A stretch of DNA of 64,000 bases from Sacculina carcini (Eukaryota; Arthropoda; Thecostraca; Sacculinidae): assembly GCA_916048095.2 (NCBI GenBank), contig OU696589.1:1651001-1715000 (forward strand), in the 5' to 3' direction. Positions 1-64,000 of this stretch are shown here, piece by piece (positions within the stretch are counted from its first letter, which is position 1; each line of letters starts with the position of its first letter). The position numbers were made by a program, and so were the translations under genes. Below the pieces are notes generated by a model, which saw only the letters and a program-made list of their open reading frames with translations, had not been told where the DNA came from and did no database searches.

Positions 1-1155
1 GAGGCACCAGCCCAGAAGGATTATCGCGCCATGAAGTGTGATGATGAATAGTCAAGTGAACGAGGGAGCCACAGTCCCTGAGAGATGATACCCTGGCCGA
101 AAAACTCTTGTAAAAAATTCATACTTGATTCATACAGTTTTTCATGGGGTTTTCAGCACTTTCTTACGAAATCTGATATTGTGCTGAAAGCTTCATCAAT
201 CTTTTTGCAGACGAACGCTGCATTTCATCGTATACTTCCTTACGTTTGTCATCATTCATAACCTTTCATCTACCATTTTATTCCTGTCAGCTACACATGT
301 TGTTTCCGGATACCAGCTGTTAACCTTGGGAATGCGCAATTATTTGGCACTTTGTCACCTGAGTATTCTTCATGATCTTCTTTTACAGCACGTACATACG
401 AAAGACTACAAAAATAGTAAGCACAATAAAAATTGCTGTTCTTGGAAAAACGACATGTCTACTGCACAGCGAACATCGCCATGCTCTGAACATCATGCGA
501 CCGAACCAGTATATATCACTTCACCATCCTAGCTGTGTTTGTTGATGTGCGTGACTTCTTAACTAATCAGCCTGTAAAATCTATTCCTAACATAGAAGAA
601 AATTTGAGAAGTTATTGTATTTATGAAAGGAGGACTCAACTGTTGAAATAATTTTGAATATACTGAGATGAAAATGTATCGTCTATTTCGTTCTTGTCTA
701 TACTGGATTTTGATTTTAATCTAATTGGATAACACTACGGGAAATTTAATAATTAAATTGGCAACACGTGAGCAAACAAGAGAAAGCCACAAACCCCCTC
801 TCATAATTTGGACAACACGTGTGAAATAATTCATCCAGGATATAAATAATTTATCCATGATAGCAATTGAAACGTATCTGGCAAGCGATGCAGCTGAGAC
901 TACAAACCCGATTTTGCTCGAACAATTTCAGTCTATTATGAGCTCTGGTTTGAATTTATCATAAGCACGGGTAAATGTTGCTCGCTGAGCTCGTGCATTG
1001 CACATTAGCACGACTGCCCATCGATCCCGCCGTTGCTATGGTTTCTTTTAAGATACGTGCGTGCGTGGGCATTGCAGAAAAAATCAAGCTGTGTTCAGAG
1101 CAAATTTACCGTGGCAAAAACCGACCGAATGGAACCTTTACGCTGATCAAATGCA
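1..1155. other. no gene recognised
   Basis: AT-rich sequence with only short random reading frames. I see no domain, splice-bounded exon, TIR or LTR here. Two near-copies of a short phrase containing 'acacgtg' occur around 760-820 but have no clear structure. Confidence 0.5.
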
Positions 1156-1963
1156 CACTGTGCGTGCGTGTGCGTGTATGTGCGCGTGTGTGTGTGTGTG
1201 CGCGTGTGCGTGTAAGTGTGTATATGTGTGTGTATGTGTATGCATGTGTTCGTGCGCGCGTGTGCGTGTATGTGCGTGTGTGTGTGTATGTGTGTATATG
1301 TGTGTGTATGTGTATGCATGTGTTCGTGTGCGCGTGTGCGTGTATGTGCGTGTGTGTGTGTAAGTGTGTATATGTGTGTGTATGTGTATGCATGTGTTCG
1401 TGTGCGCGTGTGCGTGTATGTGCGCGTGTGCGTGTAAGTGTGTATATGTGTGTGTATGTGTATGCATGTGTTCGTGCGCGCGTGTGCGTGTATGTGCGTG
1501 TGTGTGTGTATGTGTGTATATGTGTGTGTATGTGTATGCATGTGTTCGTGTGCGCGTGTGCGTGTATGTGCGTGTGTGTGTGTAAGTGTGTATATGTGTG
1601 TGTATGTGTATGCATGTGTTCGTGTGCGCGTGTGCGTGTATGTGCGTGTGTGTGTGTATGTGTGTATATGTGTGTGTATGTGTATGCATGTGTTCGTGTG
1701 CGCGTGTGCGTGTATGTGCGTGTGTGTGTGTGTGTATGTGTGTATATGTGTGTGTATGTGTATGCATGTGTTCGTGTGCGTGTGTGGGTGTGTGTGTGTG
1801 TTCGTGTGCGTGTGTGGGTGTGTGTTCGTGTTCGTGTGCGTGTGTGGGTGTGTGTTCGTGTGCGTGTGTGTGTGTATATGTGTGTGTATGTGTATGCATG
1901 TGTTCGTGTGCGTGTGTGGGTGTGTGTTCGTATGCGTGTGTGTGGGTGTGTGTGCGTGTGCTT
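1156..1963. repeat. GT-rich minisatellite, ~74-bp unit
   Basis: A roughly 800-bp block made almost only of alternating purine-pyrimidine GT/GC/AT steps. A marker phrase (tgtatgcatgtgttcgtg) recurs at about 1239, 1313, 1387, 1461, 1535, 1609 and 1683, so the unit is 74 bp in at least seven tandem copies. Shorter, more diverged copies follow to about 1960. Long stop-free frames on both strands (Cys/Val-rich on plus, His/Thr-rich on minus) follow from the repeat and are not genes. Confidence 0.92.
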
Positions 1964-2251
1964 GACTGCGCCAGCAATAAATCCGGTCAATATAGCCTGG
2001 TAAAGTGATCAATAAAGCCTGATAAAGGTTACGTACCTAAACTACCTCGATAATCGGGGGCGCAACTAGGTGATAAATAGAAGTGTTTACCCCACCACTT
2101 TTGATCAGGAATATACGATATACACATCTATATAATGATGTATATAAACATATTTGGCTTTCCTTTGATGAATTCCGATTTAGCATAGTCAGCAATGCAC
2201 CGGTGGCTATCAATAAAATTTATACAGCGTACTGAAACAATGAAAATATAT

Positions 2252-2695
2252 ATATTCTCATTCAGACAAACGAGATTAAACTGGATTGCCGCTTTGCAGT
2301 TTTCAATCTTCTTCTTTGTCGTCTCGATCGCTCGTGCAAGTTTTTTTTTTGGCGCGAGGTGCCACAAACGGCGGCACGCAGTAGCGTGAGCCATAGGCGT
2401 CATCGACCATAGGTGCGAATTTCCCACACCGCGCGCATACACGAGGCGTGAAAATAACACATACAATTGACGACCTATATAAACACACACTCGACAACGA
2501 ACAAACGGCATTTAGTTGACCACATTGTCTGAGGATGGAGACCGGCTGCTCCGAAACGTTACACATCGGCGAATTACTGCACAAGCTCAACAGCGATCAT
2601 CAAAAACTCGCACGAGCGATCGAGACGACAAAGAAGAAGATTGAAAACTGCAAAGCGGCAATCCAGTTTAATCTCGTTTGTCTGAATGAGAATAT
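2252..2695. repeat. 89-bp inverted repeat with ~266-bp loop
   Basis: Positions 2252-2340 are the reverse complement of 2607-2695 with about one mismatch over 89 bp. The loop (2341-2606) holds a T-run, a GC-rich stretch and a TATA-like 'tatataaac' near 2476. The right arm is part of an open frame (2535-2740); the left arm is its inverted copy. Partly inverted 5' ends are a known feature of Penelope-like elements, which is one explanation. A foldback duplication is the alternative. Confidence 0.8.
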
Positions 2696-2740
2696 TCTTC
2701 CAGGCTACACCAATATCATATATATATATATATATATTGT
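2535..2740 (+). pseudogene. possible Penelope-like element N-terminal fragment
   Basis: An open frame of about 60 codons starts at the ATG at 2535 and contains a basic, helical Lys/Glu-rich stretch. It ends in a phrase of the type 'CLNENILPGYTNI' and then runs into a TA microsatellite. The pattern of charged helix followed by C-L-x-x-x-I-x-P resembles the N-terminal region of Penelope-like retroelement proteins as I remember the family. No RT or GIY-YIG domain follows, so at most this is a 5' truncated remnant. The arm of the flanking inverted repeat lies inside the frame. The family call is tentative. Confidence 0.35.
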
Positions 2741-3292
2741 AGAAGACAAAAAACTAAATAGATTTACAGACAGGTGTGTGGAGACATCATCACACGCGCG
2801 TCTACAAGATTTCACTCCACTACCGGAGCTCAAATACAACTCATTGGTCCTCACACCGTCACATACGGGAGTGCACAATCACACACATACGTACACACAC
2901 ACGCACAGGTTTGAAACTCACACCAACAACCAATCAGCGGCGAGCTGGTCACGCGCTCGCCGCCGCGGGACATAAACACGTCACTGTTACCCGAGACACA
3001 CACACGCGCGCGCGCGAGCACACACACATACACGCATACTAGGATTATGACAAAAATAAATTTAGAAATTTATAATTCCTGCTATGTCATGAGATGAGTT
3101 TTTAATAAATACCTAAAAAAATCACAAATTTTGGGCTTGGGTGAAAAGGTTACTACACCAATGCAATTATAACTACCGACATATTTTAATAGAAGGCATT
3201 TTTGTGCATTTTGTGATATTGAACGCATAATAATAAGTCATTTCTTATTGTAGCAGTGTGACTATTATATTACTGACAATTTTTGGTTTCAG

Positions 3293-3525
3293 GAGTATGA
3301 TGATAATGATGATTGGTGTTTGAGAGGCACACCAGTCTGTCAGACCATACAAACAGCAACCAGTCAATGACAATATGGAAAGTGAATCTGTTTCCCTGAT
3401 TCCAGTAGTGATGATGCCAGTAGTGAAACAGATGATAGTTGTAATGAGCCAGAACCACTGCCAGCCACAAGACAAAACCATCAGCCACATACCAGGTTAC
3501 AATATTAGTGAACCACAAGGGCGGC
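3293..3525 (+). pseudogene. degraded acidic coding-like fragment
   Basis: A pyrimidine-rich 'tttggtttcag' ends at 3292 and is followed by Asp/Glu/Ser-rich coding-like sequence (for example DSSSDDASSETDD, about 3402-3440) in two frames separated by a shift. Such acidic tails occur at transposase N-termini and in many host proteins, so I cannot assign a family. It is cut at about 3525 by GC-rich 'gggcggcgcaagg', which looks like a hAT-type terminus. Confidence 0.25.
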
Positions 3526-4262
3526 GCAAGGATTTTTCCGATGGGGGGCTGAGGGGGGCTAAGGCAACAATTGTTGGGGCTTGGCAAATCATGAAGAGCT
3601 ATACTCGAACGCTGACTACATGATAATATAATAAGGAACTGGGGCACACTGATAACCATAATTGAAGGACATTGTATATTGAACGAAACGAGGTGAACGT
3701 CATAGGATAGAACATAAAAATGCACATTGACACACATGCAAACGCCATTACAGTAGCAAATACTTAGGTACTGTAAGACAAATACGTTTACTGTAGGAAA
3801 ATAAAGTTTCCTTTACAGTGGTAAGAAATTGTAATGTCCACAATTATGATTTTGGGGCCTTGGCATATTTGAGGGGGGACAGGTTGAGGTGGGCAACAAA
3901 TAATCTCAATTTTGTGCAAGTATTGCAGAAAATGTGCTTCTTACAGCACCTACACAACCAGGAATATGGCGAGAAATCATTAGAAACACAGAAAACAGGT
4001 GAAATATATTGTTTTAAAAGCAAGAGAAAAAGTAGTGTCTCCACTTGGATGGAAAACATTACTGAAACAGGAATACCAAGTACTTTGTGATAAAAGTACA
4101 GCTGGAAATATTAGATTGGATGTTGCATGGTGTGATAGTAGATACTCAAAATATATAAGTAATGCACAGAAAATTCGCATTGAAGAAGAATGCACTGATG
4201 CACTGCGATTTATGATTATGATGCTTGGTCTGTCCTGTCGATTCGTTCTACACCGGCCCTAA
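3525..4262 (+). other. mosaic repeat debris with unassigned 87-codon frame
   Basis: Begins with a G-rich terminus-like sequence (gggcggcgcaagg at about 3525) and continues with G-rich patches near 3850-3890. A frame at 3999-4262 is open for 87 codons and looks protein-like (for example VAWCDSRYSKYISNAQKIRI), but I do not recognise it. It joins LINE sequence at about 4262. Confidence 0.3.
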
Positions 4263-4625
4263 GTCGCCAACCTCCATTCACAATAGGCAGCTTGGTTGGT
4301 TGCCAGCCCTCTCGAGAATCCAGCACAAACTATGCTGTCTTGTGTTCAAGCTCATTCACACTTCCTCTCCTTCTACATAATTATCCACGCTTATTGAATG
4401 CTGTGATCGTCCTTTCAGCCGCCGACCTGTGCCTCCCGTCTGTCCTACCGCTCTGCATGAATCCACCTGGTCTGCTAAATCCTTCTACTTCTCTGCTCCC
4501 CGACTTTACAACTCGCTTCCTCCTCACTTGTGGAAACTAAGATCTTACTCTGCCTTTTTTTCTGCGTCCCATAAATATTTGTTGTCCTTACCTTCCCCCC
4601 TAACTCCTCCCTTCCGCTATCACTG
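4262..4625 (+). pseudogene. non-LTR retrotransposon RT C-terminus, remnant
   Basis: Conceptual translation across at least one frameshift gives the typical end of a LINE ORF2: a 'LGWLPALSRIQHKL' phrase (about 4285-4330), then 'FSRRPVPPV', then 'SAPRLYNSLPPHLWKL' (about 4496-4545) and a short C-terminal helix. These match the post-RT C-terminal region of CR1/Jockey/RTE-like LINEs. The fragment is truncated upstream and degraded, with no ORF1, endonuclease or RT core. Downstream sequence to about 4900 may be its 3' UTR. Confidence 0.7.
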
Positions 4626-5879
4626 ACCATTCCGCTTTCCGCGCCTACACATTGCTTCTTCGCTCCGTTTATCTGGTGTTAACTATGTCATATAGCTTAA
4701 TGTGTCCTCATCTATGGCATTGCTCATAGTGTGTACATAGTGAATAGTTTTGTTTACCGTCTCCGTGTGCTCATTCTCTCGCCCCTTGAACGCATGCAAT
4801 TATTTTTTCTCTTATCTCCATTGCTTTATATTATAAGCGCCCGTGGCAAATGTGTGCGCCAAAGCAAATACATGTTTTTTGTATGTTTGTTTGGCCAAGC
4901 ATTGAAATAATCATATGCAATACGACTTCAATAAACACTGGACGATCAAATGGTGTTATTGCGAGAATACAGGGCTAAGATTAGAAATGAGCTAGACATG
5001 TCTCAACACATTGAGTGTCAGCATCGGATATTATTCTGATTATTGAGGCATGCACTTGACTTATGTGTTTCTGATAATACGACCAAGCCGAGTCTGACAC
5101 GCAAGTTTGTTGATTAACTGACAGAAAATTACAATCAACTACAAAGTGAGTGCAATGCAGATACTCAAATAGATATGAAAAATACTCCGATTGTAAAGAT
5201 GATTTAAAATTCCTGTATGAACTATTTCAAACATTCCAGTATTACAAAAACATGCTTCAATTTTGTTTATTAAATGGTAGAAACTGACTTCACTAGCCAG
5301 CACCCGCTAGAATTCCAGTATTATCTACGGTTTCATTGCATATTTCCTCATTCCATCGTGGCATATCATGTTGGAACATCCGGTGAGTTTCATTCACAAG
5401 AGCTGGCACTAAGAATGGTTTGATAATCGAAATATCAAAGAAATCAGTTATGCGAGTAATAATATATTTTTGGCATTACTAAGCTGGCATATGCTGGTGC
5501 CCTGAAATGCTTGAAGACTTATTGGAACATGTCAGCGCCTGTGTTGGATATTTCATACTCAAACATAATAGTTGAGAAATGTGAAGTGATGAAATGACTA
5601 AGTAAATTATGTAAAAATACAATTATTCACATCATCGGTTTGTTGTCATCAACAATATAAAATTTACTTTATATCTATACATGCTCAACATGGATTCGTT
5701 CTCATACTCCATTGGTTTTCATTTCATTTCTATTTATCTAACTTTATCAACGTTATCTGAATTTTCATCTGTTTGTAGTACTCAATGTGCTGATGTCGGG
5801 TGTATTTTGTTCGCGTGTTGATTCATATGACCGTGTTGACTGACTCGCTGGTTCCTGTGTACCTATACTTGGTACTACC
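4626..5879. other. no gene recognised
   Basis: AT-rich sequence with no credible exon, LTR or TIR. The first ~300 bases may be the 3' tail of the LINE remnant. The last bases contain the target duplication of the hAT element that follows. Confidence 0.5.
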
Positions 5880-6244
5880 CAGGACCGGATTAACGTATAG
5901 GCAAAGTAGGCAGTTGCCTAGGGCCCCGCGCTCTTGGGGGCCCCGCGCTTTTGGGGCCCTATAGGCAGTGGGGTGCTGCAACTCAAATATCTTAGGGGTC
6001 AATCTCATTATTTTCTCAACTTCTCATAGTCTGCCCTCATTGTCAAATACTTTGAAACATTCTCCCACTAATCCACGTTGTATTTTTGCATCAGCCAGGA
6101 GGTAACCTGATAAAACATGGCACGTGTATAGCCAGCTCACTTAGATCCAGCTCACCCGCACACTTAAATCCACACACGCATACATACACATTGTGTACGC
6201 ACAGCGAGAGCAATATTCGTGTGTTCCATTCGTTTGATGCTGGG

Positions 6245-8712
6245 AGGTTTTATGCGAGTGGATCTCAAAAACGAAAAAAGGAACTTCAAGAACAAGAAAA
6301 TAAAATCAAAGACACATTGTGGGAAGATCACAGATATGCTGACGAGTTTCTGACGCCATAAGCACAGTCGAATTCCCAAATGGGGCAGGAGCTACTTAAA
6401 GCTTTTGCATAATTTCAGATCCAACGTCTCCTCCTTCCAATATGACAGATGTTTCATCGCCAGAATTTGTCTTGGAAAATCCAGCCTCATTGCCAAATAT
6501 TATCCCCGATTATCTACGAAATGAATTTGTGGCAGAAAATTTCAGTCAGCCTCTTAACATTCACTTTGTGAAGCCAGCGAGGATTTATGATGATGGAAGT
6601 CGTCGCTACTTGACAGAATCTATGTTCTATAGGAAGCTGGCGAATCCCGAAACTGTTCAGAGATCATAGATGGTGTATTCTGAAACCTCGGGAAAGGTCT
6701 ATTGTTCAGTATTTAAGCTGTTTTCTCCGATAGAAAATCATTTTACGCAGGGTTTCAACGACTGTAAAAACTCAAAACGAGTTGAGCACCATGAAAACAA
6801 TGCCTCTCACAGGAGTGCAATTTTAACCAGTGTGATCCGTGCACAGAAAACAGGATTAATGGAAAAACATTTAGAAAATCAGACTGAAAAAGAGCGGACA
6901 TACTGGAGAAGAGTTCTAGAAAGAGTTGTTGCTGTGATAAAGTTCATATTTGTAAGAGGACTTGCTTATCGTGGAGACAATGAAATTGTTGGTTTGGAAA
7001 ACAATGGCAACTTCTTAGGGATCATAGAACTTTTAGCACAATTCGATCAATTTTTGGCAAATCATATGTCACGCTTTAGAAATGCTGGAAGATGCATTGT
7101 TTCCTACATGTGTTCGACTACTTGTGATTTGGGGATCATGACTGCAAAGGTCCTCCATAGCATCATTTCAGTCGTGAAAACTGCAAAGTACTTTGCAATA
7201 AGTGTGGATTCGACACCATATATTTCACACACAGCTCAATTGACATTCATTGTTCGCTTCGTCGACCCCACTGGTAAGCCAGTAGAACACTTCATTAAAT
7301 TCATTTCTCTTCCTGGCCATGATGGAGAAACGAGATGAAAAACATTGAAACCAGCTGCTGAAACTGCTGAAACCGTGCAAAGTCGCACGAGATGAAACCC
7401 AGTCGGTATCTGTAAGGAGAGAAACAGAGGACTTAGCATTGAAAATGGAAAATTTTGAATTGGCCCTACTCTGTCTGTTTTGGGACTGTATACTGGAACA
7501 CTTAAAAGCCACCAATAAGACGCTCCAAAGAGTCAACATTTATATGTCAACATGTGTTAACCTCTACGAAGGATTAGTGGAGTTTGCAAGATCACTTCGT
7601 AGTGATGAAGCTTTTGATATTTTCGAACAGAAAGCTAAGTTGCTAGTGAAGGACTCGAGTTACCGGGCGGACCTTCAGCGCTCAGAAAAAAAGAAACGAA
7701 ATTTTAATGAGCCAGATATCGGAATTTGTATACCACCGAAGCAGAGGTTCAAAACAGGCACATACTATGTTTTTCTGGGTTCACTAATAACGGAATTGAT
7801 GAAAAGATAAGAAGCATATCATGACGTCAATATAAAGTTTGGATTTCTTTTCCAAATCACCAACATTCCGGATGCTGAATTAAGGGAAGCTGCGGTGAAG
7901 TTGCAGCAGCACTTTTCGGCAGATGTTGACGAAACATTTGCTGAAGAAATTGTCCATTTTCCGGATATATGAAACAGATTGAAGCGATCTCTGAACAATG
8001 TGCACAATCAGCTGCTCTTAAACATATCAGGGATGCAAGTGTTTCACAAGCATTCCCAAATGTTGACATCGTTTTCCGCCTTTACTTGACGCTACCTTCT
8101 TTTATCTGTGAAGTGGAGTGTAGTGTTATTGGTGTTTGGCTCCGGTGTAACCAATAAAACCACCAAGCACAATATGTGTATTCATGAACACGGACATAAT
8201 CACGAGTTCGCCACATATGTCCAAGCACTGCCACACACCGCCACACACTACATCTCCTACCCGACACAAAGACGTCTTTATATAACAGACATCATTTTGA
8301 TGTGTGTGTGTGTGTGTATGTGTGTATGTGTGTGTGTTGATGACGCAATAAGTCGTGGAAAGATAATGTGTGGATTGGTTGCAGCGAACACACGATGACG
8401 CAAGATTGCGTGCAGTTCCCGTGATTGTATGAGTCGTATGCATTTCACAGTACACACGCCACACGTTCATTCTCTGTCTTGAAAATAATAAAAAACCACC
8501 TCCGTTCGACAATAAGCCAAGACAAAATGTGTAGCTTAGGGTTGTTGATTATTGAGTCCGATCTCACAAATAATATTGATTTCTACGATGTTATTGCTGA
8601 TTTTGCAAAAATGAAGTGCAGAAAAAAGTTTATATACTCATGTAATATTGCTGGTGGAATGGTAGTCACCGGTCACCTCATGATTACGATTACGATACAT
8701 GTTTCATGAATA
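6245..8712 (+). pseudogene. hAT transposase (zinc finger MYM/TTF type), broken
   Basis: Pieces in order: a Lys/Glu-rich start ending in '..YADEFLTP' (6245-6360); a segment at 6442-6669; a TTF-type zinc-finger-like region with 'MVYSETSGKVYC' (6670-6830); the RNase H-like core with 'FAISVDST' (about 7195-7215), carrying one catalytic Asp; more core at 7439-7810; and the C-terminal dimerisation region, split as '..ICEVEC' (to 8118) and 'RSFSVLKIIKNHLRST' (8466-8510) followed by 'IDFYDVIADFAKMK'. Breaks are a TAG at 6667, a TGA at 7336, an apparent internal deletion around 7340-7440, frameshifts near 7810 and 7975, and the 8119-8465 insertion. The family resembles proteins annotated as zinc finger MYM-type 1-like. 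Confidence 0.85.
8119..8465. mobile_element. unclassified insertion inside hAT transposase
   Basis: About 340 bp interrupt the conserved hAT C-terminal dimerisation motif, whose halves sit on either side, so this is a secondary insertion. It contains a (GT)n run at 8298-8336. It begins like an LTR (tgtagtgtt), but I find no clean TSD or matching second copy, so solo LTR versus MITE is unresolved. Confidence 0.5.
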
Positions 8713-9361
8713 CGATTGTTTTTGTATCAACTCCAAGGAAAATTTGCAGCAAATTTGCGTCGTCCAGATATATTTACATTTGTATAACCGAATTTGTATG
8801 GACATTTTCGAAAATATTTGATAGAGCTAGCTGGGTCAAAACTGCACCTGTGAGGTGAAATATTGTCTGCAACAGTGAATGAAATATTGGATAAAGCAAT
8901 ATTGAGCGCTCAGTTTTTCATGTATGAAAGTGTTAGTTTAATCTATATTTTGTTATATCTTTTAATGTATCTTGTGTTGTATGTTGTATTGTAATATATT
9001 ATGATTATTTTGTGATTGTATTCTATTAGCGATTGGAGGTGACCGAATTTGAGTCGTGCAGGATATGATTCAGGTAAATCATTCTATATTGCAGGTTCCA
9101 TTTTCGGGTTTGGGAGGTGCAAACAAGTTGTTGACGCACTTATAAATGATATAGAAAGAGGTTATAAACCCATATTCTGCATGTGTTATTGAAAAGTTGA
9201 TCAGTTTTTCGGCGGCGTAGGCAAGGTGCTGGTTGACTCAGCTGAGTGGGGCGTCACAATATCACGCCCAGGTTTGCTTGTTCATATCTCATATCATGGG
9301 GGCCCCGCGGATCTGAGCTGCCTAGGGCCCCGCGAAGTCTTAATCCGGCCCTGGTCCTACC

Positions 9362-10069
9362 TATACATGTTTGTACCTATAATTGGTTCTTTTACCTTGT
9401 TCTCATATCAATTGTTATTTAAGCGCTTGTCTTAGTTCAATGACGTGCTTCAAACATAGGTGCATGAATATATAAATACGCTAGTGTTCATGTTTACATT
9501 GATGGAAGACAAGGCAAGGAAGTGCTTCAAACACGGTGCCGGATAATGCAACATTTAAAACAATCAACAGCCTGGGTGGGAAAACTTTTTCAGATTTGAA
9601 TGAAATCGATATGTATTTTTGTGATAAGCAACCAATTGCTCATTGAAATTCATAGCAGGAATTGTTTTCATTTTTTGTCATGACCCTAACGCACATCTAT
9701 AAACACCGTGAGCTACACGACACGCAGACGCAAGCCACACTCGCATATACACACAGTGGCAAACACACATCGCGAATACGAATTACAGATATTGAATCTG
9801 AATTTTTTTTAGTTCAGTCAACTCACACATTTAATTATTAAATTTATCATGAGGGATTGCGATGCAAAATAAAATAATTGCCGCTTGCCTGATCACACTT
9901 ATAAGTGCTACAGAATATCATATTTCTACCCTGCTAAATGTAATGCATGACCATTGCAGTCATTTAATTGATTTAAATAATAATAATAATAATTGCATCG
10001 ACATAAGACTGTCATGTATATCCCCCTCAGGTGCTCACCTGGATGTGACTGGATGTGAGAGGGTATGAT
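9362..10069. other. no gene recognised
   Basis: AT-rich sequence. I find no exon signals or mobile element ends that I can support. Confidence 0.5.
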
Positions 10070-10245
10070 ATGATGTGATAGGAGAGGATGACTTGTGTCG
10101 GAATGTGTCAGGTTGTGTCCGGATGTGTGAGGATGTGACTGGATGTGTCAGGTAGTGATGTGCATGACTTTATGTGTCAGATTGTAACAGTATATAATAT
10201 CATGTTATCTGATGTGACTGCATGTGACTGGATATGAAAGCATGT
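10034..10245. repeat. degenerate tandem repeat, ggatgtgactg type
   Basis: Imperfect 10-14 bp units of the form (t)gtgactggatgtg/gtgtcagg run from about 10034 to 10245, ending directly at the donor side of the tetraspanin exon (minus strand). The unit varies too much for a fixed period. Confidence 0.7.
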
Positions 10246-10247
10246 AC

Positions 10248-10346
10248 CGTGGCAAGCGTGGCGTAGTGTTGATCCCGGAAGTACATGACGGAGGGGTAGC
10301 GCTGTTTCATCCACATCTCGTGCGGCCAGTCAACTATAAACCAGTC
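10248..10346 (-). CDS. tetraspanin-like exon (large extracellular loop, downstream part)
   Basis: On the minus strand, 'ctgtttcag' precedes an open 99-bp segment (33 codons, phase 0/0) followed by a 'gtacatg' donor. The translation starts DWF and includes 'MWMKQRYPSVMYFRDQHYAT'. The minus-strand exon at 42741-42935 ends in phase 0 with CCGVTDYK. Joining them gives CCG-x5-DW, the classic start of the tetraspanin large extracellular loop, as in the CCGGEDYRDW type. Order, strand and phase all agree. The second Cys pair (often in a VPxSCC motif) and TM4 would lie in later exons I do not see. A GT32-like glycosyltransferase is an alternative reading of this exon alone, because of its W..EM...YP pattern. 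Confidence 0.6.
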
Positions 10347-10347
10347 C

Positions 10348-10452
10348 TGAAACAGTACCAGTGATATTAGTTAGTGCCAGTGTTAGTGACAGTATCAGTG
10401 ATAGTGTCAGGGACAGTGTCAGTGATAGTGTCAGGGACAGTGTCAGTGAAAC
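10348..10452. repeat. tandem repeat, agtgatagtgtcagggacagtgtc unit (short)
   Basis: Units of about 12 bp (gtgacagt/gtgatagt variants) arranged as a partial 24-bp higher-order repeat immediately upstream of the exon acceptor on the minus strand. Confidence 0.75.
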
Positions 10453-11461
10453 ATGACAATACATTATGTATTAAATATACCACACACGTATAACAAGCAT
10501 ATTTCTATTGAAAATATACTTGACTCAATTTCTTGCTTTGAACACTTTTTAGAACATTACGATAATTAGTTTCATCATTTTTAAGCATACACACATATAT
10601 ATTAGTTATATAGTTGGCACAAGTTCTTGCTTTGAGCATTTCTTTTCGAACATTAAGTTCATTACTTTCAATATTTTCAAGTATAAGCAATAAGGAGACA
10701 ATATAGCATCTTGCAGAGTGACATCTGTCAGCGTCTTGCTGTGTCGTGTTGGACACACACAGCTACACACTTCAAACAAGTATTCTCGCTACCTCATAAC
10801 AAATACTTGCACTAATCATGTCACAGGCTAGAACCCATTTCCAGTAATTATTTCTGATAGCTATTATGTGATTTTATTAGGTACATAGACTGACTGACCG
10901 CACACACACACACACACTCACACATCCCCACACACACACACACACACACACCGACACAGAACGCTGTGACAATAACCACGCTGGTATAATTAGCAAGCTG
11001 TCACTGTTGAGTGATCTAATTTCATGTGACACGTGGCAGGATGTATCTCGATGAGAACATAGAAACATCATGCTAGCAGAATTGAATACATGAGATGAAC
11101 TATAAAACCCAGGATGCTCTCACTGAAATGTAAATATCTTGCGATTCAATTATGCAAAAATGATAGCAAAACAAGCTGAATTTTGCCCACAATCTGATTT
11201 CATAATAGCCAGAACATTCTCTTTGCATTTTGGCATTTGTACAAAAAAAATCTACATTTCCAGTGCATTTCGCATAGAGCAAATGTATGAAGGGTACAAA
11301 ACGACTAATGCCAAACGCAAACCAACCACAAACTGAGCGACAGTGAAGACTAATTGCTAGCCACACAAATGATTGATTGCAATCGCCTTGCATCGTTGCA
11401 TCGTTAATTTCCACGATCGCACCCGTCTACCCACCCTTGCACACACACACACACACACACA

Positions 11462-11500
<39 letters not shown>

Positions 11501-12125
11501 ACACACACGCCGAACCTCGCTTAATGGCAAATTGCTGACGAAATGCGGTTTTTATGGCGGGATTAATCAACACATTTGGCGATCTAGTCATATATGGCTG
11601 GAGTTATGCGGCGTTGATTGCACTCATCACGCGATTCACAATGAGCATCGCAGTATACTGCACGCACTATTCATCACTGAGCTCTCGCAGGCGGTAGTAA
11701 TTGTAGCAGGGCAAACCAGGTATTGATTGAAGTTATGCTATTTTCAAATATTTGACGATTAAGGTTGGTTTGAGTTGTGTTTATGGCAACCACATTGATG
11801 CAATCATGTTATGAACACCCAACACACACACACACACACACATTGTGCTTTTGTTTTCTCTAATATAAATACTCTTCTCTTTCTAACTGTGTGTGTATGT
11901 ATCTGTTGATGATCAAGATGCATGGATATTGCAGTTGCATGCAATTTATATAACATTAAACAGTGTCTTCCCATTTTACCACTTGTTCATTGATTTTAAT
12001 AATGATAATAACAATAATACTATTAAAAAAATTAGAAGAATATTAGCACAGTAGAGGAGTACAAACCGCGTATATTCAAGACATACAGCGAGAGAAAATA
12101 AGTGCACAAGAACGATAATAACCCA

Positions 12126-12170
<45 letters not shown>

Positions 12171-12303
12171 TAGACACCACTGAATAAACAAACAATTACT
12201 TCGGCAATAATTAACAATTAACGCCTCACACACGGTTACACGCTCACACACACACACACACCAAGCGGAAATGGAAAGCAAGAGAGTGTGTGAGAGAGAA
12301 ATA
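10453..12303. other. microsatellite-rich, no gene recognised
   Basis: Contains (CA)n tracts at about 10901-10952, 11440-11510, 11822-11842, 12126-12170 and 12242-12262 in otherwise unremarkable AT-rich DNA. No exon, LTR or TIR could be supported. Confidence 0.55.
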
Positions 12304-12497
12304 AGAAAAGAGAAGAGAAGATACGATAAGAGATGAGAAGATAAGATAAGAGAAGAGAAGATAAGAGAAGAGAAGAGAAGAGAAGAGAAGAGAAGAGAAG
12401 AGAAGAGAAGAGAAGAGAAGAGAAGAGAAGAGAAGAGAAGAGAAGAGAAGAGAAGAGAAGAGAAGAGAAGAGAAGAGAAGAGAAGAGAAGAGAAGAG
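12304..12497. repeat. (AAGAG)n pentanucleotide microsatellite
   Basis: About 190 bp of all-purine agaag units (roughly 35 copies, the first ~50 bp impure with gata variants). The tract ends at the apparent 5' end of the LINE that follows. The all-purine strand could form triplex (H-DNA). Confidence 0.93.
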
Positions 12498-12499
12498 GA

Positions 12500-13912
12500 G
12501 TTGTGTTTGATTTGCGGTCAAGTGAGGAAGTGTGCAGTGAACTCAGCGAATAGTGAATTCAGTGTGTGTGTATAGTGTGGACGACGAAGCGAACTCAGTG
12601 TGTAGTGAATTGAGTGAATTCAGTACGTGTGTATGGTATGAACGACGCAAAGGTTCGAGTACTGGACGAGTGTGGAGTTCTGTTCGAGTGCTGGACACCA
12701 GTTGTCATCCCGGGACTGAGTCAAAGATGAGTGGTAAAGCAAAAAAAGACCAAACTAAGTCAGAAGAAGACAAACTAGATAAAATGATGTCTAAAATCGA
12801 TGATATAGAGCAGGAGCAAAAAAAAACATGAAAAAAAACTTGGAAGAAGTCAGCCATCAAAACCTGGAACTCAAGAAAGGAAACGAAGAAAAAGACAAAA
12901 TAATTATGGAATTAAAAGAGGAAATAAAGAGAGTAGAGCAGAGAACAAATGAGATTGACAAAGAACAGAGATATTAAAAAGGAGGTGAAATAAATTATTA
13001 GACAAAGTCCAAAGCTCATCAAGGAGACAGCTGAAATACACAAGTCTGTTGTCTTCTTCGGGGTGGAAGAAGAAGACAACAGGAACAAAATTCAAAAAGA
13101 CAAAGGAGAGATGAAGAAATTAAAAGAGATGACACAAATCATGAAAGAAGAAGAAAGTGGGGAATGTATAAAGGAATTCACAAGAATGGGGTTCTTCGAG
13201 AAGGGCAAAAACAGGCCACTAAAAGTGACGTACACAAACGCGGCAAAAATTTAAACAGTTATGAGAAACATAAGGAAGCTAAAAGAGACTGAAGACTACA
13301 AAGATGTTCGTGTCGCCATATACATGATCAAAGAAGACAGAGAAAAGGTGAAAGAGCTCTTACAAGAAGCCAGAAAGAAAAACGAAAAGAGATCTGAGGA
13401 AGAAGAGCGTCATTTTTTTACAGGGTCATAGGACTCCAGTTGAAGAAGTGGTACCTGACCAGAAGGCAAATATAAGGGAACAAAAATTCTTTCGAAATAC
13501 AAGTATAAAAGTAGTTCATTCGAACCTGGATAGGATCTTGTCAAAAAAGGGTGAGCTGAAAGATTATTCGAGAGAAAATAGACAGATGTTGTTTGTCTCA
13601 CTGAGACAAAATTAACTCAGGATATGTGAGATGCTATCATCAAATGTCGAAACTATAATATATGTAGGAAAGACTGACAGATTAAACAGGGTGGTGGAGT
13701 GATGGTGATGACATCGGAACAACTTGTAGTACAAAAGTGCAAATTAATAGAGGAAAACAACGAATTGCCGGCAATAGAAATAATGGGGCAAGACCCATTG
13801 ACAGTGGTAGTAGTGTATCTGCCACCTAAGACTAAAGCTTGGTCACAAGTTGAGTACAAAAACTTTACAAAATCAACACTGAATGGAATGAAATCAATTT
13901 TAGAGAAATGAG
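12500..13912 (+). mobile_element. LINE (CR1/Jockey-like), 5' part: UTR, ORF1, start of endonuclease
   Basis: After a ~220-bp leader, an ATG at 12727 opens a Lys/Glu-rich coiled-coil ORF1 (MSGKAKKDQTKSEEDKLDKM, continuing across several frameshifts and stops to about 13420). Endonuclease sequence begins near 13500. An APE-type phrase around 13590-13615 (TETKLTQ) is followed by 'GGGVMVMT' (about 13690-13710) and 'DPLTVVVVYLPP' (about 13793-13828). The LINE is cut at 13912 by LTR element I and continues at 16757/16762. It is a pseudogene with several stops. Confidence 0.8.
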
Positions 13913-14398
13913 TGTAATTTCACATTGTTGATCGGAGGCGCCAGAGCGAGTGATGCGCGAGATGTTCCGATATATTGAACATTTGCTTACATGCGATTCA
14001 ACGTTTGTATGTCTGTGTGTCTGTATACACGCGCAGCACTGGTCGCGTTGGCAGACGCCGTGTATGTGTGTGTGTGTGCAGTCATGTGTATGTGTGGGAG
14101 TGTATGTGTGCGCGTGTGCGTCTATTCTGTACTGTCTTGGTGGCGATGTAACTGGGGAAGTATGGGCAGTGTAAAGGGGGTTCGATGAAGCGTTGAGTCT
14201 CATGTAGGAGTCGAGATCGAGCGTTCATGATGTGAGTGTGAACGGTGCGCGGAAGCGTTGAGTGACAGTGTACGGCGGTATGCAGAGTGCATTGTTCTTG
14301 GTGTTTTGTACTCGTTTCCGCGGTGTGAGTATGGCGTGTTGCGTGTATTTACTCGGTGTCATTTCATCGTCCATCATTTGTTCTGCAATACAACTACA
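13913..14398 (+). repeat. element I 5' LTR
   Basis: Matches 16226-16756 over its length apart from short indels. Starts TGTAATTTCACATTG and ends CAACTACA. Confidence 0.9.
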
Positions 14399-14410
14399 AG
14401 CTATTTCGGC
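14399..14410 (+). promoter_or_regulatory. element I primer binding site, complementary to tRNA-Phe 5' end
   Basis: AGCTATTTCGGC abuts the LTR with no spacer. Its reverse complement, GCCGAAATAGCT, is nucleotides 1-12 of metazoan tRNA-Phe (recalled from known tRNA sequences). The identical 12-mer sits at the same place in elements II and III, while the flanks differ. Confidence 0.6.
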
Positions 14411-14411
14411 C

Positions 14412-16225
14412 ATGTCGGTGCACGGTGATGAACAAGGGACCAGCATGGACGTGCGTCTAATTCCGGAGTTCAGTGGATCGGACGCGCAGAATATCACAGA
14501 GTGGTTGGACAGATTGGAACTCGTATGTGATCTTCAAGGTGTGACTGACGTGACAACCGTCATTGCTCTGCGTTTGGCCGGCGGTGCTTTTGCTGTGTAC
14601 CAGCAGCTACCGATCTCTGACAGAAAATGCGTGCAGAAAGTGAAGTCGGCCCTGCAAGCGGCATTTGGAATTTATCCATAAACAGCCTACGAGCGGTTTC
14701 ATGCCCGCACTCTACACCCCAACGAGACGCCCGATGTATACCTGGCCGATCTCAAGAGATTGGCTTCTGTGTTTGGTGGAGTACCTGACATGGCTCTCCG
14801 GTGTGTATTTGTCTCGGGTTTGCCTGCAGAGTGCGCACAACGTTACGTGCGAATTCTCGACTTGAGTCGCTGGATCTGGCACAGCTGACAGTTAGGGCTC
14901 GCATACTGCTCCAAGAGAACCAGCACAACGAAATGTGTCTGGCCGCCAGGGGACCAACAGCAGCTCATACAGCACAGTGAGAAACCAAGTGTTTATGTTG
15001 CGGAGGCATTGGTCATATCCAGCGCCATTGTCCATCCAACCGCAACCGCAGGAGATTTGATCACGACAAGCACAACAAACAAAACGGCCGACACAGTCAT
15101 GGCAAGTCGGGAAACGACAGCGGAGACGCGTCGTCACGGACGTCCGGACTCCTCTCCGAGACAAAACTAGCCAGGGCGCTACCGACGGTGAATGTGACCA
15201 TCCACGGTGCTGATCGACGTGCGCTCGTCGACACGGGCTGCAGTCAAAGCATAGCACATGTGTCCTGCTGCATCAAATGGGCGTGCAAAAAGGTGAGCGT
15301 CGTCACCATGCGCGGTGAAATATTCTCGACCTTGGGCACGGGCACAGTGACACTCAGTGTTGGTGCTGATTTTGTGCCGTGCCATTGAGTTGTTGTCTCA
15401 CAGACAAGACCACTGGGGTTTGATTTCATTTTGGGAATGAATGCAATTACGTCTTTGAAGGGCATGTGTATATCTGCCGACGGTCATATCACATTCAATC
15501 CATGTGCGTACGGTTCTGGGACACAGGGCACACGGATGCACACTCACACTGCGCTGGGTCTCACCGATGATAGAAGGCATGCTAATGATAAATTACGTGA
15601 CGCACCGATTTGTGCGGCTGGCATAGACAGAAGTCAACTGATTAAGAATAATCATCACGCTTCTCGTCACCCAGGCGTAAGAAGGACGCTGGTTTTTGCT
15701 CGCAAAGCCGACCCAGGTGTCACCCGTCGCGAGGTGAACGCAGTAGTGCGAAAGTGGGACGAGTGTAACTTTGTAGATTCCGCCCCAGTGAAGTGGAGGA
15801 AAGGACACTTGAACGTTAAGGACGTGTGGGACAGGACAGGGCGTGTGAGACGCAGTCATTTGCGCGTGAGATGCCAAGACGTTGAAAATTGTCCGATTGT
15901 TCTAGGTGACTTGGTGTGGACAAAGCCAACAGACAGTCGCTGTTACAGCAAGTATTTGCCCGGCGTCGTGACCCGTGTTGTGTCCAATCATTCGGTGGAT
16001 GTTGACGGTGTGCCGCGACATGTTCGTGACCTGCGTATGCGACATACTCAACCCGAAGTCGCTAAGCAACCGAGTTCAGACGATGATGAGTTGATTGTGA
16101 GTTTTGGGCGAGCCCCGAGGGCCAACGTGGAATCGCACAACGTCGCACCCGCAGAATCGCCTCGGAGGTCTAATCGACGGCGTGTAGCCCCTCGGTGTTT
16201 TTGTTGCGATGAGCAACAGGGGGAG
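14412..16225 (+). pseudogene. element I gag-pol remnant (Gag, protease, integrase ends)
   Basis: Gag starts at ATG 14412 directly after the PBS. It includes 'RLAGGAFAVYQQL', a TAA at 14679 in an otherwise continuous frame, and a frameshift near 14865. A CCHC zinc knuckle (CLCCGGIGHIQRHC) lies near 14995-15036. The protease site VDTG lies at about 15227-15238, followed by an LGMD-like 'ILGMNAITSL' (15431-15463). The frame then passes into the integrase N-terminal His/Cys region (about 15650-15800) and directly to the C-terminal tail (GDLVWTKP, VDGVPRHV) at about 15905-16200. RT, RNase H and the DDE core are missing, so the element could only move in trans. The layout matches II and III. Confidence 0.8.
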
Positions 16226-16688
16226 TGTAATTTCACATTGTTGATCCGAGGCGCCAGAGCGAGTGATGCGCGAGATGTTCCGATATAGTGAACGTTTGCT
16301 TACATGCGATTCAACGTTTGTATGTGTGTGTGTCTGTATACACGCGCAACACTGGTCGCGTTGGTAGACGCCGTGTATGTGTGTGTGTGCAGTATGTGTG
16401 GGTGTGTATGCGTGCGCGTGTGCGTCTATCCTGTACTGTCTTGGTGGCGATGTAACTGGGGAAGTATGGGCAGTGTAAAGGGGGTTCGATGACGCGTTGA
16501 GTCTCATGGAGGAGTCGAGATCGAGCGTTCATGATGTGAGTGTGAACGGTGCGCGGAAGCGTTGAGTGACAGTGTACGGCGGTTTGCAGAGTGCATTGTT
16601 CTTGGTGTTTTGTACTCGTTTCCGCGGTGTGAATATCGAGTGTTGCGTGTATTCACTCGGTTTCATATTGTGCGATTGTGTGATTGTG

Positions 16689-16722
<34 letters not shown>

Positions 16723-16756
16723 CATCTTCCATCATTTGTTCTGCAATACAACTACA
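16226..16756 (+). repeat. element I 3' LTR
   Basis: Copy of the 5' LTR preceded by a polypurine tract (aacagggggag, 16214-16225). Contains a (TA)n run at about 16690-16720 that is absent from the 5' copy. Confidence 0.9.
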
Positions 16757-17242
16757 ATGTGAACACAAGAGTAAAAAAAATATTAATATAACGGGCGATC
16801 ACAACTGTAATATGAAATGGAACGAGACATATATAGAAGATACGATCAGTTTACTGAAGAAGGAGCTCCTAAAACTGGTCCAAAACCATTTTTTGACGCA
16901 GCACATAGAGGAGGACACTCGAAAAAGAGGAAGTGATCAGCCATCAATGTTGGATGTAGTGTTCACTAAACGAGAAGAACAAGTACAAAACATCAAATAT
17001 CAACCACCATTTGGAAGCGACTCCATTGTGACCACTTTTGAATATATACAAACTAAAGATGTTATTGTTCACGAAACAAAACTGAAACGTATTTTGTACT
17101 ATAAAAGAAGGAGCTACGAAAGTATGAACGACTTCTTAAGAGAAATAGACTGGGAAGAAGTGATGCAAGGAAAAGATATAGACGCACAGTATAACAGTTT
17201 TTGTAAGGTGTACAATGATGGAGTGAATTAGTGTGTGCCCAG
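16757..17242 (+). mobile_element. LINE segment 2: endonuclease C-terminal part and linker
   Basis: Continues the LINE frame broken at 13912: 'INITGDHNCNMKW' (about 16774-16815) is the GDFN-type motif of APE endonucleases, and 'GSDSIVTTFEYI' (about 17015-17050) corresponds to the SDH region, with H replaced. One frame is open from 16566 through 17231 (TAG), which includes LTR sequence upstream of 16757. It is cut at 17242 by element II. Confidence 0.8.
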
Positions 17243-17572
17243 TGTAGGCTGAACAAAGGAACGAAAAAAATGTATTCACCAGCAACAACTCTATCACACC
17301 GTATTCACCGTACCATCTCTCACACTCGCAATGCCCCAAGCTCCACTGACGCACGTCATTTTCCACATTGCAAAAGCGTCCTGCAAATTCTATTCCAAGC
17401 GATCCGATTGCACATACGCACACGCGCACAGGCTCGCACATACACACAAGCACATACACACACACATGCACACAACAACACGCAGACATTTGCAGAACCA
17501 TTCATTCCGATTATATGCAACACTGAATGCAACTGAATGACGAAATCGGTCAACTATACACATCAAACTACA
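17243..17572 (-). repeat. element II 3' LTR
   Basis: 330 bp, about 99% identical to 19481-19810. In element orientation starts TGTAGTTTGA and ends GCCTACA. Confidence 0.95.
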
Positions 17573-17674
17573 CACCCTTGTGATTTAATAATCATTATAA
17601 TTTCGAATTGAACACGAAACTCGACACACCCCAATAGAAACGACTTGAAAACAATTATATCCCTATAAACTACA

Positions 17675-18757
17675 CTAGCTACTCACATAGTCATTCATCC
17701 AGATTGGCCGTCTCACCTCTCTCCTCGGTCGCTCTATGGTAGGTGCAGATTCTGAATGTGTGCTCTCGTTTTCACCGTTCGGAGGAGGACGAATCTCCTC
17801 GGGCCCTGGATCAATAACGGGCCGCAGGTCCAGCACATGTCTAGGCATACCGTCAACTGAGATGTTGTTGTTGGAGTTCACTCTCGTAACGACGCCCTTG
17901 CTCCAATGAGAAGTGCACCGCGCGTTGGGGGGCTTCACCCACACTTCATCCCCCAATTTGACTGTCGACCCCGATACCCGGTCTTCATCTCCGCTTTGAG
18001 AAATATCTCTGAGACATCTCCAGTCGTAAGTGTGCACTGATCGTTGCGGTACGCTTTCGTCTTTTTGACCATTCCGCGGAGTACAATTATACCAGAACAC
18101 GGCTTCAGTAGGGCAAATCTCCCCTCTCTCAGCAATAGCTTTAACAGTTCGGTGGTTTCTTTCAATTATGCCATTGCCTCCTGGTCGATACGCTGCACGA
18201 AATAACCTCCGAACTTTCCACCGTGTCAACATGTTTCCCAAATGCTGAGACCGGAATGCAGCACTGTTATCTAGAAGAAGTTCATCTACCGGTCCCCGCT
18301 CGAGAAATATGCTGTTCAACACCTCGGTCACCTCTTGTGCGTCTTCTCTTCTCAGCTTTCTCCAGAGGGCGAAACGGCCTGGTCCACAATCGATGATGGT
18401 CAGAAAGGGTACTTGTCTATAGTGTGTGACATCCACACCTTCAATCAGCCGATCAGCAACAACGACTCTCAGTCGGATACACCTTCCGTTCACAACTAGT
18501 GCCACATCATCAGCATATGTACACCTAATTTGACTCCCATCAAAAGCTTGCACGAACACCGTACCATCAGTCTGTGACACGTATTTCTCATGAACAACGC
18601 TTGTAGAGCACCCAGTGTCTATCAGACCTTTGGTGTGTGTATCCCCAAGAACAACATCAATGATGGGTAACTGTGCATGAGGCGCCTGACGGTTAGAAGG
18701 GCGGTTGCTGGCGCACGCACCGCCCCCTAGGAGTTTTCCGAATTCTGGTTGGGACAC
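17675..18757 (-). CDS. element II protease-integrase polyprotein, RT deleted
   Basis: An uninterrupted 360-codon frame. The aspartic protease active site LIDTGCSTS lies at residues ~45-53. At residues ~109-112 the protease end runs straight into the integrase core: 'GVDVTHYRQ', where related element III has 'AVDTTHYQG'. The first catalytic Asp is thus preserved at the junction. The second is in 'LLLDNSAAF' and the Glu in 'NGIIERNHRT', so the DDE triad is complete. The C-terminal tail (GDEVWVKPP, VDGMPRHVLDLRP) follows. There is no good ATG; the frame overlaps the end of gag in the -1 frame, implying expression by frameshift. Integrase could act on LTR ends if cDNA is supplied by another element's RT. 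Confidence 0.9.
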   Translation of the reverse strand: MSQPEFGKLLGGGACASNRPSNRQAPHAQLPIIDVVLGDTHTKGLIDTGCSTSVVHEKYVSQTDGTVFVQAFDGSQIRCTYADDVALVVNGRCIRLRVVVADRLIEGVDVTHYRQVPFLTIIDCGPGRFALWRKLRREDAQEVTEVLNSIFLERGPVDELLLDNSAAFRSQHLGNMLTRWKVRRLFRAAYRPGGNGIIERNHRTVKAIAERGEICPTEAVFWYNCTPRNGQKDESVPQRSVHTYDWRCLRDISQSGDEDRVSGSTVKLGDEVWVKPPNARCTSHWSKGVVTRVNSNNNISVDGMPRHVLDLRPVIDPGPEEIRPPPNGENESTHSESAPTIERPRREVRRPIWMNDYVSS

Positions 18758-19452
18758 TCACCTGAAATATGACCGCTCTGGCCACATTTAAAGCACACCA
18801 CCGTCTTCTCGGTACAGTCCCGGATGAAGTGCGCGCCACCACATCGAAAGCACCCGCCCACCTTCGGTCTTGACGGAATTCGGCTCCCTTTTCCACGTCC
18901 GCTACTTTGTGCACTCCTTCCGGCTTTCAGAGCAACAGCAGCATGTCCACCATGAGAGGTATGTCCATTCGTAGTCAGCACTCTTGCGTGCCCTATCAGC
19001 ACACTCATCGAGAGGCTCATGACATCATCGATGCGGCGCAAGATCGAACTGACGTGGTCGGGAAACCCATTAACAAAACAGAGCTTCACAATATGCTCCA
19101 GCGCAGCTTTGTCGAAGCGAGCCAGTCCAACCAGACGCCGCAGCTCATTGGCATAGGCGTCGACTGACTCGCCACCCCGCTTCCTCTCGGATAGCTTCCC
19201 GAGCGCCACGAACGCATCATCACTGAACGCCTCCTTCAATCGCGTTTGAATCGCATCGACGTCATTCTGAGCTTCTTCATCCATCTCCAGATAGACCGCC
19301 AGAGCATCATCCTCCAGATAGAGAGGCAAGAAGCTTGCCAAATCAGTGACCTTCGCTAGCTTGGCCACCAAATTTACTTTTTTTAACCAAGCCACCACGT
19401 TGCCCTCGCCTGTGAAAGGCCTCACCATGTCGCTTTTCACAATTCCAGTCAT
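18727..19452 (-). CDS. element II Gag, intact (241 aa)
   Basis: ATG at 19452, 17 nt past the PBS; stop TAG at 18727-18729. The capsid-like region includes 'FLPLYLEDDALAVYLEM' and 'DAYANELRRLVGLA'. Two CCHC zinc knuckles (CFRCGGAHFIRDC and CFKCGQSGHISGEC) lie near the C-terminus, typical for RNA-packaging nucleocapsid. The length suits gypsy Gag. The last ~10 codons overlap the protease-integrase frame. A G-GAA-AAC heptamer lies just before the stop; it is only a weak slippery candidate because its first three bases are not identical. Confidence 0.9.
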   Translation of the reverse strand: MTGIVKSDMVRPFTGEGNVVAWLKKVNLVAKLAKVTDLASFLPLYLEDDALAVYLEMDEEAQNDVDAIQTRLKEAFSDDAFVALGKLSERKRGGESVDAYANELRRLVGLARFDKAALEHIVKLCFVNGFPDHVSSILRRIDDVMSLSMSVLIGHARVLTTNGHTSHGGHAAVALKAGRSAQSSGRGKGSRIPSRPKVGGCFRCGGAHFIRDCTEKTVVCFKCGQSGHISGECPNQNSENS

Positions 19453-19468
19453 AGTCGAGTGCAAAATA

Positions 19469-19480
19469 GCCGAAATAGCT
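19469..19480 (-). promoter_or_regulatory. element II primer binding site, complementary to tRNA-Phe 5' end
   Basis: On the minus strand AGCTATTTCGGC follows the 5' LTR directly. It is identical to the block in elements I and III and is the exact complement of tRNA-Phe nucleotides 1-12. Confidence 0.6.
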
Positions 19481-19810
19481 TGTAGGCTGAACAAAGGAAC
19501 GAAAAAAATGTATTCACCAGCAACAACTCTATCACACCGTATTCACCGTACCATCTCTCACACTCGCAACGCCCCAAGCTCCACTGACGCACGTCATTTT
19601 CCACATTGCAAAAGCGTCCTGCAAATTCTATTCCAAGCGATCCGATTGCACATACGCACACGCGCACAGGCTCGCACATACACACAAGCACATACACACA
19701 CACATGCACACAACAACGCGCAGACATTTGCAGAACCATTCATTCCGATTATATGCAACACTGAGTGCAACTGAATGACGAAATCGGTCAACTATACACA
19801 TCAAACTACA
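19481..19810 (-). repeat. element II 5' LTR
   Basis: 330 bp, paired with 17243-17572. Outer flank is cccag. Confidence 0.95.
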
Positions 19811-20791
19811 CCCAGTAAAAGATGTGTCAAGAAATAGAAACAATGGTTCGATAAAAGATGTATAGAGGCAAAGAAAGAAAGAGACAGATTATGGACGAAA
19901 TACAGAGAAAAACGAAGCACCGAAAGGTATGAGGAATACAAGAAGAGCAGAAACAGATATACCACCATCAGGAGAGAAACTCAGAGAAGATTTGAAAAGG
20001 ATATTGTCGAAAAATACAAAAATAACCAAAAATTATTCTGCGGATATATCCGGAATAATACACAAATCAAAAGCAAAATACAGAGTATAGATGTAAATGG
20101 GCGGAAATACACAGATGAAGAGGATATATTTGAGATTTTCAATGAGAACTTCCAATCTGTGTTCACAGAAGAGTTGAGCTGGAAACCAAAAAATGAGACT
20201 GTATCAGACACAAACATGGAGGAAATAATAATTACCGAACATCAGGTAAAGAGCGAAATGAAGATTCTCGACAGATACAAGTCCAGTGGTCCATACACAT
20301 AGTGAGTTATGTGCTCAAAGAGTGTGCAGAAACATTATGCAAACCATTGGGAATAATCATGAAAAACTCACTAATAAGAGGTAAATCACCAAAGATATGA
20401 AAAACAGCCAACATAACACCTCTGTTCAAAAAAGGCAACAGCGAGGACCCAAAAAATTACAGACCAATATCATTGACCAGCATTGTTTGTAAAATTATGG
20501 AGAAAATTATAAGAAAACAGTTGACTAAATATTTGGAGACAGAGAAATTGATTTCAGAGAAACAATTTGGTTTCAGAAGTGGAAGATCTACAACATCAAA
20601 CCTTGTCAGTTTCTACAGTCGCGTCACAAAGATCATTCAAGAAAGAGAGCACTGGACTGATTCAATCTACATCGATTTTGAAAGGACCTTTGACAAGGTT
20701 TCTCACAAGAAATTGTTATACAAATTGATAAAAACTGGAGAAGTCAGCAAGCAACTAGAAAGACGGATAGGTGACTTCCTTACGGATAAAG
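19811..20791 (+). mobile_element. LINE segment 3: linker and RT N-terminal half
   Basis: Continues the same LINE. A Lys/Arg-rich linker (AKKERDRLWTKYREK, from about 19867) is followed by RT motifs in 20404-20791: 'LFKKGNSEDPKNYRPIS' (across a frame break), 'EKQFGFRSGRSTTSN' (20559-20603), and 'SIYIDFERTFDKVSHKKL' (20661-20715), where the catalytic Asp of RT motif A (here D-F-E) is visible. Cut at 20791 by element III. Confidence 0.85.
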
Positions 20792-21143
20792 TGAAGTATG
20801 TATTGTATAACGATGCAGTGGTGACATGATGAAATAACACACACACCCAAGGGAATAACAACAACGCTAATTCCGTCTCAGAGAACAACACGCAAACACG
20901 CAAATACAGCACACACACCACGCGCAAATACTCTCGACTCCTGCACCGCACTGCCGCTCGTCTCAGCTTGTACCCGTCTCCTCTCGCCTGCAAGATGACA
21001 CCGCTGCAGCACTTACACCATTCCGCACAGACACGCATACACACATACGCACATACACTTTGCTGAATCAACATTGCTATACATAGATACATACAACGCC
21101 GCTCTGACGCAACATACACACTCATCACATATACAACACCACA
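20792..21143 (-). repeat. element III 3' LTR
   Basis: 352 bp. Starts TGTGGTGTTG and ends ACTTCA in element sense. ~98.6% identical to 24636-24987. Confidence 0.95.
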
Positions 21144-21162
21144 CGCCCCCGTGATATATAAA

Positions 21163-22494
21163 TCATAACTCATAATCTTGTAACCACACCGGCGGTCTCC
21201 TGATCCTAGACGACCTCCGAAGAACGTCACTACGAGACTGCTCGTCATCAGTTTCTCTTCCATTTTCTTCATCATCGCTCACTAACGGCAATCGCCCCCC
21301 AGCCTGATCCGCATCATCCTCGACCGCATCACCACTTGACCGGAGGAAGGACACGTTATTTGCGCTTTCTTCATTGACAGGGCGCAAGTCCAACACATGA
21401 CGCGGCATCCCATCCACCTCCACGTTCACGTCAGATACAACACAAGTCACACGTCCGGCTAACCATCGGGAAGTACAGCGAGCATTCACAGGCTTCACGA
21501 CAACCTTTTGACCCACGACATACCTGAATGACTTCTCATACTCAAATTTCGCGGGTTGCGACCTTGGATGTCGCCATTTGTAGGTGTGTAAAGCAGCACT
21601 CTGGGTCGAATCATTGCTAGCAGCGTCTTGGATGGCCAGATTATAAAAGAACACTGCATCCAGAGGAGAACCACCAGTGCGAGCAGCTGTCCGCTTTATC
21701 GTCCTGTGATTCCGCTCCACTATACCATTGCCGGCAGGCCTATGTGCCGCACGAAACCTCCTGCGAACTCCCCATCGCTGGCACAAGCTGGATATTGCAG
21801 CAGATCTGAACGTTCTACTGATGTCCATGAGAACCTCTGACGGAGGCCCTCTTTCCCTGAAAACTTGTTCCAAATTTGTGGCTACCTCCGCTATATTTTC
21901 GCTGTCTACTTGTCTCCACACAGCAAATCGACTAGGACCACAGTCAACAATGCTTAAATAACAGCGACCTTGATAGTGCGTGGTGTCAACTGCTAACCGG
22001 GCCCAATTTTTCTCCACCGACAACGAGCCAGTATCATGACGAGCAGGCGGTGGATCTATCACTGAACACCTACTGCACCGCTTCACGCATTGCTTCACTT
22101 CGTCAATTGTCACATCCTGCATCACCATTTTAGCCAGTTGATAGGTTATGTCGACGCCGAAGTGATGATCTTGATGGAGCGTATCTAATGAAACGACACA
22201 CACTGCAGTAGATGCGTCATCGTTATCATTATTTTTAGCACATGGTTCGTCGCGCTTTCCGATCTTTTCGCTCTTGAACCATCTCTTGTCCACCCTTGTC
22301 AGCACATCAACCTTATTCTTTTCTGATCTTACCAAAGTCACTGACAGATCCAAATCTACTTCACACACCAAATCTTTCAAAATCGACAACCGCCTTTTAA
22401 CCAACATTTCAGACATGCCAGTGACTTTTATCCTGCGATCCCCTGTGATTGTAGAATTAACCCACTTGTGAACAATCGCAGAATCAGTCATCAC
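21163..22494 (-). pseudogene. element III RNase H remnant and integrase
   Basis: A long open frame of 443 codons, +1 relative to the upstream RT frame (break at about 22496). It starts with an RNase H-like 'VMTDSAIVHKW', the conserved D-S region; the N-terminal RNase H half seems absent. It then has an integrase Cys pair (CVKRCSRC), the DDE residues in 'AVDTTHYQG', 'VLMDISRTF' and 'NGIVERNHRT', the signature DCGPSRFAVW, and a C-terminal tail with VDGMPRHVLDLRP. The same tail occurs in elements I and II. The integrase itself looks intact; its link to RT is broken. Confidence 0.85.
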
Positions 22495-22495
22495 T

Positions 22496-24058
22496 TCAAT
22501 TCACTCCCTCACTGATTCTCTTTGTAAAACTGCACGCCACTCTGAGCCAACCACATACAGGATAATGCCCGACAATTCTACCACACACGGAAAATAGCTG
22601 ACGTTTTGTCATGGAATGGTCAACGTCCTCAAGACTTGGCAAGACATTTCCTCGTCCAAAAGACAGCTCGCTCTTATCATCTCTTTTCAGCGCCAGTCCC
22701 AAAACGCGTCCGCCATCTAACTTCTCAGGTGCCTTTGCCACAAGTCCAAATCGAGCTAGATGCTTAACAACACTCATAGCTGATATGACATCCCCGTTTA
22801 CAATGACATGGTCAATGTAACAGTCAGTTGCTGATTGTATTTTCTCGTCCTGCTCCAACACTTTCTTCACGATTTTTGACATGATTTTGGGAGCACTGCT
22901 TAACCCAAAGCCAAGTCTTGTCAAAATATACACTATCCCTTTGAAAATTACACGTTGATAACGCCACAGATTTTCATCTACATGAATTTGCAGGTAGGCC
23001 GATTTCAAGTCAACAATTTTCAAATTTCTAGACATTCTCCTCCACTTTCGTAGGGCTTCACTGCACACTGCCACATCCACTCCAGGGTTACTCTCAACAG
23101 AACAGTTCAATTCCCGAAAATCCATGACAGGTCTGACTTTATGTTTATTAGCCTGCAAAACGGCCATCAACGGTATTATGCCCTTCTTGTCTCGTTGATC
23201 GTCACACTTTTTCAACCAACCCAAGGAGATCCAACGTTGAACCTCTTCATCGAACTCCTGCTTCAGTTTGGGGTCATAAGCACTTCTGTAGCAGTCTACT
23301 GCGTTATTCAGTACAGGAGGCCCGTTTTGCCACTTGTACTTCACCACCCATTTTTCACCGTCGAACCTCGCCTCAAAATCACTGTCAGCAATGAATAGGC
23401 TCGGTATTGCATCGTGCAAAGACGCTTCCCCACGCTGGGTAACCTCATCGACTAGACAGGCTACACCTCCCGCTTTGTCTGCCCCACTGTCCGCTTCAAC
23501 ACTTATCCCTCCAAACACCACGCCTCTAGCTCCTATATACGCGCCCCCGAGTCTCATAATCACGTCCAAACCAAGAATTACCTTGACATTGCCCAACAAT
23601 CTGTCTAACACAACAACATTCATACAAAAAAACTTACCTCCAACGGACAGATAAATCATCGCTGTACCCGCACACTCGACACTCCGACCGTCAACACTGG
23701 TCACGCGACAAAACCCACGAACACGACACACAAACTCCCGCAGCACAATTGTTTTAGTGCAGCCCGTGTCGACAACAGCACTCACACGACGCCCGTTGAC
23801 AACGGCTGAGACACAAGGTAGCGCCTCTACAGCTCGTTGTGAGTCGGGAGAGCTGCCGGCGCACCAGTTCTCCCCTCGTCGTTTCCCGAAGAGCCACCGA
23901 CTGCAGCGTGAGAGACGTCCGACGATCGCTGACAAAACCGCATCAAATGAGGCCCCCCACATCGGAAACACTCGATCCTGCGCCGACTCCCGTTTGATGA
24001 CACGTTTGAACCGCGAACGACACGACCACAATCCCTCGCCAGGTGTGGGCCGCCGCAA
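22496..24058 (-). pseudogene. element III protease and reverse transcriptase
   Basis: Open frame overlapping gag. Protease VDTGCTKTI is followed by 'ILGLDVIMRLGG'. RT motifs: 'MDFRELN', 'IVDLKSAYLQI' (catalytic Asp), 'GLSSAPKIM', and the YxDD box, which reads YIDH (about 22805-22820). The second catalytic Asp is therefore replaced by His, and this copy should lack RT activity. After RT the frame runs to a stop at 22496, where RNase H is truncated. The frame lies -1 relative to gag, as in element II. Confidence 0.85.
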
Positions 24059-24609
24059 TTAAAACATCCGCTGAACGGCTTCTTCTCCTCGACTCGCACG
24101 CTCCTCGAGACCATGGCCGCTCCTCCGCTTTCCTCTTCCAACAACACTCGAGCTCGTTCAATGACATCATCCAGACCGACCGTTTTAATGTTCGCCATAG
24201 TTCTCAGCTCCTTGGACACATCTCGAGGCATCCCCGTCACAAAGGCATTTTTCAATACCTCGTCATGCTCCATGTCGGCCAGCTTCGCTAGCTTTCTGAG
24301 AGTGGACATATATACGTCTGCACACTCTCCACTCCACTTGCAACAGGCGAATCTCTCGTAGGCCGAAAATCTGTTAATGGAGAATGACTCAAGGAGCTTC
24401 TGTTTTATCTTGGAGTACACATTCTTCTTCTCTTCGCTCATCTCATCAAATACATCATATGCCTTTCCGTCGAGAAAAAGCGGCAACAAATTCGCCAGGT
24501 CGCTGATCTTCTGTAGTTTGGCGACTTTCTCGAACTTATCAATCCACTGCACCACGTCTTGTCCTCCATCGAACTGCAGCATGACATCATTTAGCTTCAG
24601 GTTCGCCAT
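23827..24609 (-). CDS. element III Gag, intact (260 aa)
   Basis: ATG at 24609, about 14 nt past the PBS; TAG at 23827-23829. The same fold-like phrases as element II Gag are present ('LLPLFLDGKAYDVFDEM', 'YMSTLRKLAKLADM'). Two CCHC-like knuckles follow: CFNCGGPHLARDC and CFRCGGPHLMRFC. The frame is uninterrupted. Confidence 0.88.
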   Translation of the reverse strand: MANLKLNDVMLQFDGGQDVVQWIDKFEKVAKLQKISDLANLLPLFLDGKAYDVFDEMSEEKKNVYSKIKQKLLESFSINRFSAYERFACCKWSGECADVYMSTLRKLAKLADMEHDEVLKNAFVTGMPRDVSKELRTMANIKTVGLDDVIERARVLLEEESGGAAMVSRSVRVEEKKPFSGCFNCGGPHLARDCGRVVRGSNVSSNGSRRRIECFRCGGPHLMRFCQRSSDVSHAAVGGSSGNDEGRTGAPAALPTHNEL

Positions 24610-24623
24610 GACGATAATGGGGA

Positions 24624-24635
24624 GCCGAAATAGCT
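24624..24635 (-). promoter_or_regulatory. element III primer binding site, complementary to tRNA-Phe 5' end
   Basis: AGCTATTTCGGC on the minus strand follows the LTR without a spacer, identical to elements I and II. The neighbouring bases (TCCC after it) differ from both. Confidence 0.6.
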
Positions 24636-24987
24636 TGAAGTATGTATTGTATAACGATGCAGTGGTGATATGATGAAATAACACACACACCCAAGGGAAT
24701 AACAACAACGCTAATTCCGTCTCAGAGAACAACACGCAAACACGCAAATACAGCACACACACCACGCGCAATTACTCTCGACTCCTGCACCGCACTGCCG
24801 CTCGTCTCAGCTCGTACCCGTCTCCTCTCGCCTGCAAGATGACACCGCTGCAGCACTTACACCATTCCGCACAGACACGCATACACACATACGCACATAC
24901 ACTTTGCTGAATCAACATTGCTATACATAGATACATACAACGCCGCTCTGACGCAACACACACACTCATCACATATACAACACCGCA
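24636..24987 (-). repeat. element III 5' LTR
   Basis: 352 bp, paired with 20792-21143. Confidence 0.95.
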
Positions 24988-25075
24988 TAAAGAAATGCGG
25001 ACATGTCTACGGGGTCACTACTCGTCATGGCGGAGTGTCACCAGCGGAGTGTCTCAGGGCACATTTCTAGCACAT
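24988..25075 (+). mobile_element. LINE segment 4: RT middle
   Basis: An 88-bp LINE piece between elements III and IV, encoding the RT phrase 'SSWRSVTSGVSQGTFLAH', equivalent to the GVPQGSxLGP motif B of LINE RTs. It reads in frame with 20791 after removing III and with 29710 after removing IV. Confidence 0.85.
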
Positions 25076-25361
25076 TGTAGTGATATTGCGAGCATTAGTT
25101 ATAGATGAATAATGTGTCGCTAGATGTCGCAGCCAGTGTAAAACGGACGATCTCACATGAACATTATCCAAGGGGTGGCCTTGCCTTTGGCAGCGAGAGA
25201 ATATTGAGCAGTGTGCGTTGGGCAGTGTTTGAGTCGTGGTCCCACTCCAATCGTAGTGACATATGTGTGTTTCATTGTGTACAAATTGTGTTCATTGGAT
25301 TTGTGTAATCTTTGGCGTGTTGTAAACTTGAATAGTGTTTAATAAATCGTCAACCCAAACA
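25076..25361 (+). repeat. element IV 5' LTR
   Basis: 286 bp with an 'aataaa' polyadenylation-like signal near the 3' end (about 25340). Its last base is the A of the gag start codon. Confidence 0.95.
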
Positions 25362-28300
25362 TGGCGCAGCCGATCAGTGAATCTCCCTCAAGTGCAGAAA
25401 CACCTGCGATTTTCGCAAGCACATGGACTGGAAAGTTATCACCGCCAAGCAAATTGGACCTCAGCGTTGACCGAGGAGACTCATTCACGATTTGGAGAGA
25501 TCGATGACAAGGTTATTATCTTCTATCAGGCCTCGGTAGTCAGCCTGCAGCCACCCAAATGGAAGTTCTTCGAACATGTCTCAGTGACGACACACTGCGC
25601 GCTGTCAAAAACTTCAATCTGTCGACACAAGACAGCGGAGACGTACACGCCGTTTTAAAAGCGTTGGCCACATATGCTAGGGGACAGATCAACGAAGTGA
25701 TTGAGCGGAAAAATTTCAACTGCCGTCGTCAAAAGCCAAGCGAGGTTTCTGAAGATTTATTGTTGGGCCTGAGAGAACTCAGCAATACATACAATTTTTG
25801 CACTTCGTGCAAGGACAGTTTGATTCAAGATCGAATTGTCGTCGGTATACGTGACTCTGGCACTGTCAAGAAGCTTTGCAGTGTGAAAAAGCTCACTCTT
25901 CCTACGTGCATAGATAGATGCATAGATATCTGTCGCAGCGAGGAAGCAGCAGATCGCGATATGTCCATTTTGACATACGAGGAGAGTTGCACAGCTCGAG
26001 TGAGCGCAGGCCGTCTGACTCACAGACCCAGTAACCCAAAATTATACCAGGCGCAGCAGCAGTGTGGTAGATGCGGTCGTCAACACACGAGGGAGCAAAA
26101 ATGTCTCGCATCCGGGGCTAAATGTCGTGCATGCGGAAAACATGGACATTTTGCAACAGTGTGCCGATCGCCAAAGAAGCAGAGGCACGACACCCGCAGC
26201 CGAACACCAGTATCTGCGGCTGTAATTTCAGCTGTCTCAGCACTCAGCGCTCCTCGCATCACTGTGCTAGTCGACGGCAAAGTCAACATCGAGGCGTTAC
26301 CCGACTCGGGCGCAGACATTTCGGTTGCCGGTCGTGACGTGTTAGCTCAGATAGACGATGTCAACAATTTGCTGCAGAGCAAAGACGAACGTTGGTCGGC
26401 AGATGATTCTCTCATGCGGGTCATTGGTGTGCTACCCACGAGTGTGACTCTGGGTAACCGAGAAGTTGACATCAACTTACACATACTGGAGGGAGTATCT
26501 GGCATGTTACTGTCATGGCAGGTATGTCGTGCGTTAAATATCTTGCCACAAAACTATCCCAGTGAAATAATAAGCAGCATTGCAAGCACAAAAGCTATGC
26601 CCACTAGCACAGATCAGAAGACAAATGGGGAAAACATCTTTTCTGAGTTTGAAAAGGTCTTCTCAGACAAAGTACAAGTCATGCCTGGCGAGATGTTTCG
26701 CATCCATCTAGCAGACGACGCCGAGCCTCACAGTATTTCAGCGCCTCGCCGAATCCCACTACCTCTGCGCAAAGGATTGAAAGAAGAGTTGGACAACCTA
26801 ACATCTCAAGGTATCATAACAGCTGTGTCACAGCCAACCGAGTGGTGTTCCCCAATTGTCGTCACACCAAAGAGATCGGGAGGTGTACGATTATGTGTGG
26901 ATCTCACCAAACTTAACCGTTGCGTTCGGCGTGAGGCGTACCAGTCCGACACTCCAGCCGAATTTGTCGCGTCAATAGTCGGTGACAACGCCAAATTTTT
27001 TGCGGTGTTTGATGCGATCAATGGATACCACCAGTGCCCACTGGCACCAGAAAGCAGAAATCTGACAACGTTCATGACTCCGTTTGGCCGCTATATGTTT
27101 ACGCGCGCACCATACGGAATTTCATCGATCTCTGATCATTATAATCGGCGCATGGACGAGTGTCTCATGGGAATACCAGGCATGCGTAGGTTGGTAGATG
27201 ATGTTATCATTTACGGTCGTGATGAGGCAGAGCTTCAAGCACGTGTGCACTTGTTCCTGACACGCTGCCTTGAAAAACGTGTCACACCCAATCGCGAAAA
27301 GCCCAATTCATGGTGAAAGAATATAAATTTGCTGGATTTCTAGTCGGAGAAAATGGATATAAAGTCGATCCTGCTCTACACGAGGCTATCGCATGATTTC
27401 CATCACCCAAGAACATCAGCGACCTACGGTCATTTTTCGGTCTATGCAACCAGCTAGGTGCATTTTCAGAAGAACTCGCTGAACATTGGGCTCTATTGCG
27501 TGGGTTGTAGAGTGCCAAAAATCCCTTCCTGTGGGATGAAGCACATGAAGCATCGTTCAAAAATGCACGTGAAGCTCTCGCATCGTCCAAAACATTGATG
27601 TGTTTCAACCCTGAAGCGCCTACGATCCTTCACACCGATGCTAGTCGACTTAACGGACTCGGGTTCGTGCTACAGCAGATACATAGAGACGGTACAATGT
27701 ACATCATTCAATGTGGATCTCGTTTAATCAGTGATACTGAGCAGCGATATGCAGCCATCGAGCTTGAGCTGTTAGCTGTGTGCTGGGCGTTCAAAAAGTG
27801 CAATTTATTCCTCTGTGGACTCAAGCATTTTGAGGTGCACGTCGATCATCGTCCACTCGTGCCCATTCTCAACTCCAAATTGATAGTCCAGCTGGTTAAT
27901 CCGCGACTTCAACGACTCCGTTTGAAATTGGAATGCCTTGGACCCTTCAAAGCCCATTGGGTGCCGGGAAGGCGTCATTTAGCCGCAGACGCACTGTCGC
28001 GGAAACCGATTGAACAATCACCATGTGAGGTGGACGAATGTGCGGACATGCAGCCAATCATAGCATCTATTGTGAGCTCAGAAGGCATATCGGAGAGACA
28101 GCTGGATAAAGTTCGATACGAGACTGTTAGAGACACAGAACTACAAAAGTTGAAGGGTCAAATAAAACAGGTTTTCCGGATAGCATCCATGACGTTGACA
28201 TGTCTATTCATCGCTACTGGAACATTCGTGAGAAGCTTTCATTTGACGAAGATTTAATCCCATATGGTCGTCGGTTGGTTATACCAACAGCCATGAGAAA

Positions 28301-29395
28301 AGAAATTCTTCATGAATTACATGCCAGTCACGCAGGCAAGGAGCGAACGAAACAAAGGGTTCGTGCGATTGTGTACTGGCCAGGCATTGATGTAGACATC
28401 GACAACAGAACCAAGTCTTGTGAACAGTGTCAAGAATACCTGCCAAGCCAAACGAAGGAGACCATACTGCATCACGACCAGCCAACTCGACCGTTTGAGT
28501 TGATGTCAGTTGAAATTGGGGAATACGGAAACCTCAAGTTTGTGGTTGCTGTCGACCATATGTCGGGCTGGTAATTTGTGAACGATTTGGGCTCTACGGC
28601 CGTGACGAGACAACTGCTGGACACGTTTCGGACAATTTTCTGCATGGTCGGTGTTCCTACAACAATATATACAGACGGTGGTCCACAGTTCACCTCGGGA
28701 GATTTCTGCAAGTTTGCCGAGAAGTGGATGTTCCGACATGTACGTTCATCTCCTCATTTTCCCCAATCAAATGGGAGGGCAGAGGCTGCGGTTATATCCG
28801 CCAAAGCACTGATAAAGAAGTGCTGGAACGTCGACAGGTCTTGTCTCCAAGAATATGATTGGTGCAAAGGAATTTTGCAGTTACGAAACACTCCGGGACC
28901 CGACGGCAAGTGCCCGCAGAAATTCAATACGGCAGACCACTTCGAGACATGGTTCCCGCTCACAGACGAAATTTCTGCGTGGAGTGGCAAAAGTGTGAAA
29001 CCGAACGAAAAGCAGCATCTCGGCAAAAAAGCAAGATAAGAGATATAACGCCACGGCCAAAGACCTACCAGAACTCTCTGCTGGTGTTCATGTAGCTGTT
29101 CAGCACCACGAAACAGGTCTGTGGGAGTGTAATGGAGTGGTGATCGAGACGTTGCCCCATCGGCGCTATCTTATAAAGCTCGACAGCGGACGAGTGGTGG
29201 CTCGCAACCGACGCCACTTGCGACGTCGATATGGGCACGCCGCGCCGCCTGGTGCACATGCAGCTGACGCGACTAGGACGAACAATCAGCGTTCGAGAAA
29301 CAGCCGACAACAGCCTGGTCGCCAACAAGAGACACACCTCCGCCGCTCCACTCGTTCAAGACGTCGCCCAGAAAGATTGATTGAAGCCATCGAAT
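25361..29395 (+). pseudogene. element IV gag-pol, multiple lesions
   Basis: Starts at ATG 25361, with MAQP encoded over the PBS. A TGA at 25506 interrupts Gag. Zinc knuckles (CGRCGRQHTREQKC, CRACGKHGHFATVC) lie at about 26068-26163. Protease DSGADIS is at about 26299; RT follows with 'CVDLTKLNR', 'FDAINGYHQCPL' and an LVDDV box (27191-27205). A 1-nt deletion near 27300 and stops at about 27397 and 27508 precede RNase H ('HTDASRLNGLGFVL', 27631). A shift near 28190 comes before the integrase HHCC region, and a TAA lies at 28572. In integrase the first catalytic Asp position reads Glu ('SVEIGE', about 28506); 'TDGGPQF' and 'NGRAEAAV' keep the other two acids. The C-terminal part ends at 29395. 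Confidence 0.9.
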
Positions 29396-29417
29396 AACTT
29401 CGATAACTAGGGGGGTG

Positions 29418-29704
29418 TGTAGTGATATTGCGAGCATTAGTCATAGATGAATAATGTGTCGCTAGATGTCGCAGCCAGTGTAAAACGGACGATCCCACAT
29501 GCCACATGATCCTAGGGGTGGCCTTGCCTTTGGCAGCCAGAGAATATTGAGCAGTGTGCGTTGGGCAGTGTTTGAGTCGTGGTCCCACTCCAATCGTAGT
29601 GACATATGTGTGTTTAATTGTGTACAAATTGTGTTCATTGGATTTGTGTAATCTTTGGCGTGTTGTAAGCTTGAATGGTATTTAATAAATCGTCCACCCA
29701 AACA
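29418..29704 (+). repeat. element IV 3' LTR
   Basis: 287 bp, paired with 25076-25361; one 1-bp indel around 29505. Confidence 0.95.
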
Positions 29705-30345
29705 CACATATACTATTTGTAATATTTATTAATGACATCGAGGAGATAGTGACGACAAGTGTTTATATGAACATGTTCGCCGATGATTTAAAAATAGAAA
29801 AGGATATAACCGGCTTAGAGGACTGCATTATCATGCAAACATGTCTGGACAATTTATCAAGATGGAGTGAGGAGTGGCAAATGCCTTTCAATACAAATAA
29901 ATGTCATGTTCTTCGATTTGGACAAGGAGAGAGAAGACCACATTGGAACTACAAGATACGAGATATTACATTGCAAGCAACAAACAAGGAAAAAGATTTG
30001 GGAGTCGAAATTAAAAATGTTCTGGCCCCGGAAAATCATATATCCAGCATCGTTAAAAAACAAACAGCAAGATAGCAAACATAAAAGCGGCTTTTTCATA
30101 TATTGACGAAAACATCCTGGGAAAATTAATCAGACCAACTATAAGACCTACAATGGAATACACCGCAGTCATTTGGAACCCACATTTGAAAGAACACAAG
30201 AAGAAATTGGAAAAAGTACAAAGATCGGCCACAAAAATTTTGAGCAGCATCCGAGACTTATCTTATCAAAACAGATTGAGTAAATTAGGTCTATGGACAT
30301 TGCAGGAAAGGCGAAAAAGAGGGGATTTAATTGCAATCTATATAT
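29705..30345 (+). mobile_element. LINE segment 5: RT catalytic and C-terminal part
   Basis: Resumes with 'ILFVIFINDIE', then the RT active-site box 'MFADDLKI' (about 29770-29795), 'LSRWSEEWQMPFNTNKCHVL', a frameshift near 30070, 'YTAVIWNPHLKEHKKKLEKV' (about 30160-30220) and 'GLWTLQERRKRGDLIAIY' (30286-30341). This is the usual CR1/Jockey-like C-terminal layout. It is cut at 30345 by element V; only about 10 bp of possible LINE remain beyond it. Confidence 0.88.
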
Positions 30346-30519
30346 TGTATGCTATATTTACGATCACAATACGAGTACAACACAATACTACACGAACAAT
30401 AGGATAACAACGTCACGACCTGCACACAACCACTGCTGGACACACACTGACTCGTGGCGGGTAGCGTCATCCACGCTAGCCGCGCCCGCGCCCTCTGGGC
30501 GGGGCAGCACCACACTACA
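30346..30519 (-). repeat. element V 3' LTR
   Basis: 174 bp, ~98% identical to 35028-35201. Confidence 0.95.
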
Positions 30520-32137
30520 TCTCCCCTCCAAGCGACGGAAGGGGGGCGCTGCTGGTCCTGCAGACGTAGTCGCTCAGGTGCGGCGGCGGTCTGCGGGTTC
30601 GGTCGCTTCGGCGAGGGTTTGGTGTATGTAGAGCATCTGATGTTCCGCTCACATCCTCCCCCGGCGGCGGCGCGGGTCCGCTGCTGCTGCTGGTCTCTCG
30701 CGGCGGTTGCGGCGGCGACAGCTGTGGGCAAGGCAGGCACATGGCCTCTGGCCGCGCTGCGCTGACGAATGGTGGCGGCGGCACTTCGGAGGCGGGTGCG
30801 CTGACTGCTGGCCGCAGGTGGCGGCGGTTACGCCAGTAGAGACCGCCATGCGGTAAGCGTACCGCGTACTGGCGGCGACGACCAGTGACAGCGACCACGC
30901 CAGTCCGGTCCCAGCGGCCTGTTGTCGGGTCCTGGAGAGCCACTGTAGTGCCGGGCGATAACGGCGGCAGTGGTCTGGCTGACCGATTGTAGTTGGTGAT
31001 CTGCCTGTCGTGCGCGGCCGCTGCTCGGAGATCACACTCAGCGGTGGACGGCTGCCATTCAGGCAGGAACGCGCGAGGATGCGCCGGGACGGCAGACGAC
31101 ACGGGGCGACCGTACAGCAGCTGCGCGGGCGAGCGGCCGTCGGCACCAGGCTCGTTACACATCTCCAGCAGGCCGGCAACGAACGCGTCCGTGTTGAGGT
31201 CCCCGTCGTGGGCCGACTTCTGGATGAGTCGCTTCACCCGCTTGACGGCGGACTCGGCGTGCCCATTAGAGGACGGTAAGCGTGGACTGGAGAGTCGGTG
31301 ACGGACACGCCAATGTCGCAGGAACTCAGCAGTGAGACGCCCCGTGAACTGCGGGCCGCCGTCCGACGACAATATGGACGGTACGCCCGTGGCGACAAAC
31401 ACGCGCCGAAACAGCTTCACCAGCTGATGAGCAGACGCGTCAAGGCCACATTCGAACACCAGCGGCCAGTTGGAGAATCGGTCGGCGTATACGAGGAACG
31501 TTTTCCCCGCGTGGTAGAAGAAATCTGCCGACACCGATTCGAAGGGCCGTGTCGGGCGCGGTTCCGCCATGTATGGCTCTTTCCGCTGAGAGTCCTTGTA
31601 TTCGAGACACTCTTGGCATGACGAAACGGCCATGGCGATGTCGTTATTAAAGCCAGGCCAGAATACAGTCTGGCGGGCGCGTTGAACCGTCCTGACCTGC
31701 CCCTGATGGCTTTCGTGGAGGCGGCGGAGGGTATCTTTTCGCAGGCGCTTGGGCACAAGCAGACGGCAGCCGACCAAAATCAGGTCATGGTCGGCAGTGA
31801 GCTGGTCGCGCACACCCCAGTACTGGTGAAGGCTGGACGGTAGGAGATGCTTATGCTGAGGAAAGCCGTCTAGCACGTACGGCATCAGCTGACGGCACTC
31901 GTCGGCGAGAGACGCAGCTCGCACCGCCTCCAGAGTGGTGTCGACTGGCGATGTGCGGCGGCCTTCATCTTCCTCATCTGAGAAGGCGTCTAGCGTCTGT
32001 ATGAAAAAACCAGACGAAGAGTCGTCCACGTCCGCGTCAGCACCGGCCGGCTGGGAGGGTGCGCGTGACAGGGCGTCGGCGATGTTGTGTTGTGCTCCTG
32101 GCCTCCAGCTGGCGACAAAGGTCAGGTGCAGTAGACG
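30520..32137 (-). CDS. element V integrase and RNase H tail (pol 3' half)
   Basis: A long open frame ending at about 30515, inside the 3' LTR border. It begins just after a TAG (32138-32140) that separates it from RT-RNase H in the same frame. It contains the HHCC zinc region ('HESHQGQ', 'CQECLEYK'), the DDE core ('SVSADFFYHAGK', 'SSDGGPQF', 'SSNGHAESAV'), the gypsy phrase 'MCNEPGADGRSPAQLLYGRP' and a Pro-rich C-terminus. All three catalytic acids are present. If the TAG is read through or is a recent mutation, pol is otherwise continuous. Confidence 0.9.
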
Positions 32138-33840
32138 CTAACGCATGCGCTGCAGACGAGGATTGCAGATGTCTCCGAGCGCCTTTTCGTTCAGGATGGG
32201 CACCAGCGGCTTGTGGTCGGTGACCACATTGAAGGTGGGCAGGCCAGCCAGATATTGGTGGCATTTCTGGCAGGCCCACACCACGGCCAACATTTCCAGC
32301 TCGCAGACGGCATAACGGCTCTCCGTGTCGGAGACGAATCGCGACCCACACTGGATGAGCTGCCAGCGGCCCTGGTCGTCCCGCTGGCGGAGGACAAACC
32401 CGAGGCCTTTCTGTCGTGCCGCGTCCGTCTCCAACATGGTGGGCCTTGTCGGGTCGAAGTGGCCAAGCACGGGCGGGCTGGCCAACGCGCGTTTCACGGC
32501 CGTGAAAGCAGAGTCGTGTTGTGACGACCACTGCCACTCGACGCCTTCGCGGAGCAGCTGACGCAGGGGCTCGGCAGCAGAAGCGATGGCGTCAGAGAAG
32601 TCGCCAAACTGATTCGCCAAGCCCAAGAACGACCGCAGTGAGGTCAGGTCCGTCGGTGTAGGGAAGTCAGCCAGGGCCCGAATTTTCTTCTCGTCGATGG
32701 TAAATCCGGAGGACGTGATGTGGAAGCCGCAGAAGTTGGCGGCAGTGGCCGCAAAGACAAACTTTTTCCGGTTCAAAGTGACGCCGGCGTCGTCACAGCG
32801 CTGCAGTAGTTGCCAGACTCGCTGCAGATGGTCGTCGTAGCTGGCAGTGTGCACCAGCACGTCGTCAACAATCTTGCACGAGTCCGCTAAGCCAGCCAAG
32901 GCGACGTCGCCGCGCCGGTTGAACTCGTCGCCGCTTGACACCAGGCCCATTGGCGCCCGGCAGAACCTGAACCGACCCCACGGCGTGATGAAAGTGGTGA
33001 GGTCTCGGTCCTCGCGGCGCAAGGGCACCTGAAAGTAGCCCTGTAGGGCGTCCACCTGGGTGAACCACCGGTTGCCGAGGCCCATGCTGGCTACGGCCTC
33101 GACAGGCGAGCGAACCGGATGAGTCGGTCGGCGGACGAAACGGTTGAGACGGGTAAAGTCCACCGTGAGGCGGCAACCGTTGGGCGTGCCGTCCGCATTT
33201 CGTTTGCCGACCACGATAATGGGCGAGCACCAGTCAGTCGGGTGGAACACCGGCTCAATGACGCCCTGCTGCTGCAGCTGCTCCAGCTGCTGTTGTACCT
33301 GGGCGCGGTGGCAAAATGGCACAGAACGAGGGGCGGTCACGTTGTTGGGCACGGCATCATCTCGGAGGTCAATCCGCATTGCACCGCCAGTCATCTCGCG
33401 GAGGGGACCGTCCGTAGAGAACACGCGAGTGAAGGCCGCCAGCAATTGCTCGCTGTGTGCCCGTCGCTCTGCAGCGGTAGGCTGCGACGCGCTCGTCCAG
33501 CGAGGGCAATGTCGCGGCGTCGGGACTGACGGTCCTGCGGTCACCTGCTGTAGATGCTGCTCGCGTGACATCTGACGCGGAAATGCGCGGTGCAGCAGGC
33601 GCAGTTCCACTGCGTCCCGCCAACAGAGCAGAGGGCGGCGCACTGACGGCACCACGTACAGTGTGGAGCGGCAAGAAGCGTCGCCAAGTCGCAGCAGCGC
33701 CTCGAATGTACCCAAACACCGCAGTGGCTGGCCGTTGGCGACCCGCACGCGCGACGGCGGTGGACATAAGCTCTTAGCGGCTACCCCGAGCTGCTGCGCG
33801 ACTACAGCATCTACTACGGAGACATCGGCCCCAGAATCAC
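32138..33840 (-). CDS. element V protease, reverse transcriptase, RNase H
   Basis: Protease 'RCDSGADVSVVD' lies near 33790-33835. RT motifs include 'LTVDFTRLNR', 'VDALQGYFQVPL', 'MGLVSSGDEF' and the box 'IVDDVLVH'. RNase H has 'LETDAARQKGLGFVL' and 'VVTDHKPLVPIL'. The frame is open to the TAG at 32138. The x-V-D-D box in place of Y-x-D-D also occurs in elements IV and IX, so it is a lineage trait rather than damage. Confidence 0.9.
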
Positions 33841-33997
33841 AGCGCCATGTGATTTTGCGCGGTTGGTTCCCCCCCCCCCCCCCACGGAAACGGTTAGGAC
33901 CACGGTGGTCAAACGGGTGCGTTCAGCACGATAAAAAATATCACCGATATACAATGTGTCTTGTGTATTTTCGTCGTTCACAACACCATCGTTTGCA

Positions 33998-35029
33998 TCA
34001 CAGCCAACTTATTCGACGTAATTGTTTCGACGGCGGCCCGCGCCGGACTGGGACGCACGGCAACACACGCGCGTAGTGGCCGCGCTTTCCGCATCGGCGA
34101 CAGACGCAGTCAGCAGCGCGGCATGGCGCCGTCTGGTGTCTTTGGCCGCAGCGATCGCATGCAGAGCCGTTGTCACCATCAGCTGACTGCCGGTCCGGTT
34201 GGTCGCGCATGCGCAGTGGTTGACGGTCATGCTGGTCGCGCATGCGCAGTGGTTGCCGGCCGAACTGTTCGCGCATGCGCAGTGGTTGACGGCGCACGGC
34301 GGCGACCTCTGTACGGATGGTGGCCGAACTAGCCACATCGGGCGTGGCTCTCTGCATGGCCACAACATCATGCCGGACGCACTCCGCTGACTCGCAAATT
34401 TTGACTGCCCTCTCCAGCGACAATTTGTTGTGGGCAACCTGCAGCAGCTGGTGCAGGGCAGTGGAGTCGGCGGTCCCCATGACGATCTGGTCGCAAATTC
34501 GCTCATCGCGGCAACTGCTGCAGAAATCGCAGCAGGCCGCAATCTCACGCAGGGAGAGCACGAAGTCACCCACCTTCTCCCCGTCGTGCTGGCGGCGGGA
34601 GAAAAAATGCCGGCGCTGCACTAACACCTGTTGACGTGAACGCTGGTGGTTTTCCAGCAGCTCAATGCAGGCTGGCAGATCAGCGTCCGCCGGCAGAGCC
34701 ACAGAGTGTCGGATGATGCGGCACCACTCATCGTCCAGCAGCGTGGTGAGCAGCGCTTGTTGCTGGGCTGGGCTGAGTTTCTCGCTGCCAGATAACGTAC
34801 CATGAGCCAGCACTCGTTCCTTCCACGCTGTGAACCCAGCTGCAGTCGTGTCGTAGGACAGGCGGGCTGGCGGCGGGACATTCACCCGGGGAGCCACAGC
34901 AGGTGCACCGGCGGGGCTGCCGGTTCCAGCTGCTGCCGGGCGAGCATGCTTACCAGCGATGTCAACTGGTCCAGCTGTCGTTGCTGACCTTCCAGAAGAG
35001 CCTGCTGAGTCTCAGTCGGCTGCGCCATG
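33998..35029 (-). pseudogene. element V Gag, one frameshift
   Basis: ATG overlaps the LTR 3' end (MAQPTETQQ over the PBS). A frameshift near 34890 separates the first ~48 codons from the main frame (34897-33998). The main frame contains 'YDTTAAGFTAWKERVL', a conserved Cys/Asp stretch and a short in-frame tandem repeat [RQPLRMR(D/E)Q], three copies at about 34200-34290. Two zinc knuckles follow (CDRCGQRHQTAPC; CRRCGKRGHYARV, its final Cys displaced). It ends near a C15/G15 homopolymer (33869-33883). Confidence 0.85.
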
Positions 35030-35201
35030 TATGCTATATTTACGATCACAATACGAGTACAACACAATACTACACAAACAATAGGATAACAACGTCACGA
35101 CCTGCACACAACCACTCCTGGACACACACTGACTCGTGGCGGGTAGCGTCATCCATGCTAGCCGCGCCCGCGCCCTCTGGGCGGGGCAGCACCACACTAC
35201 A
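35028..35201 (-). repeat. element V 5' LTR
   Basis: 174 bp, paired with 30346-30519. Confidence 0.95.
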
Positions 35202-35212
35202 TATATATATTT

Positions 35213-35575
35213 TGTTATGACCAATTCATTTTCACCAATATACTCCGCACAGACATATGCAGCACGGAATATGTGAACCATATATCGTTCCAGCCATACG
35301 ATGTTAATCCTTTCTTTCTACAATCTGTATATTAATTTCCCTTCAAACGTTGAAAATCAGATAGGATGACGATACGTATAAGCTGACGATATGACAAGGT
35401 AAGTATAAGATAAGATAAGATAAGTTCCAATATCTCTTTGCAATCCACGCCCTTTCAATCCATCACCAAAACAATCCAAATACTGAAAAACCCCTTTTGT
35501 CCTTCGAGCGCAGCAAGTGACAAAGAATGACGGGTTGAACTAATACAAGTCGAATATTGCCTCGCGTTCACAACA
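35213..35575 (-). repeat. element VI 3' LTR
   Basis: 363 bp; includes a taagataagataagataag run (about 35405-35424), one unit longer than in the other LTR. Confidence 0.93.
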
Positions 35576-35740
35576 TCCTCCCCCTCAGTTTCGAGAACGT
35601 CGAAACTATACACGACAAACAACGCACAAGGCCACAAACGTTATGTCCCATACGAAACCCCACCACCTAACAACGGGAATCGAACATCTACCCAACACGG
35701 ATTAACATAGATACAATACAGGATATATATACACTATACA

Positions 35741-36577
35741 TTAATTGACACTCGGTAATGAGTCGATGGACGCATTCTCCAGAACGCACAGCTTGTTGAC
35801 CGGTCTTCTGTAGGAGACCCGTGCCGTACGGATCTCGACAGTCCGGACTACACCGTCCAGACCCGGGAACACCTGTTGGACTACCGCCAGAGGCCAACGT
35901 GCACGCGGAACATCCCGATCGGCCAGCAGCACCACGTCCCCGACCTGCAGATTTTCTTCGGACTTCTGCCACTTGGTGCGCCTCGCCAGGGTCGGCAGAT
36001 ATTCCTTCCGCCAACGCTTCCACAGTTGCTCAGCAAGGCCCTGACACTGGAACCACTTTCTTCGGTGATTAATGTCTCTGTCATAGAAGACACCAAGGGG
36101 AAGTCCTGAATCGGCAGAGTGTACACCGAGCAGAAAGTGATTGGGCGTAATCGACTCGGGATCGCCAGCGTCACTCGACACATACGTCAATGGTCGAGAG
36201 TTGACCATAAACTCCACCTCAGCGAGGACCGTCTGCAGGACATCGTCGGTACATCTCTGGTGGCCCAAAACGACCTTCAGAGCGCGCTTGACTGACCCGA
36301 CTAACCGCTCCCAGACACCTCCCATATGGCTCGCGAACGGGGTGTTGAAGCGCCAATCGATTCCTTTCTGGATCATTTCTTCAGTTATCTGTTGCAAATT
36401 CCACTTCTGTATCGCTGTGCGCAGCTCTCTCTGTCCACCAACCAAATTCGTGCCATTGTCGCTCGTTTCAGATTTGGTGCCCCCCGACGCGCAATGAGCC
36501 GCCGCAACGCCATGAGGAAACAGTCGGTCTCTAGGGAGTACGAGACTTCGAGATGGAGAGCTCGTGTCGCCAAGCAT
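35741..36577 (-). pseudogene. element VI integrase C-terminal half
   Basis: In frame: 'TSDNGTNLVGG' (second catalytic Asp), 'NTPFASHMGGVWERLV' with the catalytic Glu, 'VNSRPLTYVS', 'ITPNHFLLG', and a C-terminal basic/aromatic domain with 'VGDVVLLADRDVPRARWPL' (DUF5641-like, typical of BEL/Pao). It is separated from the upstream pol frame by a single-base-type frameshift near 36530. Confidence 0.88.
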
Positions 36578-38877
36578 GTAACGAGTAAAATATACCTCTT
36601 CTCCACTTTTCTGCCCTTGCGCACTTCCAACGGGCCAAAATAGTCCAATCTGACCGAAGAAAAAGGACGTGTCTGGTCGAAACGAGTATCCGGCAAGTCG
36701 GCCATGATCGGCTGCCGTGGTTTGCTTCTACGGTTGCGACAGAATACACAGCCGCGCAGTACCTTCTTTACCGTCGCTCTCAATTTCGATGTCCAGTAGT
36801 CTTCTCTGAACCGATTCAGAGTATGACTGACACCAGAATGCATCACTTCATGGTGGGCATGAGTCACCAACAGACGCATAAGATCGCTCTCGTTTGCCAA
36901 AATAATCGGATTGCGACACATCTCAGCTAGTGGTGCTCTGCTAAGGCGCCCTCGCAACCGCAGAATCTCGTACTGGTCCTTGAAAGTCTCCGACATCTCA
37001 ATACGCTTGTTGTGTATTTCTTGATCCTTCTTGATTACCCGGTTGACTGCTTCCTCCACTTCTGGAAGAGACAGCGGACCGCTCGTGAGAGACACTGTCC
37101 GTTTGGCACTCGCGCGCAGATTATTCACGAAACGAAGACACCAACCCATTACACGACGGTAGCTATTCCAGCTGGAGAAGCGGGTAGGGTCCACCAGATG
37201 TGCATTGGCTCTTGTTGACGTTTGGACGCACTGGACGACCCTTTCTCTTTTGAGCTCGGGGTCGTGCGTGTCAAGCTCGTCCACTGACTTCCGTACACTG
37301 TAATCCTGTTCTTCTTTCAGGAAAGCTGGTCCGTGCCACCACACGTCTGACTGCTCCAGTTCCTTCGTGCCTGCACCCCTCGAAGCCAAATCAGCAGGGT
37401 TCAACTTGCCCGCCCAATGCCTCCACTGATCTGGATTTGACGAGTCCAAAATTTCCGAGACGCGATTGGCAACGAAGACTTTAAACCGACGCGTTTCGTT
37501 TCGGATATACTTGAGCACCGCTTCGCTGTCGGTCCAGAGTATACACCTTTCAAATCGGTAGGAAAGAGAATCCATTACAGCGCTCTTCAGCCTTACGCCC
37601 AGCACTGCTGCCTGCAGTTCCAATCTGACTATTGTTAAACCCTTCAACGGGGCCACACGTGTCCGTGCCATCAGTAGCGCAACGTGCGCGCCGGCCGCAT
37701 ATGCCGTCTTCGCGTAAGCCACAGCGGCGAATGCCTTGCTGGATGCGTCTACAAAAATGTGGAGCTCTAAACTCAATGGGACTTCGCCCACTGGCTTCAA
37801 ACAGCGTGGTACACTCAGCGCGGATAAGCGGGAGAGCCCATTCACCCACTCATCCCAAACGCGTAGGTCGGTCTCGCTGAGCAGCTCATCCCACTCGTAT
37901 TTCTGCGTCCACAAATGTTGCATGAAAGCTTTCACTTGCAGGCAAAACGGTGCAACAATGCCCAACGGGTCGAATATTCGCGCCATCAACTGCAACGCAC
38001 CCCGTTTTGTCTTCGGGACTTCGCTGCTGGGTATCTCGACGCTTAGCAAGTCTTCTGACGTATTCCACACACATCCCAATACTTTCTGGATTTTACCATG
38101 AACTTCTCGAGCATCCTCTGGCAGCTGCTCGGTTACCTCTCTTCGATTTGAAATCCATTTCCGCAAGACAAACCCTCCTCTTGCTGCTACTGACGTCACG
38201 ACTCTCCTCGACTTGATTCCCTCTTCCGGTGTTGCTTCGGAGCGCAGAAAATCGTCGGCATAGAAGTTGTTCGTAATGGCCGCTGTTGCCGATTGTTCGT
38301 CGGCCTGCGCACAATCCTCGGCGATTCTATGGAGAACATAATTAGCGATCGCCGGACTACACTTGGCTCCAAAAATTAAGACTTTCATTTGGTACTTCTC
38401 GATCTTAAGACTGCTTCTTTGGCGCCATAGAAAGGTCATGGCCGGTTGATCTTCCGACCGAGCCGAGATCTGCAAAAACATTTTCTCCACGTATGCTGCC
38501 ATACCAACGTACTCCTCCCGGAAGCGCAGCAAGAGCTCATTGAGACTCTGGAGCAAGTCTGGTCCGGTGAGCAGTTCTGAATTGAGGGACGTCTTCGTAT
38601 ATGAAGCTGACGCATCAAACACGATGCGAAGTTTGTTCTTAGTCGGATTCACGACGGCGTGGTGCGGCAGGTACCACCGCTTTGCACATTGCTCCTCATC
38701 GGCGTCAATCTTTCGAGCGTACCCGTTCTCCATATAGGCTTCTATCGCCTCTTGATATGCCGCACGTGTCGGGATTCCGTTCCAAGTTCCTTTCAAGGCT
38801 TTGCAGGCGTTTCTCCGCCATGCGGTAGTTGTCTGGAAAAGAGACTGTGTCTTGCTTCCATGGCAGTCCCGCTTCAT
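36500..38877 (-). pseudogene. element VI RT, RNase H and integrase N-terminal half
   Basis: Open frame with BEL/Pao landmarks: 'WYLPHHAVVNPTKNKLRIVF', 'LLTGPDLLQSLNELLLRFR', the RT box 'FYADDFL', 'GSKTQS' upstream, RNase H 'HIFVDASSKAFAAVAY', then the integrase zinc domain ('HHEVMHSGVSHTL', 'CVFCRNRR') and 'VRLDYFGPLEV' with the first catalytic Asp. 'MAAYVEKMFLQI' keeps no Asp at the usual motif-A position (DIEKMF type), reading V-E. The frame overlaps its neighbours through frameshifts at about 38830 and 36530. Confidence 0.88.
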
Positions 38878-40337
38878 ATCGGCTGCCGTTTTGACGCGTT
38901 GTAGCCTGCAATGTCTTCAAAGCTTTCTCATCCTCGCGTGAAGTCGGCCGCTTCATCTCACCTGTAGTCCCAAATGAGTCAGTGCACCACCATTCCCGGA
39001 GTTGCTCGGACACATCGTCGTCGCTTCCGCCGTGCACGACGTGCATGACTTTACGTTCAGAGTCGGCCACCAGCTGAGAGACTGCCCCAGATAGTGCCCA
39101 GCCGAATGCGGTGCGTATCGCTACAGGCTGTCCAGGCTTGCCTACACGGACTTCGCGTTGCAGTAGAGCCTGTGTGACTGGCGCTCCGATGAGTATTTCT
39201 ACTGACTTTCCCGCGTAATTCGGAAGTTCGATGTCGCTCAGATGTCGCCACGTTTTCACGTATTTACGTGAAATCACGGGTGTCCTTACGTGGATATTGC
39301 TCACAGAAAAAACCTCAGAGATTACTATAGGTGGTGCTCCTTCCTCACATGCCGCCAAGGGAGTCAATGTAAGTTGTACTTTCTGAGTGCTTCGCTGTGC
39401 CCCAAGCCCATCTACCGTCTGCAGAGCCAGGGATTGCATCTCACCTCGGATGCCCAGTTCCACCAGAAGTCTGTCGCTTCAGAGCGATGTGTCGGCGCCC
39501 ATGTCCAAAATTGCCAGTGTATGACGGTGTTCACCATTCTCACCATGCACTCTCGCTGGCACAACCTGCAACAAAACACGGCTTGAGTTTTCTCTAGAGT
39601 TTGTCACCGCCACAAACCGGGTGCTACTTGCAGGGGTAGGTCGCTCTGACTGCATCTGATCGCCTTCCAGTTGCGGCTCGGTGAGATGTTCTGTCGTCGG
39701 GCTGGCTACCTTCGTTTGCTGACCATGTAGGAGTTTGTTGTGCTCCAACGCACAACCATTGATTCCACATTTTCTTGAAAACCAACACTGTTTCATACGA
39801 TGACTTTTCCTCAGACAACTGATACAGCGCTTATTGTCAGCAACAAATTTCATTATTTCTGGAACATTCAGGGACTTGAACTTCTCGCAATTGTACAAGC
39901 TATGTGAGTTAGAACAGCATACACAGACTTGATTTGGTGGTATCGTCGCAGTAGCATGGGCTTGCCGGGTCTGCCGTGCTGAGCCAGTTCGGTGTGCTGG
40001 AGTCTGTGTTCTCATACGTAGAGCTATTCTGAATCTTGACTTTAACCAATGGTCCAAATCCACTAGCGATGATGTTTGAAGCGCAATCGAGTGTTTGGCC
40101 CATGATTTCCGCAATTCGACTGACATAATCTCTACCAGCCGACGGAGGTTCTCTTGAGACTGTAGATCGGCTGTATAGTCTAACTGCTGCAGTGTAGATA
40201 CCGCTATGTGGACGACTCCCTGAAAGTGTTCAAGACTTGATACATCTAGCTCCTTGGCAGGTGGACAAGTGAACATCTTGGTCAGCACTGCATGCACTAC
40301 ATCAGTTTCTTGCCCGAAGGATTCCTGAAACGTCTAC
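38830..40337 (-). pseudogene. element VI Gag C-terminal part and A17 protease
   Basis: Gag: 'LVDLDHWLKSRFRIALRM', then Cys-rich knuckles ('CVCCSNSHSLYNCEKF', 'CISCLRKSHRMKQC'), typical of BEL Gag. Protease: 'AILDMGADTSL' replaces the usual LDSGA (DMGA), followed immediately by a TGA near 39479. The protease then continues as 'VELGIRGEMQSLALQTVDGLG' and 'ILIGAPVTQALL'. Beyond it lies the RT N-terminal region. Confidence 0.85.
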
Positions 40338-40480
40338 ATCGCTTTATCGTAGCTTTCCTCTTGAAATGTCATCGTGCCAATCAAGTTCCTAGCCCGTCCA
40401 GCTACAGCACTTTGAAGGTGGATCATTTTCTGTTGTTTGGATATTGGCTTGTCGTGTACCAATAACTTATAAAGCGTATA

Positions 40481-41224
40481 CTATCTTGGCCATTCCGCAA
40501 CATCACCAGAGAATACTGGCAGAGTCAATCTAGGTAGAGTGTGATCAATATGTGTATTGGCTGTACTCACTGGTTCCGTAGCTGTTCTAGCTCCTTGATG
40601 CTGCTCTACTTGACGTTTCGCAGAGTCTTGTTTGTTCCCTTCATTGACTGGGTCTTCTGGTTCAAAGTCACTTCTCCTCTCCCACTCCAATGAATGCTCT
40701 GTTTTTTCCATAACTCTGATCGGAGTCTGGCTGCTTCAACCTCGTCTTCCTTGACTTTGAGAAGTAACTTGTTTTCCAATTCTTGTTTCTCTCTTTGCAT
40801 AGACAGTCTTTGTTTCAACTGCTGTGTCTCCTTCTGTTTGACGTGCAGTTCTACTTCTGCAGCTGCCTGAGAATGTGCAGAAGTGGCCGACGGAACAGCA
40901 CTAGCCTCTGATACCACAGATGGTGTGTCGCCTGCTCTGTTCTGCCAATACTGTGTTACTGATACCCTGAAGTTTTCGCAGTCTGTTTTTACCTTTTCTT
41001 CATAAGCAGCTGCTCTGTGTGTCTCCTCCTCATCTGACGCTAGATTATCTACATACTCTGCATTCATTTCACAACACAAAGTTAGCGCTTCATCAACTTC
41101 CTTCAATACCTCCAATAGTCCAGCACGACTGCCATTTGACAAAATTATCAGTTCTCTTTGTCTAAGTCTGGTGATTATTGCAGCTTGGCTGCCACGTTTT
41201 CCTTTCATCATCGATAAAGGCATG
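40481..41224 (-). pseudogene. element VI Gag N-terminal part
   Basis: Probable start MPLSMMKGKRGSQAAI at 41224. A long Glu/Lys/Gln-rich coiled-coil stretch covers residues ~110-190 ('EVELHVKQKETQQLKQRL'). A frameshift near 40680 leads to 'LPRLTLPVFSGDVAEWPR', the 'LPKxxLPxFxG' entry of the DUF1759-like domain, ended by a stop at 40481. Confidence 0.8.
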
Positions 41225-41258
41225 GCTTTACGCACAATTGCAGAAATATTGTAAGCTT

Positions 41259-41616
41259 TGTTATGACCAATGGATTTCCACCAATATACTCCGCACAGAC
41301 ATATGCAGCACGGAATATGTGAGCCAATATATCGTTCCAGCAATACGATATTAATCCTTCTTTCCACAATCCGTGTATTAATTTCCCTTCAAACGTTGAA
41401 AATCAGATAGGATGACGATACGTATAAGCTGACGATAAGACCAGGTAAGTATAAGATAAGATAAGTTACAATATCTCTTTGCAATCCACGCCCTTTCAAT
41501 CCATCACCAAAACAATCCAAATACTGAAAAACCCCTTTTGTCCTTCGAGCGCAGCACGTGACAAAGAATGACGGGTTGAACTAATACAAGTCGAATATTG
41601 CCTCGCGTTCACAACA
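41259..41616 (-). repeat. element VI 5' LTR
   Basis: 358 bp, paired with 35213-35575. Downstream bases in element sense are AAGCTTACAATATT, not a TGG-type PBS. Confidence 0.92.
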
Positions 41617-42740
41617 CTTCAACATATTTTGTTGTCTTTTGTCACAAATGAAATGATTTTGTCACATGATTTCTACATTGTATTTTGTCACATTGTCTTT
41701 CTACATTCGGACTCCTACCTTTTTAAGACTACATTTGTACTTAACTTGCACACTTGTACGTTTAACCATACGTTTTTGTTTTTCATGTTTTTACGTGTTT
41801 TTGATAATATGCTTTCTCGTCGGTGTCATGTCTCATATGCTGCTAATTATCTTCACACATTGCTGTAAGCGTGCCTGAAAAAACATTATGACTGTAGGAA
41901 CTGTAGGGAAAAAATTGAATGAGTCATCGGCGATTAAACTGGCTGATTTGTATTGTTTGTACATTTTTCCTGTATATTCCGTCTGTCTCTCTATTGATGT
42001 CTTTTTCAACTATACGCGACTGTGTGAGCTATGACAAGTGCACGTTTTTGTTGTTGTTGTTAATAAAGCCAGCTGTTACGGCTTGCAGTGACGTTGAATA
42101 CATATTATAAAATTGAAAACAAGAACCCTGTTTCAACTGGCAGATTATTAGTATTATTATTACTATTGTTATTACTATAATTATTTGTAGTATAGAGCTA
42201 TAAGGCGTCACCTATTGGCGCATTGGGAATGTCTGTGTTATTGTGCACTATAGGATAGCAGTGGGTTGAGCGTATAATTGCTTGTATGTGTTAGCTCACC
42301 GAGGTTATATAACTGGGTCGTTCAAGGTTTGCAGGTCACTTTTCTGGTTAGGCGTCGACTGTGTAATTCTATATTGTCTTCACTCCTCTGAATACAAGTG
42401 TTGCATCGTTTTGATACTCGCACGCCTCGACATTACGTTATTATTATCATCATCATTATTAAAATAAATGAGCAAGATGAAATGGTTAAGAGCATGAACA
42501 CGAAATTTCATCACTGCAATCCTCATACACCTTGATCATCAAGAGGCAGCGATGAAATCACTTTGGATGAGCCAGCACTCTTCTAGCAATGTTAAGCACT
42601 CTCTTCATATATCTTTCTCGCCATTTTGTGCTGCCATTGATCCTAATTCATGTCCTACATACATGTACTTTTGTTGTTACAGCGCCGGTGAGTCATTTGA
42701 GCGGCGTGCTGAACACGTGTTTGAGTGAGTCAGCCTTTAC
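41617..42740. other. no gene recognised (intronic if tetraspanin call holds)
   Basis: AT-rich sequence with ATT-type trinucleotide runs near 42140-42180 and 42430-42465. It contains no LTR, TIR or exon signals I can defend. Confidence 0.5.
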
Positions 42741-42935
42741 CTTGTAGTCGGTCACTCCACAACACTCGAAGCCGTACTGCAGATTGTTTATATAGGAGGT
42801 GATTGCAGGTGACTTCATGTAACCCTGCACGAGGGCTCGGGACAAGATAGGACCGAACCTGTCCACGTCAAACGGGCCGATAATAAGCTGGTGAAATAAC
42901 ACCAAACTGACCACCAACAGGACAAGCTGAAACAC
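42741..42935 (-). CDS. tetraspanin exon: TM3 and start of large extracellular loop
   Basis: On the minus strand 'ttttgttgccag' precedes a 195-bp open exon (65 codons, phase 0/0), closed by a 'gtaaag' donor. Residues 1-20 (VFQLVLLVVSLVLFHQLIIG) are a hydrophobic helix fitting TM3. The following loop ends 'INNLQYGFECCGVTDYK', with the LQ-x2-F-x-CCG motif that defines tetraspanins. Tetraspanins are four-pass membrane scaffolds that organise partners through this loop. TM1 and TM2 exons should lie at higher coordinates or outside the window; none is recognised. The exon at 10248-10346 supplies the expected D-W next. Confidence 0.82.
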
Positions 42936-43606
42936 CTGGCAACAAAACAGTATGCGCGTGCAAACACACAAACACAACTGAGGTGTATGTGCGTTTGCAC
43001 GTTCTTGGAAACAAGTAGAAAAAATTCCAACGGAAGCAATAAAATTGTTGAAGACATCAAAATGTTGAAGGAACAGCTCTCTCTATCTCTCTCTTTCTAC
43101 TGAAGAACGAGAACGCAGAGCTCAAAAACAGAATGAGATTTAAGCCGTGGTCGGACGAGGCCAATTGTTGGCTTGCAGCGGACAATTGTTAGCTTGGAGA
43201 ATTGTTGGCTTGGCCAACAAGCCATATAACATATAGCCGCATTACAGTGCGCATTACAGGTTACGTGGTTATGTGGCGGTTAAATGGCCACGTAATACAC
43301 ATGTTAACAACGTGATTGCTTTCGACCGACTGTATTTCACACAAGAGGGCGAAACAAACAGGTCACACATACAGACAAACATACAATTGGCCAAACACAC
43401 ACATTATCCAACAACACACGCAGTGACACAAACACGACACAACGCACATACATACAAACGAATAGGCGTGCAGCTAGACTCAACGAGGTGGTGCGCGACG
43501 TAATTACCCGTGGTGCACCACAGTCAAACGAGGCCAATAACTGGACAAGTCAACGATTGGCGTGGTCAACTGTTGGCTTCGTGGAGTGGTCACACGAGGT
43601 CAATTG
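42936..43606. repeat. dispersed GAGGCCAATTG-rich repeat
   Basis: From about 43145 the phrase gtggtc(n)acgaggccaattg recurs in variants (about 43151, complement-like at 43515, 43587) with palindromic gccaattgttggc cores. The sequence resumes after element VII at 50271-50330 (gtggtcaattttttggccaattgttggc), so element VII inserted into it. A CA-rich stretch (43320-43515) resembles 58640-58822. Likely a MITE/SINE-like family; ends not defined. Confidence 0.5.
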
Positions 43607-43828
43607 TGTTATGTCGCCACTATCGATGAAATCAAACACACAATGTTAACAGGTGTTCTCTATTCAACTCCTTACTGTACACTGCCACTTGAAACCCATT
43701 GCTTGTTACAATTCACAAACACAGCTCCTGACACACAAACATACAAAACATACACCCGCTCAAACACACGCATGACTAGCTGTTGTTGACACCGTACGTA
43801 CACGCACACACGCACAACTCACACGCAC

Positions 43829-43867
<39 letters not shown>

Positions 43868-43906
43868 CACCCACAAGTGAACACTCACTCTTGTAAATAC
43901 ACAACA
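43607..43906 (-). repeat. element VII 3' LTR (intact copy)
   Basis: 300 bp including (CA)n at 43829-43866. It is also the empty-site reference for element VIII: here the target reads catgactagctg, uninterrupted. Confidence 0.93.
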
Positions 43907-44111
43907 CTCCTCCACACTAAAATACGCGATGCATACCTTCAGAAACGGTCCGGTGTATAACGCACAGGAGCGCGGACCGTGCGACCAAACCTTGAACGGT
44001 AGTCACCTGGATTCTGTCTGGTCACAGACCGCCCCGGAGAGGAACGATCCGGTGTGTCATGATCAGGAGGAAGAATTTCACGACGGGACTCGAATGGGTA
44101 ACACTCGCGTC

Positions 44112-47006
44112 TCAATTGACGACAGAAGGATCGCAATTTGAAGTCACCGTGTCTCTTGGATCAGCTAACGGTAGATCTTGATTCGGCCCACCCGAGGAGC
44201 TGGACATTTCTGAACGATCGATCATGTAACGCCCGCTGACATCTATTTGGTTGTGTTTCCGCTGCTCCTGCTCGTTACACGTCCTCCGCCGAAGCTGATC
44301 AATATGTCGTCTGATGACCACTCCGTCCGTCCACACCTTATACATGACTGAGCCCATGCGTTGCACAACCGTTCCGAAAACCCAACGTCTAGAACCCTGG
44401 TACCAACGAGCATGTACCCTGTCACCTGGTTCAAAGTAACGAAGTGACCGCCTGTAATTGGCTAACACCGGCTTGTTGATGTCGAGTTTCCAATCCAGCA
44501 GATGACGGTGAATTCTCCCGTGTAACACTTCTGCTGGTGATTTACCGTCTAGTGACGGATGAGGCGTTTTTCGGTATTGCGCCAGTATCTTCACCAAGTT
44601 GTTACGGCTGCTGGAGTCGTCATTTGATAACTTCCTCAGTCCCTGCTTCAAGGTTTGTACAAAACGCTCAGCTTCGCCGTTCGACGATGGATGATATGGT
44701 GCTGTAGTTGTATTTGAAATTTCTTGCGCCTCGCAGAAATGTTTGAACTCCGATTAAGTAAATTGTGGCCCGTTGTCTGACACAATGGAAACGGGCAGTC
44801 CTTCAATGGCGAAAATATGTGTAAGTGCAGATAGAGTTGCTGAGGCCGTAGTTTGGCCGACATTCACCATGGATACATATGGGAACTTCCAAAATGAATC
44901 CACGCAAATAAAAAACATGTAGTTGCCAATTGGGCCCGCGTAGTCAACATGAAGTCTTTCCCAGGGTTTTCCAGTCTGCGGCCAGGGTTGCAACCACGCT
45001 AGCGGGTTTCTTGCGTTCCGAGCGCACGTGGAACAATCGTTTACGTACGCCTCTATTTCTGCGTCGATAGAGGGCCACCACACGAATCTTCGTGCCAACT
45101 GCTTCATCCGAGTCATTCCACAATGTGCAGCATGCAATTCTTCAAGAACCCGTTTTCGACTCGCATTCGGAATAATGAGGCGCACGTTTTCTTCCCGTTC
45201 TAAAATCACACAACCTTTGTACAAAGATAAAGATCTCCGTAATTGCCAAAAAGGCTGTACACTCACAGTTAATTTCGAAGATTTTTCTGGCCATGCGTCT
45301 TCATGGATCCGCTGTTTAACCTCCGACATTGTTTTTTCGGCAGAAGTTACTCTGGATATGTTGCTGAGATTCACAGGATTCTTACTCTGATTCAGCTCCT
45401 CTTCAATCACCTGCTGAATTTCGTGCGCCTCCTCGGACTCTAGTCGATCGAACACAGGATCAGTACTGATCGGAAGACGTGAGAGACCATCTGCATTTCC
45501 ATGCAAAACTGTTTGTCTGTAACGAATGACAAATCGGTAGGCCATCAGTTTCAGTGCATACCGTTGTAATCTCTGTGCCGTACACGAGGAAATATTCTTT
45601 GCTGGTGAGAAGATGGATACGAAAGGTTTATGGTCTGTTATGAGCTCAAATTCGCGACCATAAGCATACTGATGAAACTTGGTGACACCAAACATTATTT
45701 CAAGAGCTTCTTTCTCAAACTGCGAGTAATTTTTCTGAGACGCATCCAAGGTTTTAGAAGCGTATGCAATTGGCATCTCAACTCCATCAGCACGTTGGGA
45801 TAGAACTGCTCCTATACCGTATGCTGATGCGTCAGTTGCTAGTACAAGTGGATTTTGAGGGTCATAATGTGTGAGGTGAGTTGCATTGACCAGTTTTGTT
45901 TTGAGTGTGTCAAAGGCATGTTGACATCTTGGAGTCCACACAAACTCTGCAACTGAAGCATGAAAAAGAGCATTCAGAGGAGCAGATATATCAGCAATAT
46001 TGGCGATATACTTGTGGTAGTAATTTACTTTGCCCAGAAAAGCCCTCATTTGCGACACATTAGTAGGTCGCGGCAATTTGTTGATAGCCTCGATGTTTGT
46101 TTCTGAAGGCACCTTTCCATGTTCGCTGATCACGTAGCCAAGGTACTCCACGGAAGGCTTGAAAAACTCACATTTGTCGCGTCGGCATCGTAATCCATAT
46201 TCAGCCAGTCTTGAAAGAAAGATATTCAAGTTTTCTAAATGTTCTTCGTCGTTCTTCCCGGTCACAATGACGTCATCAAGGTAAACTGCACATACGGGCA
46301 CTCCAGATGTTATCGTGTCCATTAGCTTTTGAAACACAGCTGGCGCAGATGCAATGTCAAACGGTAGACGATTGTACGAATACAACCCGTACGGCGTGTT
46401 GATGACAGCTACTTTCTTTGCTTCGTCTTCTAACTCACATTGGAGGTAGGCATCTGCCAAATCCAGTTTGGAGAACTACTTGCCCCCTCGCAGTTTATGG
46501 AAGAGCTCGTCGATGCACGGTATTGGATGTTTGTCGACGTCCATAGCGGCGTTCAAAGCCTTGAAATCTCCACATATCCGAACGCGGCCATTCGACTTCA
46601 TAACTGGAACAATTGCAGCCGACCAGTTACTAAATGGAATTGGTTGGAGAATGCCAGTTTCAACACAGCGATCCAATTCTTGTTTAACTGCATCCGTGAG
46701 TGCAAATGGGATTGGTCTTGCTTTAGCAAATACTGGCGTTACATCCGGTTTAATGCGTATCTTCAATTTGCCCTTGGTGCAGAGACCAAGATCTGGTCGA
46801 AAAACATCTGAATGTCGATTGATAATCTTGTTTAAATTGTCATCAGGTACACTAACGGTCTTCTGCACTACATGCGTAATACCATCTGGGATGTTAAAAT
46901 TCAACACTTTGAATGTCTGGCACCAATCCATTCCAAACAGGTTTCCACCCATCTCTGAGTCCGTTACTATAAGCGGTAGATGTTTCTTTTGTTGTCCTAG
47001 TTGCAC
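44112..47006 (-). pseudogene. element VII pol: RT, RNase H, integrase
   Basis: RT: 'RICGDFKALNAAM', a stop near 46478 (FSKLDLADAYLQ context), 'VYLDDVIVTG' (YLDD intact) and 'GYVISEHGKVPSETNIEAI'. RNase H: 'VLATDASAYGIGAVLSQ' and 'ELITDHKPFVSIF'. Integrase: 'HAAHCGMTRMKQLARRFVWW', 'CSTCARNARNP', core residues in 'HVDYAGPIGN', 'VSDNGPQFT' (followed by a TAA at 44754) and 'SSNGEAERFV'. The C-terminal tail continues to 44112 with stops beyond. All RT and integrase catalytic acids are visible; only nonsense changes break it. Confidence 0.9.
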
Positions 47007-47021
47007 ATAAACTGTACATGT

Positions 47022-48280
47022 TCACTTCACTGCAACTCTTTGATTCCCGTAAGCAGTCAGTCGACTTCCTGTGACTACCAATTCAGGAGAGCCAATCATT
47101 TGATATAAGATCATTTGATCAAATCCCCGTAATCCGACCAAGGAGCATGTCGCTCCTGTATCCAACTGAAACCGCACAGAGTGATCATTGACGAATATGT
47201 CAAGCATAACACGCGATCTATCAGACGTATATACTGACTGAACTCCATGGAGACTTTCTGAAATACTATTAACATTACCAGGAGCGTATGCGCCTTGTTC
47301 ATCGATGACGTCAGCCTCATGGATAAAATCTCTTCTTCGAGCCCCACCTTGATGTCCGGAACCACGTGGAGGTCTGGTACCTCGGTACCCAACTGCAGGA
47401 ATGTCGCGCTGACCTGGCGCTTGTCGACCCCCAGCTGATGTACATACGCCAGATGACCCACACGCTGACACACATAGCACGTTCTGCGATTATTAGGACA
47501 TGAGCGTCTATCATGATGCACAAAACAACGAGGACATGACTTGAGTTTCACTGTCTCTGTGGCCGGTCTGTGAGTACTTTTCTTGCTGTAGTAATCGCAA
47601 ATTTTGTTCACCTCAATATCTTCCTGTGTTTGCTTCTTACCTGTCAGGCGATCCGCAGTTTCTGTCGTGCGCATGTATTTAGTAGCTATATTCAGCACTG
47701 TCGGAAGATCAGGATGTATCTGAGTGATACAGACTCGACGCACTTCGTCGTGTGGTGTCTTGGCCACGATTTGGTCCCGTATTTGCTCATCCACGTAGCT
47801 CTTGCCACATTTTTCCACTTGACATTTTAAATTGCAATCCCTTGCGATACCTCGCAGCTCGGCAACCCAGTCTGCGTACGTCTGCGATGCCTTCATCTCA
47901 CATTGCTGAAAGTCATACCTGGCAGCCAGGACATGAACGTTTGTCTTGTAGTGCTCGGTCAGTGCTGAGGTGAGATTGTCGAGTGGCTGTTCAGACAGGC
48001 TCCTCCCGGCGAAGATATTTGTGAGCAGCTCGTATGTGCTTGTGCCCACACAGGACAGAAATAATGCTCTGCGTTGTAAGTCGTCCATAACATTGTAGGC
48101 CACCAAATGCTGTTTGTACCTATCCAAGTAGGTCTGCCAACGCTCCTTATCGCTGCAGAACTCAGTGAACGATGGAGCCGTGACTGTACTCGCCGCTGGC
48201 GCAGCAGTTCTTACTAAATTCATATGAGCTTTGTTCTGTGCTTGCATCTCCGCAAGCATCGCTGCTAAATCTTCCTCCAT
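47022..48280 (-). pseudogene. element VII Gag and protease, frameshifted
   Basis: Gag starts MEEDLAAMLAEM at 48280, close to the PBS. The capsid-like part has 'FLSCVGTSTYELLTNIFAG' and 'LRGIARDCNLKC'. Knuckles are 'CPRCFVHHDRRSC' and 'CYVCQRVGHLA', with the last Cys in another frame. A frameshift near 47450 moves the protease (FQLDTGATCSLVG, about 47135-47173) out of frame. A TGA at 47022-47024 follows before RT. Confidence 0.88.
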
Positions 48281-48298
48281 ATCCCACTTCTGACACCA
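48281..48298 (-). promoter_or_regulatory. element VII primer binding site, tRNA-Leu type
   Basis: TGGTGTCAGAAGTGGGAT in element sense matches the complement of a tRNA-Leu 3' end including CCA over 18 nt. A conventional 3'-end PBS, in contrast to elements I-III. Confidence 0.8.
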
Positions 48299-48299
48299 C

Positions 48300-48471
48300 T
48301 GTTATGTCGCCACTATCGATGAAATCAAACACACAATGTTAACGGATGTTCTCTATTCAACTCCTTACTGTACACTGCCACTTGAAACCCATTGCTTGTT
48401 ACAATTCACAAACACAGCTCCTGACACACAGACATACAAAACATACACCCGCTCAAACACACGCATGACTA
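48300..48471 (-). repeat. element VII 5' LTR, part 1
   Basis: Matches 43607-43778 closely; interrupted at the TA (48470-48471). Confidence 0.92.
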
Positions 48472-48483
48472 TACCATTTACAA

Positions 48484-48775
48484 GTCAATTTGGCAAAAGT
48501 GAAAATCAATTTGGCAAAAGTGATATTCAATTTGGCAAAAGTGAAAATCAATTTGGCAAAAGTGAAAATCAATTTGGCAAAAGTGAAAATCAATTTGGCA
48601 AAAGTGAAAATCAATTTGGCAAAAGTGAAAATCAATTTGGCAAAAGTGAAAATCAATTTGGTAAAAGTGAAAATCAATTTGGCAAAAGTGAAAATCAATT
48701 TGGCAAAAGTGAAAATCAATTTGGCAAAAGTGAAAATCAATTTGGCAAAAGTGAAAATCAATTTGGTAATTCTTA
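48484..48775 (+). repeat. 21-bp satellite array, left arm (14 units)
   Basis: Tandem caatttggcaaaagtgaaaat with rare variants (tgatat in unit 2-3, gtaaaa near 48661). It is contiguous without spacers and gives artefactual open frames in all frames. Confidence 0.95.
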
Positions 48776-49260
48776 CAAGTTTAGGTGGTAGTCGCATTGA
48801 TAATGCATAATCATATTGTTTATTAGTGTTTTAGTAACAAGTTTATTACTCATGCAAATGATATCAATTAATGTTATATGTTTAAGAATATATATAGTTT
48901 AAGAAGCTGTCATGTAGGGATATATTTGTTGATGAAGTCCATTATATTAGCATCAAAATGATCTATTAAGTGATTGGGCTTAGCTCCGATTCAAGGTTAA
49001 TAATAAAATAAACTATACTTTTTACAATTTCATTTGTCCCAATTGAGATCAAAATTGTCCCAGTTAGAACCACAATGTATGTTATTGATTTGACATTAAA
49101 TATCAAACTTAATTGTTATCAGTAAATTTTATTGTATTTCACATGAACAATTTAGCATTACCCGTAAAACACAGATATGTACTACTTACTATGTACTATA
49201 CAATTATGTGCTAAGGTATGTACTACAATTACAATGCAGATATGTACCGTAATTACTTAC

Positions 49261-49329
49261 TTTATGAGGAACTCTCTCAGCCAATATATCAATGTCAGCG
49301 TATATACCACCAGCGCGTGTACTTAAATT
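49261..49329 (-). pseudogene. captured exon-like segment with GGIYADID motif
   Basis: On the minus strand, 'ttgttgctag' acceptor, 69 bp open (23 codons, phase 0/0), then a strong 'gtaagtaatt' donor. The peptide includes STRAGGIYADIDILAERV. GG(I/V)Y-x-D-x-D is the DXD signature seen in GT32-type glycosyltransferases, so a glycosyltransferase origin is a reasonable guess, not proof. It lies inside transposon VIII, whose copies elsewhere would carry it too, so this looks like a host gene fragment carried by the element rather than a resident exon. Confidence 0.5.
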
Positions 49330-49748
49330 CTAGCAACAAAGCAAGATATCACAACTCAACACAATCACAACGCAACATGGCCCACTGAAACACATTCACT
49401 AACAAACACGCACAAACGTTCTGCGCAAACAACTGCCCTATGGCGCGCACTGCCCCACCCCCTGTATCCCCCTGCTCGCTCATAGCACGTGCATACAACA
49501 TACACACTACCTAAACTCACACTCACACCACCTCGAATACACAAATGGACACCATATACAAAATATATACCGTACTATATTACACATAGTACAGATGGCT
49601 AGCAACGACAAGCGCTATTCGCACGTGATGCCTGAACACTTGCCATAAGACGGAATTACAATCTCTGAAAGTGTGATGTTTCTGTAGATGTGTGTGTGTG
49701 TGTGTGTGTGTGTGCACGATTTGCTCGCGAATGCTCTCCGAGAACAGT

Positions 49749-49813
49749 GACTATACGCTGACACTGATATATTGGCTGATAAAGTGCGCGCCATAGGGCA
49801 GTTGTTTGCACAG
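49749..49813 (+). pseudogene. second, diverged copy of the exon-like segment, opposite strand
   Basis: Plus-strand codons read LYADTDILADKVRAIGQLFA, clearly paralogous to the minus-strand YADIDILAERV at 49261-49329. The stretch gcgcgccatagggcagttgtttgc (49786-49809) also occurs inverted at 49424-49447. The centre of element VIII therefore contains two rearranged, inverted gene-derived pieces. Confidence 0.5.
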
Positions 49814-49939
49814 AAGAATATATATTTTCTTAAACATAAAACATTAATTGATATCATTTGCATGAGTAATATATTTGTTACTAAAACACTAATAAACAAT
49901 ATGATAATGCATTATCAATGCGACTACCACCAAATTTGT

Positions 49940-50105
49940 AAGAATTACCAAATTGATTTTCACTTTTGCCAAATTGATTTTCACTTTTGCCAAATTGATT
50001 TTCACTTTTGCCAAATTGATTTTCACTTTTGCCAAATTGATTTTCACTTTTGCCAAATTGATTTTCACTTTTGCCAAATTGATTTTCACTTTTGCCAAAT
50101 TGACT
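49940..50105 (-). repeat. 21-bp satellite array, right arm (8 units)
   Basis: Same unit as 48484-48775 in the opposite orientation. Confidence 0.95.
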
Positions 50106-50116
50106 TGTAAATGGTA

Positions 50117-50168
50117 TAGTTGTTGTTGACACCGTACGTACACGCACACACGCACAACTCACACGCAC

Positions 50169-50231
<63 letters not shown>

Positions 50232-50270
50232 CACCCACAAGTGAACACTCACTATTGTAAATACACAACA
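50117..50270 (-). repeat. element VII 5' LTR, part 2
   Basis: Matches 43777-43906 with a (CA)n tract expanded to about 30 repeats (50170-50230). Confidence 0.92.
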
Positions 50271-50337
50271 AATTGGTGGTCAATTTTTTGGCCAATTGTT
50301 GGCATGACTAGCTGGGAATCACCACATTGTCGGTTTA

Positions 50338-50621
50338 TAGAGGAGTATTGAGAAGGCATATGCTGCGCGGCGAGCGCGTTCACTCTGGTATATTTTAGTA
50401 AAACGTGGAATGCACTCGTTCATGTACGATAAGTACTTTTCAATGTAAATTACTTGTATTAAGTGTGTTTCAGATATGTCAATTTGCACGTGTTATCCAA
50501 CAAAGTAAAACGTTTATTGTCAAACAGTTCCTCAATTGCTAATGGTGTTGTTCATATGTATATTCGCAGATATTGTGATCATTGCTGGTTAATACATTAG
50601 CAAATGGTGAATACTGATTTA
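50338..50621 (+). repeat. element IX 5' LTR
   Basis: 284 bp with non-canonical termini TA...TA, supported by the 5-bp TSD and equal LTR lengths. Confidence 0.9.
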
Positions 50622-50654
50622 TGATCACAATATTTTTCAACTGTGCCAACAAAA

Positions 50655-51550
50655 ATGTCGACGCTTGACCCGCACACGGAAGTGAGATGTCCTGTCGAAG
50701 GGTGCACCCTGTCATGGCCTTCAGATACACCAGAACCAATACTGTTCCGTCTCCTCGAGATGCACGAGCACTCCGCTCATCCACAACAGTCCTTGCCGAC
50801 GTCGTCCGCGCACCCGCAAGCTGAGAAAGTGAAGCGTCCCTTTGTGTCACAAGGAGGAACAGCAGAACAATGGTCGTACTTTATACAGAGGTGGAGTGAT
50901 TACAAAGCGGCCACCCGACTAGAAGGGCGGGATCTGATATTTCAGCTTCTCGAATGCTGCAACGAGGACCTTCGACGAGACATCTCCCGCTATTTCGGAG
51001 GACTATCACACGAAGCAGAGAGCAATATCCTGGAAAACATAAAATCTCTCGCAGTTCGTCAGGAGAATACGATGGTGGCACGCTTGCAGCTACAAAAAAT
51101 GCAGCAAGACCACGATGAGCCTGTTAGAGCATTCGCTGCACGCCTACGCGGCCAGGCTAAAATATGCAATTTCACAACGAAGTGCACCTGCGAACAAACA
51201 GTAAATTACAGTTCAGTTATCATTCAGTTATCAGTATGACATTCGTGTCGAGCTACTCAGTCGATCCGACCCCCACCTCTCACTCGAAGATGCGCTCTCC
51301 TACGTGGAAGCCAAAGAGGCGGGCAAATGGTCGGCCCTCCAGATGCAGGGCCTCGTCACGTCGACCTCAGCGATGAGCACATATCGCCGTGTGTAAAAGT
51401 CTACGGCGGCGCAAAAACCACCCGCGCACGGCCGGACTGATACAGCATGTGGGCACTGCGGTGGACAAGGACATGGAGGCAGCCGTCAAGATCGCATGTT
51501 CAAGTGCCCAGCTTACAATCACACATGCAAAACATGTGGAGAGCTGCACC
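50655..51550 (+). pseudogene. element IX Gag with N-terminal C2H2-like finger
   Basis: ATG 50655. Residues ~11-43 form a C-x4-C...H-x4-H-like motif (CPVEGC ... MHEHSAH) that I associate with a subset of invertebrate gypsy Gags. The capsid-like part has 'WSYFIQRWSDYKAATRL' and 'LLECCNEDLRRDISRYFG'. Near 51200-51232 a short local duplication (cagttatcattcagttatcagt) shifts the frame. A TAA lies near 51396, and the zinc knuckle CKTCGELHHYEIAC lies at about 51527-51568. Gag is thus broken in at least two places. Confidence 0.8.
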
Positions 51551-53160
51551 ACTACGAAATTGCTTGTCGCCTCCGCTATAGCACATCACCACACAAGAAC
51601 AGTAGCTCGCAGGTCCAATACGCACAGGACCAATCTGAATTATGCCCGATCCGAAGTGACGAGACCACATATGAAATCACACTGAGTGCCTTAGAACACC
51701 ACGTGTTTGACGATGTTAACAGAGTGTGGCACAAACGAGCGTCTGATCCGCAGAACACCATCAACGACCGCATTCAAGTGCATCCTGAAGATGCCCGCAC
51801 ATTGGGGATCAAAACCAACATAAGTCGACCCAAGACAACTGTTACATACCAGGGCACTGCAGATACCGGATGTCAATCGTGCTTGGCAGGCACATTACTC
51901 TTCCAAAAGCTAGGGTTGGAGCCATCGCAGATGGCACCAGTCTCCATGAGAATGGTGGCGGCCAACAACCAAGGTATTCCAATCCTTAGAGCTCTGGCAC
52001 TTCGGATATCAATCGACGCACCCGACAAACATCCCATCGAAACTCGCCAACTTGTGTACTTCACAAAAACTACTGACAAATTTTTACTGTCACACCATGC
52101 ATGTGTCGCTCTCCACTTGATACCGTCATCATTTCCGACGATGTGCAACTCTGGGCCGATATCGACGGATAAAAACCATGCTGACATCGGCGCTCACCAT
52201 TCGTGCAGCTGCCCGGAGAGAGAACCACCACCCCCGCGCCCTACTCAGCTCCCGATACCGGCCACCGACAGGAACTGTGCGAGCCGACTGGAAGAATGGT
52301 TGCTCGATTATTACAAGTCGAGCATATTCAAGACCTGTGAACATCAGCGGCTCCCATTGATGTCTGGCCCTCCGATGAAACTGCGAATCGACCACTCCGC
52401 TCGACCCACTGCGTACCACACTCCGATACCAGTGCCGGTACACTGGCAGGCATTAGTCAAATCCGCCCTAGACCGCGACGTTCGACTTGGAGTCATTGAA
52501 CCTGTGCCTGTAGGAACTCCTGTCACGTGGTGTCACCGTATGGTCGTGTGTCCCAAAAAATCAGGTGAGCCACGACGAATTGTGGATTTTCAGGCATTAA
52601 ATAAACATGCGACGCGAGAGACACACCATACGCAATCACCCTTTCATCAGGCCCGATCCGTATCTGCATGTACCTATAAAACCGTGTTTGATGCGTGGAA
52701 TGGCTACCACAGCATCCCGCTGGACAGGGAAGATCGTCATCTCACCACATTCATCACCCCATGGGGCAGATATAGGTACTGTGTGGCACCACAGGGATAC
52801 ATTTCGTCAGGCGACTATTACACGAGGCGATTCGACCAAATCGTGCCGGATACCCAGAACTTCACCAAATGCGTTGACGACGCTCTGTTATGGTCCGACT
52901 CTATTGAAGCAACATTCTTCCAGGCAGTTGACTGGCTGAACAAATGTGGTCAGAACGGCGTGACTCTGAATCCTGACAAATTCAAATTTGCCAAAACTAC
53001 AGTCGACTTCGCCGGTTTCACGATCTCACCTACCAAAGTGACACCCAGCGCCAACTATACGGACGCGATTCAACATTTTCCATCTCCGAGAAATGTCACT
53101 GATGTCCGCAGCTGGTTCGGTCTCGTGAACCAAGTATCATTCTCGTTCGCAACAGCACCG
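51550..53160 (+). pseudogene. element IX protease and reverse transcriptase
   Basis: One continuous frame: protease 'TADTGCQSCLAG' (about 51857-51892); RT 'RIVDFQALNKHATRE', 'FDAWNGYHSIPL', 'APQGYISSGDYY' and the box 'CVDDALLW' (52869-52892). It continues to 'PSPRNVTDVRSWFGLVNQV' and ends in a TAA at 53161 exactly where the RT-RNase H connection should continue, so the stop is probably a recent nonsense change. Confidence 0.9.
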
Positions 53161-53163
53161 TAA

Positions 53164-55308
53164 ATGCTTCCATTCCGAGACTTACTCAAAACGAAGACGA
53201 AATTCATCTGGAACGAACAATTAGAAGAACTCTTCCAAGAATCGAAAAGAGTCATTTTGAAGGGCATCGCTGAAGGTGTGGAAATTTTCGACCCAAAACG
53301 ACCCACCTGCCTACTCACAGATTGGTCGAACACTGGAATTGGGTTTGGCTCCTACAGAAACCATGCAAGTGTCCCTCTACAGCCCCGTTCTGCTGCAAAG
53401 AAGGATGGACCGTCACCCTGGTTGGCAGTCGCTTCACGTCTCCAGCGGAATCTCGGTACGCACCAATCGAGGGCGAAGCTTTAGCAGTAGTCGACGCCTT
53501 GAATAATGCGCGCCACTTCATTCTTGGCTGCCCAAACTTGGTCATCGCGGTGGATCACAAGCCACTACTCAAAGTCTTCGGAGACCAATCACTGGGTGAC
53601 ATCTACTACCCACGCCTCCGCAACCTGAAAGAGAAGACTTTGCGCTATCGATTCACCATGGTTCACATTCCTGGATCCCGTCAAAAGGCTGCCGATGCCA
53701 TATCCCGTTATCCTGTCAACAGTCCAGAGTCGTTACACCTACCAGACGACATCGCCTTCACAAGAGACGTCTACCAATCCGTTACATGGGACAATGTCCG
53801 AACTGCGACCACTAGTGACGAAAACTTCCGGCAACTTCAGGAGTTCATCGAATGGGGTTTCCCCTCATCCTCAGAGAAAATGCCCTCCGAAATCAGAAAC
53901 TTCCATAAGCTCAGGGCCGATCTCACCAGCCATGATGGCGTCCTGCTGTAGAAAGACCGCGTCGGCATACCGCCATCCCTACGAACACGCATCCTACAGG
54001 CACTGCACTCCGCCCACCAAGGCGTCACGCAAATGTGTTCTCGGGAGGAATCATCGGTTTTCTGGCCGGGACTGACTCTTGACATAACAAACGTGCGCTC
54101 ACAATGTCAAACGTGCAATCTAATGGCACCATCCCAGCCACACTCTCCACCAACGCCACCAATCGCTCCATCATACCCGTTCCAGCAAACAGTCAGTGAC
54201 TATTTCATTTATCGTGGCAACACGTATCTTGTCATTGTCGACAGATACAGCAATTGGCCGATCGTCGAAAAGGCCAACGACGGAGCCTCGGGGCTGATCT
54301 CCGCCCTGCGTCGCATGTTTGTAACATACGGAATCAGCGATGAGATTACCTCAGACGGCGGCCCGGAATTTACGTCGAAACAGACACAACAGTTTCTCCG
54401 AAGTTGGGGTGTCTCACATCGCATCTCATCGGTAGCACACCCACACACTAACTGCCGAGCGGAGGTCGGTGTTACAACGGTAAAACGTCAAATAACACAG
54501 AACACTGATAACTATGGACGCCTCGACACAGATCAATTCCAAAAAGAAATTCTGCAATACCGCAACACCCCCGATCCCATCACTCATGTCTCCCCCGCCA
54601 TGTGCATATTTGGAAGACAGATCAGAGATGCCATACCCATACACTCCGGTAGTTACGAACCTCACCCCACCTGGAGAGAAACACTTTAGGCTAGAGAAGA
54701 AGCGTTGCGAAAGCGTCACATGGTCATGGCGGAACGCCTCACCGAGCATATACGACACCTTCCACCTCTGGTCGTCGGTGATCATGTGCGCATTCAAAAC
54801 CAGACAGGTCCACATCCCACCAAATGGGACAAAACTGGTATCGTAGTCGAGGTCCGCCAGTTCGACCAACACGTAATTCGTGTTGACGGGTCAGGCCGTG
54901 TCACGTTGAGAAACTGCCGATTCCTTCGCAAGTACATACCCTTCATACACCGCTATCCGTTAACGTTCACTCCGGAAACCCCATCTAACAGTGGACCAAG
55001 CGAGTTTCGTCAACCAATGGAGTCAAACAGGCCAACCACGCCAGACCATTCGACGGGCCAAACAACCGCACCAAACCAAGCATCCACACCTGACAGGACA
55101 ATCGCGTCTGATCAGCCGACGGCGTCACACAGGCCAACTGCACCTGACCTACCGAACGTGGTTGCATCACCGATGCCGGCCACGACACCGTTGGCACGAC
55201 CCTCAGAGTCGGAGGGACCATCACCAGAATATGGTGAACTACCGGCCCGTTGCAACGAGCGTCCCTCAAGACACCGTCGTCCACCGGCGTGGATGCTCAC
55301 TGGTGATT
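53164..55308 (+). pseudogene. element IX RNase H and integrase
   Basis: RNase H 'LLTDWSNTGIGFG' (about 53310-53350), a frameshift near 53385, 'VGSRFTSPAESRYAPIEGEA' and 'VAVDHKPLLKVF'. A TAG lies at 53949 before the integrase zinc region ('[10 protein letters not shown]', 'CQTCNLM'). Core acids are in 'VSDYFIYRG', 'TSDGGPEF' and '[10 protein letters not shown]', so all three are present. A TAG lies at 54687. The C-terminal part includes 'GDHVRIQNQTGPHPTKWDKT' and a Pro/Thr-rich tail with a repeated 'ptapd/tasdqpt' pattern, ending at 55308. Confidence 0.88.
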
Positions 55309-55373
55309 AGGTCCTCTGATAACCAGCGCTTACATGGCCAATATCAGTCTCCCGACAGTCGACTTGGGGGGCG

Positions 55374-55657
55374 TAGAGAAGTATTGAGAAGGCATATGCT
55401 GCGCGGCGAGCACGTTCACTCTGGTTTATTTTAGTAAAACGTGGAATGCACTCATTCATGTACGATAAGTACTTTTCAATGTAAATTACTTGTACCAAGT
55501 GTGTTTCAGATATGCCAATCTGCACGTGTTATCCAACAAAGTCAAACGTTTATTGTCAAACAGTTCCTCAATTGCTAATGGTGTTGTTCATATGTATATT
55601 CGCAGATATTATGATCATTGCTGGTGAATACATTACCAAATGGTGAATACTTATTTA
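55374..55657 (+). repeat. element IX 3' LTR
   Basis: 284 bp, paired with 50338-50621. Confidence 0.9.
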
Positions 55658-55662
55658 GTTTA

Positions 55663-56170
55663 TATTTAGCTTTGTCCAGTCATACGTTTAACACAATTAT
55701 GAAGTTCTCGTTACATTGTGATTCAGCATTAATGGTAGCTTCTCACTTGGTGCTAAATCTTGTTTGTTACATTGTTTGTACAAATATAGTTTATTACTTC
55801 AAATGCTGTTCAGCTAATTACCAACAATTGTCCCGATAACCTAAGTTGAACATGTTCAACTTAGGTTCAATCAAGCCCATTGGCCTGCATTTCAGTCGTT
55901 TGTGCAGCGCCATCTATGTGTATACTACATTGTTGGATTTCTGCCGCAAGATGTCGGCAAGAGTGTGTAGCCAGTCCGGGTTGAAGACCACTGGCTGTCA
56001 CTAACAGCTACTGTGTGTATGAATATGGTTGTATGTCTGTGTGTGGTGTGACGGTGTCTGAAAGCCTGTTTTGCGTGTCGCGCTATCCTAGTCCCGGTCG
56101 TGTTCATGAGCTTCGTTGTAAAAGGTGTCCGCCGAGCTCATTCGTTTCTGCGCTGCTCGAGTTGTTAAGC
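55663..56170. other. no gene; contains a 30-bp perfect palindrome
   Basis: AT-rich sequence. At 55838-55867 a perfect palindrome (half-site aacctaagttgaaca) stands alone. The 56170s contain TGGTGCCCTACC, a possible PBS of remnant X. Confidence 0.6.
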
Positions 56171-56251
56171 TGGTGCCCTACCGACGTGAGTAGCAATATT
56201 TTTCCAGCGTTTGAGTATTTTTTTCTTTTTTTGTTCGCTACGCTAAGGATC

Positions 56252-57696
56252 ATGGCAACGCATGACGCCAACGAAATAAAACCTCCCGCTACGGATAACA
56301 CCCGTCCGAGCACCTCGTTTCGGCTCCCGACGTTCGCCCCTGAGGAGCCCGAGCTCTGGTTGGCGCACGTCAATTATCTCATTGCTGTTGGTGGATAATC
56401 ATTTTCTGGCACTCGGCGCTGCGCACTGCTACTGCATTGCGTGGATGCCGAGGCCCAAAGAGTTTATAACTCCTTGCCTGCGAGTCCCAAGCAAGAGGGC
56501 GAGTCGGAGTACGAACAAGCCAAGATACGTTTGCAAGATTTCTTCACTCCAAAAACAAACGTCATTGCTGAACGCTTCATGCTTCGCCAACGCAAGCAAA
56601 CTCCCCACGAGTCAACAGGCGAGTATGTGTCTGCTCTGCGCGAATTGTCAACCAGATGCCAGTTTTCTACGCTTTGTGACGAAATGATTCGCGACCAAGT
56701 CGTGGAACACACACGTCATCCCAGACTGAAAGAACGGTTTCTTCAGGACAACCAGCTGACACTGTCGTCGCTGCTGTCAATCGCCGAGGCGTGCGAGCTC
56801 GCTTTGCAGCACACAGCCGTTATGACGAATCCCAGCCATGCGGTGAATGAAATCCAGTCATCGCACAGACATCAAACCAAGCAAGGAAGACAGCCAAGTG
56901 CACACACTGTGGCAAGAAGCATCAGCTGCCCAGACAACAGTTCTGCCCTGCACGCTCATCTACATGTCACGCATGTGGTCGCCCCGGACACTGGTTCAGC
57001 GTCTGTCAGGCGACACGCCAGCACAAAGCCAGCGGGTCAGTCAACAGCACATTCAGTGAGAGCAATCCGGTGAAGGGCGTCACAATTCTTGCCTGCACAT
57101 CATCCATATCAGAGAAGATCACCTGTGCATCTACTTTGATAGTGAAGGAGTCAAGAGCAGAGGCGCGTACGACACTCCAACTTGACACAGGCGCTAGTGC
57201 GTCGATTCTCAGCTTGCCGTTGGCTAAGAGAAAGTTCAGAGCAGCAGCACACCGAACATTCACCCAACTGTACGGTCTGGGTCGACAACGACTAAAGGTT
57301 GTGGGAATTCTGCCTGTCACCGTCACTGTGCAAAGTCGCACAATTGACATCAATTTCTATGTGGTGTACACAAAAACTTTTGAAGGTCTGCTGGGCATGG
57401 ACGCAATCACCAGCCTGGGCCTAACTATCTACTCGGGGCAACAGAGGTCAAAACTCTGTCACAGAAATCAGCAGCAGCTGCAGTACAGGGCAAACGCTCA
57501 CACAACCCCAGTCGTCACGTCACCGTCTAATTTTCAGCACGGCAGGAGGACACGGTCAGCTACAGTGCTGCCGCAGACGGTAGAGAACGTGCGCGATTAC
57601 CGCTCGTCGGAGTCGTGGTTATCATCCACCTCCTGGATACGCTCATGCTCCCATACCAATTTTTTAAGGGAGGGGATATGTAGTGTTGTCCAATAG
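56252..57696 (+). pseudogene. element X Gag and protease remnant
   Basis: Gag starts MATHDANEIKPP; 'FRLPTFAPEEPELWLAHVNY' is a CsRn1/mag-like Gag entry. A frameshift near 56395 follows, then 'YVSALRELSTRCQF', 'LRQRKQTPHESTGEY' and zinc knuckles in another frame (CTHCGKKHQLPRQQFC, CHACGRPGHWFSVC at about 56905-57010). The protease site LDTGASASILS (57181-57213) and 'LLGMDAITSLGL' follow. The sequence then jumps to the pol C-terminus. Confidence 0.8.
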
Positions 57697-57931
57697 GCAC
57701 ACAACAAGTGTACACAAACAGTTATCGTTCATCGCCATATTTGGAAGTGTTCACCGTGTCGCACAGTGTTCAGTGTATGTATCGTCTATGCGTGTATGTG
57801 TATATGTCACAACTGTGACCCTTCTTACAGACAGTCAGTCTGATGCTAGCCTCGCTTGAGTGTACTTCAATATAACCACTCGGATGTTATGGGTGTTTCT
57901 CGCCAATCAGAGGCGACACAAGAACATTACA
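57679..57931 (+). repeat. element X 3' LTR (unpaired)
   Basis: 253 bp, defined by a polypurine tract on the left and TG...CA ends. No second copy in the window. Confidence 0.65.
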
Positions 57932-60192
57932 GAAACCATCATAAGAAAACCAGTTAAAAAAACAGGATACTAATAAAAAACCAATTAATTTGGTTCAACT
58001 TTCCTTGATCTGCCGCCATTTGTTCCAAAATCTCTACATCTACGAAAACCGTTTGAAGAACAAATTTTTTGAAGAAAAAAACATGGTTAAAAAACACTTT
58101 AAATCAAGTGGTTTAACCAGCAGGCTACTTGCTATACAAAAGGTATTTGAACGTACATCAATCAAATCTGTCTTCCATAGATTCTGTTCTAGAAAGCATT
58201 GTTTCATTCAAAAAGCGTTAGTATAAATAAACGTTTGTCAAAAAACACTTGAGCAACCAATTAACTTGTCTTGTTCTGCTGTCAACAATTTCTGAATCTG
58301 TACATTAATAAAACGAATTTAAAACCAGTTTGAAAAACATCATTGCATTTTTTCATAAAAACATGGTTTCTTTAAAAAAAACACATAGTTACTCAATGAA
58401 TTTGTTTTCTTCTGCTTAGAAATTATTTCAAATATCCACATAATTAAAACCATCTTTAAAAAATGGGTTTTCTCAATGAAAAAACCTAAACCACCGGACC
58501 CGGATGCACTTTCAAATAGTCTCCTGCGATATTTATTGATAACTATTTTGGTTTTTTATACTATTATCAAATTATCTTCGAAATAAGTGTGGCGTTTAGC
58601 TCGCCACGAAGCGGCACATGCAAGCAGTGCGAGTTCTTTGGACCGACTGTATTTGTGCATACAACAAGGGACGAGCAACACATTACAGACAAACATACAC
58701 ACAAGATCAAACAAGCACAATACGAGAAACACAACACGACACACAGGTCACTGCGCTTCTAGCAGGTACCGCCAGGTGGAGCGAGACGCAGTTACACGTG
58801 GCGCACCACATAAGACACGTAAAGATGTACAAAACATCAATTGAACTCATTTTTATGTACAAAAAATCCAACATCCGGTGACAATTGGGGCTAAGTCTAA
58901 AAAACATATATAAAAATACTAAAAAACATGTTTTTGCGCACAAAACTGACTGAAAAAATTGAATAACCAAAAAAAATGTTTTTTTTTGCATCACTAGCAG
59001 CAATGTCCCACGCGGGCCTGTTTTTCAATATAGATTCTGAACCACAGTGTAAGCTCTTTTATAACACGAAAACACGGGAAAATTTTTTTAATTCACAACA
59101 GCCCGCCTCTGTAACATCACCAATTGACGTGTGTTGTCTACTAGCTACGTCGTACAGTCGCTAAAGAAGGACCTCTTAATGTTGTGCCTCGATAACTTGC
59201 CGTCGGTTCGAAACAAACAGTTCGAAATGCTCCAACTGTATTGATGCTCCAGAGTCGATAAAACGAGTCAAGTTATACTCAAGTTATACGAGTCAAGTTA
59301 GCCTAGCCTTACTATGTCCAAGTTCCCTAGCTCTACTCGCTCCCTATTAATCTAGTCCTACTCCATCCAGTTATACCCTAGTCCTACTGGCTCATGTCAA
59401 GTCAGTCCTACTGACTCAAGTCCTCCCCCGTCTCTGAGGAAAACGCAGCTTATATACCGGACAAGCGAGAGAAGGACATCGCCCTTTACCGCAGGCACTG
59501 TGCGAATCGCCCATTGGAAAACATGCATACCGTCTCGGGCTTAGAAAGTGCACTCTGCATGGACGCAGTTACTAGAACAACAAGTTCAAAAGAGTTCAAA
59601 TACGTATGAGAGTCAATGCCCGTCGTCACAAACGAGCAGGCACATCGCTGTACACTCTACTCAGCATGCAGTCGCACATGGGTCATATATCTTCCTACTG
59701 CCAAACAGAGTTATGCCTGGGGCTTCCCAGGCACATGGCACAATACGCGCCCGTACACAAAAACACAATAACTATCGGCATTATATGCGTTCCGCGTGCA
59801 AGCTGATATCCTCCATTCAAACATGTGTGTATAATCAATGGTATACGTCAAGTTAGGAAAGCTCACTCAGACACAAACACGAAAACAATCTACTATCAGA
59901 TTCAGCAATATACAACAATAAACAGGAGACTGGAAGAGAAACGTTAATTATAATATAAAACAAAATACAGCATGGCCTGGCTGGATTCGAAACAAAACTT
60001 TGTTATAGCCTGGCGTTTCCAGACCAGTTCAAGCTAAGAGTTTATATAGAGTAGAGACTAGAAGGATCAACACTGGCTTGCAAGTGAATCCTGAAAACCC
60101 TCATATGAGAGCTCATATGTGTGAGTAGCTGGCCAATCACATTATTATTCACGGCTGCAATACGCCAGTCTCGCTGGAGTTCTCGAGTTAGG
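57932..60192. other. repeat debris, no gene recognised
   Basis: 57960-58480 holds loosely repeated blocks with ccaattaa...tctgc...aatctctacat-type phrases (about 57982, 58258, 58392), possibly a decayed tandem repeat. 58640-58822 resembles 43320-43515 (shared accgactgtattt and gtggcgcaccaca). 58999-59040 resembles 61525-61565 (agc(a/g)atgt(c/t)ccacgcg). 59270-59420 is rich in caagt/cctact repeats. No exon was supported. Confidence 0.45.
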
Positions 60193-60886
60193 AAGGTGTG
60201 TGACGCTCTCTCCCACGCGCGTTGACCCACCCTTATCATGGCTCTTCATGTTGAAGCATGTGAACCCTGCCCTTGAAAAAGACATCAAGGAGAAGTTCAT
60301 CATGGACATCGTCACATCCATCACATCCACACCTGACAGTGGCCGATCCAGAGTGCAATTTTGGAAGGCGCTGAAAATGTTTTGGGGGACTGAAATTTGG
60401 AGGCGATCAGTCGTGTACATGCATCATTATGCAACTCCTTTCCCACAATGTTTATATCAACGAATTCTGCATAAAAAAATTATCTTGACCTCTTTTAGTG
60501 AACCTCTCGGTTATGAGGAGTTGATAGAAACATTTTTGGGGGGCTTCGGCCCCTTGAGCCTCATCTGGATCCGCCAGTGACACCTGACCCTCATCCCTCC
60601 AGCCAGAACCAGGACATGGTGACACCTGGGTAGGAACAAGGTGACATAGGTGAAGCCTGGGAAATTCCCCAGCATGTACAGGGAGAAGTGGATCTCGCTG
60701 TTCTTCAAGTATAACACGGCCTTGCCCAGCTCTGCTGCCGTGGAGCGCATGTTTAGTACTGCTGATTACGTCCTCAGGCCCAAGCGTGCATGCATGACAA
60801 GCGACAGGCTTGAGAAGCTGGTCTTCACCAAAGGAAACATGCAGCTCTTGGAAGCTGCCTTGAGGAAGGAGAGGAGGGAGGGATAG
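60193..60886 (+). pseudogene. hAT transposase C-terminal remnant
   Basis: The frame at 60650-60886 encodes a hAT dimerisation region: 'FFKYNTALPSSAAVERMFST', then 'LRPKRACMTSDRLEKLVF' and a short helix. Upstream coding (60193-60336, 'KEKFIMDIVTSITSTPD') is interrupted by a MITE (60337-60579) and resumes after it with stops. TIRs for the parent element were not found. Confidence 0.8.
60337..60579. mobile_element. hAT-type MITE nested in the hAT remnant
   Basis: Inverted ends CAGTGGCCGATCCAG (60337) and the complement of CACTGGCGGATCCAG (ending 60579), flanked by a perfect 8-bp TSD acacctga (60329-60336 and 60580-60587). 243 bp, no coding capacity. The subterminal block 'ggcttcggccccttgagcc' is typical of such elements. 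Confidence 0.92.
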
Positions 60887-60929
60887 TCTCAGTCAGAGAA
60901 ACTCATGTGGAATAGATTTTTAGGCGATA

Positions 60930-61143
60930 GACTGGTTCCAGTGACATTTTGACCCACGATCACTCCTCTACACATTTCACACTTCTCAAATTGCAACGCA
61001 CGTGCAACTGTTCTGAGAACCACACTGTCCATCTTGCACAAACACGCAATATCCTATGCAGGCAACCATAACACACACGTGCAATAAGTACGTCTTACTA
61101 CAGAAAATATATTAATCTAGAGAAAATGTCACTGGAACCAGTA
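60930..61143. mobile_element. 214-bp MITE with 20-21 bp TIRs
   Basis: actggttccagtgacatttt (60931-60950) is repeated exactly inverted at 61123-61142. TA flanks both sides (60928-60929 and 61144-61145), consistent with a TA-inserting family. No coding capacity. Confidence 0.82.
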
Positions 61144-61154
61144 TATGGGTTGAC

Positions 61155-61379
61155 GCTAAATGTGTGAGGATTCAAGAACATTAGATTGAGAAAATTTGAT
61201 TTAACGAATTTCTTTCAGTCCCTCGCCTCCTGCAAAGACATCACATTGCATTAAACGCTAAACCTAACCTAACCTAAGTCTATGAAAAATATAGAAACGT
61301 TTTTGTGCGTTATTAAGTTTTTTTTATAAATTAGTGTTTATAATGTTCTTGAATCCTTACACATTTAGCCTAGACCGTG
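61155..61379. mobile_element. 225-bp MITE with 29-bp TIRs
   Basis: Left end gctaaatgtgtgaggattc... (61155-61183) matches the inverted right end (61351-61379) with one mismatch over 29 bp. It starts 11 bp after the previous MITE. TSD not clear. Confidence 0.75.
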
Positions 61380-61649
61380 AGCGTGTGGTGTGAGTGTCAG
61401 CTCTTTCTTGATTGGCTGCGGTATGTTGCAATGTGTGCACACTGCCGGGTAATATATCGCGCGCGGAGAGTGGTGTTCTGATAGTTATTGCAAGTGGTGT
61501 GTTCTCGTAGACGCGCGGGGGACAGCGATGTTCCACGCGCGCCTGTCTTTTGATACAGAGTTTCATTCACTTAAAATTGTGTTTTTCATGTTCCATTTTC
61601 ACGATGGAAAATAGTTTGTATGTTTTTTAACGTTTCCACTAAAAAGGGT

Positions 61650-61835
61650 ACTTATCATGTATACATTGATATCTACTTATCATCTATACATCATCACATT
61701 TTTTATCGCTATTGTGGTATCGTTTATCACTTATCGCAGGTTGGGTTTTGAAATTGTTTATCGTTTATCGTTTATCGCAGGTTGATGAAGAATTATCGTT
61801 TTATCGTTATCGCAAGTTAGGAAACATTTATCGCA
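61650..61835. repeat. TTATCG-rich cluster
   Basis: About a dozen TTATC(G/A) motifs in 180 bp, partly as tandem gtttatcgtttatcg, with tgcgataa-type spacing (61715-61835). It may be the subterminal repeat of a DNA transposon or a GATA-like motif cluster. No defined ends. Confidence 0.6.
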
Positions 61836-62514
61836 GAAACCACTGACATTCAATGCTGGGTAGACAGGGGCAGTTGGATAATAGAATTCGCCCAAGAATT
61901 TCTGCTCCGTCAGTGTGCGAATGTATGGTACTAACCTCGAAATAACAGCAAGTTTTTGCGAGTCTAATGCTGAATTTGCGATCAATTCTATGCTCGCGAG
62001 CCAGGAAGGAAGTCAACAGTAAGAGGAGAGAGCTCTTGGTCACCAGCAGCCCAGATAACAGGGGAAAAGCCACTGTATAAAAAACGCGAGAATTTATAAC
62101 AAATATTCCACTATACATATTAGAATTGTGTATTTTACCATAAAAACGAATGGGAACATGATTTCATGTATAAAAATAGCTTGAACACCCAATTAACAAA
62201 TTTTTAATTTTTATTTTTAAAAAAAAAAAAATATTTTAGACTAAAATGTTGTACAATCAATAAATCATAATGAATCAATAAGAATTGTCTCGTAATATGT
62301 CAATAAATGGGTGTGCTTGTCATTAAACGTTTAAATTATTCAATAATTCATGGACAAATTAATAATCATTTTTTTGTCTGGACATGTTTTGTCCAGTGTC
62401 TATTAGCGAGTGTAGCGATTGCGCCACAAATGCGTGCACACGACTTAATATATAACGTCTTTCAATATTCTTGTTTTGCTTTTGTTTTTATTGTGAACCG
62501 GGAAGAGTAATTAT
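61836..62514. other. no gene recognised
   Basis: Short frames on the minus strand at 61758-62118 look coding-like in places but match nothing I recognise. An A-run lies at 62218-62231. Confidence 0.45.
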
Positions 62515-63666
62515 TAGGGTGACCTTTTGTTGCAAATGCAACTTTTTTTATCATAGAATCTGTTTGTCACATAGAGACAAAAAATCAAAGTATTATTGAT
62601 CTGATGTAAATATCAAATAAGCTATAAATGCAGCTTTTTGCAACTTTTTGTTTTTAGCGCAAGTTTTGCAACTTTTTCATTTTTAAGATCAACTAAATAG
62701 ATTTAGGACAATTTTGTTAACTTTTAGAACAATTATTTCACATTATCAAGAAAAATGTTCAGTTGTAAATGTGTACAATGCAGCAAATGCTCATGTATTG
62801 TCAACATAAACTCGATAAACATGTATCTGGAAAGTGGGTGAATATTGTGACCGTGTGTGGTGCTAGGCATCCTGCGTGTGCATAGCACCGCATACGGACA
62901 CATATGTATAGACACAATGCAGACATATACAATATAATATAGACATAAAACTGTGATATATACACGTGCATTTGTGCAATAGAATTAAACATTAATTTTT
63001 ATACTTTTCGAGCAACCTTAGAGCAAGTAGTCAGATCAACAGTACATAAATATAATTACCGCATAATCAGATGATGTTTTATCTGCAAAATTCATATACC
63101 TTGGAACATTTAAGAAAATTAACATCAAGTGAGAATTTCAAATTATATTGTGTGATTAAGTCAAAATAAAATTATCAGTGTGCCAGACTCGACAGACTAG
63201 ACAAGCATATGAAACACAATCTTAACGCAACCGCGAATGCTCAAAATGCATTAAGTAGAAACAAAGACGTCAAACTCCCAAGGTGTAATGTCAAGGAGTG
63301 GTTTCAGTGTTTAAATTTAATTACCCTATTATTTAAAATTGACGATATTTAGCGAACCATTGAGTTCAACTTATTAGCGCAACTATTTCCTATGCTTAGC
63401 TCTTCCAAATCGCCAGTGAGGTGACAGTTGAAGCTCGTGAAACATGGAATTCTAGCACAACTGCGAGTGTATTGTGGTAATAGTTATGGACTGTAAAAAG
63501 TACAAATTTTCCTCAAAAAAGAGTTTTCATAATTAAGTGATTTTCACTGACTTTTTGCAGGTTTTCGTTGAATTTTTGCAAAATTTCAAGTGCAACTTTT
63601 TAGCGCAATTTTTAGGATTTTTAGCGCAACTTTTCTAAAATTTTTGCGCACCAAAAGGTCACCCTA
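62515..63666. mobile_element. non-autonomous hAT-type element, 1152 bp
   Basis: Ends TAGGGTGACCTTTTG (62515) and CAAAAGGTCACCCTA (ending 63666) are a perfect 15-bp TIR. The 8-bp flanks gtaattat (62507-62514) and gcaatcat (63667-63674) match at six positions, consistent with an aged 8-bp TSD. Subterminal gcaacttttt/gcgcaa repeats occur at both ends (62528-62690 and 63553-63655). No transposase frame is present. Confidence 0.85.
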
Positions 63667-64000
63667 GCAATCATATTTTTATTTTTGTATGAACATGTAC
63701 AATGTGTGTGATATAGCGTAAACGACGCTTACACGCGGTGTGTTTTTTCCGGCGCAATCTTCCGGTGGTTATTGTTCGTCGTAGATGTTCATTTTGTCCC
63801 TTCTTTCTTTGCTGCCCATGTCAATTAATAGATTACTAAATGTTTTTGCTGCTGAAGTTCTTACGAGTACGTTCTAGTGAATTATCGAGCTACGCAAGAC
63901 GAGCATTGAAACAGTATCCATTGCAAATGGAGATTGTATGATGAAATATTTACCGGCCCATTTTTCCAGCAAAGAGCCAGAGAAGATCTCGCCATGTCCT
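63667..64000. other. no gene recognised
   Basis: Nothing supported between the transposon end and the window edge. Confidence 0.4.

Follow-up and report, generated by a model that had tools for sequence, protein, structure and literature searches.

Three copies of an identical 12-base sequence, AGCTATTTCGGC, lie in the window (the whole 64-kb stretch of DNA that was analyzed, searched on both strands), and each abuts the 5' long terminal repeat (LTR) of one of the elements I, II and III. With uniform bases, about 0.008 exact matches to the 12-mer would be expected per 64 kb on two strands. The features of the three elements are as follows.

14399..14410, + strand: element I, putative primer binding site (12 bases), exact match at the LTR edge
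13913..14398, + strand: element I, 5' LTR, 94% identical to 16226-16756 over the 453-base aligned part, edges set by eye
16226..16756, + strand: element I, 3' LTR, repeat of the 5' LTR with an extra AT-repeat stretch
19469..19480, - strand: element II, putative primer binding site (12 bases), exact match at the LTR edge
19481..19810, - strand: element II, 5' LTR, 99.1% identical to the 3' LTR, CCCAG target-site duplication outside
17243..17572, - strand: element II, 3' LTR, repeat of the 5' LTR
18727..19542, - strand: element II, gag frame with zinc knuckle (stop-to-stop), PF00098, E 2.2e-7
17675..18757, - strand: element II, integrase-core frame, PF00665, E 2e-6
24624..24635, - strand: element III, putative primer binding site (12 bases), exact match at the LTR edge
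24636..24987, - strand: element III, 5' LTR, 98.6-98.9% identical to the 3' LTR, TAAAG target-site duplication outside
20792..21143, - strand: element III, 3' LTR, repeat of the 5' LTR
23827..24771, - strand: element III, gag frame, zinc-knuckle-like repeats by eye, 0 Pfam families
22496..24058, - strand: element III, frame with protease, reverse transcriptase (RT) and the start of DUF7047 (PF13650, PF00078, PF23088)
21163..22500, - strand: element III, integrase-core frame, PF00665, E 3.2e-8

The target-site duplications of elements II and III are exact and that of element I is imperfect (ATGAG vs ATGTG, 4/5 bases). Among Pfam domains, no RT match was obtained in the element II frame at 17675..18757 (-). 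The first-pass annotation had placed the 12-mer against the 5' LTR with a spacer of zero, and this is what we observe: in all three elements it follows the terminal CA directly, and the bases on its 3' side are unlike each other. The TGG sites that had been ascribed to elements IV, V and VII are also present, at the LTR end or 2 bases past it as read by eye.

The 12-mer is abundant in the host assembly, with 2021 exact copies compared with 5 for the reversed control and a genome-wide expectation of 31.5 under uniform bases. The LTR-terminal A precedes 1975 of these copies and is absent in 46. We read 63 junctions, 60 from genome copies on a single contig and the 3 of the window, which fall into 23 flank groups. 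All 63 carry AGCTATTTCGGC, as set by the choice of search; CA stands directly before it in 62, the downstream flanking columns hold no more than 0.48 bit, and none of the junctions read has a TGG site at the LTR. Free variation of the 12-mer was one of the refuting conditions named at first pass, and searches in which the site itself was left free bear on it. In one family, with all 12 bases free, the 12-mer is exact in 85 of 100 copies among the matches listed, and none of the 15 non-exact copies starts with TGG. With four bases free, it is exact in 71 of 77 legible rows. The 12-mer is thus not freely varying, and the refuting condition does not hold. Nor was there any sign of sites fitted to a different acceptor stem (pattern AGCTA-N4-GGC): N4 is TTTC in those 71 rows and TACT, CTTC, TTTT (twice), TGTC or TTTG in the other 6. 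Coding constraint on the 12-mer was ruled out, since all three reading frames are represented when counted from the first ATG.

The carriers of the 12-mer are LTR retrotransposons, with paired LTRs, target-site duplications and gag and pol domains. A pair of LTRs is present in 17 of 23 copies, the remaining 6 having no pair in the stretch read, and 4-5-bp target-site duplications flank 12 of the 17 pairs. Some pairs are as much as 100% identical, and the 12-mer is present in such copies. Domains for gag, protease, RT, RNase H and integrase were recovered piecemeal from several families and from element III, with RNase H-type domains in L018, L030 and L033; one piece of L028 gave no domain match, and L025 holds an additional RT that probably belongs to a nested insertion from outside the family. 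The earlier designation of these elements as gypsy was not confirmed. The domain order in L018 (RT, DUF7047, RNase H, integrase) fits it, but BLASTP gave no meaningful similarity between the protease-RT regions of elements III and V (best E 0.27). Relatives at the protein level occur in crustaceans, molluscs, a sea spider, a bryozoan and Hydra. None was confirmed as DNA in viral or prokaryote contigs; the 12-mer itself occurs in 33 stretches of viral contigs, several of them copies of one context, with no LTR-like flanks discernible by eye.

The reverse complement of AGCTATTTCGGC corresponds to nucleotides 1-12 of human tRNA-Phe(GAA). The identity is bounded by the LTR on one side and by tRNA nucleotide 1 on the other, and the 12-mer can be read in two parts, the complement of nucleotides 8-12 next to the LTR and then the 3' acceptor strand of tRNA-Phe (TTTCGGC). 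The probability that a random 12-mer would coincide with any of some 50 tRNA 5' ends (50 being assumed) is ~3e-6. For Drosophila, a printed source supports the match proposed at first pass: a 5' probe for tRNA-Phe ends in AGCTATTTCGGC, which complements nucleotides 1-12 of that tRNA exactly (PMC7038984). A tRNA-Phe gene was not found in the host assembly, so the 5'-end match rests on the Drosophila sequence, which may not be that of the host. Other host tRNAs were rejected as the source, since the 30 sampled loci yield ten distinct 5' 12-mers, each with between 3 and 7 mismatches to GCCGAAATAGCT.

In its zero spacing at the LTR edge, in being common to families with unrelated LTR ends, in its indifference to reading frame and in its presence in copies whose LTRs are 100% identical, the 12-mer behaves as a primer binding site. 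It is of the non-TGG type, and the 500 bases upstream hold no good complement to it. We therefore interpret the 12-mer, at a probability of about 0.58 and on sequence grounds, as the site at which a divergent animal lineage of LTR retrotransposons binds its primer, which would consist of nucleotides 1-12 from the 5' end of tRNA-Phe. Since part of the site has the sequence of the 3' strand of the tRNA's acceptor stem, it could displace that stem and thereby capture nucleotides 1-12. Counting against this is the cost of opening these nucleotides, ~9 kcal/mol by a crude fold, to be set beside a pairing gain of -18.7. We infer that annealing would be followed by a cut after nucleotide 12, which would place a 3'-OH precisely at the boundary of the LTR, and that minus-strand strong-stop DNA would be extended from it. 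Two enzymes might make the cut: the RNase H of the element, on the model of Tf1, or a nuclease of the host, like the one that cuts the tRNA used by Ty5. A bolder version, which we offer tentatively and at less than even odds, is that priming of the Tf1 type has been redirected outward across a whole animal lineage: instead of its own RNA's 5' end, the element would anneal that of tRNA-Phe, cut it after nucleotide 12 with its own RNase H and extend the 12-mer.

Four other explanations for the 12-mer were weighed against priming by the 5' end of tRNA-Phe. The site could serve another small RNA with the 3' end GCCGAAAUAGCU, the resemblance to tRNA-Phe being coincidental. That no tRNA-Phe gene was found in the assembly would suit this explanation, as would the 46 copies of GCCGAAATAGCT that lack the LTR-terminal base, but the two of these that were inspected gave no RNA family, and a 12/12 match that ends at tRNA nucleotide 1 is improbable by chance; we regard it as unlikely. 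(Rfam, queried with two GCCGAAATAGCTCA places, returned nothing.) We consider it quite unlikely that the 12-mer is conserved as a different sort of signal (packaging, dimerization or translation start) with priming elsewhere. It contains the palindrome AGCT, it lies just before gag in many families, and the first ATG comes 0-23 bases past it in 19 of 23 copies examined. Zero LTR spacing, however, is the required place of a primer site, the junctions offer no TGG site instead, and the 12-mer is kept in L020 and L027, whose internal parts of 682-714 bases are too short for gag and pol.

The two remaining explanations retain a primer but alter how it is supplied. An uncut tRNA-Phe could anneal through its 5' end while DNA synthesis starts from its released 3' CCA end at another site nearby, and bipartite tRNA contacts are indeed described for Ty1 and Ty3 (PMC5371799). 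Between -100 and +300, the best matches to the 3'-end complement average 3.17 mismatches, slightly fewer than the 3.60 of shuffles, and TGGTGCC is found in 4 of 23 copies (L019, L020, L025 and L027). These occurrences, at +51, +151, +23 and +70, are all downstream of the LTR edge and share no common place, which makes the arrangement very improbable. Self-priming as in Tf1, in which the site would pair with the start of the element's transcript, has in its favor that the site matches that of Tf1 in size and place (PMC7175516). Yet in the 500 bases upstream, no complement with fewer than 3 mismatches exists in any of the 23 copies, and 21 have 4 or 5, like shuffles. Over a longer stretch, complements with 2 mismatches appear in L015, L016 and L029 at unlike places, and those with 0 mismatches for elements I and II are the site of the neighboring element on the opposite strand. 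For want of a good upstream complement, self-priming of this type is very unlikely.

The primer of copia is the anticodon region of tRNA-iMet. That region of the same tRNA is used by Ty5, where a cut tRNA gives a non-CCA 3'-OH (PMC5371799). A cut tRNA would do so here too, but the primer proposed differs in being the first 12 nucleotides of tRNA-Phe. Tf1 has an 11-nucleotide site beside the LTR, and its RNase H cuts its own RNA between bases 11 and 12 (PMC7175516). The site described here resembles those of Tf1 and Tj1, in that 11-12 nucleotides directly inside the 5' LTR would pair with an RNA 5' end that a cut just past the duplex would convert into a primer (PMC7175516, PMC4600332), but the RNA would be tRNA-Phe and not the element's own. 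FunCo1 also has a short, non-TGG, LTR-adjacent site whose match to a tRNA lies outside the tRNA 3' end; there, the match is to internal tRNA-Lys, in fungal elements of the Copia clade, and the priming is putative (PMC5445492). In TRIM elements of two bivalve species, the sequence that immediately follows the terminal repeat resembles the middle portion of tRNA-Tyr, but the authors could not name a canonical site, and the passages cited report no common 12-mer (PMC6934838). Mouse IAP and IAPE share tRNA-Phe with the present elements, although theirs is the usual 18-nucleotide site (PMC7472051) and here it is the tRNA 5' end that is matched. Speaking against a 12-nucleotide primer, the 5' tRNA-Phe fragments described from Drosophila are ~35 nucleotides long (PMC7038984). 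Searches of open-licence papers turned up no description of tRNA 5'-end priming in LTR elements.

In the descriptions covered here, LTR elements start reverse transcription from the 3' end of a tRNA, from part of a cut tRNA or from their own RNA. Priming by nucleotides 1-12 of a tRNA would, if true, be a further way. The reading is open to test through small-RNA reads and strong-stop mapping. Scans for TGG sites alone would miss 12-mer sites of this kind, and if the reading is correct, tRNA fragments would be tied directly to transposition.

Exact matching places three copies of AGCTATTTCGGC where the first-pass annotation had them, in LTR retrotransposons I (14399-14410, +), II (19480-19469, -) and III (24635-24624, -). 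In each, the 12-mer abuts the terminal CA of the 5′ LTR with zero spacer, and the bases that follow are unlike, as had been described. Some 0.008 exact matches are expected by chance in the window; with up to two mismatches, eight places are observed against 3.4 expected, and the signal thus resides in the exact 12-mers. The LTR pairs are ~94% (I, aligned part), 99.1% (II) and 98.6-98.9% (III) identical. Elements II and III are flanked by perfect target-site duplications, and that of I agrees at four of five bases. Other features of the window are as follows.

6670-7338 (+): DUF4371-containing open frame (PF14291, E 6.4e-8), the domain being common in hAT-like transposon proteins
25076-29704 and 30346-35202: elements IV and V, with TGGCGCAGCC directly after the 5′ LTR, which probably fits a tRNA-Ser 3′ end
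35211-41616 (-): Pao/BEL-type element (PF05380, E 3.2e-45), in which the sequence after the 5′ LTR, judged by eye, does not start with TGG
48419-50120: 21-base tandem array adjoining element VII, with an inverted counterpart ~1.2-1.4 kb off (complementarity up to 98-99%)

The host assembly (264 Mb, 43 contigs) contains 2021 exact copies of the 12-mer, against five of the reversed control; the LTR-end base is absent at 46 of the 2021. Junctions were inspected at the first 60 among 100 matches listed, a non-random sample lying entirely on one contig (C1), 20 as 8-kb stretches (L015-L034) and 40 as 92-base stretches. Together with the three in the window, CA precedes the 12-mer at 62 of 63 junctions, the LTR in the 40 short stretches being judged by this CA. 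The sole junction preceded by CT is that of L015, the other LTR of which ends in CA. Fifteen of the 20 long stretches have a direct repeat that crosses the junction or stops no more than 14 bases from it; L016, L026, L028, L029 and L034 showed none. A stricter script recovers LTR pairs in 17 of 23 copies (window included), with duplications beside 12 of the 17 (5 bp in 11, 4 bp in one). Flank similarity sorts the 63 junctions into 23 groups, the biggest of which has 23 members. When each group is represented by a single junction, the upstream CA columns carry 2.0 and 1.7 bits, the preceding three bases 0.8-1.2, and the 28 downstream columns at most 0.48 bit each. Some junctions are near-copies of each other: L021 and L022, for example, 243 kb apart on C1, have identical LTR edges, flanking letters and duplication, as if the stretch had been duplicated with its insertion. 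L030 and L031 (G000:C1:4328347-4340371) are two head-to-tail copies of one family, apparently with the middle LTR in common because the 12-mer recurs after it.

Because a search for exact copies cannot demonstrate fixation, all or part of the 12-mer was left open in two further searches. In the first, any 12 bases were allowed between CA and a single frequent downstream flank, CTTTTTGTTTTGGAATTA, and 172 places were found at no more than one mismatch. Among the 100 matches listed, all with exact flanks, the 12-mer is exact in 85, and so does not vary freely. Seven of the 15 non-exact 12-mers carry a CpG C-to-T or G-to-A change, and one is a one-base shift. In the second, which left four bases open after ACAAGCTA, there were 1939 places against 26 for reversed controls; exact 12-mers make up 71 of the 77 rows with letters among 100 matches listed. 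Coding constraint was considered as the cause and rejected, since, counted from the first ATG, copies have the 12-mer in all three frames.

The 12-mer had been read as the reverse complement of nucleotides 1-12 of metazoan tRNA-Phe(GAA), and it extends from the LTR edge as far as tRNA nucleotide 1. Assuming ~50 tRNAs, a chance match to a tRNA 5′ end has a probability of ~3e-6, and one anywhere in tRNAs, on both strands, ~4e-4. The human tRNA-Phe 5′ end presumably matches as well. The identity holds for Drosophila by a printed probe: the Northern probe for 5′ tRNA-Phe(GAA) ends in AGCTATTTCGGC, and GCCGAAATAGCT, the reverse complement, is thus the tRNA-Phe 5′ end (PMC7038984).

Pol pieces from eight families and element III were searched for domains. 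Matches to DUF7047 (PF23088) came from L018, L021, L030, L033 and III. L018, L030 and L033 also matched an RNase H-type domain, and the integrase core was recognised in L015, L018, L021, L023, L033, II and III; the L028 pol piece gave no domain match. Scoring of 7995 candidates yielded 289 protein relatives, the 120 listed naming Oratosquilla, Palaemon, Nymphon, Argonauta, Plakobranchus, Watersipora and Hydra among their sources. A 21-relative profile matches retroviral and retrotransposon-like RT chains in the PDB weakly (best E 1.7e-6). The domain order fits the tentative label "gypsy". Comparison of the PR-RT of element III with its counterpart in element V gave no meaningful match. Inside L025, at ~3500-6200 of its length, lies a further RT whose C-terminal part gives a PF00336-like match; it probably belongs to a different retroelement nested there. 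The 12-mer is kept in L020 and L027 despite internal parts of just 682 and 714 bases; these two and the CTTTTTGTTTTGGAATTA-flank family seem to be short copies that move with others' proteins.

An animal must possess a tRNA-Phe, and its gene was not found in the assembly by pattern, DNA or tRNA family searches. The tRNA-Phe 5′ 25-mer has no match even at three mismatches. The T-arm with TTTCGGC likewise has none. An anticodon-to-T-arm pattern (≤3 mismatches) finds four places, every one tRNA-Cys, and a 73-nt DNA search recovered these same four. The D-arm with anticodon (≤3 mismatches) finds 14, which by sequence look like tRNA-Tyr and tRNA-Lys, and GCCGAAATAGCTCA finds two, neither of which ARAGORN or Rfam recognises as a tRNA. 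The family search gave 51 matches from 63 scored of 15013 first-look candidates; the 30 loci fetched are Arg, Cys, Lys, Thr, Ala and Met. Overall, the searches recognised tRNA genes for Cys, Lys, Thr, Arg, Ala and Met and Tyr-like ones, and no nuclear Phe. The host gene may be absent from the assembly or altered beyond the search patterns. The failure to find it counts against a tRNA-Phe primer, and alteration, if true, would weaken that reading.

Self-priming as in Tf1, where the first 11 bases of the element's RNA are complementary to its own site and the RNase H cut falls between bases 11 and 12 (PMC7175516), is disfavoured: in 23 of 23 copies, the 500 upstream bases hold no complement of the 12-mer with fewer than three mismatches. 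Cleavage within a tRNA body is known to permit priming in Copia and Ty5 (PMC5371799). Near precedents are FunCo1, whose own site is internal to tRNA-Lys (PMC5445492), and bivalve TRIMs, two of which resemble tRNA-Tyr (PMC6934838). Searches of open-licence PubMed Central papers turned up no primer site for the tRNA-Phe 5′ end; an earlier description may exist in subscription journals or element databases. By folding, the 12-bp RNA duplex is worth -18.7 kcal/mol, and holding tRNA nucleotides 1-12 open costs ~9 kcal/mol in a crude fold. By analogy, the likeliest mechanism is Tf1-like priming from the tRNA-Phe 5′ end. The geometry of the site is the same as in Tf1, but the tRNA-Phe 5′ end would replace the 5′ end of the element's own RNA, annealing to the 12-mer in its stead, and would then be cut and extended.
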